A model generated the notes under the pieces. That model did no database searches. It saw only the letters and a list, made by a program, of their open reading frames with translations, and was not told the origin of the DNA. Both the position numbers and the translations under genes were made by a program. A DNA stretch of 64,000 bases from Siphonodentalium dalli (taxonomy: Eukaryota > Mollusca > Scaphopoda > Gadilida > Siphonodentaliidae): NCBI GenBank assembly GCA_032622095.1, contig CP136065.1, forward strand, positions 204,424,618-204,488,617, given 5' to 3'. Positions 1 to 64,000 of this stretch are shown here, piece after piece (the stretch's first letter is position 1; each line of letters begins with the position of its first letter).

Positions 1-345
1 ACATTTTCAGATAAAAAAGGCATAATAACTCTTGAACTGTAAATGTGAATGCCTCAATGAATCCTCTTTTGAAAGCACTCCTGATGCCAAACCTGCATAC
101 CAAATTTCATCAAGATCTGATAACCCATAGTTGAGAAATACGAGTGGATGGACAGAAATCCAACATTTTCAGAAAAACAAAGAGGGATAACACTTAAGCA
201 GAAAATGTGAACAACCTCAATGAACCCTACTGTGAAAACCCTTCTGATGACAAACCTGCATACCAAATTTCATTGATCATCCATCTGATAACCCATGGTT
301 GAGATATATGAGCAGACGGATGGATGGAGGATGCATGTAATCCAG
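1..345. repeat. Two-unit tandem repeat, about 163 bp period
   Basis: Two diverged copies of the same unit follow each other. The phrase ACCTGCATACCAAATTTCAT occurs near 91 and again near 254, and each copy ends with a GATGGAC/GGATGG stretch. The window edge may cut further units. The short open frames here are translations of the repeat, not genes. Confidence 0.7.
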
Positions 346-368
346 TATACCCCCCCCCCCCCCCCATC
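346..368. repeat. Poly-C tract
   Basis: An uninterrupted run of about 17 C follows the tandem repeat. The true length is uncertain because such tracts slip in sequencing. Confidence 0.8.
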
Positions 369-751
369 TTCTGGGATATAACAATTATTATTAAAGCCCG
401 AATAAACCTGTAAAGATATTTTCTTATCTAATTGTGCTTTAAATCAGTGGAATTGCAGAACCATATTTAATAAAGTGAAGATTGTGTAACTTAATTAATG
501 CATGTGATAAATCCATTATCGAGACTTAACACCAATGTTTAGAGTTGCAAACTCAATGCAAAGACAGTTAGAGATGGAATTATTTGTGTATAAAATCAGA
601 CTCAAGTTGAGTGTATTTCATCTCACATGCATTACAGTGTTATAGTGAAAATGGCTTCAGCAGTTGAAGCGTAAAATGTTGGCCCAAAATTGGCATGTCA
701 ACATTGGCCTAATGTTGGCACAATGTTGAACAAATGTTAAAACTGTAATCT

Positions 752-2258
752 CATATATATTTTGAAGACCTCTGTTTGTCTGTCTGTCTGTATGTTTTTC
801 TGTCATTGATACAAATCTACGATTCTCGACGAAACTTGGTACGTGTGTGTAGTTTGACCAGGCGGTGGACGTTGTCGTATTGGCGAGCCCGTGCGGCGCC
901 CGCTTCGCGCATGCGCAGACGAGATCTTGGAAACAGGTGGAGCTATCGACTTGAAATTTGGTATGTGAATGTATCTTGCCCCGGATACGAATTTTATCGG
1001 GTCGCCGAGCCCGTGCGACGCCAGCTTCGCGCATGCGCACACGAGATCTCGGAAACGGGTGGAGCTATCGACTTGAAATTTGGTATGTGAATGTATCTTG
1101 CCCCGGATACGAATTTTATCGGGTCGCCGAGCCCGTGCGACGCCAGCTTCGCGCATGCGCAGACCAGATCTAGGAAACGGGTACAGCTATAGACTTGAAA
1201 TTTGTTTTTTTAATAGCCCGGACAACGTCGGGCTGGGTAGAGCTATCGACGCCAGCTTCGCGCATGCGCAGACCAGATCTCGGAAACGGGTAGAGCTATC
1301 GACTTGAAATTTGGTTTTTGAACTGGGTAGAGCTATAGACTTGAAATTTGGTTTTTGAATAGCCCGGACAACGTCGGGCTCATCGGCTAGTCTCATATAT
1401 ATTTTGAAGACCTCTGTCATTTATACAAATCTACGATTCTCGCCCGATCGGGACGAAACTTGGTATGTGTGTGTAGTTTGACCAGGCGGTGGACGTTGTC
1501 GTATTGGCGAGCCCGTGCGGCGCCCGCTTCGCGCATGCGCAGACGAGATCTCGGAAACGGGTGGAGCTATCGACTCGAAATTTGCTATGTGAATGTATCT
1601 TGCCCCGGATACGAATTTTATCGGGTCGCCGAGCCCGTGCAATGCCAGTTTCGCGCATGCGCAGACGAGATCTCGGGAAATGGGTGGAGCTATCGACTTG
1701 AAATTTGGTATGTGAATGTATCTTGCCCCGGATACGAATTTTATTGGGTCGCCGAGCCCGTGCGACGCCAGCTTCGCGCATGCGCAGACCAGATCTCGGA
1801 AACGGGTGGAGCTATCGACTTGAAATTTGGTTTTTGAATAGCCCGTTGAATAGCCCGGACAACGTCGGGCTGGGTAGAGCTATCGACTTGAAATTTGGTT
1901 TTTGAATAGCCGGACAACGTCGGGCTCATCGGCTATTGTGAATGTATCTTGCCCCGGATACGAATTATATCGGGTCGCCGAGCCCGTGCGACGCCAGCTT
2001 CGCGCATGCGCAGACCAGATCTCGGAAACGGGTGGAGCTATCGACTTGAAATTTGGTTTTTGAATAGCCCGTTGAATAGCCCGGACAACGTCGGGCTGGG
2101 TAGAGCTATCGACTTGAAATTTGGTTTTTGACTAGCCGGACAACGTCGGGCTCATCGGCTATTGTGAATGTATCTTGCCCCGGATACGAATTATATCGGG
2201 TCGCCGAGCCCGTGCGACGCCAGCTTCGCGCATGCGCAGACCAGATCTCGGAAACGAT
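752..2258. repeat. GC-rich satellite, 122-bp unit, each with GCGCATGCGC
   Basis: GCGCATGCGC recurs at 907, 1029, 1151, 1260, 1531, 1653, 1776, 2002 and 2228. The spacing is 122-123 bp in the regular parts and 226 bp in two higher-order units at the right end. Other parts of the unit are GGAGCTATCGACTTGAAATT and CTTGCCCCGGATACGAATT. A small imperfect hairpin, AGCCCGGACAACGTCGGGCT, is interspersed. The segment CTCATATATATTTTGAAGAC occurs at both ~753 and ~1392, so a block of about 640 bp was also duplicated. The long open frames on both strands repeat the same peptide and reflect the satellite, not a protein gene. Confidence 0.85.
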
Positions 2259-2384
2259 GCTCGATGTCTGTATTACGATGAGAAACAAACATATCCCCAT
2301 ATCATATACGTGAAAATGACTTTCCCATATTCTCGGTTTTGGCGATACCCTCGGTTTTGGCGATACCACGTACACGGGGGTGAC

Positions 2385-2820
2385 TATTACATTGATATAT
2401 TTGTGGTGTCTTGGTATCATTGATTCAAATGGTACATATTCCATTATCTACCTGGTAACGTCTTGATTGGTACTGGTGCGGAGTGTATAAACTGCCTTGT
2501 GGGCTGGGATGGCCATTTTGGAAATCCCAGTCGCTGGTATCAATCCAGGAACATTTGGACATGTACTTTTTGTCTCAGTGATTGGTTTAGCTGCCATTTT
2601 CCGCTTGAAGTTTTCATATACTACTATTACATTGATATATTTGTGGTGTCTTGGTATCATTGATTCAAATGGTACATATTCCATTATCTACCTGGTAACA
2701 TCTTGATTGGTACTGGTGCAGAGTGTATAAACTGCCTTGTGGGCTGGGATGGCCATTTTGGAAGTCCCAGTCGCTGGTATCAATCCAGGAACATTTGGAC
2801 ATGTACTTTTTGTCTCAGTA
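2385..2820. repeat. Tandem duplication, 240 bp period
   Basis: The block starting ATTACATTGATATATTTGTG at about 2388 is repeated almost exactly from about 2628, covering TGATTGGTACTGGTGCGGAG and ACTGCCTTGTGGGCTGGGAT. Only a few substitutions separate the copies, so the duplication is recent. The second copy ends near 2819. Confidence 0.85.
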
Positions 2821-3078
2821 GTATTTTGACATATATCATCTCCTGCATATTTTATTGTCATGACATTTGTGACATTATCTTGAAACTTGATTATTTTGAG
2901 TAAATACTCAGAAGTTCCACTTCTATATGTAGGTCTGTAATTTGGTTACCTCCGCTCAAAGCAACCATTTTGGAAACCCTTTGAATGTGTGCAATTACAA
3001 TTCTATTTTTTTATGTGAAAATCTGTAATGACCTGCTGAATAATCTGAATCTTGACAGTCTCCACATATTGATTTTAG

Positions 3079-3270
3079 GCCACTTTGCAGTGGTAGAATT
3101 TGGCGATAACTTGGTGGATGTAGTTCCAATAAAGTGGCTGGTGGGGGTGTCGAAAACTAAATGGCCACCACTTGGATGGTCAGACAGACGGGTAATACAA
3201 GCTGTTGTTGCACAGGAGGAACCTGATGAAGAATTTGGCACCAGCTCTATAAGAATCCTGACCAAAACTG
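3079..3270 (+). CDS. Internal exon, N-terminal domain of a BEN/DUF4806-like invertebrate protein
   Basis: The exon sits between a TTTTAG acceptor and a G|GTATGT donor. It is 192 nt, phase 1 at both ends, and encodes HFAVVEFGDNLVDVVPIKWL followed by KWPPLGWSDRRV and IRILTKT. This resembles the N-terminal module of invertebrate proteins that begin FAVVxF...VVPxxWL...WPP...I..A and usually carry a BEN or DUF4806 domain further on; this is from memory of such families. It joins in phase to the exon at 4703-4797, where the next residues fit the same module. The start exon was not found upstream, where the sequence is repeat-rich. The hAT-like element at 3327-4177 lies in the following intron. Confidence 0.6.
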
Positions 3271-3326
3271 GTATGTTGAAATTACTGTACAATAATGGGG
3301 GATTCTCAGTGTGACGTATGTTACAC

Positions 3327-4177
3327 CAGGGTTTCCGCTAGGGGTCGGTAGCCGTCAATGAGAAAAATCCAGGTAAAAGTAGCCTGTTTTACTTTTAGCA
3401 CTGGTTCGAACCCCGTCACAGGGAGGGTGACCGGAATCTTGTATCTGGGCAAGTTTGTCAGTTGCTTTCCGGTGGTCGGTGGTTTCTACAGGCAGTGGGA
3501 CTATTTCTCGGTGAAATTAAGCCTCTGTATGGTCTTTCCTCCACCCGTAAAATTGACAACGTCGTGTGTGGCCTAGCGGCTAGAACGACGATAAACCCTA
3601 ACAATCCAAACCAAACTAAACATGCTCGTTAATGTTAAAAGACTCACTGTGGAAGACCCAGCAGATATTTCGGATGCATAACGTAATTGGAATATATTAA
3701 GGCTGATTACATATCTGGCCGTAGAGTATTCTTTGTGGGCAGTGGTAACATGCCTTGATGCCCGGTGCGGCTACTCCCACATTTCTCTATCGCTCTATTA
3801 CAAAGTGAACAGTTTATTTTGCGGTATAAAACATGACGGGTATGATTAAAATACTGCTCTTTTGCATAACATAACCGGGTACTAACCGCAACGTAACTAA
3901 CCAGCCTCAAAGACATAACTTCTAGCGATGTCAGTTCCGATCACTTCATGTTTCAATCTAACAACGCGTTTAGAGTGTGTACACTCACAAGATATAAAAT
4001 AAATTCACCTTTTAAAATTCCTTAGTACTATTCCAACAAAATTCAGAAGTATTAAACATCTTTATACCTTTATAGACATGGAGTACCGTATGTCCTGGGG
4101 TATGGCAGGAGGGGAAAACTTGGCGACGGGAACGGGGGCGTCAAGGGGGACCCCCTGCCGGTATAGCGGAAACCCTG
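3327..4177. mobile_element. Non-autonomous hAT-like element, 851 bp
   Basis: The inverted ends CAGGGTTTCCGCTA (3327) and TAGCGGAAACCCTG (ending 4177) match each other exactly. They are flanked by the direct repeat GTTACAC at 3320-3326 and 4178-4184. The CAGGG start and a 7-8 bp duplication are typical of hAT elements. No transposase is present, so it would have moved with an enzyme supplied elsewhere. It lies in an intron of the plus-strand gene. A tRNA-SINE-like piece (3400-3625) is nested or captured within it. Confidence 0.75.
3395..3625. repeat. Possible tRNA-derived SINE piece
   Basis: GGTTCGAACCCCG at about 3402 matches an RNA polymerase III B-box. GGCCTAGCGGCTAGAACGAC near 3571 resembles the conserved part of mollusc SINEs as I remember them. 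No complete A-box/B-box head or tail repeat can be laid out, so this is tentative. Both sit inside the hAT-like element. Confidence 0.35.
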
Positions 4178-4702
4178 GTTACACTGAACTCATTTTTGAA
4201 AAATGAAATAAGTACTGTTAGATAATTGTTGATATCAGTGTTTAGTTTTCAAAGTGTCCAGATGGTCAACAGTATATGTAATAGGCTTTAGTTTTATATA
4301 TCTGACTGTTTTCAAATTTTGTATGTGGATTAGTCTCATGAAAATAACTTGTGAATCTGGGCCCAGTATTAATCTGGGCTACGTCCAATGAATATTTACC
4401 GCAGAATTTTTTTTTACCCCACTCCAAATAATACTTGGTCCAACAAAGGTCAACTTTTGTTCTGGGGAACCAGGGAACCTGTTAATTTTGTGTGAAAACT
4501 TATAAGTTGAAAATACATCAGATGAATTTTGTGTCCGTCATTGAGTGATTGATAAATAGTTAAAATAGACAGTTGGAAGCACCTAGCGATGCTCTTGTTT
4601 TAACATAGAGAAGGCTCAACATGTTTTATAATTTTCTGACATTTTAGCAATTTTGAAACAGTGAAAACATCGCAATTTACTTAAAAAAAATTATTTTTAC
4701 AG

Positions 4703-4797
4703 TTTCTTATATGAAAGCGCAAAGTAAAGCGAAGCTAGCTTTGAAGACCACTGATTTGAAAACAGACAATGAGCTGCCACTGAAACGAAAGAAAAAG
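4703..4797 (+). CDS. Internal exon, continuation of the plus-strand gene
   Basis: The exon follows a pyrimidine-rich TTTTTACAG acceptor and precedes the donor AAAAAG|GTATTT. It begins with two bases that complete the split codon left by the 3079-3270 exon, then encodes SYMKAQSKAKLALKTTDLKT and a basic end KRKKK, and ends in phase 0. In the related invertebrate proteins the same place holds a TYE.A..KL.....SDLQTD helix followed by a lysine/arginine stretch, possibly a nuclear localisation signal. The fit of phase, order and residue pattern supports a real gene. Confidence 0.6.
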
Positions 4798-4947
4798 GTA
4801 TTTAATAATATGATAAAATAACAAGTGTTTTATCTGTTATAATTCTTTCACAACAATTTCTTGATTAAGTTTGAAAACCAGGTTTGGTTTTTTTCACCTG
4901 CTTTACAAACCTTAGTTTGTCTATTGTTATCCTTTTATGACAGTTAG

Positions 4948-5416
4948 AGGTACTCTATCCGATCAGAGGGTCCTCATCTCAACAGATTCCAACAACAACA
5001 ATCCGATCAGAGGGTCCTATTTTACTATTTCTTTGGCTTTGGGGGGTAAACAATATTTTATTCGAGTCGAGGAACCCATCAAACAAATCTCAGAGTTATA
5101 AGATATTGATTTTTGAAATTTGTTATTTTCTCGAGATGAGTTCTATTAATTGCCCTTAACTTTATAATCTGCTTGAGATGTGTACACCAAAACACTATTC
5201 AAACAGACAAGGATGGATAACTCTATAATCAAGTGGTAATAATAACGCAATTTTGACTGTTCTGGGCCAGAATGAATAGAAATAACGAAACTTCAAATAT
5301 CGATATCTGATCACCCTGAGCGTTGATTGGTAGGTTCCTCGACTCGAATCAATTATTTTTTACCCCCAAAGCCAAAGAAATAGTAATATAGGACCCTCTG
5401 ATCGGATTGAGTACCT
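4948..5416. mobile_element. TTAA-flanked foldback MITE, copy 1
   Basis: The element starts AGGTACTCTATCCGATC and ends GATCGGATTGAGTACCT. The inner ends are also inverted (ATTCGAGTCGAGGAACC against GGTTCCTCGACTCGAAT). The right flank is TTAA (5417-5420) and the left flank is TTAG, a likely mutated TTAA. A second copy at 7615-8092 has TTAA on both sides. TTAA targets are used by piggyBac and Kolobok transposases; which applies cannot be told. No coding sequence is present. It lies in an intron of the plus-strand gene. Confidence 0.75.
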
Positions 5417-5515
5417 TTAATGTGACAACTTGTAGTGTTTCTCGGTTGAACAAATTAACTCTTATGGGCAAACAAAAAAACTCAATGACAGCCATCTTTG
5501 ATGCACAACTCCTGT

Positions 5516-6060
5516 TTTTAGCTCACCTGAGACAAAGTCTCTGGTGGAGCTATAGTCATCACTCCTCATCCGTCGTCCGTCCGTCCATCCATCAACAATT
5601 CTTTGAACATCTTCTCTAGATCCTTTGGAACGATTGAGTTCATAAATTGGTGTGGATGTTCCCTGGGTGATTCACATTCAGATTTGTTAAAATGAGGTCA
5701 CTCGGTCAAATAGTTGCGAAGCTAGGTCCATAACTCTTTCCCACCATAGTAAGTCTTAAAACGACTTCTTCTCAAATTCCATCGGGCCAATGGGTTCACA
5801 TTTGGTATAAAGGTACAAATGGCTTATCTAGCATGGAATGTTCTTGATTGACTGGAATTTAGATTTGTTAAAATTGGGTCACCAGGTCAAGTAAGGGCCA
5901 AGCGAAAGACTGTTTCCCTTCATAATAATTCTTAATATGCTTCCTTCACAAGGACCATCAGGTCTATTTTACTGATATTTAGTATGAAGGGTTCTTTGGT
6001 GTCTGGGATTCAAATTTATTCAGATGGGGTTACCAGGTTAAATAGGGTGGGACCAGGGAC
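5516..6060. repeat. Dispersed repeat (GCTCACCTGAG type), copy 1
   Basis: It begins AGCTCACCTGAGACAAAGTC, then CGTCCGTCCATCC, and continues with internal near-repeats such as CAGATTTGTTAAAATGAGGTCAC. Related copies lie at 29711-30380 and 32118-32640. I associate this repeat with bivalve genomes. It is non-coding. Confidence 0.65.
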
Positions 6061-6181
6061 ATAACTGCATGGGGGCCCGATTTCTCTGGGGCCATTTTCA
6101 TGAGGGGCCGTCTTCGTATGGGGCCTTCTCCAGATACCGAATAGACTGGTCATTCTATAAATCTAACATCCATATTTACAG

Positions 6182-6232
6182 GTGAACAAAAAGTATGTGA
6201 CAACAAGTGAAAGTTCAACTTCAAGTGATTAA
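6182..6232 (+). CDS. Likely terminal exon of the plus-strand gene
   Basis: After the acceptor ATATTTACAG the phase-0 frame reads VNKKYVTTSESSTSSD and stops at TAA (6230-6232). A basic segment followed by a Ser/Thr-rich tail is what comes next in related proteins. The predicted product from the three exons is about 110 residues plus an unseen start, much shorter than family members that carry a C-terminal BEN or DUF4806 domain. It is either a short isoform, a truncated gene, or the first half of a gene broken by rearrangement (see the minus-strand BEN exons at 35-43 kb). Confidence 0.5.
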   Translation: MNKKYVTTSESSTSSD

Positions 6233-7119
6233 GAAGCAGATGATTTAGACTGCGAGTCTATATTTGTGTTAGCTATAGCAGTGTTTGTGTACGATGGAAA
6301 CATTAGCCAATTAACCCTTTCATGACGTGCATGCATGTTCATTTGGACCTGTGAATATTCGAGATTCGATTCGATGTCGATATCGGGCACCAATTCGAGA
6401 TGGACACCGAATCGGTCCGCTGAATGACCTGAAATCACAGTTAGCCATTGTATGTAATGTTATGTATGCCATTCCGAATAGACGTGCATTATGCAAATTT
6501 CCTGTGATGCTTACATGTATTTGTGCGCCCCCTACATTTATTAATTTCTGGATGTCACAAATATAAAAACTCTTCCATTTTCTCTTTAGTTTCGGGCGCC
6601 GATTCAATCTACTGAATCTTTTATAGACTAACTATTATAAGATTACTAGTACCATCTTCTGTGTTTGTGAAGTCCAATGTCATGGTATCTTCTTACTTGG
6701 AAATTATGGAAGAATATTGCCATTTTGTAAGTCTATATTTTGTAATGGACAATATATAGCGAATTTTGCTATTTTGTAATTTTGATATTTGTAATAACTT
6801 TCAATCACGTACAACATTTAAATGTTTGTTATATTTTAACGATTGTTAGAAGCATCTACACAGTATATGTATCAATTTAAGTTTTACTACCCCTAACTTT
6901 TGTACTATTATTCCATCCACTATTATTTGATTCTGCAATATTTTACACAACCTACTTTTATTCCACGTACTTTTATTTGGATTCAGAGAGTATTCTACAG
7001 GCCACATCTCTCATTCGATTGTCACCAAACTTTATATAGATCTTTAGGGGATCTCCTCTAGATGGAAACCACCAATTTGTTCCCATATTTGATAAAAAAC
7101 CTCATGTGGCCATCTTATA

Positions 7120-7213
7120 CAGTAATGCCCTAAGTAATCGACTCTTTAACCACAGCAGAATTATGGGTAACTTTTCAGGATTTAGTCGGAAATATGGCTT
7201 GTTGCCATTCATC
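7120..7213. mobile_element. Half copy of the palindromic TA-flanked MITE
   Basis: CAGTAATGCCCTAAGTAATC follows TA, and the sequence up to TTGCCATTCATC matches one arm of the palindromic element at 36725-36937. The other arm is missing; the sequence runs into a CCGCGG-rich stretch instead. Confidence 0.7.
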
Positions 7214-7223
7214 AGATACCACC

Positions 7224-7398
7224 AAAATACCGCGGTAATCATTTTGTACCGCGGCGGAGGGTGGTTGACCCGCGTTACTGGTACGGTATTTTTACCGTTG
7301 GTTACCGCAGGTCAGCGCGTTATTGGTGTTCGTGACCACCGTACACTGCGTTGTTTTTTCGTGACCGCGTTCAATTTACCACCAATGGCCCTCCACCG
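7224..7398. repeat. Degenerate ACCGCGGT-rich stretch, left
   Basis: It contains many imperfect copies of ACCGCGG and GGTTACCGC, such as ATACCGCGGTAATC and TGTACCGCGGCGG, unlike the AT-rich surroundings. A similar stretch occurs at 9125-9355. The pattern is repetitive and partly self-complementary, and no protein is supported. Confidence 0.5.
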
Positions 7399-7614
7399 CT
7401 GAGAGAGAACACGTCTGAAACCAGGCCTCACACGGTGGGTAAATGATTATGAATAACTTTTGTATTGAATGAATACCTGTAAGCTGCACATAATTATGTA
7501 TACGTAATGAATATAAATGAATAATAATGAAATCTGAGTACATATGGGCAAAGTACATGAACATGTCAGGTTTACATGTAACATATTACAAATTTACACG
7601 TACATCACGTTTAA

Positions 7615-8092
7615 AGGTACTCAATCCGATAAAACTCCTCTCAATTACTATTTCAATGGCTTCGGGGGTCAAAAATATTTTATTCGAGTCGAGGAAGTCA
7701 CCCATCAAAGCTCAGATTTGTTAGATATTGATTTTAGAAATCTATTATTTTTCATTATCGGGAATACTTTCTGGCCCAGATCTCAGTCAAAATTGCGTTA
7801 TTATTACCACTTGATTTTAGAGTTATCCATCCTTGTCTGTTTGAATAGTGTTTTGGTGTACACCTCTCGAGCAGGATACGAAATTGACGGCAATTATTAG
7901 TACTCATCTCGAACATAACAAATTTCAAAAATCAATATCTAATAACTCTGAGCTTTGTTTGATGGGTTCCTCGACTCGAATCAAATAGTTTTTACCCCCA
8001 AAGCCAAAGAAATAGTAATATAGGACCCTCTGATCGGATTGTTGTTGTTGGAATCTGTTGAGATGGGGACCCTCTGTTCGGATTGAGTACCT
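7615..8092. mobile_element. TTAA-flanked foldback MITE, copy 2
   Basis: TTAA at 7611-7614 and 8093-8096 flank an element running AGGTACTCAATCCGAT ... GTTCGGATTGAGTACCT. The interior resembles copy 1 (4948-5416), including ATTCGAGTCGAGGAA and GGACCCTCTGATCGGATTG. The right end carries a small duplication of the terminal motif (GATCGGATTG then GTTCGGATTG about 45 bp later). No transposase is encoded; the open frame 7544-7900 is a chance translation of the repeat. Confidence 0.8.
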
Positions 8093-8099
8093 TTAATCT

Positions 8100-9120
8100 C
8101 ATGTCATGTATATATATATGAAATATTTTTACCAGAAAATCAGATTATTATAATATTTTTTAACCACGTCGGCGGTTTTGGAACTCGGCTATAGGTTGCT
8201 TACGGCGATTACGCAGAGCATCATGGAGTAATAGTTTTGTTGTTGGCATCTATCTTACATATCGTCAAATGATTTCCGCCCCCGATTCCTATATCGGTTT
8301 CCACTCATGCGGGATTTTTTTGTTTGTTTGTGTTTCCGAAATCTAAATTTCTTATAAAATGGGAGAAGTAAATCCGCCATTTATCTGAATTTAGTCGAAA
8401 CCAGCGGGGACGGTGCAATAGTAATAGTCTTGGAGGCTAGGGCGGTGTATATACGTTCATTGCAGAAATATTCATAATCGTTCAAATCTCCATCAACGGA
8501 AGGGAGATTTAAAAATCTATAGTTCTGTTCATATGCGAAACATTATCGGCACGTAAATAGTATATTGTCGTCAAGGCGTACGATTGTACGCATGCGTGAA
8601 ATAGTAAAACAATTTACAAACGTTTGCGCCTCTAGAGTTCTTGTCGGTGGGAATAAAATTTATAATTAAGAAAGCGTGCCACATGCCATGCAGCAAAGTT
8701 GTTATCGCCAATGTGCACGACAAAAACACGCGCAAAACACCAAACATTGAAAGATTTTGTTACGTGAACATTCATTGAGCTCGTGCGTGTCGGGCGGCAT
8801 TGTTTGATGTGGAATTGCAACTTTTGACGATGGCGTGCACTTGTGGTTCTCGGTGGTTTGGAGTATAAATTATATTCACATATTCCTATCTAATCGCGAT
8901 TCGGAAGAAAAAAATGCATGGTGTTGGAAAGTGGGAAAGTTGACCTCTAAATATGTTTGTTTGGTTATATACAGAGGTTAACATTGTAACATAATTATTT
9001 TAAGCGATCGAATTCGGTGTGTTTGGGTCCTTGTTAGTTTATTCCCGATATGGCTGGATATGGTAGCAATAAAGAGCGTTGTGCGACAAATATTTATAAA
9101 TAGCTATTTTGGAAGATTGG
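8100..9120. other. Intergenic, no gene recognised
   Basis: The stretch has a short TA microsatellite near 8108 and otherwise unremarkable sequence. The open frame at 8632-8820 on the minus strand lacks any familiar motif and has no clear splice or start context. Confidence 0.5.
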
Positions 9121-9124
9121 CAGT

Positions 9125-9355
9125 CAGACATTGAATCCCGTCATTAACCTCGCTACCAAAATGCTACCGTGTAGCGGTAATGTCACCGCGTTTGTGCGGT
9201 GCATTACCGTGTGCCACCGCGGTACCAACATTAGTCACCGCTGGTAGTGCGGTAGTACCGCGATCGTCGCGGTGGTACCGCAGTACGTGCGTGGTAGTGC
9301 AACCGCGAATCGGCGGTATGTCGCGGTATTGCACCGCGGTATTAACGCATGTATA
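9125..9355. repeat. Degenerate ACCGCGGT-rich stretch, right
   Basis: Dense imperfect copies of ACCGCGG, GCGGTAGTACCGCG and CGCGGTGGTACCGC make up this stretch, many of them palindromic. It resembles 7224-7398. The 67-residue open frame at 9180 is a by-product. Confidence 0.55.
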
Positions 9356-9359
9356 CCTC

Positions 9360-10915
9360 GTTAAAAAATGTCGCTTAATTTGAGCAGTGCTGTATGGTTG
9401 AAATCTGGTATTGCATAAACATTTTAACTTTCTGCATTCATTATTGCTCCATTAACTGTAATGTACGACATTATCCCCTTTCCATTGCAAGTAGAGTTAG
9501 AGTTACAGTGACATTGACACTTTCACAAGTTTTGTATATGAATATGAGACCTGATATTTCAGCCCACTCTATCTCAAAGCCCCAACTTTTCATTACCAGG
9601 AGAAATGCTGGATCATCATGTGGATCATCTACTAATCAACATTTGTCTGACCAACTATGAGTTCTACTTTAAACAAAACGTGGGGAAATTAAGCTGTGTT
9701 TGGAAACAATGACAAGCCGCTGTATATCCGACATGAACAGGACTGCCGCGGAGACAATATACAGCGAAACTGTTTTGAAAAACCATTGGACATCTTCAGC
9801 AATTACCGGTATTGGCTGAAGTGATGACATTTGTTTAGGGATGCCAGACAAGGATTAAAGGAAGATTTGGTGAGTCTATGCCTGATCCTGCAACAGCGGA
9901 TCAACAGCTGGGAAATGTTTGAAATTAACTGGCAATTTGATCAGATTAGTGTTACATAGTGTTAGTAGTTATAAACTGTAATGAAGGCATATGGTTGGAT
10001 CAAAATTATCAATTAGTTTTTACTTGTTGTGACACCGCATACATGTAGCTGGTTGCTGCCTATATTTTCAGAGGTGTTTGCTAAACCCTTCCTTTGCTAA
10101 ATGGATTCTCCCACCCTGATATAAAAGTATATATTGAAATGGTTTATTGATAATACAAGTGCTGAAGGATTCCTATTCATTGGTGGGAAATGTTCATACA
10201 ATACAATTCAGTCGAAGGGCTATAGTAATGACCCTTATCCATGTGTCCGTCCACGTGTCCGGCCGGAACATTGTCCAAGCCTGTATTCTGTCATTTTCCT
10301 GTCAATTTAAAAAAAACTTGGCACATATATGAAACAGCACGGGAACCTTCGCACCTGCAATTTGGAGTTCGGTTGGACTCATTTTGGCGGAGTTACTGCT
10401 CTTTTTCGACATAGAATCGTACATACTGGGATACATCTTTGCTCGAACTGTGTTCTTAGAATTCTGTTGAATCAATGTTGATGTTCTGCCAATTCAAGGT
10501 TATATTTTGACTTTTTAAAGAGTTTTTTCAGATTTGGTTATTTGAATGCAGGTCAGTTATAAGAAAATGCACAAGTAATTATGCCATATAATATATTTCT
10601 TCAAATGAAGCCACCATGTTGGGAGAATTCTGTGGCCAAGCGGCCTTTATTCATCTGGAGGGATGTTCAGGTTATGTAAGCAGAGAAACAAACAAAACAA
10701 GTGCAGAAGAATTCCTACTAATTGGAGGGAAGTGTTTAGATAATAAGTTCAATGAATGACCTTTGTTGAAATTATTATCTGAACATTCCGTAAGGGAACT
10801 AGTCGTCATAGAGTATTTAGTAAATCAAGGGTTAACCGAAATTGAGCTATAACTATGTCCATATTAATTAGTTCATTGAATGAGTTAGGATGATGGTGAT
10901 TGTTCTCTCACTCAG
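9360..10915. other. Intergenic, no gene recognised
   Basis: I see no convincing exon, RNA gene or structured repeat here. The phrases AAGTGCTGAAGGATTCCTAT (~10158) and AAGTGCAGAAGAATTCCTAC (~10699) suggest an old duplication. Confidence 0.4.
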
Positions 10916-11058
10916 GTCTCTGTTATTACATGGGAGACAACTCTAATGTGTGATGGCCAAGGTACTCTGCAGCGATGGCTCCACACCACTGGAACACACA
11001 CACCTTACAGCTTGATGGAGAACCACAGTAGCGCATGCACTAGTAAGATGGATTTCAG
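10916..11058 (+). CDS. Possible internal exon, unknown protein
   Basis: A 143-nt segment lies between CTCACTCAG and the donor TTTCAG|GTAACA. It is open in the first frame throughout, reading VSVITWETTLMCDGQGTLQR and then HTTGTHTPYSLMENHSS. Both splice signals are good, and the composition (higher GC than its flanks) is exon-like. I do not recognise the protein and found no partner exon with matching phase, so this is weak evidence only. Confidence 0.25.
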
Positions 11059-11097
11059 GTAACATTGCTTATTTAGTGATCAAGTCTGCAAATAGTG

Positions 11098-11497
11098 TGT
11101 CATTTGCAGAATGAGGTTATCAGAGGGTGAATTTAGTGATGCTGTCGCACACAGTGGGCTACCATCGCCGAATTCACTCTCTGGGACCTCATTCTGCTTA
11201 GTCTCATCTTCTGGGAACTATCTATAGTTTCAAATTAACATTCTTAGTTTAGTTACATTTTTCTTTGGGCTAGTTTCTATATCGCCTAATTTTGCTAAAT
11301 ATAAAATGCATAATGGAGGTGACTTGTGGGTGAACATCACCAACTTCAACTGGGGAAATTCAATCTGATCTTATGTATCCCATAGCAGTTGAGGCCTAAG
11401 AAGAATGAGGTTCCCAGAGTGTGAAATTGGTGATGGGATAGTTCCACTAGATTCACCCTCTGGGGGATCTCATTCTACAAATGACATATTTTATTTG
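11098..11497. repeat. AGAATGAGGT...ACCTCATTCT repeat, isolated copy
   Basis: This is a diverged copy of the repeat unit that occurs in tandem at 30925-32110. It contains CAGAATGAGGTTATCAGAGG, the inverted GGGACCTCATTCTGCTTAG, GTGAACATCACCAACTTCAA and CCATAGCAGTTGAGG. Two inverted motif pairs allow two hairpins. Confidence 0.7.
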
Positions 11498-11569
11498 CAG
11501 ACTTGATCAGGGCTTGATATTGATTTTCAGCATTCATTAAATACTGAAGAAAGAAGACATGATTAAAGA

Positions 11570-11662
11570 AATGAACACAATATCAGACTCTACATGACAA
11601 CTGTGAACAAATGTCGGGAATGAACACAATATCAGACTCTACATGATAACTGAACAAATGTC
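11570..11662. repeat. Two-unit tandem repeat, about 50 bp
   Basis: GAACACAATATCAGACTCTA is followed by ACATGACAACTGTGAACAAATG and GTCGGG; the unit is then repeated with small differences. Confidence 0.7.
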
Positions 11663-12590
11663 GGGCACTTTACGTCAAACTATACCCGACGGATGTCCAC
11701 CATATATTACCACTGCACTTCCTCTGCGGCATATCCGTCTAACTATATCTGACTGATGTGTCTGCCAACAAATGATTCTACTCGATCGCCTGCATCGTAA
11801 CTGTCGTTTAAACTATACTTCTGATGCCATGATGCTAAGCACTTTGTTAGTGGAAGCCAAGTAAAAACATTTTTGTTTGGGTTTTTCGATACAAAATTTG
11901 TTGGAATATTCCTGCTCAGAAGATATTTTCTGATAAAATAGTTATCTTTGATTATAAACATGTGATAAGGAAATGTTTTAATATTCTTAAGACAAAACAA
12001 TAAATAGAACAAGTACATTTTTACTGTTTCGCCACAAACTCAAATTATTTTGGCATAGAAGTGATGAATTTTTACTTTGGACTGATATTTACTTATGTGC
12101 TTAATAGCAATGGATCTGAATGCTTCTCGGTAAAACTGCTATTTTGGTCTGATCTCGTTAATTCATACCACATTTTCACTTTGTTAGCAATTCTCTTTAC
12201 ATGTATGCATTCTTGGAATGTTTTAATATCAATATAATAAAAATGAAAGCCAAAATAACTATACGTTGAGACAGGCCATTATCTTGATCAAATAGAGGTC
12301 CTATTAACAATATAATGTCAAAAGTGATTTGTGGTTAGCTGGAGACTCAATTTGAAACATATGTTGAATTAGTTTTAAAAAATTGTGCAGCCAAATCTAG
12401 CTCATTTGATATGATGGTGGATATTATGTACAGTCCGCTATTTTGTGGGTTTAACTTATGTGTCCGTTTTATCTAAAGTAGCAGTTTTACTGAGTTAATT
12501 ATTGTTTAGTTATTAGATGGTTTCAGCTACACGTTCAACAAATGGTAGAAGGACGCTGCATTCCAATTCTCTTTTTAACCCTTTCATGAC
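11663..12590. other. Intergenic, nothing recognised
   Basis: AT-rich sequence without a convincing gene, RNA or repeat on either strand. Confidence 0.4.
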
Positions 12591-12834
12591 CGGAGCTGGG
12601 CTGGTGCAGGTTTAACCCTTTGAGTGCCAGGGGCCGATCTCATCGGCCCTAATTTACGGTGTGTAAAATCAGCCCTAAAAAAATAAAATCACCAAGTATT
12701 CATAGTAATAATTTTGATGCCAATGAAAAATGTAAGATTTCCTGGCACTAAACCTACAAAGTAAGTCTGTTAAAGAATATAAGAAAAAATTATTAAAATT
12801 GTAAAAAATAAAAACAAATGATGAAAAATTGTTA

Positions 12835-12916
12835 GGTCAATACATTCTCTTATATATGCCAGGCGACCTATGGTCGACTCGCATATATAAGAGAATGCAT
12901 TGGCACAGGGTATAAG
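12835..12916. repeat. Long AT-rich hairpin repeat, copy 1
   Basis: Left arm CATTCTCTTATATATGCCAG and right arm CGCATATATAAGAGAATGCA are inverted, with a GCGACCTATGGTCG centre that is itself nearly palindromic. The whole folds into one stem of roughly 33 bp. Four relatives lie at 12963, 13056, 15794 and 15911. Confidence 0.8.
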
Positions 12917-12962
12917 GGTTGATACAAAAATCGGACCTGGCACTCAAAGGGTTAAAGATCCT

Positions 12963-13034
12963 GTCAGTGCATTCTCTTATATATGCAAGACTCCCATATG
13001 GAGCCTCACATATATATACGAGAATGCACTGGCT
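12963..13034. repeat. Long AT-rich hairpin repeat, copy 2
   Basis: GTCAGTGCATTCTCTTATAT pairs with ATATATACGAGAATGCACTG across a CTCCCATATGGAGCC centre. It has the same layout as copy 1, and the centre has changed while keeping its own symmetry. Confidence 0.8.
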
Positions 13035-13053
13035 TACAAGGTCAAGGTAAATA

Positions 13054-13134
13054 TTGTTAGGCCAATGTATTCTCATATATATGTGAGGATTCCTATGGGA
13101 TACTCATGTATATATACGAGAATTCATTGGCACA
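13054..13134. repeat. Long AT-rich hairpin repeat, copy 3
   Basis: GGCCAATGTATTCTCATATA pairs with TATATACGAGAATTCATTGG around GATTCCTATGGGATACTC. Some arm positions are mismatched, so this copy is older than the others. Confidence 0.75.
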
Positions 13135-13919
13135 AAAGCGGGGATATACATTGGTAACATGGTTTTTACAAAATTTCAGGAAGCTCCAGTCATAGAAGGG
13201 TTAATTAGTTTGATCTATCTCTTCAGTTTATATACATGTCATTGTTATCATTCCACAAAGCTGATATATGCTACCTCCTGCATATACTTCTATACCAACC
13301 CATATTGTTGGTAGCACAATGTTTAATCTGCTGGCCAAAATTCACTTTAGACGTTGGAATCAAATGATAAAATTTAATTGACAAATGCACTGCTTCCTAT
13401 ACACTCTAGTTGAAACTCTCTAGTATCTGTCTTTATTTCAGAAGCCTTAAAATATGTATGTTTCCCCCTAACCCATCTGGGATCCTGCTGTTAATGTTTC
13501 TATGACACTGTAAATATAAATTCCAGAATTTGACCTTGAGTCTGCGAAAAAAAAAAAACCCAACCATATACTATTTGAGTTTAAAGAGATACGAACACTG
13601 GACACTGTTTGGTGATTGGACATATGTGCCTGACATTAGTGAATATATTTTTCTAAATGAGGACAATTTAAATATTATATTTATCGCCCGCTACCATGTT
13701 TTATGATAGAGCCAAAAAAGGCTTTATTATGCTCAGATGATCAATTACTTGAACTATTCAATGAATAACTGTCACAACTTCGCAAACAAATTCTGAAAAC
13801 ATTTTCATGTGAGTGCAGTGGTGACTGGAGAAAATTTTGCCATGGTTGGGGAATCATACTTAAAATTTTAGCTCAACTTGTTGTTAAATGTATTATGAAT
13901 ATTTTCAGCAATTAGGTAT

Positions 13920-14196
13920 TGGGGGTGTTAACATTTTCCTGTAATAAGTATAAGCTTTGTGCTCATCTGTTATTGGGGAGGGGGTAAATTTTTTTTGCGA
14001 GAACGAAATACCATGATAATTGTAACTTCCGTGATCATTTATCATTATCAGCTATAATTTCTTCTTGATTATAGGTTGTGTGGGGGGAGTTAACATTTTC
14101 ATGTAATAAATTATAAGCTCCGTGCTCATCTGTTGTCGGGAAGGGGGTTGGGGAGGGGGTAACATTTCTTGCAAGAACGAATTCCATGATATCATT
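13920..14196. repeat. Two-unit tandem duplication, about 155 bp apart
   Basis: TTAACATTTTCCTGTAATAA ... GTGCTCATCTGTTATTGGGG (from ~13927) recurs as TTAACATTTTCATGTAATAA ... GTGCTCATCTGTTGTCGGG (from ~14090). Each is followed by a GGGAGGGGGTAA stretch and GAACGAA. Confidence 0.75.
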
Positions 14197-14199
14197 ATT

Positions 14200-15790
14200 A
14201 GGTCTTCTAGGTCCACAACAGCTTGTGATATCGATTGGGTTGATAGTGTTTTGGACAGAGTCCTGTGCCATTACATTATACCAGACTTTCATTGAAAAGA
14301 CTTCCTAAATTTACGAGGAGCCCTCGATTGGTCTTCAAAATGTTATATAATTTATCGTGATAGAAAAAGGTAAAGTGATGACACAATCATTTTACATATT
14401 GTTTACATACATTTTCCGATAGCGCAATAAAACAAAATTCTCTTGAAAACAAGGCTTTGTTTACTGATATATCTCGATGCTTTGACATTCAATGGATGTC
14501 TAATATACACATGTTTGATATTATCATGCTGGGGGGAAAGCTGCTCTCATTTCATATATGCTAAGCATCCATTTGACCTAATCCGAAGACATACAAGCAA
14601 GATAACTCCTGCCCATGATTCTTGGCACAAACTCTTGTTATAGAAGAGTAGCGGGATGCGACTGTCCAAAACAGCATCAACCCAACCGATATCCCAAGCT
14701 GTTGTGAACCGACAAGACTTTTCTGAAGGATAAACTTAAAACTATTGAAGTTTGGCAAATACTGTTTTGTGATTGCTGGACATCAGTATCACAGCAATAT
14801 GGTTGTTTGTGTTGGATTTCTTAATCTTCTGTTCTTCACTGAAGTCTGTTTAAATATATTTCCCATAGAGTTCACCTCGTTTTGTCATCGAAATCGGACT
14901 GAAATGTGATATAAACAAGCATTACAATGTTCAATTTGAAGCCCTCTGCTATCAGTCAAGTAGTGGATATATTCCTGCATATCACGTGGATATGAACTTA
15001 GTGTTATTAAAGTTATTGAAGTTTATTAAGTTTAAGAGAAACAAACAACATCTATCGCTCTGGTTAGTAGGGTGATATTATTGTTCTTGCACCTTATATT
15101 CATCATATTCCACGGAACAAGTCCTAAGACTTCTTGTTCTGGTAACTTTACAAATTGTTCAAGAATATTGTCATTATGTTTGAGAGTCATCGAAATCTGT
15201 CATAAAAATGCGAGTTGATATATAGTTGATATATAGTTGATATGTTTTGAACAGTTTTGTACTTGCAGAAACTATAGAATCTGGTAATGAATTCCAATGT
15301 GGGATAACTCTATTTGTAATTTCCTCATGTCCTTTTTAAATATTTTCTTTTGTAATTTCTGTTCATGCCCTTGATTATTGGTGCTCAGGCTCTTTTGAAA
15401 TAACTGAGATAAAGATAGTTATTGTTAACATTGGTATATCTGTGCATGAATACTAGACTGTATCAACTGGATTGAAATTATGAAGCTAATTTTGGTGTGA
15501 AATTGGTATTGAAACTTCTGACACATCCCACCCAAGTGACGTCTGATACGCGATTGTGAGATTTAACATGTTACTTTTGAGACCTTCCTCTCCAAGATGA
15601 TTTCATAATTTGTCAGTTTTCGAAAGGATGGATCTGCTGCTGGGTCAGCTTCCTGTGGATTTGTAAATTGTTCAATTTGTCCCATTTATAAGCATCTTCC
15701 CACCAGTGCTAAGCAATGACTTCGCCAACTGGTAAGGTGAAAAGATGCTTTTTATATGCCCATTTCATTAACCCTTTACCCAACAGAACG
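14200..15790. other. Intergenic, nothing recognised
   Basis: No exon with paired splice sites and recognisable protein, and no RNA gene, was found. A short GATATATAGTT triplication lies near 15215. Confidence 0.4.
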
Positions 15791-15793
15791 GCC

Positions 15794-15842
15794 CTGTGCC
15801 AATGCATTCTCTTATATATATAAGAGAATGCATTGGCTTAAC
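15794..15842. repeat. Long AT-rich hairpin repeat, copy 4 (compact)
   Basis: GCCAATGCATTCTCTTATAT is followed at once by ATATAAGAGAATGCATTGGC, a perfect palindrome without the usual centre. It lies about 75 bp upstream of copy 5. Confidence 0.85.
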
Positions 15843-15910
15843 ACATTAAAAATTATAAAATTGTTAAAGAATGTAAGAAAAAATGGTAAAAAGTGTTAAA
15901 AAATATTTTA

Positions 15911-15990
15911 TTTAGGCCAATGCATTCTCTTATATATGCGAGGCGACCTATGTTCGACTCGCATATATAAGAGAATGCATTGGCACAGGG
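15911..15990. repeat. Long AT-rich hairpin repeat, copy 5
   Basis: The arms GGCCAATGCATTCTCTTATA and TATAAGAGAATGCATTGGCA enclose TGCGAGGCGACCTATGTTCGACTCGCA written across the centre, itself an imperfect hairpin. The arms are identical to copy 4. Confidence 0.85.
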
Positions 15991-16557
15991 CATAACTGTA
16001 ACTATCACAATGTGGTCAAGGAGCCGGTTCCAATGATATCCATATTTGTATGGTTCTATTGAGACAGACCGATGATATTTTAGGCTGTTGAAGCTTTATT
16101 TGGACGATTTGTTGGTTAAAGGGTTAAACGGGACCATATTATGTTATTGGTCTGTCTATCTGTTCACTTTTTGTTTCCGTATGATAACTTTAGATAATCT
16201 CAACTGAAGAAATGAAATTTAATGCGTGTGTTTTTATAGCACAAAATACAGGTCAATTTTGAATTTAGGTTCCACCCTCAAATTATGCCCCTTTGTGTTG
16301 GGATTTGTTGACTAATTGAAAACTAGCCATGTTTGATTTTGAGCTCTGTCTTCGCACATCACATCAGTTGAGCTTTTGTTCGTGTCTTCATTTTGGATAA
16401 ACCACTTTTATTTTGCCATAAATATATAAGTTTTAATTTATCAAGATCTATCATTTGTGGATTTGGTGTTTTCTTTCTACTGAGTGATGGTAGCAGAGAA
16501 TCAAACGAGAGAAGCAGCAGAATACTCGAGTAATTTAATAATGTTCTTGATGGTTAC

Positions 16558-17911
16558 TAGTCCAAGTCTTCTTGTACTAAAACCAGCTAAGATATTGGGA
16601 TGGCGATGCTGGTGTTTAGTCCAAGCCCGCTTGTATACCAATCCTATCACACGAGTTACGCCCACGATCTGTGGCGGGAATTTGTGGTGTATTTTACTCG
16701 ATTTACCTAGCAAATCAATACATGATGCTATATACATCGGAAAGGCTTACATCTTATGGTCATAATGGTGTATAATAATCTAACTTTAATGTTAAATTAC
16801 ACATAGAATATTCCGGTTGATTGCCACAAACATCGATTTGTTTCTCTGTTTGTTGACGTTTTAACCGAAAGCCGAAGTGGTCCGAATAAGTTCGGCATAA
16901 TCCGCTGTTTGTTCTGGGAATTCTACTTTCCGTTTCTATATATAGCGCGGGTTTTCCGAACAAAAATGGCGAAAACCGATCGCCCGAAAGTCCAGTTTTC
17001 TATGTGCTTTCAGAACAATTCCCGCACTAAAAACTTAATGACATAATGGAGGATCAGAACGGTAGTTTTGTTGACAATTTTCGCAAGCAACTTGTCAAAA
17101 TTGGAGCAAATTAGAACTCTTGTGTCTGACTTGCCATGCGTGTGATGTGCATTTTGACATCTGTGTTGATAAAATTATCGGAGAACCGAATCACACAGTT
17201 TCGAAATATAGTTCTTCCGTTTTAGTGGGACTTTTCAAACTTAAGGTTCAAAATTTATACAAATTTTATTTGATTTTTTGTGTGCTTAACAAGAGCAGTA
17301 TATTGCCCCGTTCGCTTAGTATATATCTTAATTTCGCGGAAGTCCACCAAATATGGGTGAAATGTAGCACCATATAAGGCATATTATTTATTCTAATGCT
17401 CGTTGTAGTTTACACTCTTTTAAACGTTGAGAGAGTTGTAATTCTCGTAATTTATTTAGTGTATTACATTTATATCTCCAATGTTTAATTAATCTATTTA
17501 TTATTTTATTTATTGACACACATAATTACGATTACAATGGAGAATTCATCGTAATTTGCGTTGTCCAAAATCTACGGAATATTTTCAACGGAAAATGCCG
17601 AACACAGTTCGCGAGGTCAACCGAGTTCGCATACTTTAAAAAAATTGTAAACATTGAGGTAAATGTCTCTTTTCGCATTAAATTACCGTTTTAAATTCAC
17701 AACTGATGTGGGTTTCAGATAAAATAGCATGTCTTCTGCGGAAAATATCCGTTTATTGTCGCAATTGTGATATTTTATTTCATATAATTGTGGTTTTATT
17801 TGAGCGGGTCACTAACGCGTCATAAGCGAGCATATAGGGCAGTCTTGGACTAAACACAAGCATCGCCATCCCAATATCTTAGCTGGTTTTAGTACAAGAA
17901 GACTTGGACTA
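16558..17911. mobile_element. Non-autonomous element with 68-bp TIRs and 9-bp target duplication (Mutator-like)
   Basis: The first ~68 bp (TAGTCCAAGTCTTCTTGTAC ...) and the last ~68 bp (... GTACAAGAAGACTTGGACTA) are inverted copies with about one mismatch. The direct repeat GATGGTTAC flanks them at 16549-16557 and 17912-17920. A 9-bp duplication together with long TIRs fits Mutator-like elements. The inside (1.35 kb) has no transposase; the open frames at 16484-16765, 16760-16963 and 17120-17377 show no known domain. The near-identical TIRs suggest fairly recent movement. Confidence 0.8.
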
Positions 17912-18479
17912 GATGGTTACGTGTTGCCTCCTGTAGTGAAAATTAGGTGGTTTGTGCGGACGGCGTCGAGAGTTTAGATCTCGTGGTCACAGCATACAGA
18001 TCTGGTAAATGGAGACTGATTGGTCGCATAAAGGGAGATTCCCATCAAGTCGGTCATGCTCTGATTGTAAACTTGGTTTGATGCCAAACAACTGAGGAAC
18101 TGATGTTTACAACTTGCTTATTACATCAATCAAATGGTTGCGATAAAGGGTTTGCTTAGTTAAAATGTGAATTTACTATATAAAACTTATGTCGATCAAT
18201 TGCTCTTTCATTTCTCAGATCTCAGAGCGGTTATCGTCTTCCGCCAGAAGACGATAATACTATGGATGTAATTCGGTTCATTTAAGATTCAACAAGACTG
18301 TTCAGCACGAAACCGTTTATATAAGCCATTATTATAGTCTCTTATAGTGAGTGAGTAAGATCATCATTATAATAAATAAGTATCCTTCATAAACATCCTG
18401 TTTGGACATATGTATACTGGTATATAAGATAGAAATCACTTTTCCCTGGGACAAAAATAGGAAGAAGTGGCACATTTTG

Positions 18480-18764
18480 GGAGATATGGAAACAATGGCA
18501 ACTCCAATGGACATGACATCTAGGTTTGCCCTCAAAATGCACCATCTTGCAGAAAGTCAATTAGTGATGGACTCCTTGGGCCAGAATGCGAGTCCTGATG
18601 GTGAATGTCGGCTGTCAAACAGTACTACAAACACAGATTGGAGGTCAGACAGTAGAGTGTCTGTGAGTTACAATCAGGCTGGGTATGAACCCTCAAGCTG
18701 CCTGTGGACGGCACACTGTCTGGCTCCAAAAGAAACGAGACAATTGCTAGAAAGTCTATTGTAA
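18480..18764 (+). CDS. Possible exon, unknown protein
   Basis: An open frame runs from GAGATATGGAAACAATGGCA to TAA at 18762-18764 and includes ATPMDMTSRFALKMHHLAES and CLWTAHCLAPKETRQLLESL. Its GC content is above the flanks. I recognise no domain and see no strong acceptor, so it may be a chance open frame or a terminal exon. Confidence 0.2.
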   Translation, partial: GDMETMATPMDMTSRFALKMHHLAESQLVMDSLGQNASPDGECRLSNSTTNTDWRSDSRVSVSYNQAGYEPSSCLWTAHCLAPKETRQLLESLL

Positions 18765-19129
18765 AGACTGGCGGTATATATTAATAATTTACAATATAGT
18801 ATAGAAGAATAAACATTCTCACGAATAATACATCTGGAAACATATCCGATGAGAAAGGATATAAATCTTCAATAATAAGTAATACATCTTTGTACTTTGG
18901 CTTCTGGGTTTGGTCTCATGAGATAGTTCCTTCACAGCTCCGCTTAGTACAGTTTCCATATTCGAAGAGCGCCGGTACAGTTATTCGGCCAGTTTCACAA
19001 CACCATTCCCTCATTTTAAATAATTTGGTGAATCCCCATGTATGCCAAAAGTTTGAATCCAAAGTTTGTAGGATGATGACTTCCAAAGATTTAAGAATGA
19101 TGTATCCCATTTTTGTGACGAATTGAAGA

Positions 19130-19980
19130 CTCCAAAGTTTTACACACAATTACAGAATAGCACAATCACATGAAAAATAAAAATCACACAGCACCTGCTG
19201 GAGTACAGCGTAGAAATGGTAAAGTCATTATAGTACATAATTATTTTAAAATTGTCAGTCAGGGTGGTTTACAATTGTTTCAATCCATGAATGTAGATGA
19301 TAATCAGCGAGGTGAATTTACCTTACTGGCTCGGCCAGTTTCACAACAAGTCTGATGCATTCCAAACAAAACTTCTAAAGGGTCGATATTAGAAGCTTCC
19401 AGGGTATCTCACTTACATGTCATGCAAGTTGATAATTTATACAGTGGATCATGTGGATGTTGTATAATATTTGATGCAATTTCTTAATGAAAATTTTTCA
19501 ATCCTGAATTTCATATTGGTTCAAATTGGTACAGAACAATATTTACACTGGAAAGAACCACATGAAGTTTATAACTGAGCTTATCATGTATACTAAACAA
19601 GCGAGACAACTCATAAATTCGTAATATTTCTGTCTATGGTGATCTGGTGTGGCTTTGTATACACGAATGCAATGTGTTCAAAGCACGCAAGTGCGTGTCT
19701 GGTGTATGTATATGTCCATATTTCTTAAAGTACGGTACATGTATGTCCGTTATGACGTATAACAAGTGCCATTTCCACTGGTAAATCACGTATAAGCGAA
19801 CTATACTATAGTTAACTAACCATTTCTACATATGCATGGCTCTATTGTGGTGTGTCCTACCAATATGCCATCATATGCAGATGGTAGCGTGCTCAAATGT
19901 GTAGCGTGCTCAAATGTGCATGAGTCTGATCTTGTTCCCACTCTATACATATATGTGGGTATATTTTAATGTTAAAGTAT
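19130..19980. other. Intergenic, nothing recognised
   Basis: Only a short repeated phrase, GGCCAGTTTCACAAC (18988 and 19333), stands out. No gene is supported. Confidence 0.4.
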
Positions 19981-19984
19981 ACAA

Positions 19985-20228
19985 TTGGGTAAGAAAACAC
20001 CAAGGTACACCGGGGTAAGAAAACACCGAGGTACACCTGGGTTGGAAACATCTGATACACCTGGGTAGGGAACACCTCGGTAGGAAATACCTGGGTGAAT
20101 AACACAAAGGTACACCTGGGTGGGAAACACCAGGGTACACCTGGGTGAATAACACCAAGGTACACCTGGGTGGGAAACACCCAGGTAGGAAACACCAGGC
20201 TACACCTGGGTGTGGTCACCTGGGTAGC
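19985..20228. repeat. Minisatellite, 25-bp unit (with 15-bp half units)
   Basis: Units such as GGGTGAATAACACCAAGGTA + CACCT and GGGTGGGAAACACCAGGGTA + CACCT repeat about nine times; a few are shortened to 15 bp. The minus-strand open frames reading FPTQVYLGV and similar are translations of this array. Confidence 0.85.
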
Positions 20229-20882
20229 TACTGTTTCGTCTCATGGATCATGTGTTTGAAAGTTTGTTCAATGAAAAGTAACCTTCAGAAGTGCTATATA
20301 TATAGAATAGCCCATAGAGCTAAACACTGTTTATACCCTTAGTACATTCAACAAGATTTGGATATTATAAATATTATTAACTGAGAGCTTTTTTCCAACC
20401 TAATCAAATGAAAATGGATCATAAAATGACGGTGATAGTCGCATGGCAAGAGCAAATTGAGTTGTCAGTTTCTTCATGCAATTATCAAATGAACAAACAA
20501 AATATTATTATTGTACTGCTCCCCAGTCAAATTCTCAGTCATTGTCTGGTTTACTTTCGAAAAGCTTGCAATGCCATCTCTAAACTGGATAGGCAACACC
20601 AATAATGTGTAGCATTTATCTTGGTGTCGTAATGAATGTTTTTATTTTTTGACTTTTAAAGCTGTCAATTTTCATATTTGCTGCTACGTATCTCTTCCTG
20701 TCATTTTCACATCATCAAAGTATGTTGAGGAATCGGGAGAATCGCTTTCTGTGTGATTTTCTGGGGGCCTTTTTCTAATAGGGCTTCTGGGCTGTCTGGA
20801 CTTTTGTGGTGGTTAATTTGGAATTTCAACAACCGAGTAGATATCTATATCATATTTATTCTTCTGAAGGTTGAGGTTGAGG

Positions 20883-20905
20883 CGGGGGGGGGGGGGGGGG
20901 GGGGG
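20883..20905. repeat. Poly-G tract
   Basis: About 22 consecutive G after GAGGTTGAGGC. The length is probably unstable. Confidence 0.85.
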
Positions 20906-21733
20906 ATGATGATATCCCTTTCATCTGTTTCTGTGTCCCATCATTTAGGGTATTTGTTGGCAGGCATTGGTACGTGTTCAAAGTAGCTTTAAGCAACTAA
21001 TGGATTTCTGTCTCATTTATTTCTTAGAATTGTTTGAAGACTCATGGTCATTGATTAAAGACCACCGTGACTTTATTAAACAGGATTTAATTAGTATATT
21101 TACACAGCATATAAACATTTGAGTAATTTGTTCAAATTTTGAGTCAATAATGGCAAAAATGTGCCAGAGTTTTCAGTTTTTTTTAACTCATAGCAATTCA
21201 AACTCTGAGAAATAGTAAGAAAAAGGCCGAAAGATGTTGCAAGTTGACGACTGTCGACGATCGGACCAGAAAAAAAATTTGGCCACATTTGGACCCCTCT
21301 TTTCTGACCCCATCCTTCATTCGACGGTGACCAAACTGGTCCCATTTATTCACATTTCCAATAAAAATACATATAAACTGTTCACCTAGATTCATTATTT
21401 TCGGCGGAAATGGCGCAAAAATCTATTTTAGGCCAAATATCAATGTTTGAGGAGCCATTGCTCAGCCATTTTTTTGTCCGATTGGAACAATATGAATGGT
21501 AATATCTTCAGAAATATTTTCCTGGCATCATGTGAAAAAGCATTCATGATCTTGGTAGGCTCGTCATATTCCTTGAATGTGAAGTAGCCTAGATGTGTTG
21601 CTAGTATTTCTTCAACCACATTAACTATGCAGGCATTGCATGTTGAGAAAAGAAAAATTGCATTTAGGTCTGATTAGATGTTTAAAATCAGTTGATAAAA
21701 CATAATACAGTCAGTATGTTAGGGCAATTAGTC

Positions 21734-21796
21734 TTGGTTACTAACGATTGGTTACTAACGGTTGGTTACTAATGGTTGGTTACTAACGGTTGGTAC
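21734..21796. repeat. Short tandem repeat, 14-bp unit
   Basis: About four copies of AACGGTTGGTTACT with single-base changes. Confidence 0.8.
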
Positions 21797-21828
21797 ATCG
21801 GGTGGTAATCTCCAATGATCAGGGCTTG

Positions 21829-22866
21829 CTGCTTTGATGAAAACTTACTCTGCAGACGTAACGCCGGCGTAAAAACAGATGAATGAACACGGACCTGGTA
21901 GCCTATGGACGCGCAAATGAAAACCTCACTTCCTTTGTGTCGAAAGGCGAGTTGCCCAGGCTGTCAAGAGAACTGAGAAATCTGCATCCGTCTCTGATGT
22001 GTGGTAGCTTACTGAACTTTGCTAGGTCAGATTCCAACACTAAACGGTAGACTCCGTTATCAAGTTTGGTAACTTTGTCGACTTCCGGTGAACAAACACG
22101 GACCTGACCATACGGTTTAAGAACGGTCAATGAAAAACTCCCGGATGTAGGGTGGAACCCAATGCACTTTTAACGTATTTTGTTTGTGGGATACCGGCGC
22201 GAACAATACGCGACAATCTCCTGTAAACGATCCGAATCAAGGCGATTTATGATGTTCATTGTATCAATGTTCTTAGCACGAAGAAGCCAGTCGCCATTAG
22301 CTGCTTGATTGATGACCTCAACATTGGTTAAATCAACATTCTGCGTGCGTAGAAAATCAACAATGTCTTTCCGGGTTGACCGGCCACTCTCCTTTATCAT
22401 CGTTGTGTTTCATCTTATCTCTGTCAATGGCTTCTGGAGCCACGTGAACTGCCATGACTTTGCTGGTACCTACTGAGGTAGCCAGGGACGACCCTTGTAC
22501 CAACAGGTAGCCAGTCGCCTTGGAACCCCAGTAACTCAGACTTGCCTCACTCGGCCTTCCCTGGATCGACAAGCTGGATCCCATTGGATCATTTCCAGCT
22601 GTTCCACAGAGAGAATCCAAGTGAGGTCGCGGGGGGAGCGAGAAAGAGACAAAAGAAGCTCTGAAAAGATTAAGCTGCTTTGGCTCTCAGTGGTTGCATC
22701 GGCTGCTAAGCACAACGGCAAAGCAGCACAGAAAAAAGAAATGGCCCTTCTTTATCAGGCTCAAGGGCCTGCCTTACGACAATGGCCCGAGAGCACTGAT
22801 GTCATCTGAAAAACTTCTCTTGGCAGGTGGAGGGGTGCAATACCAGCAGTAACCTGATGGCTGACT
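21829..22866 (-). pseudogene. ORF1-like retroelement remnant, unit 2 (leader plus broken ORF)
   Basis: Reading on the minus strand, a ~410 bp leader (22866-22457) precedes an open frame beginning MAVHVAPEAIDRDKMKH. A shifted frame (22400-22170) then has RKDIVDFLRTQNVDLTNVEV and LLRAKNIDTMNI. Next come VHWVPPYIRE and, after another frameshift near 22135, LTVLKPYGQVRV (21903-22130). WVPxx...LxxYG is the signature shared with ORF1 of the LINEs at 44-62 kb (WVPYFVSN...ALRGYGTIH), so this looks like an RRM-type ORF1 of a related but different element. No zinc knuckle and no ORF2 follow. Confidence 0.45.
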
Positions 22867-22879
22867 AAGATTAGCAAAG

Positions 22880-23731
22880 CATTTACTACACTTTGATTGT
22901 TCACTATGCTGGTAACCTTTCCGTATTCAAGGAAGAATTTGTGCGGAAAGGATTCATTCACATAAGTTGGTAGCCAGTGGATCCTAATGATGTAATTTTG
23001 TTCATTAACTGGCGCGAATGTAAATTGTCTTATCACGATTATCTCTTACAGAGTTTAGTGAGTTAATGTTTTGAGTAGCAACACAGGATTTTTAAGTGAC
23101 TATCCAACCACCTTGAACTTTAGCAATCGACTCAACGCTCTTTAAATCAATTTTCTGTTGCCCAATTATGTTCACAAGATCTTTCCGTTATATTGGTTGA
23201 ATCACCTTTATCTGCGTTGTAAAAGTCGTACCGTGTTCTGTTGATGTACTCATTTCCGAGGTGACACCTCTTGACTCCTTCCATGTTCCAAGACTCTGGT
23301 TCCCTTAGGGAACCAGAGCCGACCCTTGCAGTTGGGTAATTCCAACAGGTAGCCGTCGGTCTGGGCCTTAGTGAGTTAGACTTGCCTCACTCGACCTTCC
23401 CTGGATCGACAAGCTGGATCACGTTAGATCATTTCCAGCTGTTCCACAGAGAGAATCCGAGTGAGGTCGCGGGAGAGCGAGAAAGAGCCCAAGGTCGCTC
23501 TGAGAAAATTAAACCAATTTGGCTCTCAGAGCAACCAAACTAGTTGCATTGGCTGCAAAGCCTTTCAGCTAAGCAGCGCAGAAGAAAGAAGTGAAGAAAG
23601 AAGTGGAGCTTCTTTGTCATGCTCAAGGGCCCGCCTTGCAAAAATGGCCCGAGAGCACTGATGTCATATATTTAAACTCCTCTTGGCGGATGGAGGTGTG
23701 AAATACCCGCACTAACCCGATGGCTGACTAA
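22880..23731 (-). pseudogene. ORF1-like retroelement remnant, unit 1
   Basis: This is the same layout as unit 2 and lies directly upstream of it. The leader 23731-23280 matches 22866-22457 closely (CACTCGACCTTCCCTGGATC, CATTTCCAGCTGTTCCACAG). It is followed by broken frames with KDLVNIIGQQKIDLKSVES and then IRIHWLPTYVNESF and EYGKVTSIV (22761-23036). Frameshifts and a stop separate these pieces. The two units are a head-to-tail tandem pair. The A-tail of the LINE at 23742-27137 abuts the first base of this unit's leader. Confidence 0.45.
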
Positions 23732-24119
23732 GATACTACACTTTTTTTTTTTCTATAAAAAGTTTATTCAGGAATAATAATGAATCAATGGAACATAGTA
23801 TAACATAGACACATGGAAACAATTTGCGGTATATAATGAAAAAGAACTTGAAAGCCGGCAACCTGCCAGCACCGTACCGATCCCCGCTCCGAATAAAAAC
23901 AGACAAATCTGCGGTATCACTGGAGCGAGGACCGTACAAACAAAGAGGTCGGTAATAATAATTACTCGCCCAACTCTCTTCGAAAAATGAAAAACAGTTA
24001 TCCATCGTGCACCCCGGAGACATAAAGTGCCCAACGATGCAGGAAGGATAACTCAATCGAAATGTATAGTATCAAATAGAGTTATCTCATAAAGGTGCGC
24101 ACTAAAATGAAAATTTCAC

Positions 24120-25151
24120 TTGCCATTCGGATGAAGGACCGTTGTTCCAGTTCCAATTATAATTCGTGGAGCTTTTGGCGCAATCTGCTCAGAATAATTG
24201 CCTGGATTAAATTTTTCCAAAGTGCATAAGTTAAAATACTGCTGTTCCATATTACGAATAACTGATTTATGGTAATGGGAAAGCCGTTTACTGTGAGTAA
24301 TTATGAAGGACTTTATCTTTCCTTTGACCCCCTCCAACCACTCGGACGTGACGGCATCCGCAGCCACGCCCGACGTGAGGGAAGACCAAAAAGGGAGAAA
24401 GTCCTCCTGAAATGATTCATCTTGAAAAGTTTTCACATTAGCTTTCCAATATCCACGCCCGAACGACTGACAATTAAACTTTTTGATAGTGAAAGATATG
24501 GCGTCATGATCGGATATACAGCCGACAATCTGTTTGAAAGAATGAATAGATGATAACAGGGACTCCGAGACATAGAACCGGTCAAGCCGAGAAGCACTTT
24601 GTCCCCGAGTCCATGTATACTGTGTTGCTGTGGGTTTGTAATAACGAAAGACATCTTTAAGTGTAAATTTGTTACGTAAATCTGCCCATTTCCGGGACAC
24701 AGGAAGGACCCGGTCATGACCAATTTGATTGAGCGATACATCGTCCACGAAATTAAAATCTCCCCTGATAATAATCGGGCGAAGACAAACTAAATGAGGG
24801 ATAACTCGATCGAAAAAGTCATGACGGGGTCCGCCACTATCATTAGGGGCATAAATATTAATGAGGCGAAATGATTGGTCATCAAGTAAAATATCCAATA
24901 CGACCATGCGACCGTCGGTATTTAAAAATAATTTGTCAATTTGAACATCTAAATGAGGCGAAATTAAAATAGCAGCACCACGTGATGTATTCGTACCATA
25001 AGAATAATAACCATTCATGTCACGAGTAGCATTTTCTTGTAAAAATATAATGTCAATAGAATTAAAACAGAAGCATTTTCAGAAGGCGCTGTTTTTTAGA
25101 ACTGCTCAGGCCATTGCAGTTAAGAGAAGCAATTTTTAAGTTCGCCATCAT
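24120..25151 (-). pseudogene. LINE ORF2 fragment, APE-type endonuclease only (copy E)
   Basis: It starts MMANLKIASLNCNGLSSSKK at ATG 25151-25149. A frame break at about 25065 is followed by IDIIFLQE, and about 15 residues are missing compared with copy B where the endonuclease has THILGQ. The main frame (25018-24116) keeps the APE-family motifs IYAPND, RGDFNFVDD (normally GGDFN) and ISDHDA. After FNPGNYSEQI the frame shifts and the sequence jumps into the 3' UTR, so no reverse transcriptase remains. An intact protein of this family nicks the target DNA and reverse-transcribes its RNA from that nick. Confidence 0.8.
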
Positions 25152-25850
25152 TGGGATAATGCGGGCGCAATCCCCATCGACCCATGAGCGGCGGCGTACC
25201 GACGCACACGAACCCACAAAGAAGGCCCCCGTGCCAACCACAAAAAATAATATAAGTGCGAGGTCATAAAGAGCGTTGTATGAAAATGAAACTAAAAGCA
25301 TGGACAGCTCATCGACAAACTCGAACGAGCAGAGTGCTAAATTGGCCACAATGTGATCGACCAAGCAAGTCGACACACCGCCCACAAACAATAGAAAATA
25401 TAAATAACAATGAGACAGTGCGACAACGATGCCGGTCAGAAAACGAACAGCGGATTACCGGTGAACGAAAACCGCCCGGCAAAGTCGCCACACCGTCAAC
25501 AAAGTCTAAAAGTGCAGGGTCACCGAGTGCGATACACTCTGGTGACCAAGCACTGAGAAACCAAAATGAAATAACACTGAGTAGCCGGCACAGCGACAAA
25601 CCCGATCGAGCAGAGAACGGCTTAAATCGGCCGTAATCTGATCGACCGCGAATGTCGACATACCGGCCACCCACAAAAGTGCACACATACAACAAAACAC
25701 AGGGGAAATCAGGGACGGTCCAAGTTCGGGGTGGGGGTCGCAGAAGAAGAAGAATAGTCCGTTTAAACAAGTCCATAAATAGTCGTGGAAACAATTCAGG
25801 GAGACGATGGCGGCACCGACGAACAAATCGACGAACACTCTTCATCCGGG
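25151..25850 (-). other. ORF1-ORF2 spacer with conserved hairpin (copy E)
   Basis: The spacer contains GGTCACCGAGTGCGATACAC followed by TCTGGTGACC (25518-25547), a stem of GGTCACC/GGTGACC and GAGTG/CACTC. The same hairpin is present at the same place in copies A, B and C. Open frames on both strands in this stretch are not conserved as proteins. Confidence 0.55.
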
Positions 25851-27063
25851 GCCATCCTAACTCGAGACTTGGCCAGTTCGTACTCAAGGTCCGACGAATC
25901 TACCTCATCAGTCATGCTCCCTCTTTCTCGAAGTCCGCTCGTCCACCATATCTATCTCAAAAACATCCTTCTGTGTGTCATCAGGGTAGGAAGACCGTGC
26001 CTCAGGGACAGGAGGTGCCGGACCAGTAGGGGACTGGTCAAAGGGATCGAGGAGCTCCCGCTGTGTCGCGGAGGAAAACTCCCCCGGAGGGACAGCAGGG
26101 GGAGGCTTATCCCCCTGTTTCGCAGCGGAGTCCTCCGCTGGAGTGACAGGGGTCGCTCCCTTCGTGCCTACGGGAGACCGGGTCTCCAGTGAGGGGTCCC
26201 CTGGCGGGGGGGTCCTCGCCGGGGGGTCCCGCCCTGACAGGGACGCCGCGATCTCTTGTGCCGTCGCGGTTGACACAACAACCGGAGGGGGCACAGGAGG
26301 AACAGGAGGGTGAAGCTTACTCCCCTGTCCCCCAGCAGAGTCCTCTGCCGGAGGGTCAGGGGTTTTCCCCAGAACCGCCTTCTCAATCATAGAAACCGGT
26401 GTCACAACTCGAGCGTATGTCCGCGGAGGGGCCCTCCTGGTCCCAGAAGGGTTCTCTCGTTCCTCAGCCTCCCTCCGGCGTCGCGCCACCCTCGTAGGGC
26501 ACTCTGCGTCCTTACTGTGGTGTCCGACGGTCTTACAAGAGAAACACAGGGGCGGCCGCCCAGGAATGAGAACGGGGCAGATGCCCCTCCCCACATTCAA
26601 AAATGGGGCTGCATGTCATGGAAATCAGCCGCTCACTGGTCGCAAACACTGCATGGTCCACGGTGCAGACCGCATCACGGAGGGTATGGATCGTTCCATA
26701 TCCGCAGAGAGCATTCACAAGCACCTTGTTGGAGACGAAATACGGGACCCACAACACCCGTATCTGGAACCGCTTCTCAAAAAAAGCCTTAAAAGACAGA
26801 TCTATGCCAAACTGAGCCGAGTGGATAGGGGCGGACGAAAACATCTCCAGAAATGACACAAAAGAAGATTCACTACGCAAAGTGACGAACCACTGATCCG
26901 GTCTCTCCAGCCGAAAAATGGCATCAATGTTATCTAGCTCGAAACCCGCATCCTTTAGTAACACAGCGAAAACGTCCGGTTTAAGCAGCCGGAAATTCGG
27001 CCCAAAGGCCCGCACCTGAACGGTGCGCCCCGCCCGATCCTCGTAGACGTAGCTGCCGGCCAT
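25850..27063 (-). pseudogene. LINE ORF1, RNA-binding protein (copy E), frameshifted
   Basis: The start chosen is ATG 27063-27061 (MAGSYVYEDR). The first part (to ~26600) has an RRM-like N-terminal domain (IDAIFRLERPDQWFVTL) and a second domain with VLWVPYFVSN and ALCGYGTIHTLRD. A frameshift near 26597 moves the rest to another frame: IPGRPPLCFSC, a zinc knuckle C-x2-C-x4-H-x6-C (CFSCKTVGHHSKDAEC), a basic RRRREAEERENPSG stretch and a proline-rich tail with two AEDSA...QG.K.PP..PP repeats. A second shift near 25906 precedes the acidic end MAPDEEC. ORF1 proteins coat the element RNA. Confidence 0.8.
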
Positions 27064-27137
27064 CCCTGACCGACAGCAACACAAAGGCAATTAAACAAAA
27101 GTAGGGCACGTGGAGACAAACAAAAATCACTTTGAGC

Positions 27138-27161
27138 TTCGCCAAAAGGCCGAGAAGCGAT
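27138..27161 (-). ncRNA. U2 snRNA 5' fragment, upstream of LINE copy E
   Basis: On the minus strand from 27161 the sequence is the canonical U2 start (ATCGCTTCTCGGCCTTTTGG, then C), followed by GAAGCTCAAAGTG instead of TAAGATCAAGTG. The LINE leader begins within the next ~10 nt. The promoter side is intact (PSE-like motif at -49 to -57), but the gene is cut off, so no U2 RNA can be made. Confidence 0.85.
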
Positions 27162-27258
27162 ACCAATTTAGGTTTTCAATTCCAGGTCACTGTTCAAATC
27201 CACGACAGGAAATGGTTTGAATCACCATCAACCAAGTTTCAAAACGAAACCACCAACA
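27162..27258 (-). repeat. U2 upstream region shared with copy D
   Basis: The 97 bp upstream of this U2 5' end are nearly identical to 45240-45336 and then diverge sharply after CACCAACA. They differ from the spacer at 50490-51074 and 57248-57828 apart from the PSE-like motif. Confidence 0.75.
27205..27222 (-). promoter_or_regulatory. PSE-like element of the U2 gene at copy E
   Basis: AAACCATTT on the minus strand (27218-27210) lies 49-57 bp upstream of the U2 start. The same nonamer sits at -48 to -59 in all four U2 5' ends of this window. Animal snRNA promoters have their proximal sequence element near -55. Confidence 0.6.
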
Positions 27259-27311
27259 TAACAAACTGGCTAACCCTGTTTGCCATCACATTTTAGAATG
27301 TTTTTTTCTTC

Positions 27312-28981
27312 TCAGTGGAACCTCATGTGGCGGGTTTTATCAGCCATGGATGAAAATAGGTATGAACAGTGTTCACATCTTTTAATATCAGATTTCTGCA
27401 TTAATGAATTCAATGAAGGGAGATGTGAATCAACTGGCACTGAAGGCTTTGTTATACGGTCAAGCAGGGTAAGATAATGCCCTTCATGATCTGCGTCAGG
27501 TATTGGAGATGGAAGCCCATTGTGTCGTTTCAACAAAGTGAAAAGACGGCTATTATTGTGAATTTTACAGCAGTTTATATTGTGACACTTCATAAAAGAA
27601 AGAACTCTGTATCCTCTACATAAATGTTTGTGAATAAATTTTGTCTCTCTAAAGAGATTGATATTTTCATCCCGTTTCAACTTACAGGCAGTACCTGATA
27701 GAATATTATGTTCCTTTGTATATTTGTTGAATGGCATCACATCGCTGTTGCAATTAATATTGTCAATAGTGATGGGATAACCATCCCAGAATTTAGTCAC
27801 CCAGTAAGATTTCTGTATATCCATGGCAATATTGAATAACATTATCTCCTTATGCTCTATTTCATTGTCTGATATATTACTCAGTTTATATGGGGGGTTA
27901 GAGTCTCCAGGTAGTGTATCGGGGAGAACAACAGAATCGAGCAAACTTGTCAAATATGCCCAAGAATGCTCGATCATGTTCCGCCTGGAGAATCCAGGGC
28001 AATATGGCGTAACAATTAATGCATCAAGACCACTCTCTCTCCACAACCTACCATAGAATACACAATTTATTAAAGAGAGTGTGTCGAAATCTGGACCACT
28101 ATCAACAATTATTGAAGCAACATATTTGCCAGCTTATCAGTTTTCAATAAAGGCAGGAGATCATTAACATGACTCTGAATATTTACAGACTGAAATTTAT
28201 TGGTACGGTTTACAACATGAAGGGGACCAGTTAGGTTGTAAGATATGTGTTTTCTGTTAAGTTCATCTTGTGTCACTGAGCCAGGATTTTTTTTCACTAG
28301 TTTCAGATAACCCGAGGGAGTGATCAAATAATTAGGATTTGGGAAATCATGATCTTTGAAATTTGGTTTATGATCCTTGCCATGAAATTTTCTATTTATG
28401 TTTTTGCGGCTTACAGCTGGTGGGCCTATTTTCACTTTATTCATATTATCTAAGCTGTAAACAACAAAAGAATCATTAAACATACTGCCCAACTCCAAAC
28501 AATACTTGACTCTCGCATTATAGTAGTGCTCATCAATATGCTGATCTGAAATATCATTTTTCTTGGGGTACACCTTGGCTTGAACATCAGCAGAATAATT
28601 CTTGCTGGCCCTGAACCTCTTATTAGGAGCAACTAATAAACAATGGATAGTATGGTCAGAACAACCAGCTTCCTTCAACCCATCAATCACATTGAACGCA
28701 TGATCCAACATTTGTTGCAATGTTACCCCACAACTTCGAGCAACTGTTGACTTGCGCCGCAAGTCAGCTTCATAGCTATTTTGCTCTATGAAAGATTGTA
28801 GAACATCTGGAAGTTGTGGGAACATAGAAAGAATTGTAGGCCTACCCCCTGCATGTTTATTGGGCGATTGGGAAATATTTGGCTGAGCATCGTCCTCCTC
28901 AGAACTTGAGGACACATCAAGTAGCATATAAGAGTAACAGCTTTCCTCAGTTTCCTGGGTACCTGTACACTCGCTGTCCAT
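27312..28981 (-). pseudogene. DDE transposase-like gene with C-terminal C2H2 finger, one frameshift
   Basis: The gene starts at ATG 28981-28979 (MDSECTGTQE). The first frame (290 codons) has an acidic Ser-rich head, GRPTILSMFPQLPDVLQSFI, and a core with VVYSLDNMNKVKIG (first Asp about residue 178). A single-base shift near 28120 ends it. The next frame resumes at once with ASIIVDSGPDFD (second Asp) and SRRNMIEHSWAYLTSLL (candidate Glu), and ends in CEHCSYLF...H.RFH, a C-x2-C-x12-H-x3-H finger, with TGA at 27312. D...D...E in this spacing fits a transposase nuclease fold, but I cannot name the family and see no terminal repeats. Only one lesion in ~1.67 kb means a young pseudogene or a sequence error. 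Confidence 0.65.
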
Positions 28982-29388
28982 GGTATAAGTTTAAATTTAA
29001 TGAATTTCCATTTCTATATATGCAGTGATTAAAAAGCTAACATGAATTAATACTCAATGATTAAAGTTAACATAAATTAATACTCATGGTAATCAACTGT
29101 ATCACTGTGCAATCAACTGCAAGGCATCTTGCTGATCAACCAATAACTGCATCTGACAAACTGAAAGAGATAAATCAGAAGTGTCAAAGTAATTGTAATA
29201 TCATAGCAATTATTTTCACACAAATAAAAGGCCATCTGGCCAGTGTCACCCGAAAAAGTGGCTTCATTGGGGGCATCAGCTTTTCTGAAAAAAATAACAA
29301 GGACCCTAAATCCGATACTAAATTTCAGAACAATCCAACCAGTGTCCCAAGAAATGGTGGATAAACTATAATAATAATATTGAATCTA
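28982..29388. other. Intergenic, nothing firm
   Basis: A small duplicated phrase (AACATGAATTAATACTCA / AACATAAATTAATACTCA, 29039-29083) is present. The 92-residue plus-strand open frame at 29086 has no familiar motif. Confidence 0.4.
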
Positions 29389-29710
29389 TATTGATGCAGG
29401 CCTCAGCCTAGGGGTCCAGAACAGGGAGACTTGAAGTCTCCCTCCAGGAAATTTAGGGAGACTTCAGGAAATTTAGGGAGACTTCAGGGTGGGGAGACTA
29501 CCAAAAATTGACAATTTTCAAATATCGCTTTATTTTATAACATCTGACAATGAAAAATTTAAAAAGATAAAATAACAAATAAAACTAAAAAAAATTGACT
29601 TTATCTGAAATTAGCTTAATTAATTGTTATTATACATAAATTTTTGGAAATGTTTTGTGTAGCTATCATTTAAGCAAGACAATTATCAAGTTACAGTAAT
29701 AGTTACTTTT

Positions 29711-30400
29711 TAGCTCACCTGAGACGAAGTCTCCGGTGGAGCTATAGTCATCACTCCTCGTCCGTCGTCCGTCCGTCCGTCAACAATTCTTTGAACAGCT
29801 TCTCCTCTGAAACCGTAATGCCGAATTGGTTCATATTTGGTGTGGATGTTTCCTAGGTGACTCTCATTCAGATTTGTTCAAATGAGGTCACTGGGTCAAA
29901 TAGTTGCGAAACCAGGGCCATAACTCTATTCCTACATAGTAATTCTTACAACAACTTCTTGTCCATAACCATTGTGCCGATTTAGCTAATATTTGGTATG
30001 GAGGGTCCTTGGGTGACTGGTGTTCAGATTTGTTCAAATGAGGTCACCCGGTCAATTAGTTGAGAAACCAGGGCCATAACTCATAGTAATTCTTACAATG
30101 ACTTCTTCTAAAAAAATATTTGGCCGATTTAGCTTATATTTGGTACAGAGATTACCTTGGGTGACTGGGGTTCAGATTTGTTCAAATGGGGTCACTGGGT
30201 CAAATAGGGGCAGAGCTAGGGACATAACTTTAAAAACAAAAAATTTAATTTTTGCATTTTGACCTTTAATTTTTGTTTAGGACACATCACAGTCTCATAT
30301 TTCTTACCTATATTTTTCTTAGCATGTTCTTCATCTGTATGGATTTTGGTATTCGTTTATTTAAGCCCTTCCACTCTTGTTTTGATTTAGAATTCATCCA
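29711..30400. repeat. Dispersed repeat (GCTCACCTGAG type), copy 2
   Basis: It starts AGCTCACCTGAGACGAAGTC, then CGTCCGTCCGTCCGTCAAC. Inside are three near-repeats of about 130-150 bp, each with TCAGATTTGTTCAAATGAGG or GGGGTCAC and AGGGCCATAACT. It is non-coding and lies inside the 4.4 kb hAT-like element. Confidence 0.75.
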
Positions 30401-30597
30401 AGACAGGATTACTCAAACATTTTTCATCTGATCAACACCAAATTTGGTATATGAATTTTTGACACTTATATACAGATCAAGTTAAAATATGGGTTTGATC
30501 CGATATATTTTAACAGAGTTATGGCCATAATTCCCCAAAAAATAATAAAAAATTCAGGAACTCCTTGATCAATTTAACATACAAATTTTTTTTATCA

Positions 30598-30612
30598 CCC
30601 CCCCCCCCCCAC
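30598..30612. repeat. Poly-C tract
   Basis: A run of C after TTTTTTTATCA. Confidence 0.7.
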
Positions 30613-30924
30613 ATGACCCAGAACCCCACCTGTCCCCAACCAACAGCTTTCCACCCTATCTCACCTCCTAACTCACAGGTAAATAAAGTATTTTTTATTT
30701 AAATAAATTAAAAAACATGAACTGACAGACATGACACATGGCAGGGCAGATAGAGAGATAAGAGAACTTCTGTATAGGCAGAGTCCCCAGGGAGTGTATT
30801 CATGTCATTCATAATTTAAATGAGATTAATGGTGTTATCAATGAAGCACCCTTGTTGTTTACATTATCACTCAGTGGTCATTAAAATCAGATTAATTTCA
30901 TTTTCTCCAAGAGTGTCTGGCATT

Positions 30925-32112
30925 TGTAGAATGAGGTTCCCAGAGGGTGAATTCATGTTGCTCCACACAGCAGGCTAGCATAACCAAATACACCCTCTGA
31001 GAACCTTATTCTGCTTAGGCCTCATCTTCTGTGAAGTATCTAGAGTCTCAAGATCTCATTATGCTTAGGCCTCATCTTCTGGGAAGTATCTATAGTATCA
31101 AATTTACATTGTTGTTAGTTAAATTTCCCTTCTAGGAAGTTTCTGTATCCCTTAATTTGCAGAAGATAAGATTCATGATTGAGGTGCCCAATGGGTGAAC
31201 ATCACAAATTTCAACTGGGGAACTTCAATCTTATTCTAGGTCTTCCATAGCAGTTGAGGGCCTTATCAGAATGAGGTCCCCAGAGGGTGAATTTAGTGAT
31301 ACTAGCCAGATGTGCAGGATAGCGTCACTAAATTCACCCTCTGGGGACCTCATTCTGCAAATAACAGACAAACTATCTCAAGGCTTGATTGTATAATACA
31401 GTGTGTTGCTTGAGGCCAGACATGCACAATGTAGGAACAGACATGCTTTTAGTGATGCTATCCCACACAGTGGGCTAGCATCACCAAATTCACCATTTGG
31501 AGACCTCATTCTGCTTAGGCCTCATCTTCTGGGAAGTATCTATAGTATCAAATTTACATTGTTGTTAGTTAAATTTCCCTTCTAGGAAGTTTCTATATCC
31601 CCTAATTTGCAGAAGATAAAATTCATAATTGAGGGGCCCAATGGGTGAACATCACCAACTTCAACTGGGGAAATTCAATTTTATTCTAGGCCTTCCATAG
31701 CAGTTGAGGGCCTTATCAGAATGAGGTCCCCAGAGGGTGAATTTAGCGTCACTAAATTCACCCTCTGGGGACCTCATTCTGCAAATGACAGACACACTAT
31801 CACACTATTTCAAGGCTTGTTGTATAATACATTGTGTTGCTTGAGGCCAGGCATGCACAATGTAGGAACAGACACGCTTTTTGTGATGCTATCCCGCACA
31901 GCAGGCTAGCATCACCAAATTCACCCTCTGGCGACCTCATTCTGCTTAGGCCTCATCTTCTGGGAAGTATCTATAGTATCAAATTTACATTGTTGTTAGT
32001 TAAATTTCCCTACTAGGAAGTTTCTATATCCCCTAATTTGCAGAAGATAAAATTCATAAATGAGGTGCCCAATGGGTGAATATCACCAACTTCAACTGGG
32101 GAACTTAATTTT
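30925..32112. repeat. Tandem array, about 450-bp unit, with hairpins
   Basis: Three successive units share CAGAATGAGGTCCCCAGAGG, GCTTAGGCCTCATCTTCTGG, GAAGTATCTATAGTATCAAA and GGGTGAACATCACCAACTTC. In the unit at 31719-31783 a 30-bp arm (CAGAATGAGGTCCCC ...) is followed after CGTCA by its exact inverse, a near-perfect cruciform; the unit at 31268-31364 has the same arms with a 37-bp loop. A single related copy is at 11098-11497. Confidence 0.85.
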
Positions 32113-32117
32113 TATCC

Positions 32118-32640
32118 TTATCAGATTTGTGAAAATGGGATCACAAAGTCAAATAAGGGTAGAGCAAGAGACCTAACTATTTCACTACATAGTAATTCTT
32201 AAAATATGTTTGCAAGAACTAGTTGGCTTATATAGAATGGAATGTTCTTCCTTGACTGCAATTCAGATTTTTTTAATGGGGTCACCTGGTCAAATAGGGG
32301 CCAAGCGAAGGACAGTTTCCCTCTTAATATGCTTCCTTCACAAGGACCATCAGGTCTATTTGACTGATATTTATGATATGTATGAAGGGTTCTTTGGTGT
32401 CTGGGATTCAGATTTATTCAGATGGGGTCACCAGGTTAAATAGGGTGGGACCAGGGACATAACTATATGTCTCTATAGTAATTCTTAAAATGTCTTCTCA
32501 AGAGAGTTTGGACTATTTAGCTTACATTTCGTATGGAGGAATCAGGAGGATCCTTTAGTGACTGAGATTCAGATTTGTTAAAATGAGGTCAACCTGTCAA
32601 GAAATGGCACGCTATGGGGAGTTAACACTTTTGTGTCTAA
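32118..32640. repeat. Dispersed repeat, copy 3 (partial)
   Basis: It lacks the GCTCACCTGAG head but matches the interior of the 5516-6060 copy, including ATGCTTCCTTCACAAGGACC and GGTTAAATAGGGTGGGACCA. Confidence 0.65.
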
Positions 32641-32686
32641 TAAAATCATCGAAATACCAAATTCATTAAAACATCTACATCTACAT

Positions 32687-32982
32687 CTTTCATTTAGTTA
32701 AACAGGACAGTCAATGACTGTGGGGTCTCTCACCAGACTGCAAAGACTGATAAGACTGGGACTACATCTACAGTAGTGTACAGTTGGCAATTTCAAGGTG
32801 GATTTTTACCAAGCTACATACTTGAAGTCTCTCTAGCCATATATCCTGTTTAAATCTACTTCTTTTAAAGTGATTATGAAAAGTGCTGACTGTTTTGGTC
32901 TCCAGAGTCCCAGTCTTATCAGTCTTTGCAGTCTGGTGAGAGACCCCACAGTCATTGACTGTCCTGTTTAACTAAATGAAAG
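32687..32982. repeat. Perfect 77-bp inverted repeat, 142-bp loop
   Basis: The left arm 32687-32763 begins CTTTCATTTAGTTAAACAGG and the right arm 32906-32982 ends with its exact inverse. I found no mismatch across 77 bp. This is either a small foldback element or a region kept identical by recent gene conversion. Confidence 0.85.
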
Positions 32983-33910
32983 TAGTATTATTTCCAAGAC
33001 TGCAGCTTGGAAGTTGGAAGATACGTTTGTACAGTCTGAATCATGATGCATGTAACTTTTTAAGTTTAATTTGGTCACGGCTGTAATGTGGGTGTCCGCT
33101 AAAATAAACAATAAGGACTAACTAACAAAGGAGTTGCAAAAGCTTTTATTAATTAATGGCCTCCCTTAATTAATGCCAACATCACTGGTATAATCCGATT
33201 AAAGCAATAAACTTGACATTATTTTATTTACGGAAGTCGGTCTCTTCAAAAAGTCCGACGCGGTCTCTTCAAAAAGTCCGACGCGTTACCGAAACGAACT
33301 TCCGAAGCGCCTGGTACATACTCTGATAATGTCGTAATTGTTTTATATCTGAAAAGCGGGACGGCGGTCTTTTAAGTTAATTAAAACATTTATTTGTGAC
33401 ACTCACGATGGTCAGTAACAACACAGATGCGAACATCTCATCGTGTTTTCAGCGTGTCAAAACATTCGTGATTAACATTCATTACCGCAAAGGGAACAAA
33501 GGCGACGGAATAACAACACAATTTTAAAACAATAAGTCATATTTTATTATTTTATTTTAAACACTTGGGTATTTGGCTCTGCATCGTCTGTTTCTTTTTG
33601 GGATGGCCGCCACAATTCATCTATATACGGACATGTCCGGAAAAAAAAAACTAGAACAAAAATTAAGAAAAAAAAAAAAAAAAAAAATTCCCCCTAAAAT
33701 TGAAGGCGACTTCGATTTCGCCTTAGACCGACGATAGGGCGAAGTCAGCGACAGTAAGGCGACAATTTCGCCCGAGTCGCCTTGTGAGCTGAGGCCTGTA
33801 TTGATGTTGAATTGAATTTAGCGTCAGTTAAAACAACTGATGAACCACCCTCCCCAAAATAAATAACTATACACACTGTGTCACCCTACCATCATGCATG
33901 AACTGAGAGC

Positions 33911-34096
33911 TTAATTGCCTTCATATTCTTCATGTCCCGAGTTCTTCATGTCGTTTATAATAGTTTCCCATGAATTTTGGGACCTCTGTGCATCGTGGTA
34001 TCCAATATTTTTAGGATTGAAGAGGTGTTCATATTTCCGTACTGAATCTATTAGTTCCTCGTCAAAACAAGCATCGTACCTGTTCTTTTTAGGCAT
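33911..34096 (-). CDS. Exon encoding the N-terminal half of a MADF domain
   Basis: ATG at 34096-34094 opens MPKKNRYDACFDEELIDSVR, then KYEHLFNPKNIGYHDAQRSQ and NSWETIINDM. This is the start of a MADF domain, whose usual pattern is LI..V..Y..LY....Y.d...k..aW..I...m. MADF proteins are MYB/SANT-like DNA-binding regulators. The domain's second half is missing; no GT donor is found before the stop at 33911, but AAG|GCAATT near 33919 could be a GC-AG donor. The downstream exon was not found. It lies 1 kb beyond the BEN exon on the same strand, but the splice phases do not join, so it is probably a separate gene start. Confidence 0.6.
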   Translation of the reverse strand: MPKKNRYDACFDEELIDSVRKYEHLFNPKNIGYHDAQRSQNSWETIINDMKNSGHEEYEGN

Positions 34097-34149
34097 GGTA
34101 TACCTGGTATACCTATGCTTCTACATGAGAGACTGCCAGCAAATATGCT

Positions 34150-35000
34150 AACTTCCCACAAAACCATGGCATTCTATGTCATTTAATGTATATTTTGACC
34201 TATAACTGCCATCACAATTATTTAATTCTTGTTTAATTTGACCCTTTGAAGATTAGATAACATGGTGCCAGCTGTCATACGCCCCCATATATAATAGCAT
34301 TCTCATTTGTAAACACCACAAAATATCTGTGGCATATCCCATGATTATGACATCGCACCGAATGCCCCTGTCCGCTAAGCGGAGAGGTTTTTGGTCTGGG
34401 AGCGTAAAGTTGTGCGCACGCGCAGCTGCGCAAGTTTTGCGGATATTATGTGAAAGCTCCAGTGATAACATTGGAGACCGAAATCCATCCGCTTAACGAT
34501 GCGCATACGGATGCGTTAAACGGATGCGTGAAGCGGACGTATGTGAAAGCAGCTTTAGTCACTGTTTCCATGCATGCCAGCAATTTTTGAAAAGAGAAAT
34601 TTATCATTGATTTCTAGCAAACGTCATGTTGATATTTATTTAAGTGGCACGCATTTATAATGACTGTCAAATTTGTATGCATTCAAGCTATCTGGTAGTT
34701 TGCAAATCACTGACACAAGTTTCTTAGTAAGATATATCAATCAAATGTACTAAACACGTGTTAGCGACATGGGCAAACTACCAGATAGCTTGAAATGTGT
34801 TTTCTACATGGTATAAGCCATATTATATTATATAGTTACTAAATGTAAATTAAATGCAGAACATCCACTCAAAACTTTTATATATTCAGAATATTTGATG
34901 TACGGTAATTACTAACCTGTGGTACTTGCATGAATGAAAACAATCTTTGTTTGGATGAGAGATGTCATATACAATGAATGAGTGAATCTATAGTACTAGT
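34150..35000. other. Intergenic, possible MITE at about 34345-34560
   Basis: A GC-rich patch has TCCGCTAAGCGGAGAGG, TTGTGCGCACGCGCAGCTGC and a terminal GCGGACGTATGTGAAAGCAG. Parts are mutually inverted (ATCCGCTTAACG against CGTTAAACGGATGCG), but I could not fix ends or target duplications. The motif CTACCAGATAGCTTGAA also appears inverted (34688 and 34788). Confidence 0.35.
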
Positions 35001-35027
35001 AGGGGTATAGTTAATTAAAATACTCAC

Positions 35028-35205
35028 CAATAATGGTCTTTGTTATGACCTCATCCAGTTCTTTCAAAGACTTCTCAGCCATGTGGTTTTTTGACCATAG
35101 TATATTGGCTAGGGACCTAACAATGGCCAGGGGGTCGTTTTGTTTTGCCAGCACACTGCTGTATTCATCGCAGTGGATGTGGATGTCCGATCCAATATGT
35201 ATCAT
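35028..35205 (-). CDS. BEN-domain exon of the minus-strand gene
   Basis: The exon lies between an acceptor ATATATTGTAG and a donor ATTG|GTGAGTA on the minus strand. It encodes MIHIGSDIHIHCDEYSSVLA, KQNDPLAIVRSLANILWSK and MAEKSLKELDEVITKTIIG. This fits the BEN pattern (hIG....i........l......p...v..L....w....l...S). BEN domains bind DNA or chromatin partners in transcriptional repressors. The exon starts in phase 0, joining 35928-36007, and ends in phase 1. The C-terminal end of the domain should lie in a further exon at lower coordinates, which I did not find. Confidence 0.65.
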
Positions 35206-35608
35206 CTACAATATATCATAGACAACAATATATCTATAAATATACATGTATGCATTGTATGGACAATCAGCATATCAATTTAGGGCATTATATAGATAAT
35301 AGCCCAAAATCTTACAGGAGAGGCGATGTTGTTAGTTTTGTAAAATGGCACTACTTATTGCTGATTGCCATAGCCAATTATGAAGGCTGTATTTATAGCC
35401 TACATTGATTGGAATCTACAATTTTTATCACATATAAAAAATCTGTATTATCAAGCTGAGTCAATTCATCACAATGGTTTTGAATCACGTACAATATACA
35501 GCACTCCAGATGAAAAGTATTTGGACATCATTGAATCTTGATATTATGTTATCATATACATATGCAGCCCTAGAAATTAGGAAAGATGTCCCACTGAAAA
35601 TTTTATTC

Positions 35609-35942
35609 TGTGGCATGTTAAGATTCCACTTATTATCACAACATTTGCCATGGCATTGCTTATTGTGATGGCCAATTTCGATGACTGTATATGACTTCCA
35701 ATTTCTACATGCTGTGATTCACAAAAGATAATTAATTTATTTGTCAATAATGAATTACATGATATTTATGAAAATTAATTCTTTGGCATGTTAAGATTCC
35801 ACTTATTGCCATGACATTTGCGATGGCATTGCTTATTGTCATGGCCAATTTCAAGGACTGTATATGACTTACAATTTCTACATGTTGTCCTTCAAAAAAG
35901 ATAATTTATTTGTCAATAATGACTTACATGATATTTTTTAAC
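35609..35942. repeat. Tandem duplication (about 165 bp) touching an exon edge
   Basis: GGCATGTTAAGATTCCACTT ... TTATTTGTCAATAATGAATT (35617-35752) is repeated as 35783-35925. The second copy includes the splice donor of the exon at 35928-36007; the first copy carries a mutated version (GAATTACATGATATT instead of GACTTACATGATATT). Confidence 0.75.
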
Positions 35943-36007
35943 AAGCTCTTCAGTTATACCACGGCCAGCAGTTGGTCTGCACAATGTAATTTCTTTCTGC
36001 ATGTCAC
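35928..36007 (-). CDS. Exon linking coiled coil and BEN domain
   Basis: An 80-nt exon between acceptor TATTTGTAG and donor TATCAT|GTAAGTC. It begins with two bases completing a split codon, reads DMQKEITLCRPTAGRGITEE then LVKKYH, and ends in phase 0, which fits the ATG ATA start of the BEN exon. Both splice sites are canonical. It is too short to appear as a free open frame, but phase and sequence agree with its neighbours. Confidence 0.6.
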
Positions 36008-36088
36008 CTACAAATACAAATTGCCATAATGTTACACATTCAACTAATTAAACACAAACATGTAGCTCATGTTCTGGGCTACAAAGAT

Positions 36089-36427
36089 CAGTCCTTCCCA
36101 CGAGGAAAACACAGCAAGAGCATTTATTTGCTCCCGTAATTCAGAAAACGGGTGTAATATTGAACACACTATAATTGTAAGTTCTCAAACAAAAAGTCAC
36201 TGTGGAATAGACCTACGTCTAGTTACACTTTAATATGCCATCTTGAATTTGAACTGAGATGGTAAAGGAACTAAATAAACCTTAAAATAGTTCAAAATTG
36301 AACCAACAATTAGTCTGCATTAGTATTTTGAGAAGAGGGACGGGTGCAAATTTTAGCACCTGTGAGTTGTAAATTACGAGTGCATACGGGTGCGAGAGCA
36401 ATCACTCAATTCTCCTGGGAAGGACTG
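36089..36427. mobile_element. hAT-like MITE, 339 bp
   Basis: Inverted ends CAGTCCTTCCCA and TGGGAAGGACTG are flanked by the direct repeat AAAGAT (36083-36088 and 36428-36433). The interior has GGGTGTAATATTG and GACGGGTGCAAATTTTAGCA subterminal motifs and no coding potential. It lies in an intron of the BEN gene. Confidence 0.7.
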
Positions 36428-36565
36428 AAAGATAACTAGTACTTACATACCAGAAAAAGAGATAGAACAGTTGGCACAGGTAACACTATTCATCAGCCCT
36501 GAAAGGTAATAAGCTCCACCTTGGGATTTAATTATCATATGATCGGCTCCAATTATTATTATCCC

Positions 36566-36722
36566 CCGCCAAATTTAAAATTTGCGGGGGATATAGTAAT
36601 GGGTTCCGTCCGTCCGTCTGTCCCGAATTTGTAAGAGTCATAACTTGAACAAATGTCAATGGATTTCATAGATTTGTGGTATATGAATTCACCTGACCAT
36701 TACCTAGAATGAGTTTGCAAGC
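36566..36722. repeat. Dispersed repeat (CCCCCGC...GCGGGGG type)
   Basis: It starts with the palindrome CCCCCGCCAAATTTAAAATTTGCGGGGG (written here only as its arms CCCCCGCCAAATTT and AAATTTGCGGGGG), then GATATAGTAATGGGTTCCGT and CCGTCCGTCTGTCC. A related end, GGCGGGGGATACTTC, is at 41262. I associate this type with molluscs. Confidence 0.6.
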
Positions 36723-36724
36723 TA

Positions 36725-36937
36725 CAGTAATGCTCTAAGTAATCGACTCCATAACCACAGCAGAATTATGGGTAACTTTTCAGGATTTAGTCGGAAATAT
36801 GGCTTGTTGCCATTCATCGGAAAGCTCTCGGGGAGAGCTTTCCAATGAATGGCAACAAGCCATATTTCCGACTAAATCCTGAAAAGTTACCCATAATTCT
36901 GCTTTGGTTAAGAGGTCGATTAATTAGAGCATTACTG
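36725..36937. mobile_element. Near-perfect palindromic MITE with TA duplication
   Basis: The element runs CAGTAATGCTCTAAGTAATC ... to its inverse ... AGAGCATTACTG, with arms of about 97 bp and a GAAAGCTCTCGGGGAGAGCT centre. TA lies on both sides (36723-36724, 36938-36939). A TA target and these ends suggest a Tc1/mariner-driven MITE. An empty site can be read at 37091-37125, where GTTCGCAAACCAGATTCGGC continues without the insert. One arm is also present at 7120-7213. Confidence 0.8.
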
Positions 36938-37187
36938 TAGGTCCGGCCGGATATTTTTACCGGAGCTATTGGACTAAAAATAATAAACAAAGTAGCAAAT
37001 AGATGACGTCACAGGGCTCATTTCCACAAATGTCAACGGATTTCAAAGATTTTTGGTATATGAGTTCACATGACGAGTATCTAGAACGAGTTCGCAAACC
37101 AGATTCGGCCGGATATTTTCAGCAGAGTTATTGGACTGTTTATTTTTTTTGGTGCAAATGGACGACGACGTCACAGGGCTATTGTGG

Positions 37188-40100
37188 TCGTCGGAGGGTT
37201 AGACCCAGAAGAAATTGGTAAAGAAGCGGTTTTGGTGTCATTCAACGCGGGAGAATCTCGTGTATAACATATCCAAAATCCGCTAAAATCCGCTTTGGGC
37301 AAAATTCAACATGGCTGCCGTTAGTCAAAAGATACTCTGACTGAGATTAATTCGATAATAGTGAGAACCAATGTTGTCATATGTATACAAATGTATACAT
37401 TTTTGCAAAGGTAAAATATTGTGCCACCTGTTTATGGCAAAAATGGAACCCCTCGTCCCAGATGGCCGCCAAAATGGCGGCCTAAACTCGAACATTTGAA
37501 GTTTTTGCCTAATATCTTAAAGATCAATTCCTGTTGTTTGATAATGGTTCAGACTGGCGACTTTGATTAGGCTTATTCATGTTAATTCAGCATTGGAGCA
37601 ATGAAAGATACCATAAATGGGGTCCCAGACTCGTCTACACCCTTAAAAATTCGATTTTACAGAATGCGGTATAAAATTCCACAAAACTCGCCTTTGTGAT
37701 TAGTCATATATCAACAAGAAATGGACAGAACTGTACAATGTAAGTTGGGCATACCAATATCTATGAATACTCCAATTCAATGATACCATAATTGGCGCTT
37801 TGTCTCAAAATGGCTGCCAAAATGGCGGTCAAAATATGGAAAATGGTGGATATTGATCAGTGTCATTCAATCCATTATAAGTAGTGGTTGATGAATAAAA
37901 TTGACTAAATAAATACGAATGTATACCTCTTTATGATGCCATTATGCTAGCTCTATGTAAAAACTTAAAAATCAGTACCAAAAATGGCTGCCAAAATGGC
38001 CACCCGATGTGAAAAATACTATTTTCTATCACTTCTGTTTATCACTTGTTGCTGTCTGAACTGGGAAACAATGGGTATATTCTTTCAATGACCGTGTCAA
38101 CTGATCTTTACAGCAATGACATGTCTAATCGATTAGATCATAGTTTACTCCGGTCCTTCACTAATAAGTTATAACGAATGCGGTATGAAATTTAACCAAA
38201 ATCGACTTTGGGGTTCTGGTCACATTTGATAGTTAGGGATGAGCAGATCTTGTCTACAAAATAATTGATAAATTTTATCTAATATGGCTTCCAAAACAAA
38301 AATGGTAGACTCTGCCCAGCTTATCATATAATGGAAGTTGTGAGTGGTGGATGCAGTTGATAGTTGGCTAATATACATGTATGTGGCTCAAAACTATTTA
38401 TTTTCAATCTTTTGGTGGCTTCCCGCGGGTTGACAAAATCTCGACGCATCAGTGCTATAATGTCGTAACTCCATTATGGCGGGAAATGAGTATTTGATAC
38501 CATTCGAATCGTGAGAAAAAAATCCAATGTCTTTGCATTTGGATGACAAATATTCGCACAAACCAGTGAAGCAACTGTCGTATCTCCAGCGATCTTTACA
38601 ATTATTCGTGCTATGAGGTTGTATGCCCAACAGCTGCCAATCGGACGCTTCAGGTTGTCCACGTGACATCTGTTTTGTGTTTGTGAATTCTAAATGTGTG
38701 CTATATGGTAGTATCTCCATGTTAGTCACGTGATCATTTGGTGATTTAATTTTTGTGATTGTTCCACACATTTCTGTATGATGATGCACATGGGTGAATT
38801 TTCATAGTGTAGAATAGGCACTTTTTAGTTCATAGACACATGCGATTGCCACCACATTTAGCTTAATGTCTAATGTCAGTTTTCATTGGGATAAATACAA
38901 CAATACGTCATGCTTTGTCAACATTAGGAGAAATGTTGTCTAAAAACTTCAACCTTCATTTTCTCGGAAAGTTGAAAATGTGGGTTACATTATAGCACTG
39001 ATGCGACGAAATATTAACTATTCGGGCTCGGCCATCATATTCAAGTTTCAAGCTGGAACTAAATGTAGTCCATGGATTCACCATTTTGACATGTAAGAAA
39101 AGTAGATTTACTCTGATCTCTTCCCAGATATCAACTCTCCGGTAAATGGTGATCTCTTATGTTCTAGAAAATACATGTGCCAAATACATATATGTATGAA
39201 GAAACTATCCCCATACATTGTTTACACATCGGCTCCGTAAGTATGTGGAGGTTTTCTTGGACAAGCGGAATTTTCAAACCTCGAAACCGTCCGTACAAAC
39301 AATAAAAGTTAATAGGAAATGACGTTGGGTGTAGGTCTAGAGTACGTCGTCCACAGGAAATAGTTTTCGTGTAATTAATTTGCACATATTTCGTGCTCTG
39401 ATGAGCATGGATGGATGCCTTATGTGGCAGTTTGATTGTCTAGCATCCGGAAAATAACATGTTCATTGTTCACATTTCTTAGACAAACATGTTCTTAATC
39501 ACCATGTTCATGTGGCATTTCTATCCAATGACAACCTTGAAATACCAGTTCATGAAGCTAAATGGTTGATAACCTTTACCCATACTGGTCAGATCCAGCC
39601 GTGGCGCACATTGTGTCTACATATCATTGATGAAATTCACTAAATGTGCAGAAGATATCGGTGCGTCTGTATATTTACTAGAATGTTTCTATCCACATGT
39701 ATATACCCACAATCGCATGACACGGAATTGTTACATGGAGTGTGAAGGGTATACAATGTACGTGCGAATTTTCATTTTTCCTCTCGATATTGAAGAAAAT
39801 AATTTTACTTTGAAACTCCCCCGCTCCGATAACCAACTTGCCCACCAATTAAATAAACCCCAGATTATTCGCTTTTCCCTCCTGTCCTTTTCACTTTCGC
39901 CATCACTGGAAAACCCATTATAGCCTGATGCTTCCGGAATATTACGGGCTGAACTGATTGTGGTAGTAGATTATTGGCAACCTGTTTAATAGGTCTGTCA
40001 TCGTTAGCTCACAACCGAAGTGTTGTTTCGGCTTTTCTCTGAGCAGAACTTAAATTTCGACAATTTTCGGTGGCCATTTTGGTAGCCATCTTAGCATTTT

Positions 40101-41067
40101 GAATCGTGATTGGCTACTCATACCCACATAAAACATTGATTTCAATCAATTATGTGTATTGGTGCCGAATTGGCGTTTTGTCGAATGGGTTTTCGTGAAT
40201 AACTACATATTTGCCATTTTCATTATTATTGTCGACCATGTTGGACGCCATCTTGAATTCTGTATTTTCCCCAAAGCGGATTTTAGCGGATTTTGGATAT
40301 GTTATACACGAGATTCTCCCGCGTCGAATGACAACAAAACCGCTTCTTTACCAATTCCTTCTGGGTCTAACCCTCTGACGACAATTCTAAATATCTGCCA
40401 TTTTCCATATTTTGACCGCCATTTTGGCAGCCATTTTAAGACAAAGCGCCAATTTGGGTTTCATTGAATTGGGAGTATTTATAGATAATGGTATGCCCAA
40501 CTTACATTGTACAATTCTGTTCATTTCTTGTTGATATATGACTGGAATCCCAATGGCGATTTTTTTGGAATTTTATACCGCGTTCTGTAAAATCAAATTT
40601 TTGAGGGTGTAGATGAGTCTGGTACCCCATTTGTGGTATCTTTCATTGCTCCAATGCCGAATTAACATGAATATGACTAATCAATGTCGCCAGTCTGAAC
40701 CATTATCAAACAACAGGAATTGATCTTTAAGATATTAGGCAAAAACTTCAAATGTTCGAGTTTAGGCCGCCATTTTGGCAGCCATCTGGGGCGAGGGGTT
40801 CCATTTTTTCTATAGATATGTGGCATAATACTTTAACTTCGCAAAAATGTTTACATTTGTATAAATATGGCAACATTTGTTCTCATTATGTTGAATTAAT
40901 CTCAGTCAGAATCTCTTTTGACTAAAGTTGGCCATGTTGGACGCCATCTTGGATCCTGGATTTTGCCCAAAGCGGATTTTGGATATGTTGTAGCAGAGAT
41001 TGTCCCGCGTTGAATGACACCGAGATAGCTTCTTTACCAATTTCTTCTGGGTCAACCCCTTTTTTTG
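37188..41067. repeat. Foldback region with ~670-bp diverged inverted arms
   Basis: The left arm 37188-37855 and the right arm 40391-41067 are inverted relatives. For example, TCGAACATTTGAAGTTTTTG (37481) faces CAAAAACTTCAAATGTTCGA (40739), and GAAGCGGTTTTGGTGTCATT (37223) faces AATGACACCGAGATAGCTTC (41017). An extra copy of the left arm's first 120 bp lies at 40262-40385. Motifs like AAAATGGCGGCC/GGCCGCCATTTT recur throughout. The loop (37860-40260) shows no gene; its open frames (38394-38789, 39627-39923) have no known motif. Confidence 0.65.
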
Positions 41068-41486
41068 CATACCACGACCACACTAGGCTAATTTCCACGA
41101 ATGTCAACGGATTTAAAAGATTTTTGGTACATTCGTTCCCATGACCAGTACCTAAAATGAGTTCGCAAGCCAGGCTTTTTGACAAAATCCCACCTCTTGT
41201 TTAGCACATACTGAGAACGCAAACATTATTGAGAATGCACTTCCCCAACTGCACAATTCGGCGGGGGATACTTCATATGGCGCGAAATATCACGTCATCG
41301 CGTTCTTGACTAAAATATCGATGTCATGATCCAAAACTGACTTCGTTTATAAATCAACTTGTATTGGAATATAATTCGAGCATCTAACGACATTGATCGG
41401 AAACTTAAGGTTAGATGTTGTTTTTCATTCATCAACTCAGAAAAATGAGACTAACCTAATCTTGTTCATTGAGGCTCGCATGAATA

Positions 41487-41574
41487 TGAAAAGCTGGCTA
41501 CAAATGTGATCGCCATAGAAAAGCTGGCTACATTTGTGATCGATTTAAAAAGCTGGCTACGAATATGACAGGAG
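41487..41574. repeat. Three-unit short tandem repeat
   Basis: AAAAGCTGGCTAC occurs three times (41489, 41520, 41549) at about 30-bp spacing, with AATGTGATCG between. Confidence 0.75.
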
Positions 41575-41644
41575 CCTTGTGACAATGACCCCATCAGCCC
41601 TGTTATGTAGGGTAAACAGATTTTGAGACAATATGAAATAAAAG

Positions 41645-41668
41645 TGCTAACATATATATATATATATA
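41645..41668. repeat. TA microsatellite
   Basis: A run of about nine TA next to the splice donor of the 41670-41732 exon. Length changes here could affect splicing. Confidence 0.7.
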
Positions 41669-41669
41669 C

Positions 41670-41732
41670 CTGAATTATCAACTGATGCATTTCTTTTAAT
41701 ACTCTCCTGCAGTTGCATTAGTTCTTTGGTAA
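41670..41732 (-). CDS. Coiled-coil exon of the BEN gene
   Basis: A 63-nt, phase 1-1 exon between acceptor CCATTTAAG and donor ATTCAG|GTATAT. It encodes TKELMQLQESIKRNASVDNS and joins in phase with GDMQKEI at 36007. The Leu/Ile spacing suits a short coiled coil, as often found ahead of BEN domains. The upstream exon join is unclear (see the Gln-rich exon). Confidence 0.55.
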
Positions 41733-42154
41733 CTTAAATGGAAACATAAAAATTAGCTTTAATCATATCATAAACAATGTATTGGTACTTTCATTAAATA
41801 GAAAGAGAGAACTCATTAAAGTTCTTCAAATTTACAAACTGTTTTGAGGATTTAGACATGTTCAGTGGGTGAAAAATGTATAATATTGCCAGCAAACACT
41901 ACTAGTACAAGCATTGTCCATTCTTGTAAAATACCCAGTAGAAATCATAATATTTGCATTGTCTAAATGATAACTTGAGCAATCTTCAAATGAATCACTT
42001 GATATTTGGTGTGTAGTTCACGTTTGAGAACATGCATGTTATTGTCAAGATGGAGTCAAGTTTTTGCCAGAAATTGACTTCTTTATTCTTTAATTAAAAA
42101 AGCCAATGTCCCAAAAAGTCACCTCTTTTCGAGGGAGCGGGGGTCTGATACCTT

Positions 42155-42690
42155 TTTATACACCCTTATGAAAAAAGGTTGTATTATGTTATCAGTCCGT
42201 CCGTCCATCTGTCTGTCCGTCCGTTAAAATTTTTGGTTTCCGATCGATAACTCCAGTTTGGATTATTTGATCTAAACCAAAGTTGGTATGTGTATTTCCC
42301 AGCTAAAGATACAGGCCAAGTTGGAATATGGGTTCCGTCCAGTTATTTTCACATGAGTTAAGGTCCTTTTTCCAACTTAGAATTTGACCAATTGGCAATT
42401 TCATAACATATCGGTTTCCGACCGATAATTCCAGTTTTGATTATTTGATCTGAACCAAAGCTGATATGTGTATTTCCCAGCAAAAACTACAGGCCAAGTT
42501 CGAATATAGGTTCTGTCTAATTATTTTTACATGAGTTACGGCCATTTTTCGACTTAGAATTTGACCGCATTTTGGCATTGAAATTTAATAGGGGTATATC
42601 AGATTTTCTTCTAATATAAGCTCAAAGCATTATTTTATTTTGCTGTAGTACAATTCAAAATGGCTAAAGGGCGTATTTTGCCACGCCCTA
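42155..42690. repeat. Dispersed repeat (GTCCGTCCGTCC type), two inner copies
   Basis: TTATACACCCTTATGAAAAA is followed by CAGTCCGTCCGTCCATCTGT, then two units containing CCGATCGATAACTCCAGTTT / CCGACCGATAATTCCAGTTT and TATTTCCCAGC. The end carries GCCACGCCCTAGCGATGC. A distant relative with GGGACCATATTATGTTATTG lies at 16130-16300. Confidence 0.65.
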
Positions 42691-42750
42691 GCGATGCTTT
42701 TGTTGACTAATGCATCAAATGATACAAGATAACTCATAGATGTAAATAAC

Positions 42751-43218
42751 TTTTTCTAATTCCTGTGCATGCATTATGCACTGGCGATTGATGCATTCTT
42801 GAAAAATGGCAGGCTGAACTTGGTAGTCCTGTTGGAAATAGTCATTTACTATACTAGTAGAGGCATTATTGGTGGTCTGAAGATGGTTTTGCTCAATTTG
42901 CTGTGAATAATCAGTGATTGGTAGTTGCTGAAAATGATGGTTTTGCTGTGAATAATCTACATTGATAGGTTGTTGCTGAAAATTAGTTTGCTGTGAGTAA
43001 TCTACAATGATTGGTTGTTGCTGAAGATGATTTTGCTGATTTTGCTGCGAGTAAGCAGTGATGGGTTGTGCATAATTGGCTGTTGGACTTGGTAGTATTT
43101 TTTGGTTTCCTCCTCTTCCTCCAGAAGACTCATGAAAATCATTTCATTACTAGTAAAATTTTATTCAGGTTATAATGCTCTTGGGTTTCTTCCCTAGATG
43201 GCACAGGTTCTGTAGTAA
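42751..43218 (-). CDS. Gln-rich exon region of the BEN gene
   Basis: After the acceptor TTTTTTGCAG a short frame reads TTEPVPSREETQEHYNLNKI and stops. A shifted frame from about 43145 reads ESSGGRGGNQKILPSPTANY, then four degenerate repeats around DYSQQ..(N/H)..FQQQPI, then NDYFQQDYQVQPAIFQECIN and MHAQELEKV. The repeated CAG/CAA codons with varied third bases argue for a real protein rather than a microsatellite. The two frames need a small intron or carry a frameshift. The donor is unclear: ACTA|GTATAG at 42855 fits the next exon's phase, while the coiled coil would run best through QELEKV to TKELMQLQ, where no GT exists. Confidence 0.45.
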
Positions 43219-43239
43219 CTGCAAAAAATGATTTATTTC

Positions 43240-44105
43240 ACTGGGTGTACCAAAATGTGATTTAGCATTGGAATTGTTGGTTAGATATCTTCAGAAATAC
43301 TACCAATGAATGTGTCAATGTACATAGCTTATCTTGAACATAGCAATCAATTGATTGACAATGACTTTGACTGAGCATAAAGGGCTATTCAGATGATGAC
43401 ACGAGCATCGCAAGCGATGCGACTTCAGCATCAACGTTCAATTAAGGCAAACATAATATCACGGAGGTATTCACATGACGTCGCGAGCGATGCGACCAAA
43501 GCATCAGTGCAAAGGTAGAATTTGTTCTAATTGAATGACGCTATCAGTGTGTTTACTCAAGTGTTGTACGGCCACATGCATTTACTATGGGGGATTTAGG
43601 GTGGGTCTATAAGAAATTTTAAACATATATCAGGGACATGTACCCCTTCTAGAATGTTCAAAAACATTTCCAGTTGCTTGTCATATTTTAATTGATTTTA
43701 TGCGATGAAATAATGCGAAAATTAAGAAAATTGCACTAATTTCTCAATATTTTGCGGTTTTAGTAAACGCCTGATAAAAGTCGTTCTATTGGGAATTTTT
43801 ATACCAAATTTACAGAGAATATAGAGTAAACACAGTACTATGGGAATATCGTAAAGGAGTTCCGTGCATTTGGGATTAATTAACCCTCAGACTACCGAAG
43901 CTGCCGTCAATAAATTTGCTTTTTCGTGTTCGACGAAAATGAAACTTGTCTGATTAAAGGTCCCATTTTCGTGTCGAATGGTGATAGAATCTCCATTTGT
44001 CAAGTTCATGGATAAATTACATCACACTTAATCGGCTTATGTCCGCGGCCATAAACCTGTGTTTTTATAACAATTTATTTGAGACAAACTGTTGCGCGCG
44101 TATCA
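43240..44105. other. Intergenic, no gene; possible MITE at 43383-43515
   Basis: GGGCTATTCAGATGATGACA and GCATCGCAAGCGATGCGACT, then CACATGACGTCGCGAGCGAT resemble the subterminal parts of small DNA transposons, but no clear pair of ends was found. The rest is AT-rich without recognisable content. Confidence 0.35.
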
Positions 44106-44107
44106 GA

Positions 44108-45150
44108 CACACAGACGAGCACTCTTCATCAGGGGCCATCTTAATGCGAGACAAGTTCTGGTGATACTCAATGTCCGATGAATCCAACCCGTCAGAATCA
44201 TGTTCCCTCTTCCGAGAAGTCAGGGCTTCCGTCATGTCGTAATCGAACACATCCTGCTGTGTGTGTGACCCTGCCGCAGGGACAGGAGGTATCGGACCAG
44301 GAGGGGACTGGTCAAAGGTCGCCAGGAGGTCCATCGCCATCACGGAGGATATCTCCTCCGGAGGGGACGATGGGGGAGGCTTACTCACCTGTATCGCAGC
44401 GGAGTCCTCCGCTGGAGTGACGGGGGTCTTCCCCAAAATCACCTTCTCGATCTCTGATACCGGAGTGGCGATGCTGGCGTAGCTCGGCTTCTGGGGAGGG
44501 GTCCTCCTGGTCCCAGAAAGGTTCTCCCTCTTCTCTGCCTCCCTCCGGCGTCGTGCCACCCTCGTCGGGCACTCGGCATCCTTGCTGTGGTGTCCTACGG
44601 CTCGGCACGTGAAGCATAAGGGTGGCCGCCCAGGGATCAGGATGCCCCTACCCACTTACAAAAATGGAGGTATCTGCTGGAATTTCATGAAAGTGAAAGT
44701 CATCGTCACCACCCGCTCACTAGTCACGAATGCAGCCTTGTCTACTTGAACAGTTACATCCCTGAGGGTATGGATAGTGCCATACCCCCTGAGGGCGCGA
44801 ACAATTACCTCGTTAGAAACGAAGTAAGGCACCCATAGCACCCTCATAGTAAATTTCTTTTCAAAGAAAGGTTTGAATTGTAGTTCAATTTCCGAAGTGA
44901 TTGGAGTGAACCCGTTAACACCCGCAGAACTCTCCAGGAAAGCGTGGTGTGCCGGCTCCTTAGAAAAAGTAATGAACCATTGATCCGGCCGTTTCAATCT
45001 GAAAATGGCGTCAATTGAGTCCAGGTCCACCATGGCATCCTTCAGAATCGCCGCAAAGTTGGTCGGCTTTAACAAACAAAAATTCGGCCCAAAGGCCCGC
45101 ATCTCGACGTTGCACCCCGCCCGAAACTCATTAACGTAGCTGCCGGCCAT
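44108..45150 (-). pseudogene. LINE ORF1 (copy D), frameshifted, C-terminus truncated
   Basis: The start is ATG 45150-45148 (MAGSYVNEFR). The first frame has IDAIFRLKRPDQWFITF and VLWVPYFVSNEVIVRALRGY and runs out at 44656. The zinc knuckle C-x2-C-x4-H-x6-C (CFTCRAVGHHSKDAEC) lies in another frame (44655-44108), so there is a shift near 44665. The tail has one AEDSAAIQVSKPPPSSPPEE module and ends in RKREHDSDGLDSSDIEY. The next residues are foreign. Confidence 0.8.
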
Positions 45151-45213
45151 CCCTGACCGACAGCGAGACAAAGGCAATTAGCAAAACTAGGTCACGTGGA
45201 AAAATTTAACAGA
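44108..45213 (-). mobile_element. U2-inserted Tx1-like LINE, copy D (only 5' part)
   Basis: It starts after a U2 5' fragment (45239-45214) and keeps the leader (CACGTGACCTAG) and ORF1; it breaks off near 44108 at the ORF1 C-terminus (MAPDEECSS). ORF2 and the 3' end are absent. As LINE truncation normally removes the 5' end, loss of the 3' part points to a later deletion or rearrangement. Its ORF1 is closest to copy E. Confidence 0.8.
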
Positions 45214-45239
45214 GCTTAGCCAAAAGGCCGAGAAGCGAT
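45214..45239 (-). ncRNA. U2 snRNA 5' fragment, upstream of LINE copy D
   Basis: From 45239 on the minus strand: canonical U2 nt 1-25 (ends GGCTAAG), then the LINE leader. Upstream, the PSE-like AAACCATTT lies at -49 to -57 (45296-45288). The U2 3' part was not found, because the element and its right junction are deleted. Confidence 0.85.
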
Positions 45240-45287
45240 ACCAATTTAGGTTTTCAATTCCAGGTCACTGTTCAAATCCACGACAGG

Positions 45288-45296
45288 AAATGGTTT
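45288..45296 (-). promoter_or_regulatory. PSE-like element of the U2 gene at copy D
   Basis: AAACCATTT at -49 to -57 from the U2 start, within a ~97 bp segment (45240-45336) shared with copy E. Confidence 0.6.
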
Positions 45297-45339
45297 GAAT
45301 CACCATCAACCAAGTTTCAAAACGAAACCACCAACAACA

Positions 45340-45840
45340 GACATCCAAGAAAAACAAACAAAACTTCAAAGTCCAAACCGGTCGAATACCGAAATTCTGG
45401 ACGAAACGACTATCAGTCTGAAGTTTACTTTCGATTTCCATTTCTCAATAAATGTATCTTTTTCCCCACCAATTTGGGACCACTGTTCCAAACGTAGAGT
45501 GAACAACCGTCTGGACGTACACTATTGACTAATCACACCTACATCTACGAAGTACATCAAAGCGTGCGTCTAAAAATAACGCATTACGGCTAATGGCAGG
45601 AAAATAGTATAATTCGAATGTGGCCGCACGGTGGTTAATATTTCAGTTTCGCCAGTGTAGATTGCTTTATGCAGCAGTATGCAGTACCTAAATAACGAAA
45701 TCTTCGTTTTGCAATCCAAGAAATCACTGGGTCTTGAAATTTTCACCGACCGAGCGGGCGGGGGATTAAACGCGCTTTATTATTACCATATAAGTACAAT
45801 AACAACAACGCTCTTTATATGTGCGTTTTGTTAGCTATAT
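45340..45840. other. Unique stretch between LINE copies D and C
   Basis: Nothing recognised. It begins where similarity to the copy E upstream region stops (after CACCAACA) and ends where copy C begins. Confidence 0.4.
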
Positions 45841-45841
45841 G

Positions 45842-48537
45842 TTGAATGTTTGGACAGAAACAGAATAAATTTTCAATAGTTTCAATTTCCATCCTGCACA
45901 AGGGGCATAATTTATAAGTTGTCATGTGGAAGGAATGCAAAAGGTAATTCACTGGCAGAATTTCGTGTATTACACGCCATGTGTCCTTAAGACCATGAGG
46001 TCCTATAAATGAATGGTGTAAATTAGACCAAGTTTTGGCTAAATCATTAGTAGGGTATCTGTTTATGATGAGTGGGGGATGAAGAATTTTGGAAAGAAAT
46101 CCCTGATAAAAAACTTTACACGAAATGTCATTAAATGAAAGATTTGGTTTAATTTCCAAATATATTTTCAAAGCTTTAAGAACAATGCCATAAAATGGTG
46201 GTGGCAATCCCGAAAAGTGGGGTATCAAATTAGAACCAAATTCGGGACGAAATTTACTGAGGGAATGACCTATCCAGTATTTGACGAAACAGCCCCAGCG
46301 AACATCTGGGAACATGATTAAACGTTGCAAGTGCCTCATGTAAAAAGCATTCAGCTTGCTAGGGATGTGAGAAAGTCCTGTCCCGCCACTCAGTTAATCA
46401 CGATAAACTATAAACTGCTTGGCGGGCCAAGGGGTCTTTCTTACCTTCCCACAAAAAGTTAAACATCTTGGAGTCAAACGACTTGTTATATGCACGAGAT
46501 AATGGAATAATGGAACAATAATACCACAATTTCGATAAAGCAAAAGTATTAATTCAGTGTGGTTTTATTAAATGGCGTCATTTTTCTGTCTAAGGCATAA
46601 TGTAATACACTAGATAATTTTTGGAGCAAGTTATGGAAATGACCATCTAAAGAGAACTCCCAACAATTTTCTGATGCGGAACCCATTGTAGGTTAAACGG
46701 TTTGTCAGTGCGACCGCGCCAAGAACCCAGAAAAATACCGGCCGATTTCTGTAGATTTAATTTCGAGCCAGAGGCCTCACCGAATGAAGTGCATAATAAA
46801 AGTAATTTAGCCACGGAGCTAGTTGTAGTAACCACTGCGGTGACATCGTCCGCATATGCAGCGAGCTTCACCGGTTCAGTGCAACAATGAACCGATAAAC
46901 CTACAATCTCCGCATCCGAACGAAGTCTCCGCAAAAAAGAAATAACTTGAAGGCCGAAACCAAAAGCCTGTAATGTCCTAAATAAGTATGAGTGATCAAC
47001 CCTATCAAAAGCTTTCGCTTGATCTAAGCTAATAAAAGCGCATGCAATATTCTTTTGGTTGACATTACGTAACAAATGAGCATTGTAGGTGAAATAAAAT
47101 CAAAAAATGTATAGTAAAATTCACGGCCTAAACCATCATCACCGGGTGACTTGTTGTTTTTCATATCCGAAACCAAAGTTTTTATTTCCTCAATAGTTAT
47201 AGGGGCATCGCATAAGGCGGAGTCAGTTGTAGATAAATGGGGTAAATCAGTGAGACAAGTATCACAAACTGTGTCATCAATTTGCTCAACTGTGAATAAT
47301 ATTCCATAAAACTCTCTAAAATGATGAAGAATATCTTCAGATTTAGTATAAGTATGATTGTCAACAGTAACAGAAGAAATATTCTTTTTAGTGCCACGGT
47401 GGTGCTCCATCCGATGAAAGTGCGGGGAAGTGGATTCCCGAGAATCCAATTCCCGCGCACGAGATCGGATGAAGGACCCACGTTCCATATCTAAATATAT
47501 GTCATGTAATTCTTTACGAATTAGTTTGATCTGATCAGCATAATTACCAGGATTGAATTTTTCAGCTGAACATAAAGAAAAGTATTGATTTTCCAAATCC
47601 CTAATGACTGATTTCTTCTGAAAAGATAACCTCTTACTGTGAGAAATGATGAAAGCCTTTACCCACATCTTGATCCCCTCCCACCAATCAGGAGTGACGG
47701 CATCAGCGGTCACACCTGAAGTGAGAGAGGACCAAAACGAGAGAAAAGCCTTCTGAAAAGATAAGTCGGAAAAAGTATTACAATTCGCTTTCCAATAACC
47801 GCGTCCTGTGGACTGGCATTGGAATCGCTGAATTTGGAATACTATAATATCATGATCAGAAATCCCGGAAACAATTAGGCGAAAAGAGTGAATTGATGAT
47901 AATAATGTAGTAGTTGCATAAAATCGATCGAGCCTAGAAAAACTAGTACCCCTACTCCCAAGTATATTTAATATCATTAGGATTTAATGTCCGAAATATA
48001 TCTTTCAAATGGTAAGTTTCTTTAATTTTGTCCCATTTGCAGGCTACTGCGAGGACCCTATCGTGACCAATTCGATTGAGCATAACGCTTTCTACGAAAT
48101 TATAATCGCCCCCGATAATAATCGGACGCTTAAGATACCAAATGCGGAATTACTCGATCGAAAAAATCACGACTGGGTCCGCCGCTATCATTTGGCGCAT
48201 AAATATTAATTAGGCGCAAAGGTTGATTGTCCAACGTAGCATCTAAAACCACCATACGTCCATCAGTATCAAAAAAGCGCTTATCAATAGTCAGTTCTAA
48301 ATGTTTAGAAATAAGAATGGCTGTGCCACGGGCTGTGTCAGTTCCAAATGACCAATAACCGTCCACATCTAAAGAAGCATTAACAGATGAGGATTCAAGT
48401 TGTCCGGAAATGTGTGTTTCTTGAAGAAATAAAATATGTAAAGAATTCATGTGAATCAGCATTTTAAGAATGCGTTGTTTCCGTTGACAGCTAAGGCCAT
48501 TACAATTGAAGGATGCAAAATTAACAGGCGCCATCAT
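45842..48537 (-). pseudogene. LINE ORF2 (copy C), endonuclease plus RT, multiply deleted
   Basis: It starts MMAPVNFASFNCNGLSCQRK at ATG 48537. The APE motifs LQETH, IYAPND and ISDHD are readable. A one-base insertion near 48133 (CTTAAGATACC; copy A has CTTAGATACC) and another near 47955 break the endonuclease. About 90 residues between ISPT and HLLRNV are deleted near 47090, removing early RT motifs. A second deletion joins FGFG to FLRRLRSD near 46945. The catalytic YADD (in AAYADDVTAVV) survives. Further breaks lie near 46650-46340 before the last frame ending CPLCRMEIET...FCFCPNIQ. Confidence 0.8.
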
Positions 48538-48717
48538 GAAGGTTAATTTTGAGCGCGACGGTACTACAGCTCGATCTAGCTGGACACAACAATACTACAA
48601 TAAAACCAAACAAAATCAAAAAGGCAGCGCGAAGACAATGCCGGTCGACCAACGAACAGCGGATTATCGCTGAACGGCGGCCGCCCAGCAAAGTCGACGC
48701 ACTGTCAACAAACCCTA

Positions 48718-48751
48718 AGAGTGCAGGGTCACCGAGTGCGATGCACTCTGG
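48718..48751 (-). other. Conserved hairpin in the ORF1-ORF2 spacer (copy C)
   Basis: GGTCACCGAGTGCGATGCAC followed by TCTGGTGACC folds into a ~13-bp stem with a CGAT loop. The same sequence is in copies A (61780), B (55282 and 55567) and E (25518), although the flanks differ. Confidence 0.6.
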
Positions 48752-49037
48752 TGACCAAGCACTCGGAAGGCACAGAGAAATAACACTGAACGGACAGCAC
48801 AGCGACAAACTCGACCGAGCAGAGAAAAGCCTAATACGGCTGTAATCTGATCGATCGGGTCTGGCACTACACCGTCCGCACAGAACAAAGAAAAATAAAA
48901 ACACAAAGAATAAGCCTCCACCAAAACACTGGTGGATGATTGCAAGTCCAGGGACGTTCCGCGTTCGGGTTGGGGGTCGATGAAGAAATGAGAATGTCCG
49001 TATAAGAAGAGTCAGTGTTCGTTGTAGATCCATGGAG

Positions 49038-50389
49038 TTACACCATCGAGTCGCACTCCGACGTCACGTACTCCTCGTCTGTCTGGTTGTTGAGGTCGGT
49101 GTAGTTTCGCTTGTAGTCGATGAGGTCGTCTGACGACTCCGAAACAGAGCGTTTCAGCGAATTCACGGGAGGTCTCGTGTCCATGTCCGAAGAAAACAAA
49201 CTTGGAGAATCCGGAAAGAATGGCATTTGGAGGTCTTCCTGTGTCGCGGTGGATAAATCCGCCGGAGGGACAGGGACTTCCCCTGAATATGCCTTCTGCT
49301 TCTCAGCAGTGGTGTCCACCACTGCTGACTCCACAGAAGGGAGCGCACAAACAGGAGCGATGTCGCCATCGCCCTGCTCCCCGGCATCGAGGGATGCCAG
49401 GATAAACTCAATTACCTCCCTCGCCATCATGGAGGAAGGCTCCTCCAGAGGGGACGAGGGCGGAGGCTTATCCCCCTGGTTCGCACCAGGGGGCGCTCCT
49501 AGCGACGACGGAGGCTGCAGCTCCGGTGGGGGGTCCCGCGGAACCTCCTGACCAGGAGGTGTCTCGCCATACAAAGCCAGTAACTCCCCCGCCATCACGG
49601 AGGTGACCACCTCCGGAGGGGACGAGGGGGAGGCTTACTCCCTTGCCCCACAGTAGAGTCCTCTACTGCAGGAACAAGGGGTGCTCCCAGTGACGCCACA
49701 GAAACTCGTGAACCGGCAGCAGCGGCGTACGTCTTCGGTGGGTTCCTCAGGACCCCCGAGGGGTTCTCCCGTTCCTCAGCTGCACGGCGCTCGGCCGCCA
49801 CACGGTTCGGGCACGCCGGTGAAGAGCAATTGTGGCCTAAGCCACGGCACGAGAAACACATCCTCGGCCTCCCCGGGATAACAACGGGACAAAATCCCCA
49901 CTTCCCGTAATTTAGAAAGAAGGGAATCAGGTCGAGGCTTCTCGGGGACACGGACATCTCCACCTGGATGTCCCCCGTGCAGTATCGGTGTCCGTCGATA
50001 ACGTTGGTAGAATCTTTCACAGACATAATCTTCCCATAGGGGCGCAGTGCCCCTAACACAAATTCCCGATTCACATGGTACGGTACCCACATGATCTTCA
50101 CCATCGTCTTCCTCTCCCAGAACGGCTGGAAATTGATGGTAAACTTCATTGTGCCACCGTCCACAGGCATGGCACAAAGTCCTGCCTGATAAAAGTCCTC
50201 CTGCGCCGAAAACACCAAATACCAGACTCCAAAACGCTCCATCCTGTAGAGTGCCTGGATTTTCGACAAGTCCAGTACATCTTTTAACGCGGCCATCAAG
50301 ATCTGCCCCGTCACCAGCCCGCGACTCTCTCCCCTAACATGCATCTGCAGTGTGCGCGCCACACGATCCTCCATAATGTCGGCCACCAT
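49038..50389 (-). pseudogene. LINE ORF1 (copy C), frameshifted
   Basis: ATG 50389-50387 (MVADIMEDRVARTLQ) is taken as the start because it lies in CGGAGCCATGG and matches copies D/E. Domains: RRM-like IQALYRMERFGVWYLVF; VKIMWVPYHVNREFVLGALR with PYGKIMSVKD; zinc knuckle CFSCRGLGHNCSSPAC (C-x2-C-x4-H-x6-C); basic RRAAEERENPSG; then proline-rich repeats of the type QGDKPPPSSPLEEPSS. A frame break near 49610 lies in the repeat region. The tail is acidic and ends TDEEYVTSECDSMV, as in copy A. Confidence 0.8.
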
Positions 50390-50462
50390 GGCTCCGTCCC
50401 TGGCGGACAAACAAAAACAAAGTGCCAATCAAAAGAATTAGGTCACGTGACAAATATCGACG

Positions 50463-50489
50463 ATCTTTGCCAAAAGGCCGAGAAGCGAT
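50463..50489 (-). ncRNA. U2 snRNA 5' fragment, upstream of LINE copy C
   Basis: From 50489: U2 nt 1-20 exact, then CAAAGATC (canonical CTAAGATC), then the LINE leader. The corresponding 3' part is lost with the truncated end of copy C. PSE-like AAACCATTT at 50545-50537 (-48 to -56). Confidence 0.9.
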
Positions 50490-51074
50490 GCCGATTTTTC
50501 GCGAAAAAAAATCGGGCTATTCAGCAGGAACCGTGAAAATGGTTTTAATAAAAGGTGTGTCGTCATCAAATCCCAGGAATCGACATGAATCCTGAAAAAG
50601 AAAGAAATATGCATGAGAAGCGAAAATGGCGAAATTCCGGTGTTTTGCATGAAGCATGTGTTCGGATTTTGTTAATATTTAGAATAAACACAAGAATTTC
50701 GTCATTTTTTTCGTGACTCCATTTGAGACGTACGACGTACGTTCTTCTGACTCTATTTAATACTGTACTGTTGATCCATTATAAGCTCATAATCGAGTCG
50801 TGCAAACCAAAATGTTGCGAAAGATGCTGAATGTCGCGAAATCTGAACCTTACTTTTTTGCAATAGTTTTCTTTGCATTTGTGAAATTACGTTAAGGGTG
50901 ATTTAGAATAAACGTTGTTCATTGTAATATGAATGCAATGCAAACGCTCTTTATCAACAATGTGTGGTATCTGTTCTTATCAGCATGACATCTAAACATT
51001 CCAAATGAAACTCTGTTCATTATCAGAAGGTACAGAGAGGTTGGAGGGGCAACTAATTTTAGATTATTTAAGAA
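50490..51074 (-). promoter_or_regulatory. U2 array spacer/promoter, copy 1
   Basis: 585 bp between the U2 3' part at 51230-51075 and the next U2 start at 50489. It is almost identical to 57248-57828 (581 bp); the few differences include GTCGAG/GTG near the PSE and a short ATTGTTCATTG insertion. Such sameness between neighbouring spacers is the mark of a tandem array homogenised by recombination. It contains the PSE-like motif near -52 and a GCGAAAAAAAATCGG hairpin just upstream of the start. Confidence 0.8.
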
Positions 51075-51230
51075 TGGGCCGATCCCGGAGGTACTGCAAT
51101 ACCGGGCCAACCCGTGGCGAGGTTAGAGCAAGCTCTAGGCCACTCGCCTACAGTCAAAAATCAGTTTAATATCGAAGTCCCCATTTGGGGACGTATCAGA
51201 TATTAAGCTGATAAGAACAGATACTACACT
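51075..51230 (-). ncRNA. U2 snRNA 3' part, downstream of LINE copy B
   Basis: Minus strand from 51230: (A)GTGTAGTATCTGTTCTTATC, stem IIa (ATCAGCTTAATATCTGAT), stem IIb (GTCCCCAAATGGGGAC), an Sm site ATTTTTG (51161-51155), stem III around AGAGCTTGCTCT and the 3' stem-loop with CCCGGTATTGCAGTACCTCC. This is U2 from nt ~31 to the end, about 156 nt, giving a normal ~187 nt together with the missing start. Residues between the Sm site and stem IV differ from the vertebrate RNA but keep pairing. The LINE A-tract abuts it directly. Confidence 0.92.
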
Positions 51231-51632
51231 TTTTTTTTTTTTATAAAAAATTTTATTCAGATAATACGAAATAATAATACAGGTTTTACAAATAATAACG
51301 ATGACAGAAATACAAATACAGAATAATACGGCGAAATAACGAAATAAATGGAAAGCTGGCTAACTGCCAGCACCGTACATGCCCCCGCTCCGATTAAAAA
51401 CAGACGAGTCTGCGATATCACAGGTTTGGAGCGAGGGCGAGAGAGCAAAAACGAGTTGGGGGATAATTCCTACCCACCCAACTCCCCACGAGAACGAAGA
51501 CAAAATACAGAGTTACCCATCCCACGCCGCAGAGACGATAAGCGTCCTGCGACTTAGGATGGATAACTCCACGGGAAAGTTAAATGGCGATAGAGTTATC
51601 GGAAATCTTCTTCTTAAAGGTACTTATACTTA

Positions 51633-54600
51633 TCAGAATGTAAATTCCACTTTGTCGTTCGAAACGCGACAGATATCAGCCGTTACCAGCCAGTATCTGT
51701 CGAATTCCGAACCGTGGAGGCGCTCGTGATCAGCGAGTATGCGAATACGCAACCGATTAAGATAATCAACAATAAGTTTTTGTGGGTGAGTGGGGCCTTT
51801 CCAAAATTTGGCCTCGTTACGAAAATACCAAATGGTGCTAATTGCTTCTGTGAGAAGAACCAGAATAGTGGCTTTGTGATGCCTGTCAAGATTTATGGGT
51901 AACTGTAAAAAGCGGACTGTTTTGGCGAGAGGTCGAATGACTGTTCTGGGCGTTATGTTATTGACCCACTGAAATATAAGTCGCCATAAAGGTTGGACCT
52001 TGGCGCAAAAACAAAATAAATGTTCGTGAGATTCATCTTCTGCACGACAAAGAGGGCATACTTCATAACGTAAAAATTTTAAATGATGAAGTAGTTGATT
52101 GACTGGCAAAATGTCATGCGCCAGTTTCCATATGTCTCTCCTCGCGACGGGGCCGATAAAGGGATTATGTTTATTGTTCCAAGTCGTGCCAAAGTGAATA
52201 AGGGGATATTTGTTAATTACAATAGGGGGCTTGACAATTGCACTTAGAAAATCCAAGTAAAATTGTTTCGTGGTGAAACCATCAAATTTAAAGTCGGGGC
52301 GGATTTTTAAATATTTTCTAAGGGCCGCCATTACCTTAGTATAAAAAGGGGGTGGTTGTTCTGAACAATGGGGAATTAAATTAGAACCAAATTCAGGCCT
52401 AAAACGGACCAGCGATAGACTTGTCCAATATGTGACAAAACAACCCCATCGGATATTGGGGAATTTCATGAACCTTTGCAGATGTTGCATGTAAAATGCG
52501 TCAAGTTTGGAAGGAATATGAGAAAGCCCGGTCCCTCCCCGCAGTTTGCTTTCGCAAACCGCGAGGCGGGACAGGGGTTCCTGCTTATTTTCCCAAATAA
52601 ATTTATGCATCTTTGAATTAAAGGAACATAGATATGCAGCAGACAAAGGGATAACAGAACAGTAATACCAGATTTTCGACAAGGCATAAGTATTAACAAG
52701 GACGGTGCGGGAGAAGGGGGTCAGTTTACGATCAAATGAATTTTGGAGTACACCAGAAAATTTTGAAAGAAGATTGTGAAAATGACCATCGAGTGTAATA
52801 TTATTTCCATACTGAATTCCAAGAAGTTTTTGATGAGGGACCCAGCGTAAGCCATGTGGCTCGTCAGTGCGATCCCTCCAAGAGTCTAAAAATATACCGG
52901 CTGATTTGTTCAGATTTAATTTAGCGCCGGAAGCTTTACCAAAAAGGGCGCAGTTAGAGAAGATATGTTCAATGGAGTTGTCATTAGTGACTATCGTGGT
53001 GACGTCATCCGCATACGCAGCTAGCTTTATCGGTTCAGTGGAACACTGAACCGACAAACCCAAAATCTGCGTATCCGAACGGAATTTAATCAGAAGGGGC
53101 TATAAGCAGAGGACGTACAAAAGTGGGGAAATACTGCATCCTTGGTGCACTGATCGCGTGACGGGAAAAACGTCAGAAATAAACTGATTTACAATAACAG
53201 ACGAAGTGATGTTATTGTAAAAAAGTTTAATCCATGAAATAAATTTGGGGCCGAACCCATATGCCGAAAGGGCACGAAAAAGATAAATGTGATCAACCCG
53301 ATCGAAAGCTTTAGCTTGATCGAGGGAAATGAGGGCACACCTAATATTTTTATGATTTACATAGTCAATGAGATTCCGCAATAAATGGGCATTATCCAAA
53401 ATTGACCTTCCGGGAACGCCGCAAGTTTGGTCAGTATGCACTAAAGTGCCAATGACGTCCCGGAGGCGGTGTGTAAAAATTTTCGAAAGAATTTTATAGT
53501 CATAATTCAGTAGACTGATAGGGCGATAATTTGAAACGAGTTCGGGGTGCTGGGGGTCTTTCAAAAGTAAAACAATAAGGGACTGTCGCTGCGAGGCTGA
53601 CAGCTGACCTGAAAGAAAACAATAATTGTATAAATTTTGTAGTGTGGGCGCGATGTAATCAAGGAATGTAAAATAAAATTCCTTGCCCAACCCATCACTA
53701 CCCGGAGACTTATTATTCTTCATTTGCGATACCGCAGATTTAATTTCATCTATGGATATAGGGGCTTCGCATAAAGTTTGGTCAGAAGACGATAGTTGGG
53801 GCAAGTCAGTTAAAAATTCTGAACAAGCAGAATTATCAATAGGCTCAGCAGAGAAAAGGTGAGAATAAAATTCCCTAAATTGAATTAAAATATCACGAGA
53901 ATCTGTGTAGGTATGATCATCTACAGTAACAGATTTAATAGTTTTACTGGAACCACGATGATTCTCCATCCGATGGAAGTGCGGGGAAGTGGATTCCTGA
54001 GAATCCAACTCCCGCGCACGAGATCGGATGAAGGACCCGTGTTCCAGCTCCAAATATAAATCGCGAAGTTGCGTGCGCAAAGCTGTAATTTGTTCTGAGT
54101 AATTACCAGGATTGAGTTTTTCCGCTGAGCAAAGGTCAAAATATTGTCGTTCAAGACTACGGATCGTAGATTTATGTGAAAAAGAAAGCCGTTTGCTATG
54201 TGAAGTGATAAAGGACTTCACCTCCCCCTTGACCCCCTCCCACCATTCGGACGTGACGGCAGAGGCGGTCACGCCCGACGTGAGAGAGGACCAAAAAGAG
54301 ACAAAGTCTTTCTGGAAAGTGCTATCGCTAAAGTTTTAGCATTTGCTTTCCAGTAACCGCGTCCGAAAGATTGACAATTAAATTTCTTTATGCGGAACGA
54401 AACGGCATCATGATCCGATAAACAGCCTACAATTTGTTTAAATGAAGAAACAGACGATAACAAGGACTCGGAGACGTAGAACCGGTCGATCCGAGAAGCA
54501 CTACCTCCCCGAGTCCAGGTATACTGTGTTGCTGTGGGTTCGAGATGGCGAAATATATCTTTCAAATGATAATTAGTTCGAATTGTAGCCCATTTCCGGG

Positions 54601-55093
54601 ACACAGGGAGGACCCGGTCGTGACCAATCCGATCGAGCGATACATCATCAACAAAATTAAAATCGCCCCCGACTATGGTCGGACGCACAGAGACCAAGTG
54701 AGGCACCACCCGGTCGAAAAAGTCACGACGAGGCCCCCCGCTGTCGTTGGGACCATAAACATTAATTAGCCGAAGTGGTTGATCATAAAAAATTATGTCA
54801 AGAACGACCATGCGTCCATCTGTATCAAAAAACTGCTTAGTAACTTCAATATTTAAATGAGGAGATATGAGGATAGCAGCACCGCGGGCAGTGTTGGTAC
54901 CGTATGAATAAAAACCTTTCATGTCAAGTGTAGCATTTAAAGACAACGCATCTAGCTGGCCTAAAATATGCGTTTCTTGCAAAAATATGATATCGATCGA
55001 TTGGAAGCGAATAAGCATTTTCAACATGCGCTGTTTTTGTGTACTGCCCAGTCCATTGCAGTTAAGGGACGCTATGTGTAAATTCGCCATCAT
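51633..55093 (-). pseudogene. LINE ORF2 (copy B), APE endonuclease and reverse transcriptase, ~1150 codons
   Basis: Start ATG 55093 (MMANLHIASLNCNGL). The endonuclease (to ~residue 235) has N11/N13, E40 in FLQETH, YGPN (113-116), GGDFN (142-146) and SDHD (226-229), all APE-family active-site motifs. A one-base loss near 54335 shifts the frame (KANAKT|...). RT follows: NKSPGSDGL, YRPISLLNYDYKI, LDQAKAFDRVDH, VHQGCSISPLLYVLCL, then a GAG-to-TAG nonsense at 53102-53100, then AAYADDVTTIV (catalytic YADD at 53015-53004). The C-terminus has CPLCRAEDESHEHLFCFC, the zinc motif usual for the L1/Tx1 group. The rest is intact to the stop at 51633. Confidence 0.88.
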
Positions 55094-55823
55094 GCTAGCA
55101 ATTTAAGGGAAAAGAGACCACAGCAACAGCAGCGAAACTAAATAAACGAATACAAATAATAAAGAGCGTTTGGTGAACTCGGGCACCAACTCGGTCGACC
55201 GGTGAACCGCGGCGTACCGCTGCACACCAGCCGACAAAGAAGGCCCCCGCGCTAACCAAAACAAACTGACAGAAGAGTGCAGGGTCACCGAGTGCTGTAC
55301 ACTCGGATGACCCAATGCAAATAAGGATGGAAAATCAAGAAGGTGCGGATGGCATAGCGACAAACGCGATCGATCAGAAAACAGTCTAAAACGCCCGTAA
55401 TCTGGTCGACCGCACTCGTCGACACACCACCCACACACAATAGAGATTAAGGTAAACAAAGAGACAGAGCGACAACGACGCCGGTCAGTCAGCGAACAGC
55501 GGATTACCGGTGAACGAGAACCGCCCGGCGAAGTCGACGCACTGTCAACAATGCATAAGAGTGCAGGGTCACCGAGTGCGATAATACACTCTGGTGACCA
55601 AGCACTAAAGAGACAAAATAAAATAACGTTGAGCGGACAACACAGCGACCTGGTACGTCGATACGCTGTCCACCCAGAACAATAGAAAATAAAATAACTT
55701 CGCCAAAACACTGGCGAATAGAAGGGAAATCAGGGACGGTCCGTGGTCGGGGTGGGGGTGGTTGTAGAATAAAGAACGTCCGGGTACACAGTTCCAAGAA
55801 TAGTTGTACTAACATTTAGTGAA
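55094..55823 (-). other. ORF1-ORF2 spacer of copy B with the hairpin in duplicate
   Basis: GGTCACCGAGTGC...GATGACC (~55282-55312) and GGTCACCGAGTGCGATAATA...GGTGACC (~55567-55599) are two versions of the conserved hairpin, each preceded by a GAGTGCAG segment. The spacer is ~230 bp longer than in A and C because of this duplication. No conserved protein is seen. Confidence 0.55.
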
Positions 55824-57137
55824 TCACATCTCCGACAGCACCGAATCATGGTCTGAAGGACCACCCTCCTCATCCGGACCAGCATTCACATCTGCCAATG
55901 TCTTCTTGTAGGTTTCTTCTTCATTCGATGAAGACGAAGCGGATCTCTTCAGGGGGTTCCGCGTCCCCGACGTGTCCATGGTAGAAAAGAGTGACGAACT
56001 GGAGGAAAGTCCAAAATCAGAGGCCTGGACGGCAGCCTGTGTCGCGGTAGACAAACCTACCGGACCAGGGCTGACCTGGCTGGCCTCCCGGGAGGGAGGG
56101 TGCGCATCAACAGGGTGCGAGGCACCCTGCTCGGAATCGAGGGATTCCGGGACTACCGTAACTACCCCCAGTGTCTCGGAGGAAAGCTCCTCCGGAGGGA
56201 CTGAGGGGGGAGGCTTATCCCCCTGTTTCACAGCAGAGTCCTCTGCTGGAGTGACAGGGGTCGCTCCCAACGTACTAACAGGGGTGATGTCCCCCTGCTG
56301 CTGGTCGGCCGAAGATGCCGCTATCGCACTCAGTGTCGCAGTGGAGATGGGCTCCACTGGAGGGACTGAAGGGGAAGACTTATCCCCCTGTTTTGCAACA
56401 GGGGTTGCTTCCTTCGAAAACACAACAAACTCGTTTTCCGCTATCTGAATCGATGTCCCACCGAGCGCCTCAACATAACTGGACCTCGGTGTGGGCTGCC
56501 TTCTCGTACCGGACACGAGGTCGCGCTCCTTCCTTCGCTGCTCCACCCTCCTGGGACAGAGCTCCCAGGTCCGGGTGTGCCCCACTCCCCTGCACGCAAA
56601 ACACAAAGGCGGTTTACCCTAAATCACGATGGGGATGAACTGTCCATTTGCTGTGTCTATTGAATACGGCATGGAATCGATGCGGTTGCTATTAACAGTC
56701 ATATGTACCAATTTTGTTCCATTGGCTACGCTGCATCCCTTCACATAACTTGTATCATCCCGAATGGAATGAATCTCGCCATAATTCCCGAGGACACGGG
56801 AATAGACCTCGGATCTAATGAAGAACGGAACCCATAACAGCTTGATCACAATTTCCTTCTTAAAAAACGGGGATAGCTGCATCCCGATGCCAGCCTCTGG
56901 AAACTCCAAAGTGCGAATTAACTCATAAGTGTCCATGTGCTGGATGTGGTCAAAGGTAAGATACCACGTGGTGGGCCTTGAAAGTCTGAACAAAGCATCC
57001 ACCACGCCCATATCGATCTCCGTTCCGAGCAGGTCGCCCATCTTCTCGGTAGTCATCTTATACTTGTTCGGTCCATCCACCTTAATTTCTATGGTCCTGG
57101 CCGCAAGAAACTCATCGTAGAGCCCGTCAGCCGCCAT
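55824..57137 (-). pseudogene. LINE ORF1 (copy B), one in-frame stop
   Basis: Start ATG 57137 (MAADGLYDEFLAARTIEIK). RRM-like part VDALFRLSRPTTWYLTFDHI, second domain VIKLLWVPFFIRSEVYSRVL and NYGEIHSIRD. A TAG at 56621-56619 replaces the proline codon of the conserved IPG(R/K)P motif; the same frame goes on with GKPPLCFACRGVGHTRTWEL C (zinc knuckle C-x2-C-x4-H-x6-C), a basic RRVEQRRKERD stretch, then three proline-rich modules (AKQGDKSSPSVPPVEPIST, VKQGDKPPPSVPPEELSSET and a weaker third) and an acidic Ser-rich tail ending DSVLSEM. Divergent from A/C/D/E in the first half. Confidence 0.85.
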
Positions 57138-57222
57138 AACTGCGTCCCTGGCTGGCGGGAAAAAACTGGATCAATTAGTGAAAGTAGGTCACGATAATTA
57201 ATCAAGTCAGAAATCACTTTGG

Positions 57223-57247
57223 TCTAGCCAAAAGGCCGAGAAGCGAT
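57223..57247 (-). ncRNA. U2 snRNA 5' fragment, upstream of LINE copy B
   Basis: From 57247: U2 nt 1-23 exact (ends GGCTA), then GACCAAAGTG, which can be read as a changed GATCAAGTG. If so U2 continues to nt ~33 and overlaps the 3' side by 3-4 nt (a short target duplication); if not, a few target bases were lost. Confidence 0.9.
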
Positions 57248-57828
57248 GCCGATTTTTCGCGAAAAAAAATCGGGCCATTCAGCAGGAACCGTCGAGAAAA
57301 TGGTTTTAATAAAAGGTGTGTCGTCATCAAATCCCAGGAATCGACATGAATCCTGAAAAAGAAAGAAATATGCATGAGAAGCGAAAATGGCGAAATTCCG
57401 GTGTTTTGCATGAAGCATGTGTTCGGATTTTGTTAACATTTAGAATAAACACAAGAATTTCGTCATTTTTTTCGTGACTCCATTTGAGACGTACGACGTA
57501 CGTTCTTCTGACTCTATTTAATACTGTACTGTTGATCCATTATAAGCTCATAATCGAGTCGTGCAAACCAAAATGTTGCGAAAGATGCTGAATGTCGCGA
57601 AATCTGAACCTTACTTTTTTGCAATAGTTTTCTTTGCATTTGTGAAATTACGTTAAGGGTGATTTAGAATAAACGTTGTAATATGAATGCAATGCAAACG
57701 CTCTTTATCAACAATGTGTGGTATCTGTTCTTATCAGCATGACATCTAAACATTCCAAATGAAACTCTGTTCATTATCAGAAGGTACAGAGAGGTTGGAG
57801 GGGCAACTAATTTTAGATTATTTAAGAA
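57248..57828 (-). promoter_or_regulatory. U2 array spacer/promoter, copy 2
   Basis: 581 bp, near-identical to 50490-51074. PSE-like AAACCATTT at 57306-57298 (-51 to -59). It separates the U2 gene split by LINE A from the one split by LINE B, and both genes point the same way. Confidence 0.8.
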
Positions 57829-57984
57829 TGGGCCGATCCCGGAGGTACTGCAATACCGGGCCAACCCGTGGCGAGGTTAGAGCAAGCTCTAGGCCACTCG
57901 CCTACAGTCAAAAATCAGTTTAATATCGAAGTCCCCATTTGGGGACGTATCAGATATTAAGCTGATAAGAACAGATACTACACT
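57829..57984 (-). ncRNA. U2 snRNA 3' part, downstream of LINE copy A
   Basis: Same sequence and length as 51075-51230: GTGTAGTATCTG at the LINE border, Sm site ATTTTTG and the 3' stem-loop with GGTATTGCAGTACC. It is the 3' remainder of the U2 gene hit by copy A. Confidence 0.92.
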
Positions 57985-58353
57985 TTTTTTTCTTTTTAAA
58001 AAAAATAAGTTTATTCGATGATACTAAAGATTACATGGATATACATGGATACAAGGTAACGGTTACAAAAGAGTTCAGTAATATAATGAAAGGAATGCAA
58101 AGCTGGCAATCTGCCAGCACTGTACCGGTCCCCGCTCCGAATAAAAAGACGAATCTGCGGTATCACAGGTTGGAGCGGAGACCTTACAAACAAAACAAGT
58201 TTGGTAATAAATATTACCCACCCAACTCCCCTCGAAAAATTGTTGGATAGAGTTACCGATCCCGCATCTCGGAGACACAAAGTTCTCCGCGATGCAGGAA
58301 GGATAACTCCAACCAATCCGACGAAAAGAAGGCCGACTATAGAGTGCTCGGTA

Positions 58354-61300
58354 TTAGAAATTAAAGGAAACCTTGTTGTCGGCCGAAATATGACAGATAT
58401 CATCCGTGACCGTCCAATACCTGTCAAAGTCCGGCCGAGATAGGCGACAGAAATCCGCTAAAATGCGAATCCTGAGCCGATTCAAAAAGTTAACAATTAA
58501 TGTGTTCACATGCGTGCTACCTTTGTGAACTTTGGCCTCGTTCTTGAGGTACCAAATGGCGCTAATGGATTGCGTGATAAGGACCAATGTAATTGCACGA
58601 TGGTGTCTACTGATGTTGGTAGGAAGCTGTAAAAACCGGATAGTTGCACATACATGCTGAATTTCAGTATTGGGATTGAAATTATTAACCCAACTCAATA
58701 TCAGACGCCATAGTAACTGAATATTTGGACAAAAGCAGAATAAATGTTCAATTGTTTCAGTTTCCTTCTTGCATAAGGGGCATAATTTATAGGTTGTCAT
58801 ATGGAAGGAATGTAACAGATAATTCACTGGCAGAATTTCATGGATGACACGCCAGGTGTCCTTACGACCGTGAGGTCCTATAAATGAATGGTGTAAATTG
58901 GACCAAGTTTTGGCGAAATCAATGGTAGGATATCTGTTTATGATGCGTGGGGAATGAATAATTTTTGAAAGAAACCCTTGATAAAAAACCTTACAAGAAA
59001 TATCATTAAATGAAAGATTTGGTTTTATTGCCAAGTATATTTTCAAGGCTTTAAGAACGCTGGCATAAAATGGTGGTGGCAATTCCGAAGAATGGGGTAT
59101 CAAATTTGAACCAAATTCTGGACGAAATTTACTGAGGGAATGACCGATCCAATATTTAACGAAACATCCCCAGCGGACATTTGGAAACATAATTAACCGT
59201 TGCAAGTGCCTCATGTAAAAGGCATTCAGCTTGCTAGGGATGTGAGAAAGTCCTGTTCCGCCACTCAGTTTATCGTGATAAACTGCTTGGCGGGCCAAGG
59301 GGTCTTTCTTACCTTCCCACAAAAAGTTAAACATTTTAGAATCAAAATACTTATTGTATACACAGGATAATGGGATGATGGAGCAATAGTACCACAATTT
59401 CGACAATGCAAAGGTATTAATAAGTGTGATTCGATTAAATGGTGACAATTTTCTGTCAAAAGCATTGCGTAATACACTGGAAAAATTTTGGAGCAAGTTA
59501 TGGAAATGACCATCCAAATATGTCATTTCCAAACTGAACTCCAACACTGAACCGATAAACCTACAATCTCCGAAGCCGCCGCAAAAAGGGTTCTAAACAG
59601 AGAACATATAAGAGAGGGGATATACTGCATCCCTGTCTCACAGAGCGTGTCACGGGGAAGGGGTCAGAAATGAATTGATTAACAATCACAGAAGAAGTAA
59701 CATCTGTATAAAATAGTCTGACCCAAGAAATAAATTTAGGGCCGAAACCAAAAGCCTGTAATGTCCGAAATAAGTATGTGTGATCAACTCTATCAAAAGC
59801 TTTCGCTTGATCTAAGCTAATAAAAGCGCATGGGATATTCTTTTGGTTGAGTTGACATAGTCAACCACGTTACGTAATAAATGAGCATTGTCAAGAATGG
59901 TGCGCCCCGGAACACCACAAGTTTGATCCGGGTGCACCAAACTCGCAATGACATTCCGTAAACGGTTCGCAAATATTTTGGACAAAATTTTATAGTCATA
60001 ATTCAATAGGCTGATGGGACGATAATTAGAAACTAATTCAGGATGATTGTGGTCTTTTAGAAGTAAAATAATAAGGGACTGTCTTTGTGACTTTGTTAAA
60101 CTACCAGAATTAAAACAGTTATTGTATAACTGAAGAAGTGTCGGTGAAATCAAATCCAAAAATGTATAATAAAATTCACGGCCTAAACCGTCATCACCAG
60201 GTGATTTATTATTTTTCATGTCAGACACTGAAGTTTTTATTTCCTCGATAGTTATGGGAGCATCGCATAAGGCGGAGTCAGTTACAGATAAATGGGGTAA
60301 ATCAGTGAGAAAAGTATCACAAATTGTGTCATCAATTTGCTCAACTGAAAATAATTGTTCATAAAAATCCTTAAAGTGATGAAGAATATCTTCAGATTTA
60401 GTATACATATGGTTGTCAACAATGACAGAAGAAATGTTCTTTTTAGAGCCACGGTGATGCTCCATCCGATGAAAGTGCGGGGAAGTGGATTCCTGAGAAT
60501 CCAATTCCCGCGCACGAGATCGGATGAAGGACCCACGTTCCATATCGAAATACAAGTCATGTAATTTTTTACGAATCGCTTTAATTTGATCAGCATAATT
60601 ACCAGGATTAAATTTTTCAGCTGAACATAAGGAAAAGTATTGATTTTCTAAATCCCTAATTACTGATTTATTCTGGAAAGATAACCTCTTACTGTGAGAA
60701 ATGATAAAGGATTTTATCTGCATTTTGACCCTCTCCCACCAATCGGGCGTGACTGCATCAGCAGTCACACCTGAAGTGAGAGAGGACCAAAACGAGAGAA
60801 AAGCCTTCTGAAAAGATAAGTCTGAAAAAGTATTGCAATTCGCCTTCCAATAACCACGTCCTGTGGACTGGCATTGGAATTGCTGAATTTGAAATACGAT
60901 AATGTCATGATCAGAAATCCCGGAAACAATTTGACGGAAAGAATGAATTGATGATAATAATGTAGCAGTTGCATAAAACCGATCGAGTCTAGAAAAACTA
61001 GTACCCCTGCTCAAAGTATATTTAATCTCATTGGGATTTAAAGTACGAAATACAGCTTTCAAATGATAAGTGTCTTTGATTTTGTCCCATTTACGGGCTA
61101 CCGCAAGGACCCTATCGTGACCAATTCGATCGAGCAAAACGCTTTCTACAAAATTATAATCGCCCCCGATAATAATCGGACGCTTAGATACCAAATGCGG
61201 AATTACTTGATCGAAGAAATCACGACGGGGTCCGCCGCTATCATTTGGCGCATAAATATTAATTAGGCGCAAAGGTTGATTATCTAGTGTAACATCTAAA

Positions 61301-61590
61301 ACCACCATACGTCCATCAGTATCAAAAAAGCGCTTGTCAATAGTCAGCTCTAAATGTTTAGAAATAAGAATGGCTGTGCCACGGGTTATGTCAGTTCCAA
61401 ATGACCAATAACCGTCCACATCTAAAGAAGCATTTACAGATGAGGATTCAAGTTGTCCGGAAATGTGTGTTTCTTGAAGAAATAAAATATGTAAAGAATT
61501 CATGTGAATCAGCATTTTAAGAATGCGTTGCTTCCGTTGACAGCTAAGGCCATTACAATTGAAGGATGCAAAATTAACAGGCGCCATCAT
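58354..61590 (-). pseudogene. LINE ORF2 (copy A), endonuclease intact, RT active site deleted
   Basis: Start ATG 61590 (MMAPVNFASFNCNGLSCQRK). The endonuclease is uninterrupted with FLQETH, IYAPND, GGDYN and SDHD. The frame stays open through NKSPGDDGL and YRPISLLNYDYKI to about 59855, where extra bases (GTCAACTCAACC against GTCAACC) shift it. VRQGCSISPLLYVLCLEPFL then reads in another frame. Near 59555 about 225 bp are deleted, joining LSVQ to LGVQFG and removing YADD. The C-terminal 390 residues (59547-58354) are intact, with CPLCKKETETIEHLFCFC, ending DNKVSFNF. Confidence 0.85.
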
Positions 61591-62088
61591 GACGGTTAAT
61601 TTTGTGCGCGACGGTACTACAGCTCGATCTAGCTGGACACAACAATACCACAATAAAACCAAACAAAATCAAAAAGGCAGCGCGAAGACAATGCCGGTCG
61701 ACCAACGAACAGCGGATTATCGCTGAACGGCGGCCGCCCAGCAAAGTCGACGCACTGTCAACAAACCCTAAGAGTGCAGGGTCACCGAGTGCGATGCACT
61801 CTGGTGACCAAGCACTCGGAAGGCACAGAGAAATAACACTGAACGGACAGCACAGCGACAAACTCGACCGAGCAGAGAAAAGCCTAATACGGCTGTAATC
61901 TGATCGATCGGGTCTGGCACTACACTGTCCGCACAGAACAAAGAAAAATAAAAACAGAGAATAATCCTCCACCAAAACACTGGTGGATGAGTGCAAGTCT
62001 AGGGACGTTCCGCGGTCGGGTTGGGGGTCGGTGAAGAATAGAGAATGTCCGTATAAGAAAAGTCAGTGTTCGTTGTGAATCCATTAAG
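61591..62088 (-). other. ORF1-ORF2 spacer of copy A with conserved hairpin
   Basis: 498 bp, nearly the same as in copy C. It contains GGTCACCGAGTGCGATGCAC + TCTGGTGACC (61780-61809). Open frames on both strands repeat between A and C only because the DNA is nearly identical. Confidence 0.55.
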
Positions 62089-62671
62089 TTACACCATCGA
62101 GTCGCACTCCGACGTCACGTACTCCTCGTCGGTCCTGTTGTTGAGGTTGGCGTAGTTCCTCTTGTAGTCGGCGAACTCTTTGAACTCTTCGGACGACTCG
62201 GAAACAGAGCGCTTCAGCAAATTCACGGGAGGTCTCGTGTCCATGTCCGAGAACAAACTTGGAGAATCCTCAAAAAATGGATTCAGGAGGCCTTCCTTTG
62301 TCGCGGTGGATAAATCCACCGGAGGGACAGGGAGTTCCCCTGAATCTGCCTTCTGCTTCTCAGCAGTGGTGTCCACCACTGCTGACTCCATCGCCCTGCT
62401 CCCTGGCATCGAGGGATCCAGGATGAAATCCATTACCTCCCTCGCCATCATGGAGGAAGGCTCCCCCAGAGGGGACGAGGGCGGAGGCTTATCCCCCTGG
62501 TTTGCACCAGGGGGCGCTCCTAGCGACAACGAAGGAGGTGTCTCACCAAATGATGCCAATAATTCCCCCGCCATCACGGAGGAGTCCTCTACTGCAGGGA
62601 CAAGGGGTGCTCCCAGTGACGCCACAGAAACTCTCAAACCGGCAGCAGCGGCGTACGACTTCGGTGGGTTT
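62089..62671 (-). pseudogene. LINE ORF1 C-terminal part (copy A)
   Basis: Only the linker and tail remain: VASLGAPLVPAVEDSSVMAG, NQGDKPPPSSPLGEPSSMMA, and the end TDEEYVTSECDSMV. Compared with copy C it lacks one proline-rich module and a stretch around the EQGDGDIAPV repeat, so module number varies even within a subfamily. The RNA-binding domains and zinc knuckle are gone. Confidence 0.8.
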
Positions 62672-64000
62672 TGATATAATCTGTCTTTGGGAACCTCTGA
62701 GCCGGAAAGTAAATTCTTTGTGATGGTGGAGGAGTATAGGATCGTATGTCATTGTCTGTTTTGGAATAGCTGAATCCCATTCTCTGCACACTTGGCGTGG
62801 TTAACACAACCGCGGTATAACACTGCTTACGTTTTCTTTCTGGAATAAGAAAGCACATTTCACAAACCGAAATACATATATGCACTAAAATAATTACTTG
62901 GAACCTACCACATAATATCCCAAATAATTACCTCTCCGAACAATAAGTAGTTCCCTAATTGACAGCACTGAAGTGAACTGCCAAACCCGAAACAAACTGG
63001 GCTGGATATTTTACATTTTGAAATTACTCCTGAGGCATAAACAACCATATACCAAATCGTCTTATTACTGACCACATAACCCATATTATATTGTTGTGAA
63101 TTTATAAATATAGTCGCTGTAATCCAAAATATTTTGAAATTGTAACATTGTGTATATTCCTCTCTATATTTCAAAATGAGGACAAGTTTATCATTAAATT
63201 GTATTGAATAGACAATAATAATAATGATGTAAATGTATTTTTTTTGGTGATGGCTTAAAATAAATTCGTTTGGGAATGGCATACCCTTTCCTTAGTCCAG
63301 CATATTTTTCATCAAATCCATCCTTTAAATAGCATTTGATTTGTATATTCTAGTTAACAGATGCAGTTGTAGTTTTGTATAGTTGCTATATACTTCACAA
63401 AAACATATCTCAGTCGCTGTTTTGTATCCAAGTGACAATATAATATTAAGGTTTGGTATTTTGTGGTGATTTGCATGTCTCAATTGTCTTTCAAATGGTA
63501 ACTATCAAGTTCAATATATTCGAGTTGATGTATAATCACCAACAAATTATTTCCGCCACTAATATGTTAGCCTATATAGCAACAGGAGCAACCGGCCTAT
63601 CGAATGAGTATGTATATTATCTCTCAAGACAAACAGCACTATATCGATAAATTTATAATATCTAATGTGAATCATATCCATAAAATTTATGTTGACTCGT
63701 ATAGCATACACTATCACCAATAACCCGGTTGATTGCATGGCATTCGAACATACCCAACATGAGGTAAACAAGTCTCGCCCTAGGTAGAACATTGGGCGAG
63801 AATTGCGACTGCCCGGTGCCACAGGAGCAACCAGCCTATTAGTAGATATGCATAATATATATTTCAAGGCATCCAATATAGTCGGGGAGCCAATAAGGTC
63901 CACCTGCACCCCCCCGATGATTACAAATAACCTTATTTTTATTGTTCCCTATGGTATCCAGATAAAGAATCCGGATTTCACCGAAAAATAAAGGTGGCCC
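62672..64000. other. Unique flank, nothing recognised
   Basis: AT-rich sequence without a supported gene. ACAGGAGCAACC(G/A)GCCTAT occurs twice (63583 and 63820), suggesting a short duplication, and a poly-C lies near 63911. Confidence 0.4.

What the first reader, a model, noticed from the sequence alone, without database searches (positions are those of the whole stretch)
44108..62671. A tandem U2 snRNA array invaded by APE-type LINEs at one exact position
Seen: U2 5' ends (ATCGCTTCTCGGCCTTTTGG) at 57247, 50489 and 45239, and U2 3' parts starting GTGTAGTATC at 57984 and 51230, each joined to a LINE 5' or 3' end. Two spacers of 581 and 585 bp are near-identical, so the units belong to one array. 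Every U2 gene visible is split at nt ~30/31. Known: Keno (Tx1 clade, APE endonuclease) and Utopia (R2-type, restriction-like endonuclease) target U2 genes. The ORF2 here has APE motifs and a two-ORF layout, so it fits Keno and not Utopia. Inference: a mollusc Keno-like lineage; insertion removes the GUAGUA branch-site region from the RNA.
Basis: partly seen in the sequence, partly recalled or inferred. Interest (0 to 1): 0.92.

Follow-up and report, generated by a model that had tools for sequence, protein, structure and literature searches.

The report
Jumping genes filling every U2 gene
In what looks like a mollusc genome, every U2 splicing-RNA gene that we could read in one stretch of chromosome is cut in two at nearly the same spot by LINE-type jumping genes, a large and clear case of a known habit of such elements that hints at how they may start their own RNA from the gene they break.

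Summary
The window has four, not three, U2 5' ends, each running into a LINE, and two U2 3' halves (nt 31-191), each preceded by a LINE poly(A) tail. In 344 kb read around it there are 16 U2 5' ends; 16 of 16 are interrupted after nt 20-30 and no intact gene was seen. 6 of 6 LINE 3' ends found by a U2-independent motif are followed by U2 nt 31 onwards. Neighbouring units hold different LINE families, so insertion recurred. The elements are APE-type LINEs; their nearest named relatives are limpet proteins. A 36%-identical relative on a lucinid-clam contig also lies between U2 parts. Two new points: nt 21-30 of the U2 leader follows the LINE family, not the target, so the leader is probably carried by the LINE RNA, perhaps started at the U2 promoter; and a second, related LINE family joins U2 at nt 35/36. 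Keno and Utopia are known U2-targeting LINEs, so the kind is known; the 3' junction here lies about 8 nt upstream of the reported Keno one. Kinship with Keno and the genome-wide count of intact U2 genes could not be tested.

The parts
57986..62670 (-). LINE A, 5' end lost; ORF2 in pieces (59812-61668 endonuclease + start of RT; 58354-59592 C-terminal part with zf-RVT)
57823..57985 (-). U2 3' half, nt (29/30)31-191, joined to LINE A poly(A)
   Evidence: Rfam U2 144.7 bits over 58012-57823; 100% over 163 nt with the halves at 51231 and 118332
57248..57822 (-). type-1 U2 spacer, with the U2 promoter of the next unit (AAACCATTT at about -57, read by eye)
   Evidence: 98% to 50490-51068, 95% to 117584-118169
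57228..57247 (-). U2 5' part nt 1-20 (nt 21-23 also as in U2)
51230..57227 (-). LINE B, about 6.0 kb, the only copy in the window with a U2 5' part and a complete U2 3' half on its two sides; ORF2 damaged by a frameshift and one TAG
54269..55102 (-). LINE B APE-type endonuclease reading frame
   Evidence: PF03372 E 7e-17
51633..54335 (-). LINE B reverse transcriptase and C-terminal zinc-binding part, one stop codon inside
   Evidence: PF00078 E 4.6e-23, PF13966 E 7.5e-8; read through the stop for searches only
51069..51231 (-). U2 3' half nt (29/30)31-191, joined to LINE B poly(A)
   Evidence: Rfam U2 144.6 bits
50490..51068 (-). type-1 U2 spacer
50470..50489 (-). U2 5' part nt 1-20, then leader CAAAGATC
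45843..50469 (-). LINE C, same subfamily as A (82% by RT amino acids), 3' end lost
45240..45839 (-). type-2 upstream flank of a U2 gene
   Evidence: 90.7% to the flank of 116114 over 611 columns; -100..-1 99.3% among three units
45220..45239 (-). U2 5' part nt 1-20, then leader CTAAGCTC
44108..45219 (-). LINE D, 5' end and ORF1 part only
27162..27258 (-). type-2 U2 promoter flank (97 bp, 100% to that of 45239)
27142..27161 (-).
23742..27141 (-). LINE E: ORF1 and endonuclease parts, reverse transcriptase mostly lost, own 3' UTR and poly(A)
23731..23741 (-). U2 nt 31-41 between LINE E and the 5' end of a second LINE family (X), which runs on below 23731

Best explanation
A U2 snRNA gene array invaded again and again, at one narrow position, by several families of APE-type, Keno-like LINEs. 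Shown: U2 genes are cut, with nt 1-20 or more upstream and nt 31 onwards downstream of the LINE, same orientation, no visible target-site duplication, and no intact gene seen in 344 kb. Inferred mechanism: the LINE RNA is started at the U2 promoter and so begins with U2 nt 1 to about 30. The APE domain nicks the lower strand at or near nt 30/31. The poly(A) end is reverse transcribed onto that nick. The U2 leader at the cDNA end pairs with the upstream U2 half and joins there, near nt 20, which would give full-length 5' ends and copy the element's own version of nt 21-30 into the target. Each insertion parts the promoter and 5' end from the branch-site pairing region and so should kill that U2 copy. 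Later unequal exchange duplicates and breaks units. The confidence given is for the shown part; I put the RNA-borne U2 leader at about 0.6, the U2-promoter start at about 0.5 and the nick at 30/31 rather than 38/39 at about 0.5.
For: 16 of 16 U2 5' ends in 344 kb are interrupted. 14 of these 16 run into a LINE 5' end by motif or alignment, a fifteenth (117583) only by a short stretch before the ORF1 start, and 206892 into nothing recognised. 6 of 6 LINE 3' ends found by a 3'-UTR motif are followed by U2 nt 31 onwards (264 kb; no further one in the next 80 kb). 11 of 13 hits of a LINE 5' motif lie just after a U2 5' part (10 of 11, 1 of 2). Sister units 57247 and 50489 have 98.0% identical upstream flanks over 603 columns but different LINE families. 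LINEs 116114 and 50489 are 91.2% identical over 1467 columns, lie behind unrelated flank types, and share the leader CAAAGATC. An independent relative on a MAG contig of a lucinid symbiont (L001) shows LINE-poly(A)-U2-spacer-U2 nt 1-30. In three type-1 units the U2 halves are 100% identical against 94.0% and 93.7% in the two spacer stretches after them; in three type-2 units -100..-1 is 99.3% against 74-95% further up, as if the genes had been kept intact until insertion.
Against: Transcription from the U2 promoter and the joining step are inferred, with no RNA data. All ORF2s read are damaged, so activity is unproven. 7 of 16 nt 1-20 parts carry changes. In type-1 units the promoter stretch (96.0%) is less conserved than the spacer just before it (98.4% and 100%), and the U2 fragment at 107701 has changes. 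Two of 13 LINE 5' motif hits are not at U2 (-58375 and 173642; they look like chance). Copies without a 3' end (C, the one from 116114, the one from 242721) and an inverted copy at 132541-134613, which stops about 170 nt short of the 3' end, say nothing on the 3' site. Shared leader variants could come from gene conversion. The true nick could be nt 38/39, as in Keno. No tree with Keno was possible.
Confidence: 0.85

Rival explanations
1. Ordinary Keno at the canonical Keno/Utopia position (nt 38/39): the element RNA ends in poly(A)-GUGUAGUA copied from the U2 gene that it was transcribed through, and the nick is the known one.
For: Reported Keno 3' flank TCTGTTCTTATC and Utopia flank from nt 39. 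The lucinid relative L001 and family X join at nt 35/36, so junctions vary upstream of a shared nt 39.
Against: All six LINE 3' ends here begin at nt 31, one with a substitution. The best-preserved leader has U2 nt 1-30 and then LINE sequence (207809), which together fit a clean 30/31 joint.
Confidence: 0.35
2. One or few insertions, multiplied by unequal crossing-over of the array.
For: Units 242721 and 149867 agree in LINE (97.6% over 1477 columns) and flank (97.1% over 244), so array duplication does happen.
Against: Sister units with 96-98% identical flanks carry LINEs that are 75% identical or of different families (57247/149867, 57247/50489). The same LINE subfamily lies behind unrelated flank types (116114/50489).
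Confidence: 0.05
3. Family-specific leaders arose by gene conversion among LINE copies in the array, not by being carried in the RNA.
For: Array copies exchange and break (truncated and fused units).
Against: For 116114 and 75574 against 50489, which share a leader behind unrelated flank types, the exchange would have to end within the 20 bp of U2 nt 1-20.
Confidence: 0.25
4. Assembly artefact: collapsed or misjoined repeats.
For: Repetitive region; 100 N in 344 kb.
Against: Units differ from one another in LINE and spacer, the 3' joint repeats in 6 of 6 cases, and an unrelated assembly (L001) shows the same arrangement.
Confidence: 0.03

Closest known systems
Keno (Tx1-clade, APE-type LINEs of U2 genes; frogs, fish, lancelet, hydra per PMC4640811)
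   Same: APE endonuclease; inserted in U2 genes, which the insertion breaks
   Different: 3' flank starts at nt 31 here and about nt 39 in the Keno account read (PMC6136364, passages); kinship with Keno not tested; molluscs are not in the list of hosts given in the passage read
Utopia (restriction-like endonuclease, U2 genes)
   Same: U2 target; several families kept side by side in one array (oomycetes); tandem insertion recorded
   Different: Utopia has one protein with a C-terminal restriction-like endonuclease; here an N-terminal APE domain
R2/R1 in 28S rRNA genes (recalled, no call)
   Same: co-transcription with the target gene as a way to get a promoter and 5' target sequence
   Different: host gene here is an snRNA gene with an external promoter

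Membership tests
Keno | APE-type endonuclease before a LINE reverse transcriptase | tested here: met
   PF03372 and PF00078 in LINE A and, in adjoining frames, in B; PF03372 in E
Keno | insertion in U2 snRNA genes | tested here: met
Keno | 3' flank begins at TCTGTTCTTATC (about nt 39) | tested here: inconclusive
   flank begins at nt 31 in 6 of 6; nt 31-38 could be RNA-borne or target
Keno | groups with Keno in an RT tree | not testable with these tools
   no Keno sequence was found among what the tools returned; nearest named relatives are Patella proteins
Tx1 clade | RT phylogeny within Tx1 | tested here: inconclusive
   a Takifugu protein named Transposon TX1 ORF 2 is a hit, E 2.8e-25; no reference tree
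Utopia | C-terminal restriction-like endonuclease, no APE | tested here: not met
   N-terminal APE domain; only zf-RVT matched in the C-terminal part by Pfam at E <= 0.001

The most novel reading that the evidence does not exclude
A whole U2 locus has become a LINE launch pad: the LINE RNA is a U2-promoter transcript whose U2 leader is inherited with the element and used as the homology that finishes integration, with at least two related LINE families sharing the locus at offset positions (nt 31 and nt 35/36), while the host's working U2 genes must lie elsewhere.
Probability: 0.35. Interest if true: 0.72.

Novelty: new variant of a known kind. Interest (0 to 1): 0.56.

Why it matters
Low-copy, essential snRNA genes are a poor target on paper, and how U2-specific LINEs persist and get a promoter is open. 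Here 16 interrupted units can be lined up, and they show that the 5' leader follows the element and not the target. That makes the U2-promoter and homology-joining model directly testable, with lucinid and limpet relatives as comparisons.

Tried and rejected
A genome-wide count of intact and filled U2 genes: not answered in 26 tries. Scans of viral contigs (5 of 8 used: two for ORF2 relatives; three for U2 patterns) gave nothing. U2 in 7 further MAG genomes: 0 of 7, with no control ringing, so this shows little. Reading LINE E's poly(A)-GTGTAGTATCT as proof that the LINE carries GTGTAGTA was dropped after the next sequence proved to be another LINE (X) that itself sits behind U2-like sequence. 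A likeness of some leaders to the U2 Sm region (E 3.6) was set aside as chance. The idea that the LINE at 124165 is intact was dropped: its ORF2 is frameshifted. Literature on Keno in molluscs: one search listed one paper, on mites; one search listed 20 of 2,373, none holding the word Keno; the words mollusc and oyster do not occur in the main text of PMC4640811.

Full report
Numbers above 64000 or below 1 are window numbering continued into the flanks (C5 position minus 204424617). The window lies in a 2.23-Gb assembly of 9 contigs, on contig C5. U2 numbering follows the conserved animal U2 sequence (recalled, consistent with Rfam).

What is in the window. Four perfect U2 nt 1-20 stretches lie on the minus strand at 57247, 50489, 45239 and 27161, with none expected by chance. 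Two Rfam U2 hits of 144.7 and 144.6 bits cover nt 31-191; the model's first 30 positions are filled by A-rich LINE tail with broken pairs. Between them lie LINE bodies with APE endonuclease, reverse transcriptase and zf-RVT domains, in two subfamilies (A and C 82% by RT amino acids; B 61-68% to them). Every ORF2 that I read is damaged.

What is around it. I tiled 200 kb of flank, 100 kb on each side, then 40 kb and 40 kb to the right: 344 kb with the window. A search for U2 nt 5-20 with up to two changes gives 16 hits, all on the minus strand, and none continues as U2 beyond nt 30. Of 36 BLAST pieces at E <= 10, three span nt 24-40: one degenerate U2 joined to LINE X on the plus strand (111637), one LINE tail and one apparent chance match; none is an intact gene. 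Complete U2 3' halves lie at 118330, 57983 and 51229, identical over 163 nt including the shared AA. A damaged half lies at 199091 (+, nt 35-119) and a fragment at 107701 (nt 130-191).

Specificity tested from the LINE side. A motif from the LINE 3' UTR (up to four changes), searched without reference to U2, gives six 3' ends in 264 kb and none in the next 80 kb; all six are followed by poly(A) and U2 nt 31 onwards (one, 98516, reads GAAAGTGTATTATCTG). Three continue as full U2, three as U2 to nt 41-54 and then the 5' end of LINE X. A LINE 5' motif gives 13 hits in 344 kb: 11 follow a U2 5' part; two, at -58375 and 173642, do not and look like chance. Copies that lost their 3' end (C, the ones from 116114 and 242721) and an inverted copy at 132541-134613 (+), which stops about 170 nt short of the 3' end, are not informative there.

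Independent insertions. 57247 and 50489 share 98.0% of 603 columns upstream but carry different LINE families; 149867 and 57247 share 96.4% of 247 columns of flank and 75.4% of LINE. 116114 and 50489 share 91.2% of LINE over 1467 columns behind unrelated flanks. 242721 and 149867 look like one unit duplicated (97.6% and 97.1%), so the 16 are not 16 events.

The leader. Nt 1-20 are unchanged in 9 of 16 copies. Nt 21-30 are unchanged in 1 of 16 (207809) and otherwise follow the LINE subfamily: CAAAGATC in 242721, 149867, 116114, 107063, 75574 and 50489; CGAAGCTCAA in 124165 and 27161; CTAGACCAA in 184103 and 57247; the other five differ singly. Because the first set spans both flank types, the simplest reading is that this stretch travels in the LINE RNA. 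14 of 16 copies start at a LINE 5' end by motif or alignment, 117583 only by a short stretch before ORF1, and 206892 not recognisably, so 5' truncation is rare here. Both facts fit an RNA started at the U2 promoter and a 5' joint made through U2 homology; both steps are inference.

Constraint before insertion. In three type-1 units the U2 halves are 100% identical; the spacer stretches in order are 94.0, 93.7, 98.4 and 100%, and -100..-1 is 96.0%, so the type-1 promoter does not stand out. With the unit at 107063 added, U2 130-191 is 97.6% and the spacer stretches are 87.2, 88.6, 96.7 and 97.8%, the promoter 97.0%. In three type-2 units -100..-1 is 99.3% against 74.0, 84.5 and 95.0% further up, and U2 1-20 is 93.3%. 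The U2 3' halves and the type-2 promoters thus seem to have been kept until the LINEs came. Both promoter types carry AAACCATTT about 57 bp before the start, read by eye as a PSE-like element.

Relatives. The RT search gave 1679 proteins at E <= 0.001, of which the best 120 were listed. The nearest named are Patella caerulea (41-42%) and Pinctada (38%). A tree of 215 of 252 rows (two array elements, from 149867 and 116114, were among those dropped for short coverage) puts seven array elements together (support 1.0), next to Patella (0.958). The one scan of genome contigs gave 13 loci; one, L001 from a MAG of a symbiont of the lucinid clam genus Taylorina, carries a 36%-identical RT, a poly(A) tail joined to U2 at nt 35/36, a full U2 3' part, a spacer and U2 nt 1-30, after which the contig ends with one more base. 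U2 parts were found in 1 of the 13 loci. Three mussel-symbiont contigs with visible LINE poly(A) ends, 28-31% identical, are not at U2. L001 is not a close sister of the window elements (common clade of 62 tips, support 0.624), so shared ancestry of the U2 habit is open.

Family X. Five X 5' ends found by motif in 304 kb (136448, 111225, 98349, 23729 minus and 111666 plus) lie behind U2-like sequence ending ATCT or running further; a more diverged X stretch at 22871 has only ATCT before it. Both X 3' ends found (111301 minus, 199024 plus) end in A's and GTATCT; 111301/111225 is X behind X. Its ORF1 resembles that of the main LINEs (20-30% identity, best E 3e-10; a short X peptide against one ORF1 gave nothing). 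Searches with the main LINE's ORF2 and a Patella ORF2 found no RT for X where looked.

Known and new. Keno and Utopia are known to insert in U2 genes, with the U2 3' flank from about nt 39 (PMC4640811: abstract, passages and section 6; PMC6136364: passages; PMC3706591: one passage). I saw no report of such elements in molluscs in the listings. I therefore call this a Keno-like variant and do not file it as Keno.

Noticed in passing
23731 and below (-), flank 136448, 111225, 98349 (-), 111666 (+), 111301 (-), 199024 (+): A second LINE family (X) with a related ORF1 also abuts U2: 5' ends behind U2-like sequence to about nt 41, 3' ends joined at nt 35/36, once in tandem with itself.
   Followed up: partly
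57716-57747 and 50962-50993 (+); also 118057 and 107533 in the flank: The four complete type-1 spacers each hold an inverted copy (87.5-88.2%) of U2 from nt 31 to 62-64, beginning at nt 31, the LINE junction; unexplained.
   Followed up: no
L001 (JAHXIV010000038.1): A contig filed under a bacterial symbiont genome carries U2 and a U2-inserted LINE, so it is most likely host (lucinid clam) DNA.
   Followed up: yes
27312-28990 (-): Two overlapping ORFs (273 and 293 aa), the downstream one ending in a C2H2-like motif (read by eye), no Pfam match at E <= 0.001, just upstream of the type-2 U2 promoter.
   Followed up: no
884-2256: Tandem repeats with periods of about 122 to 226 bp.
   Followed up: no
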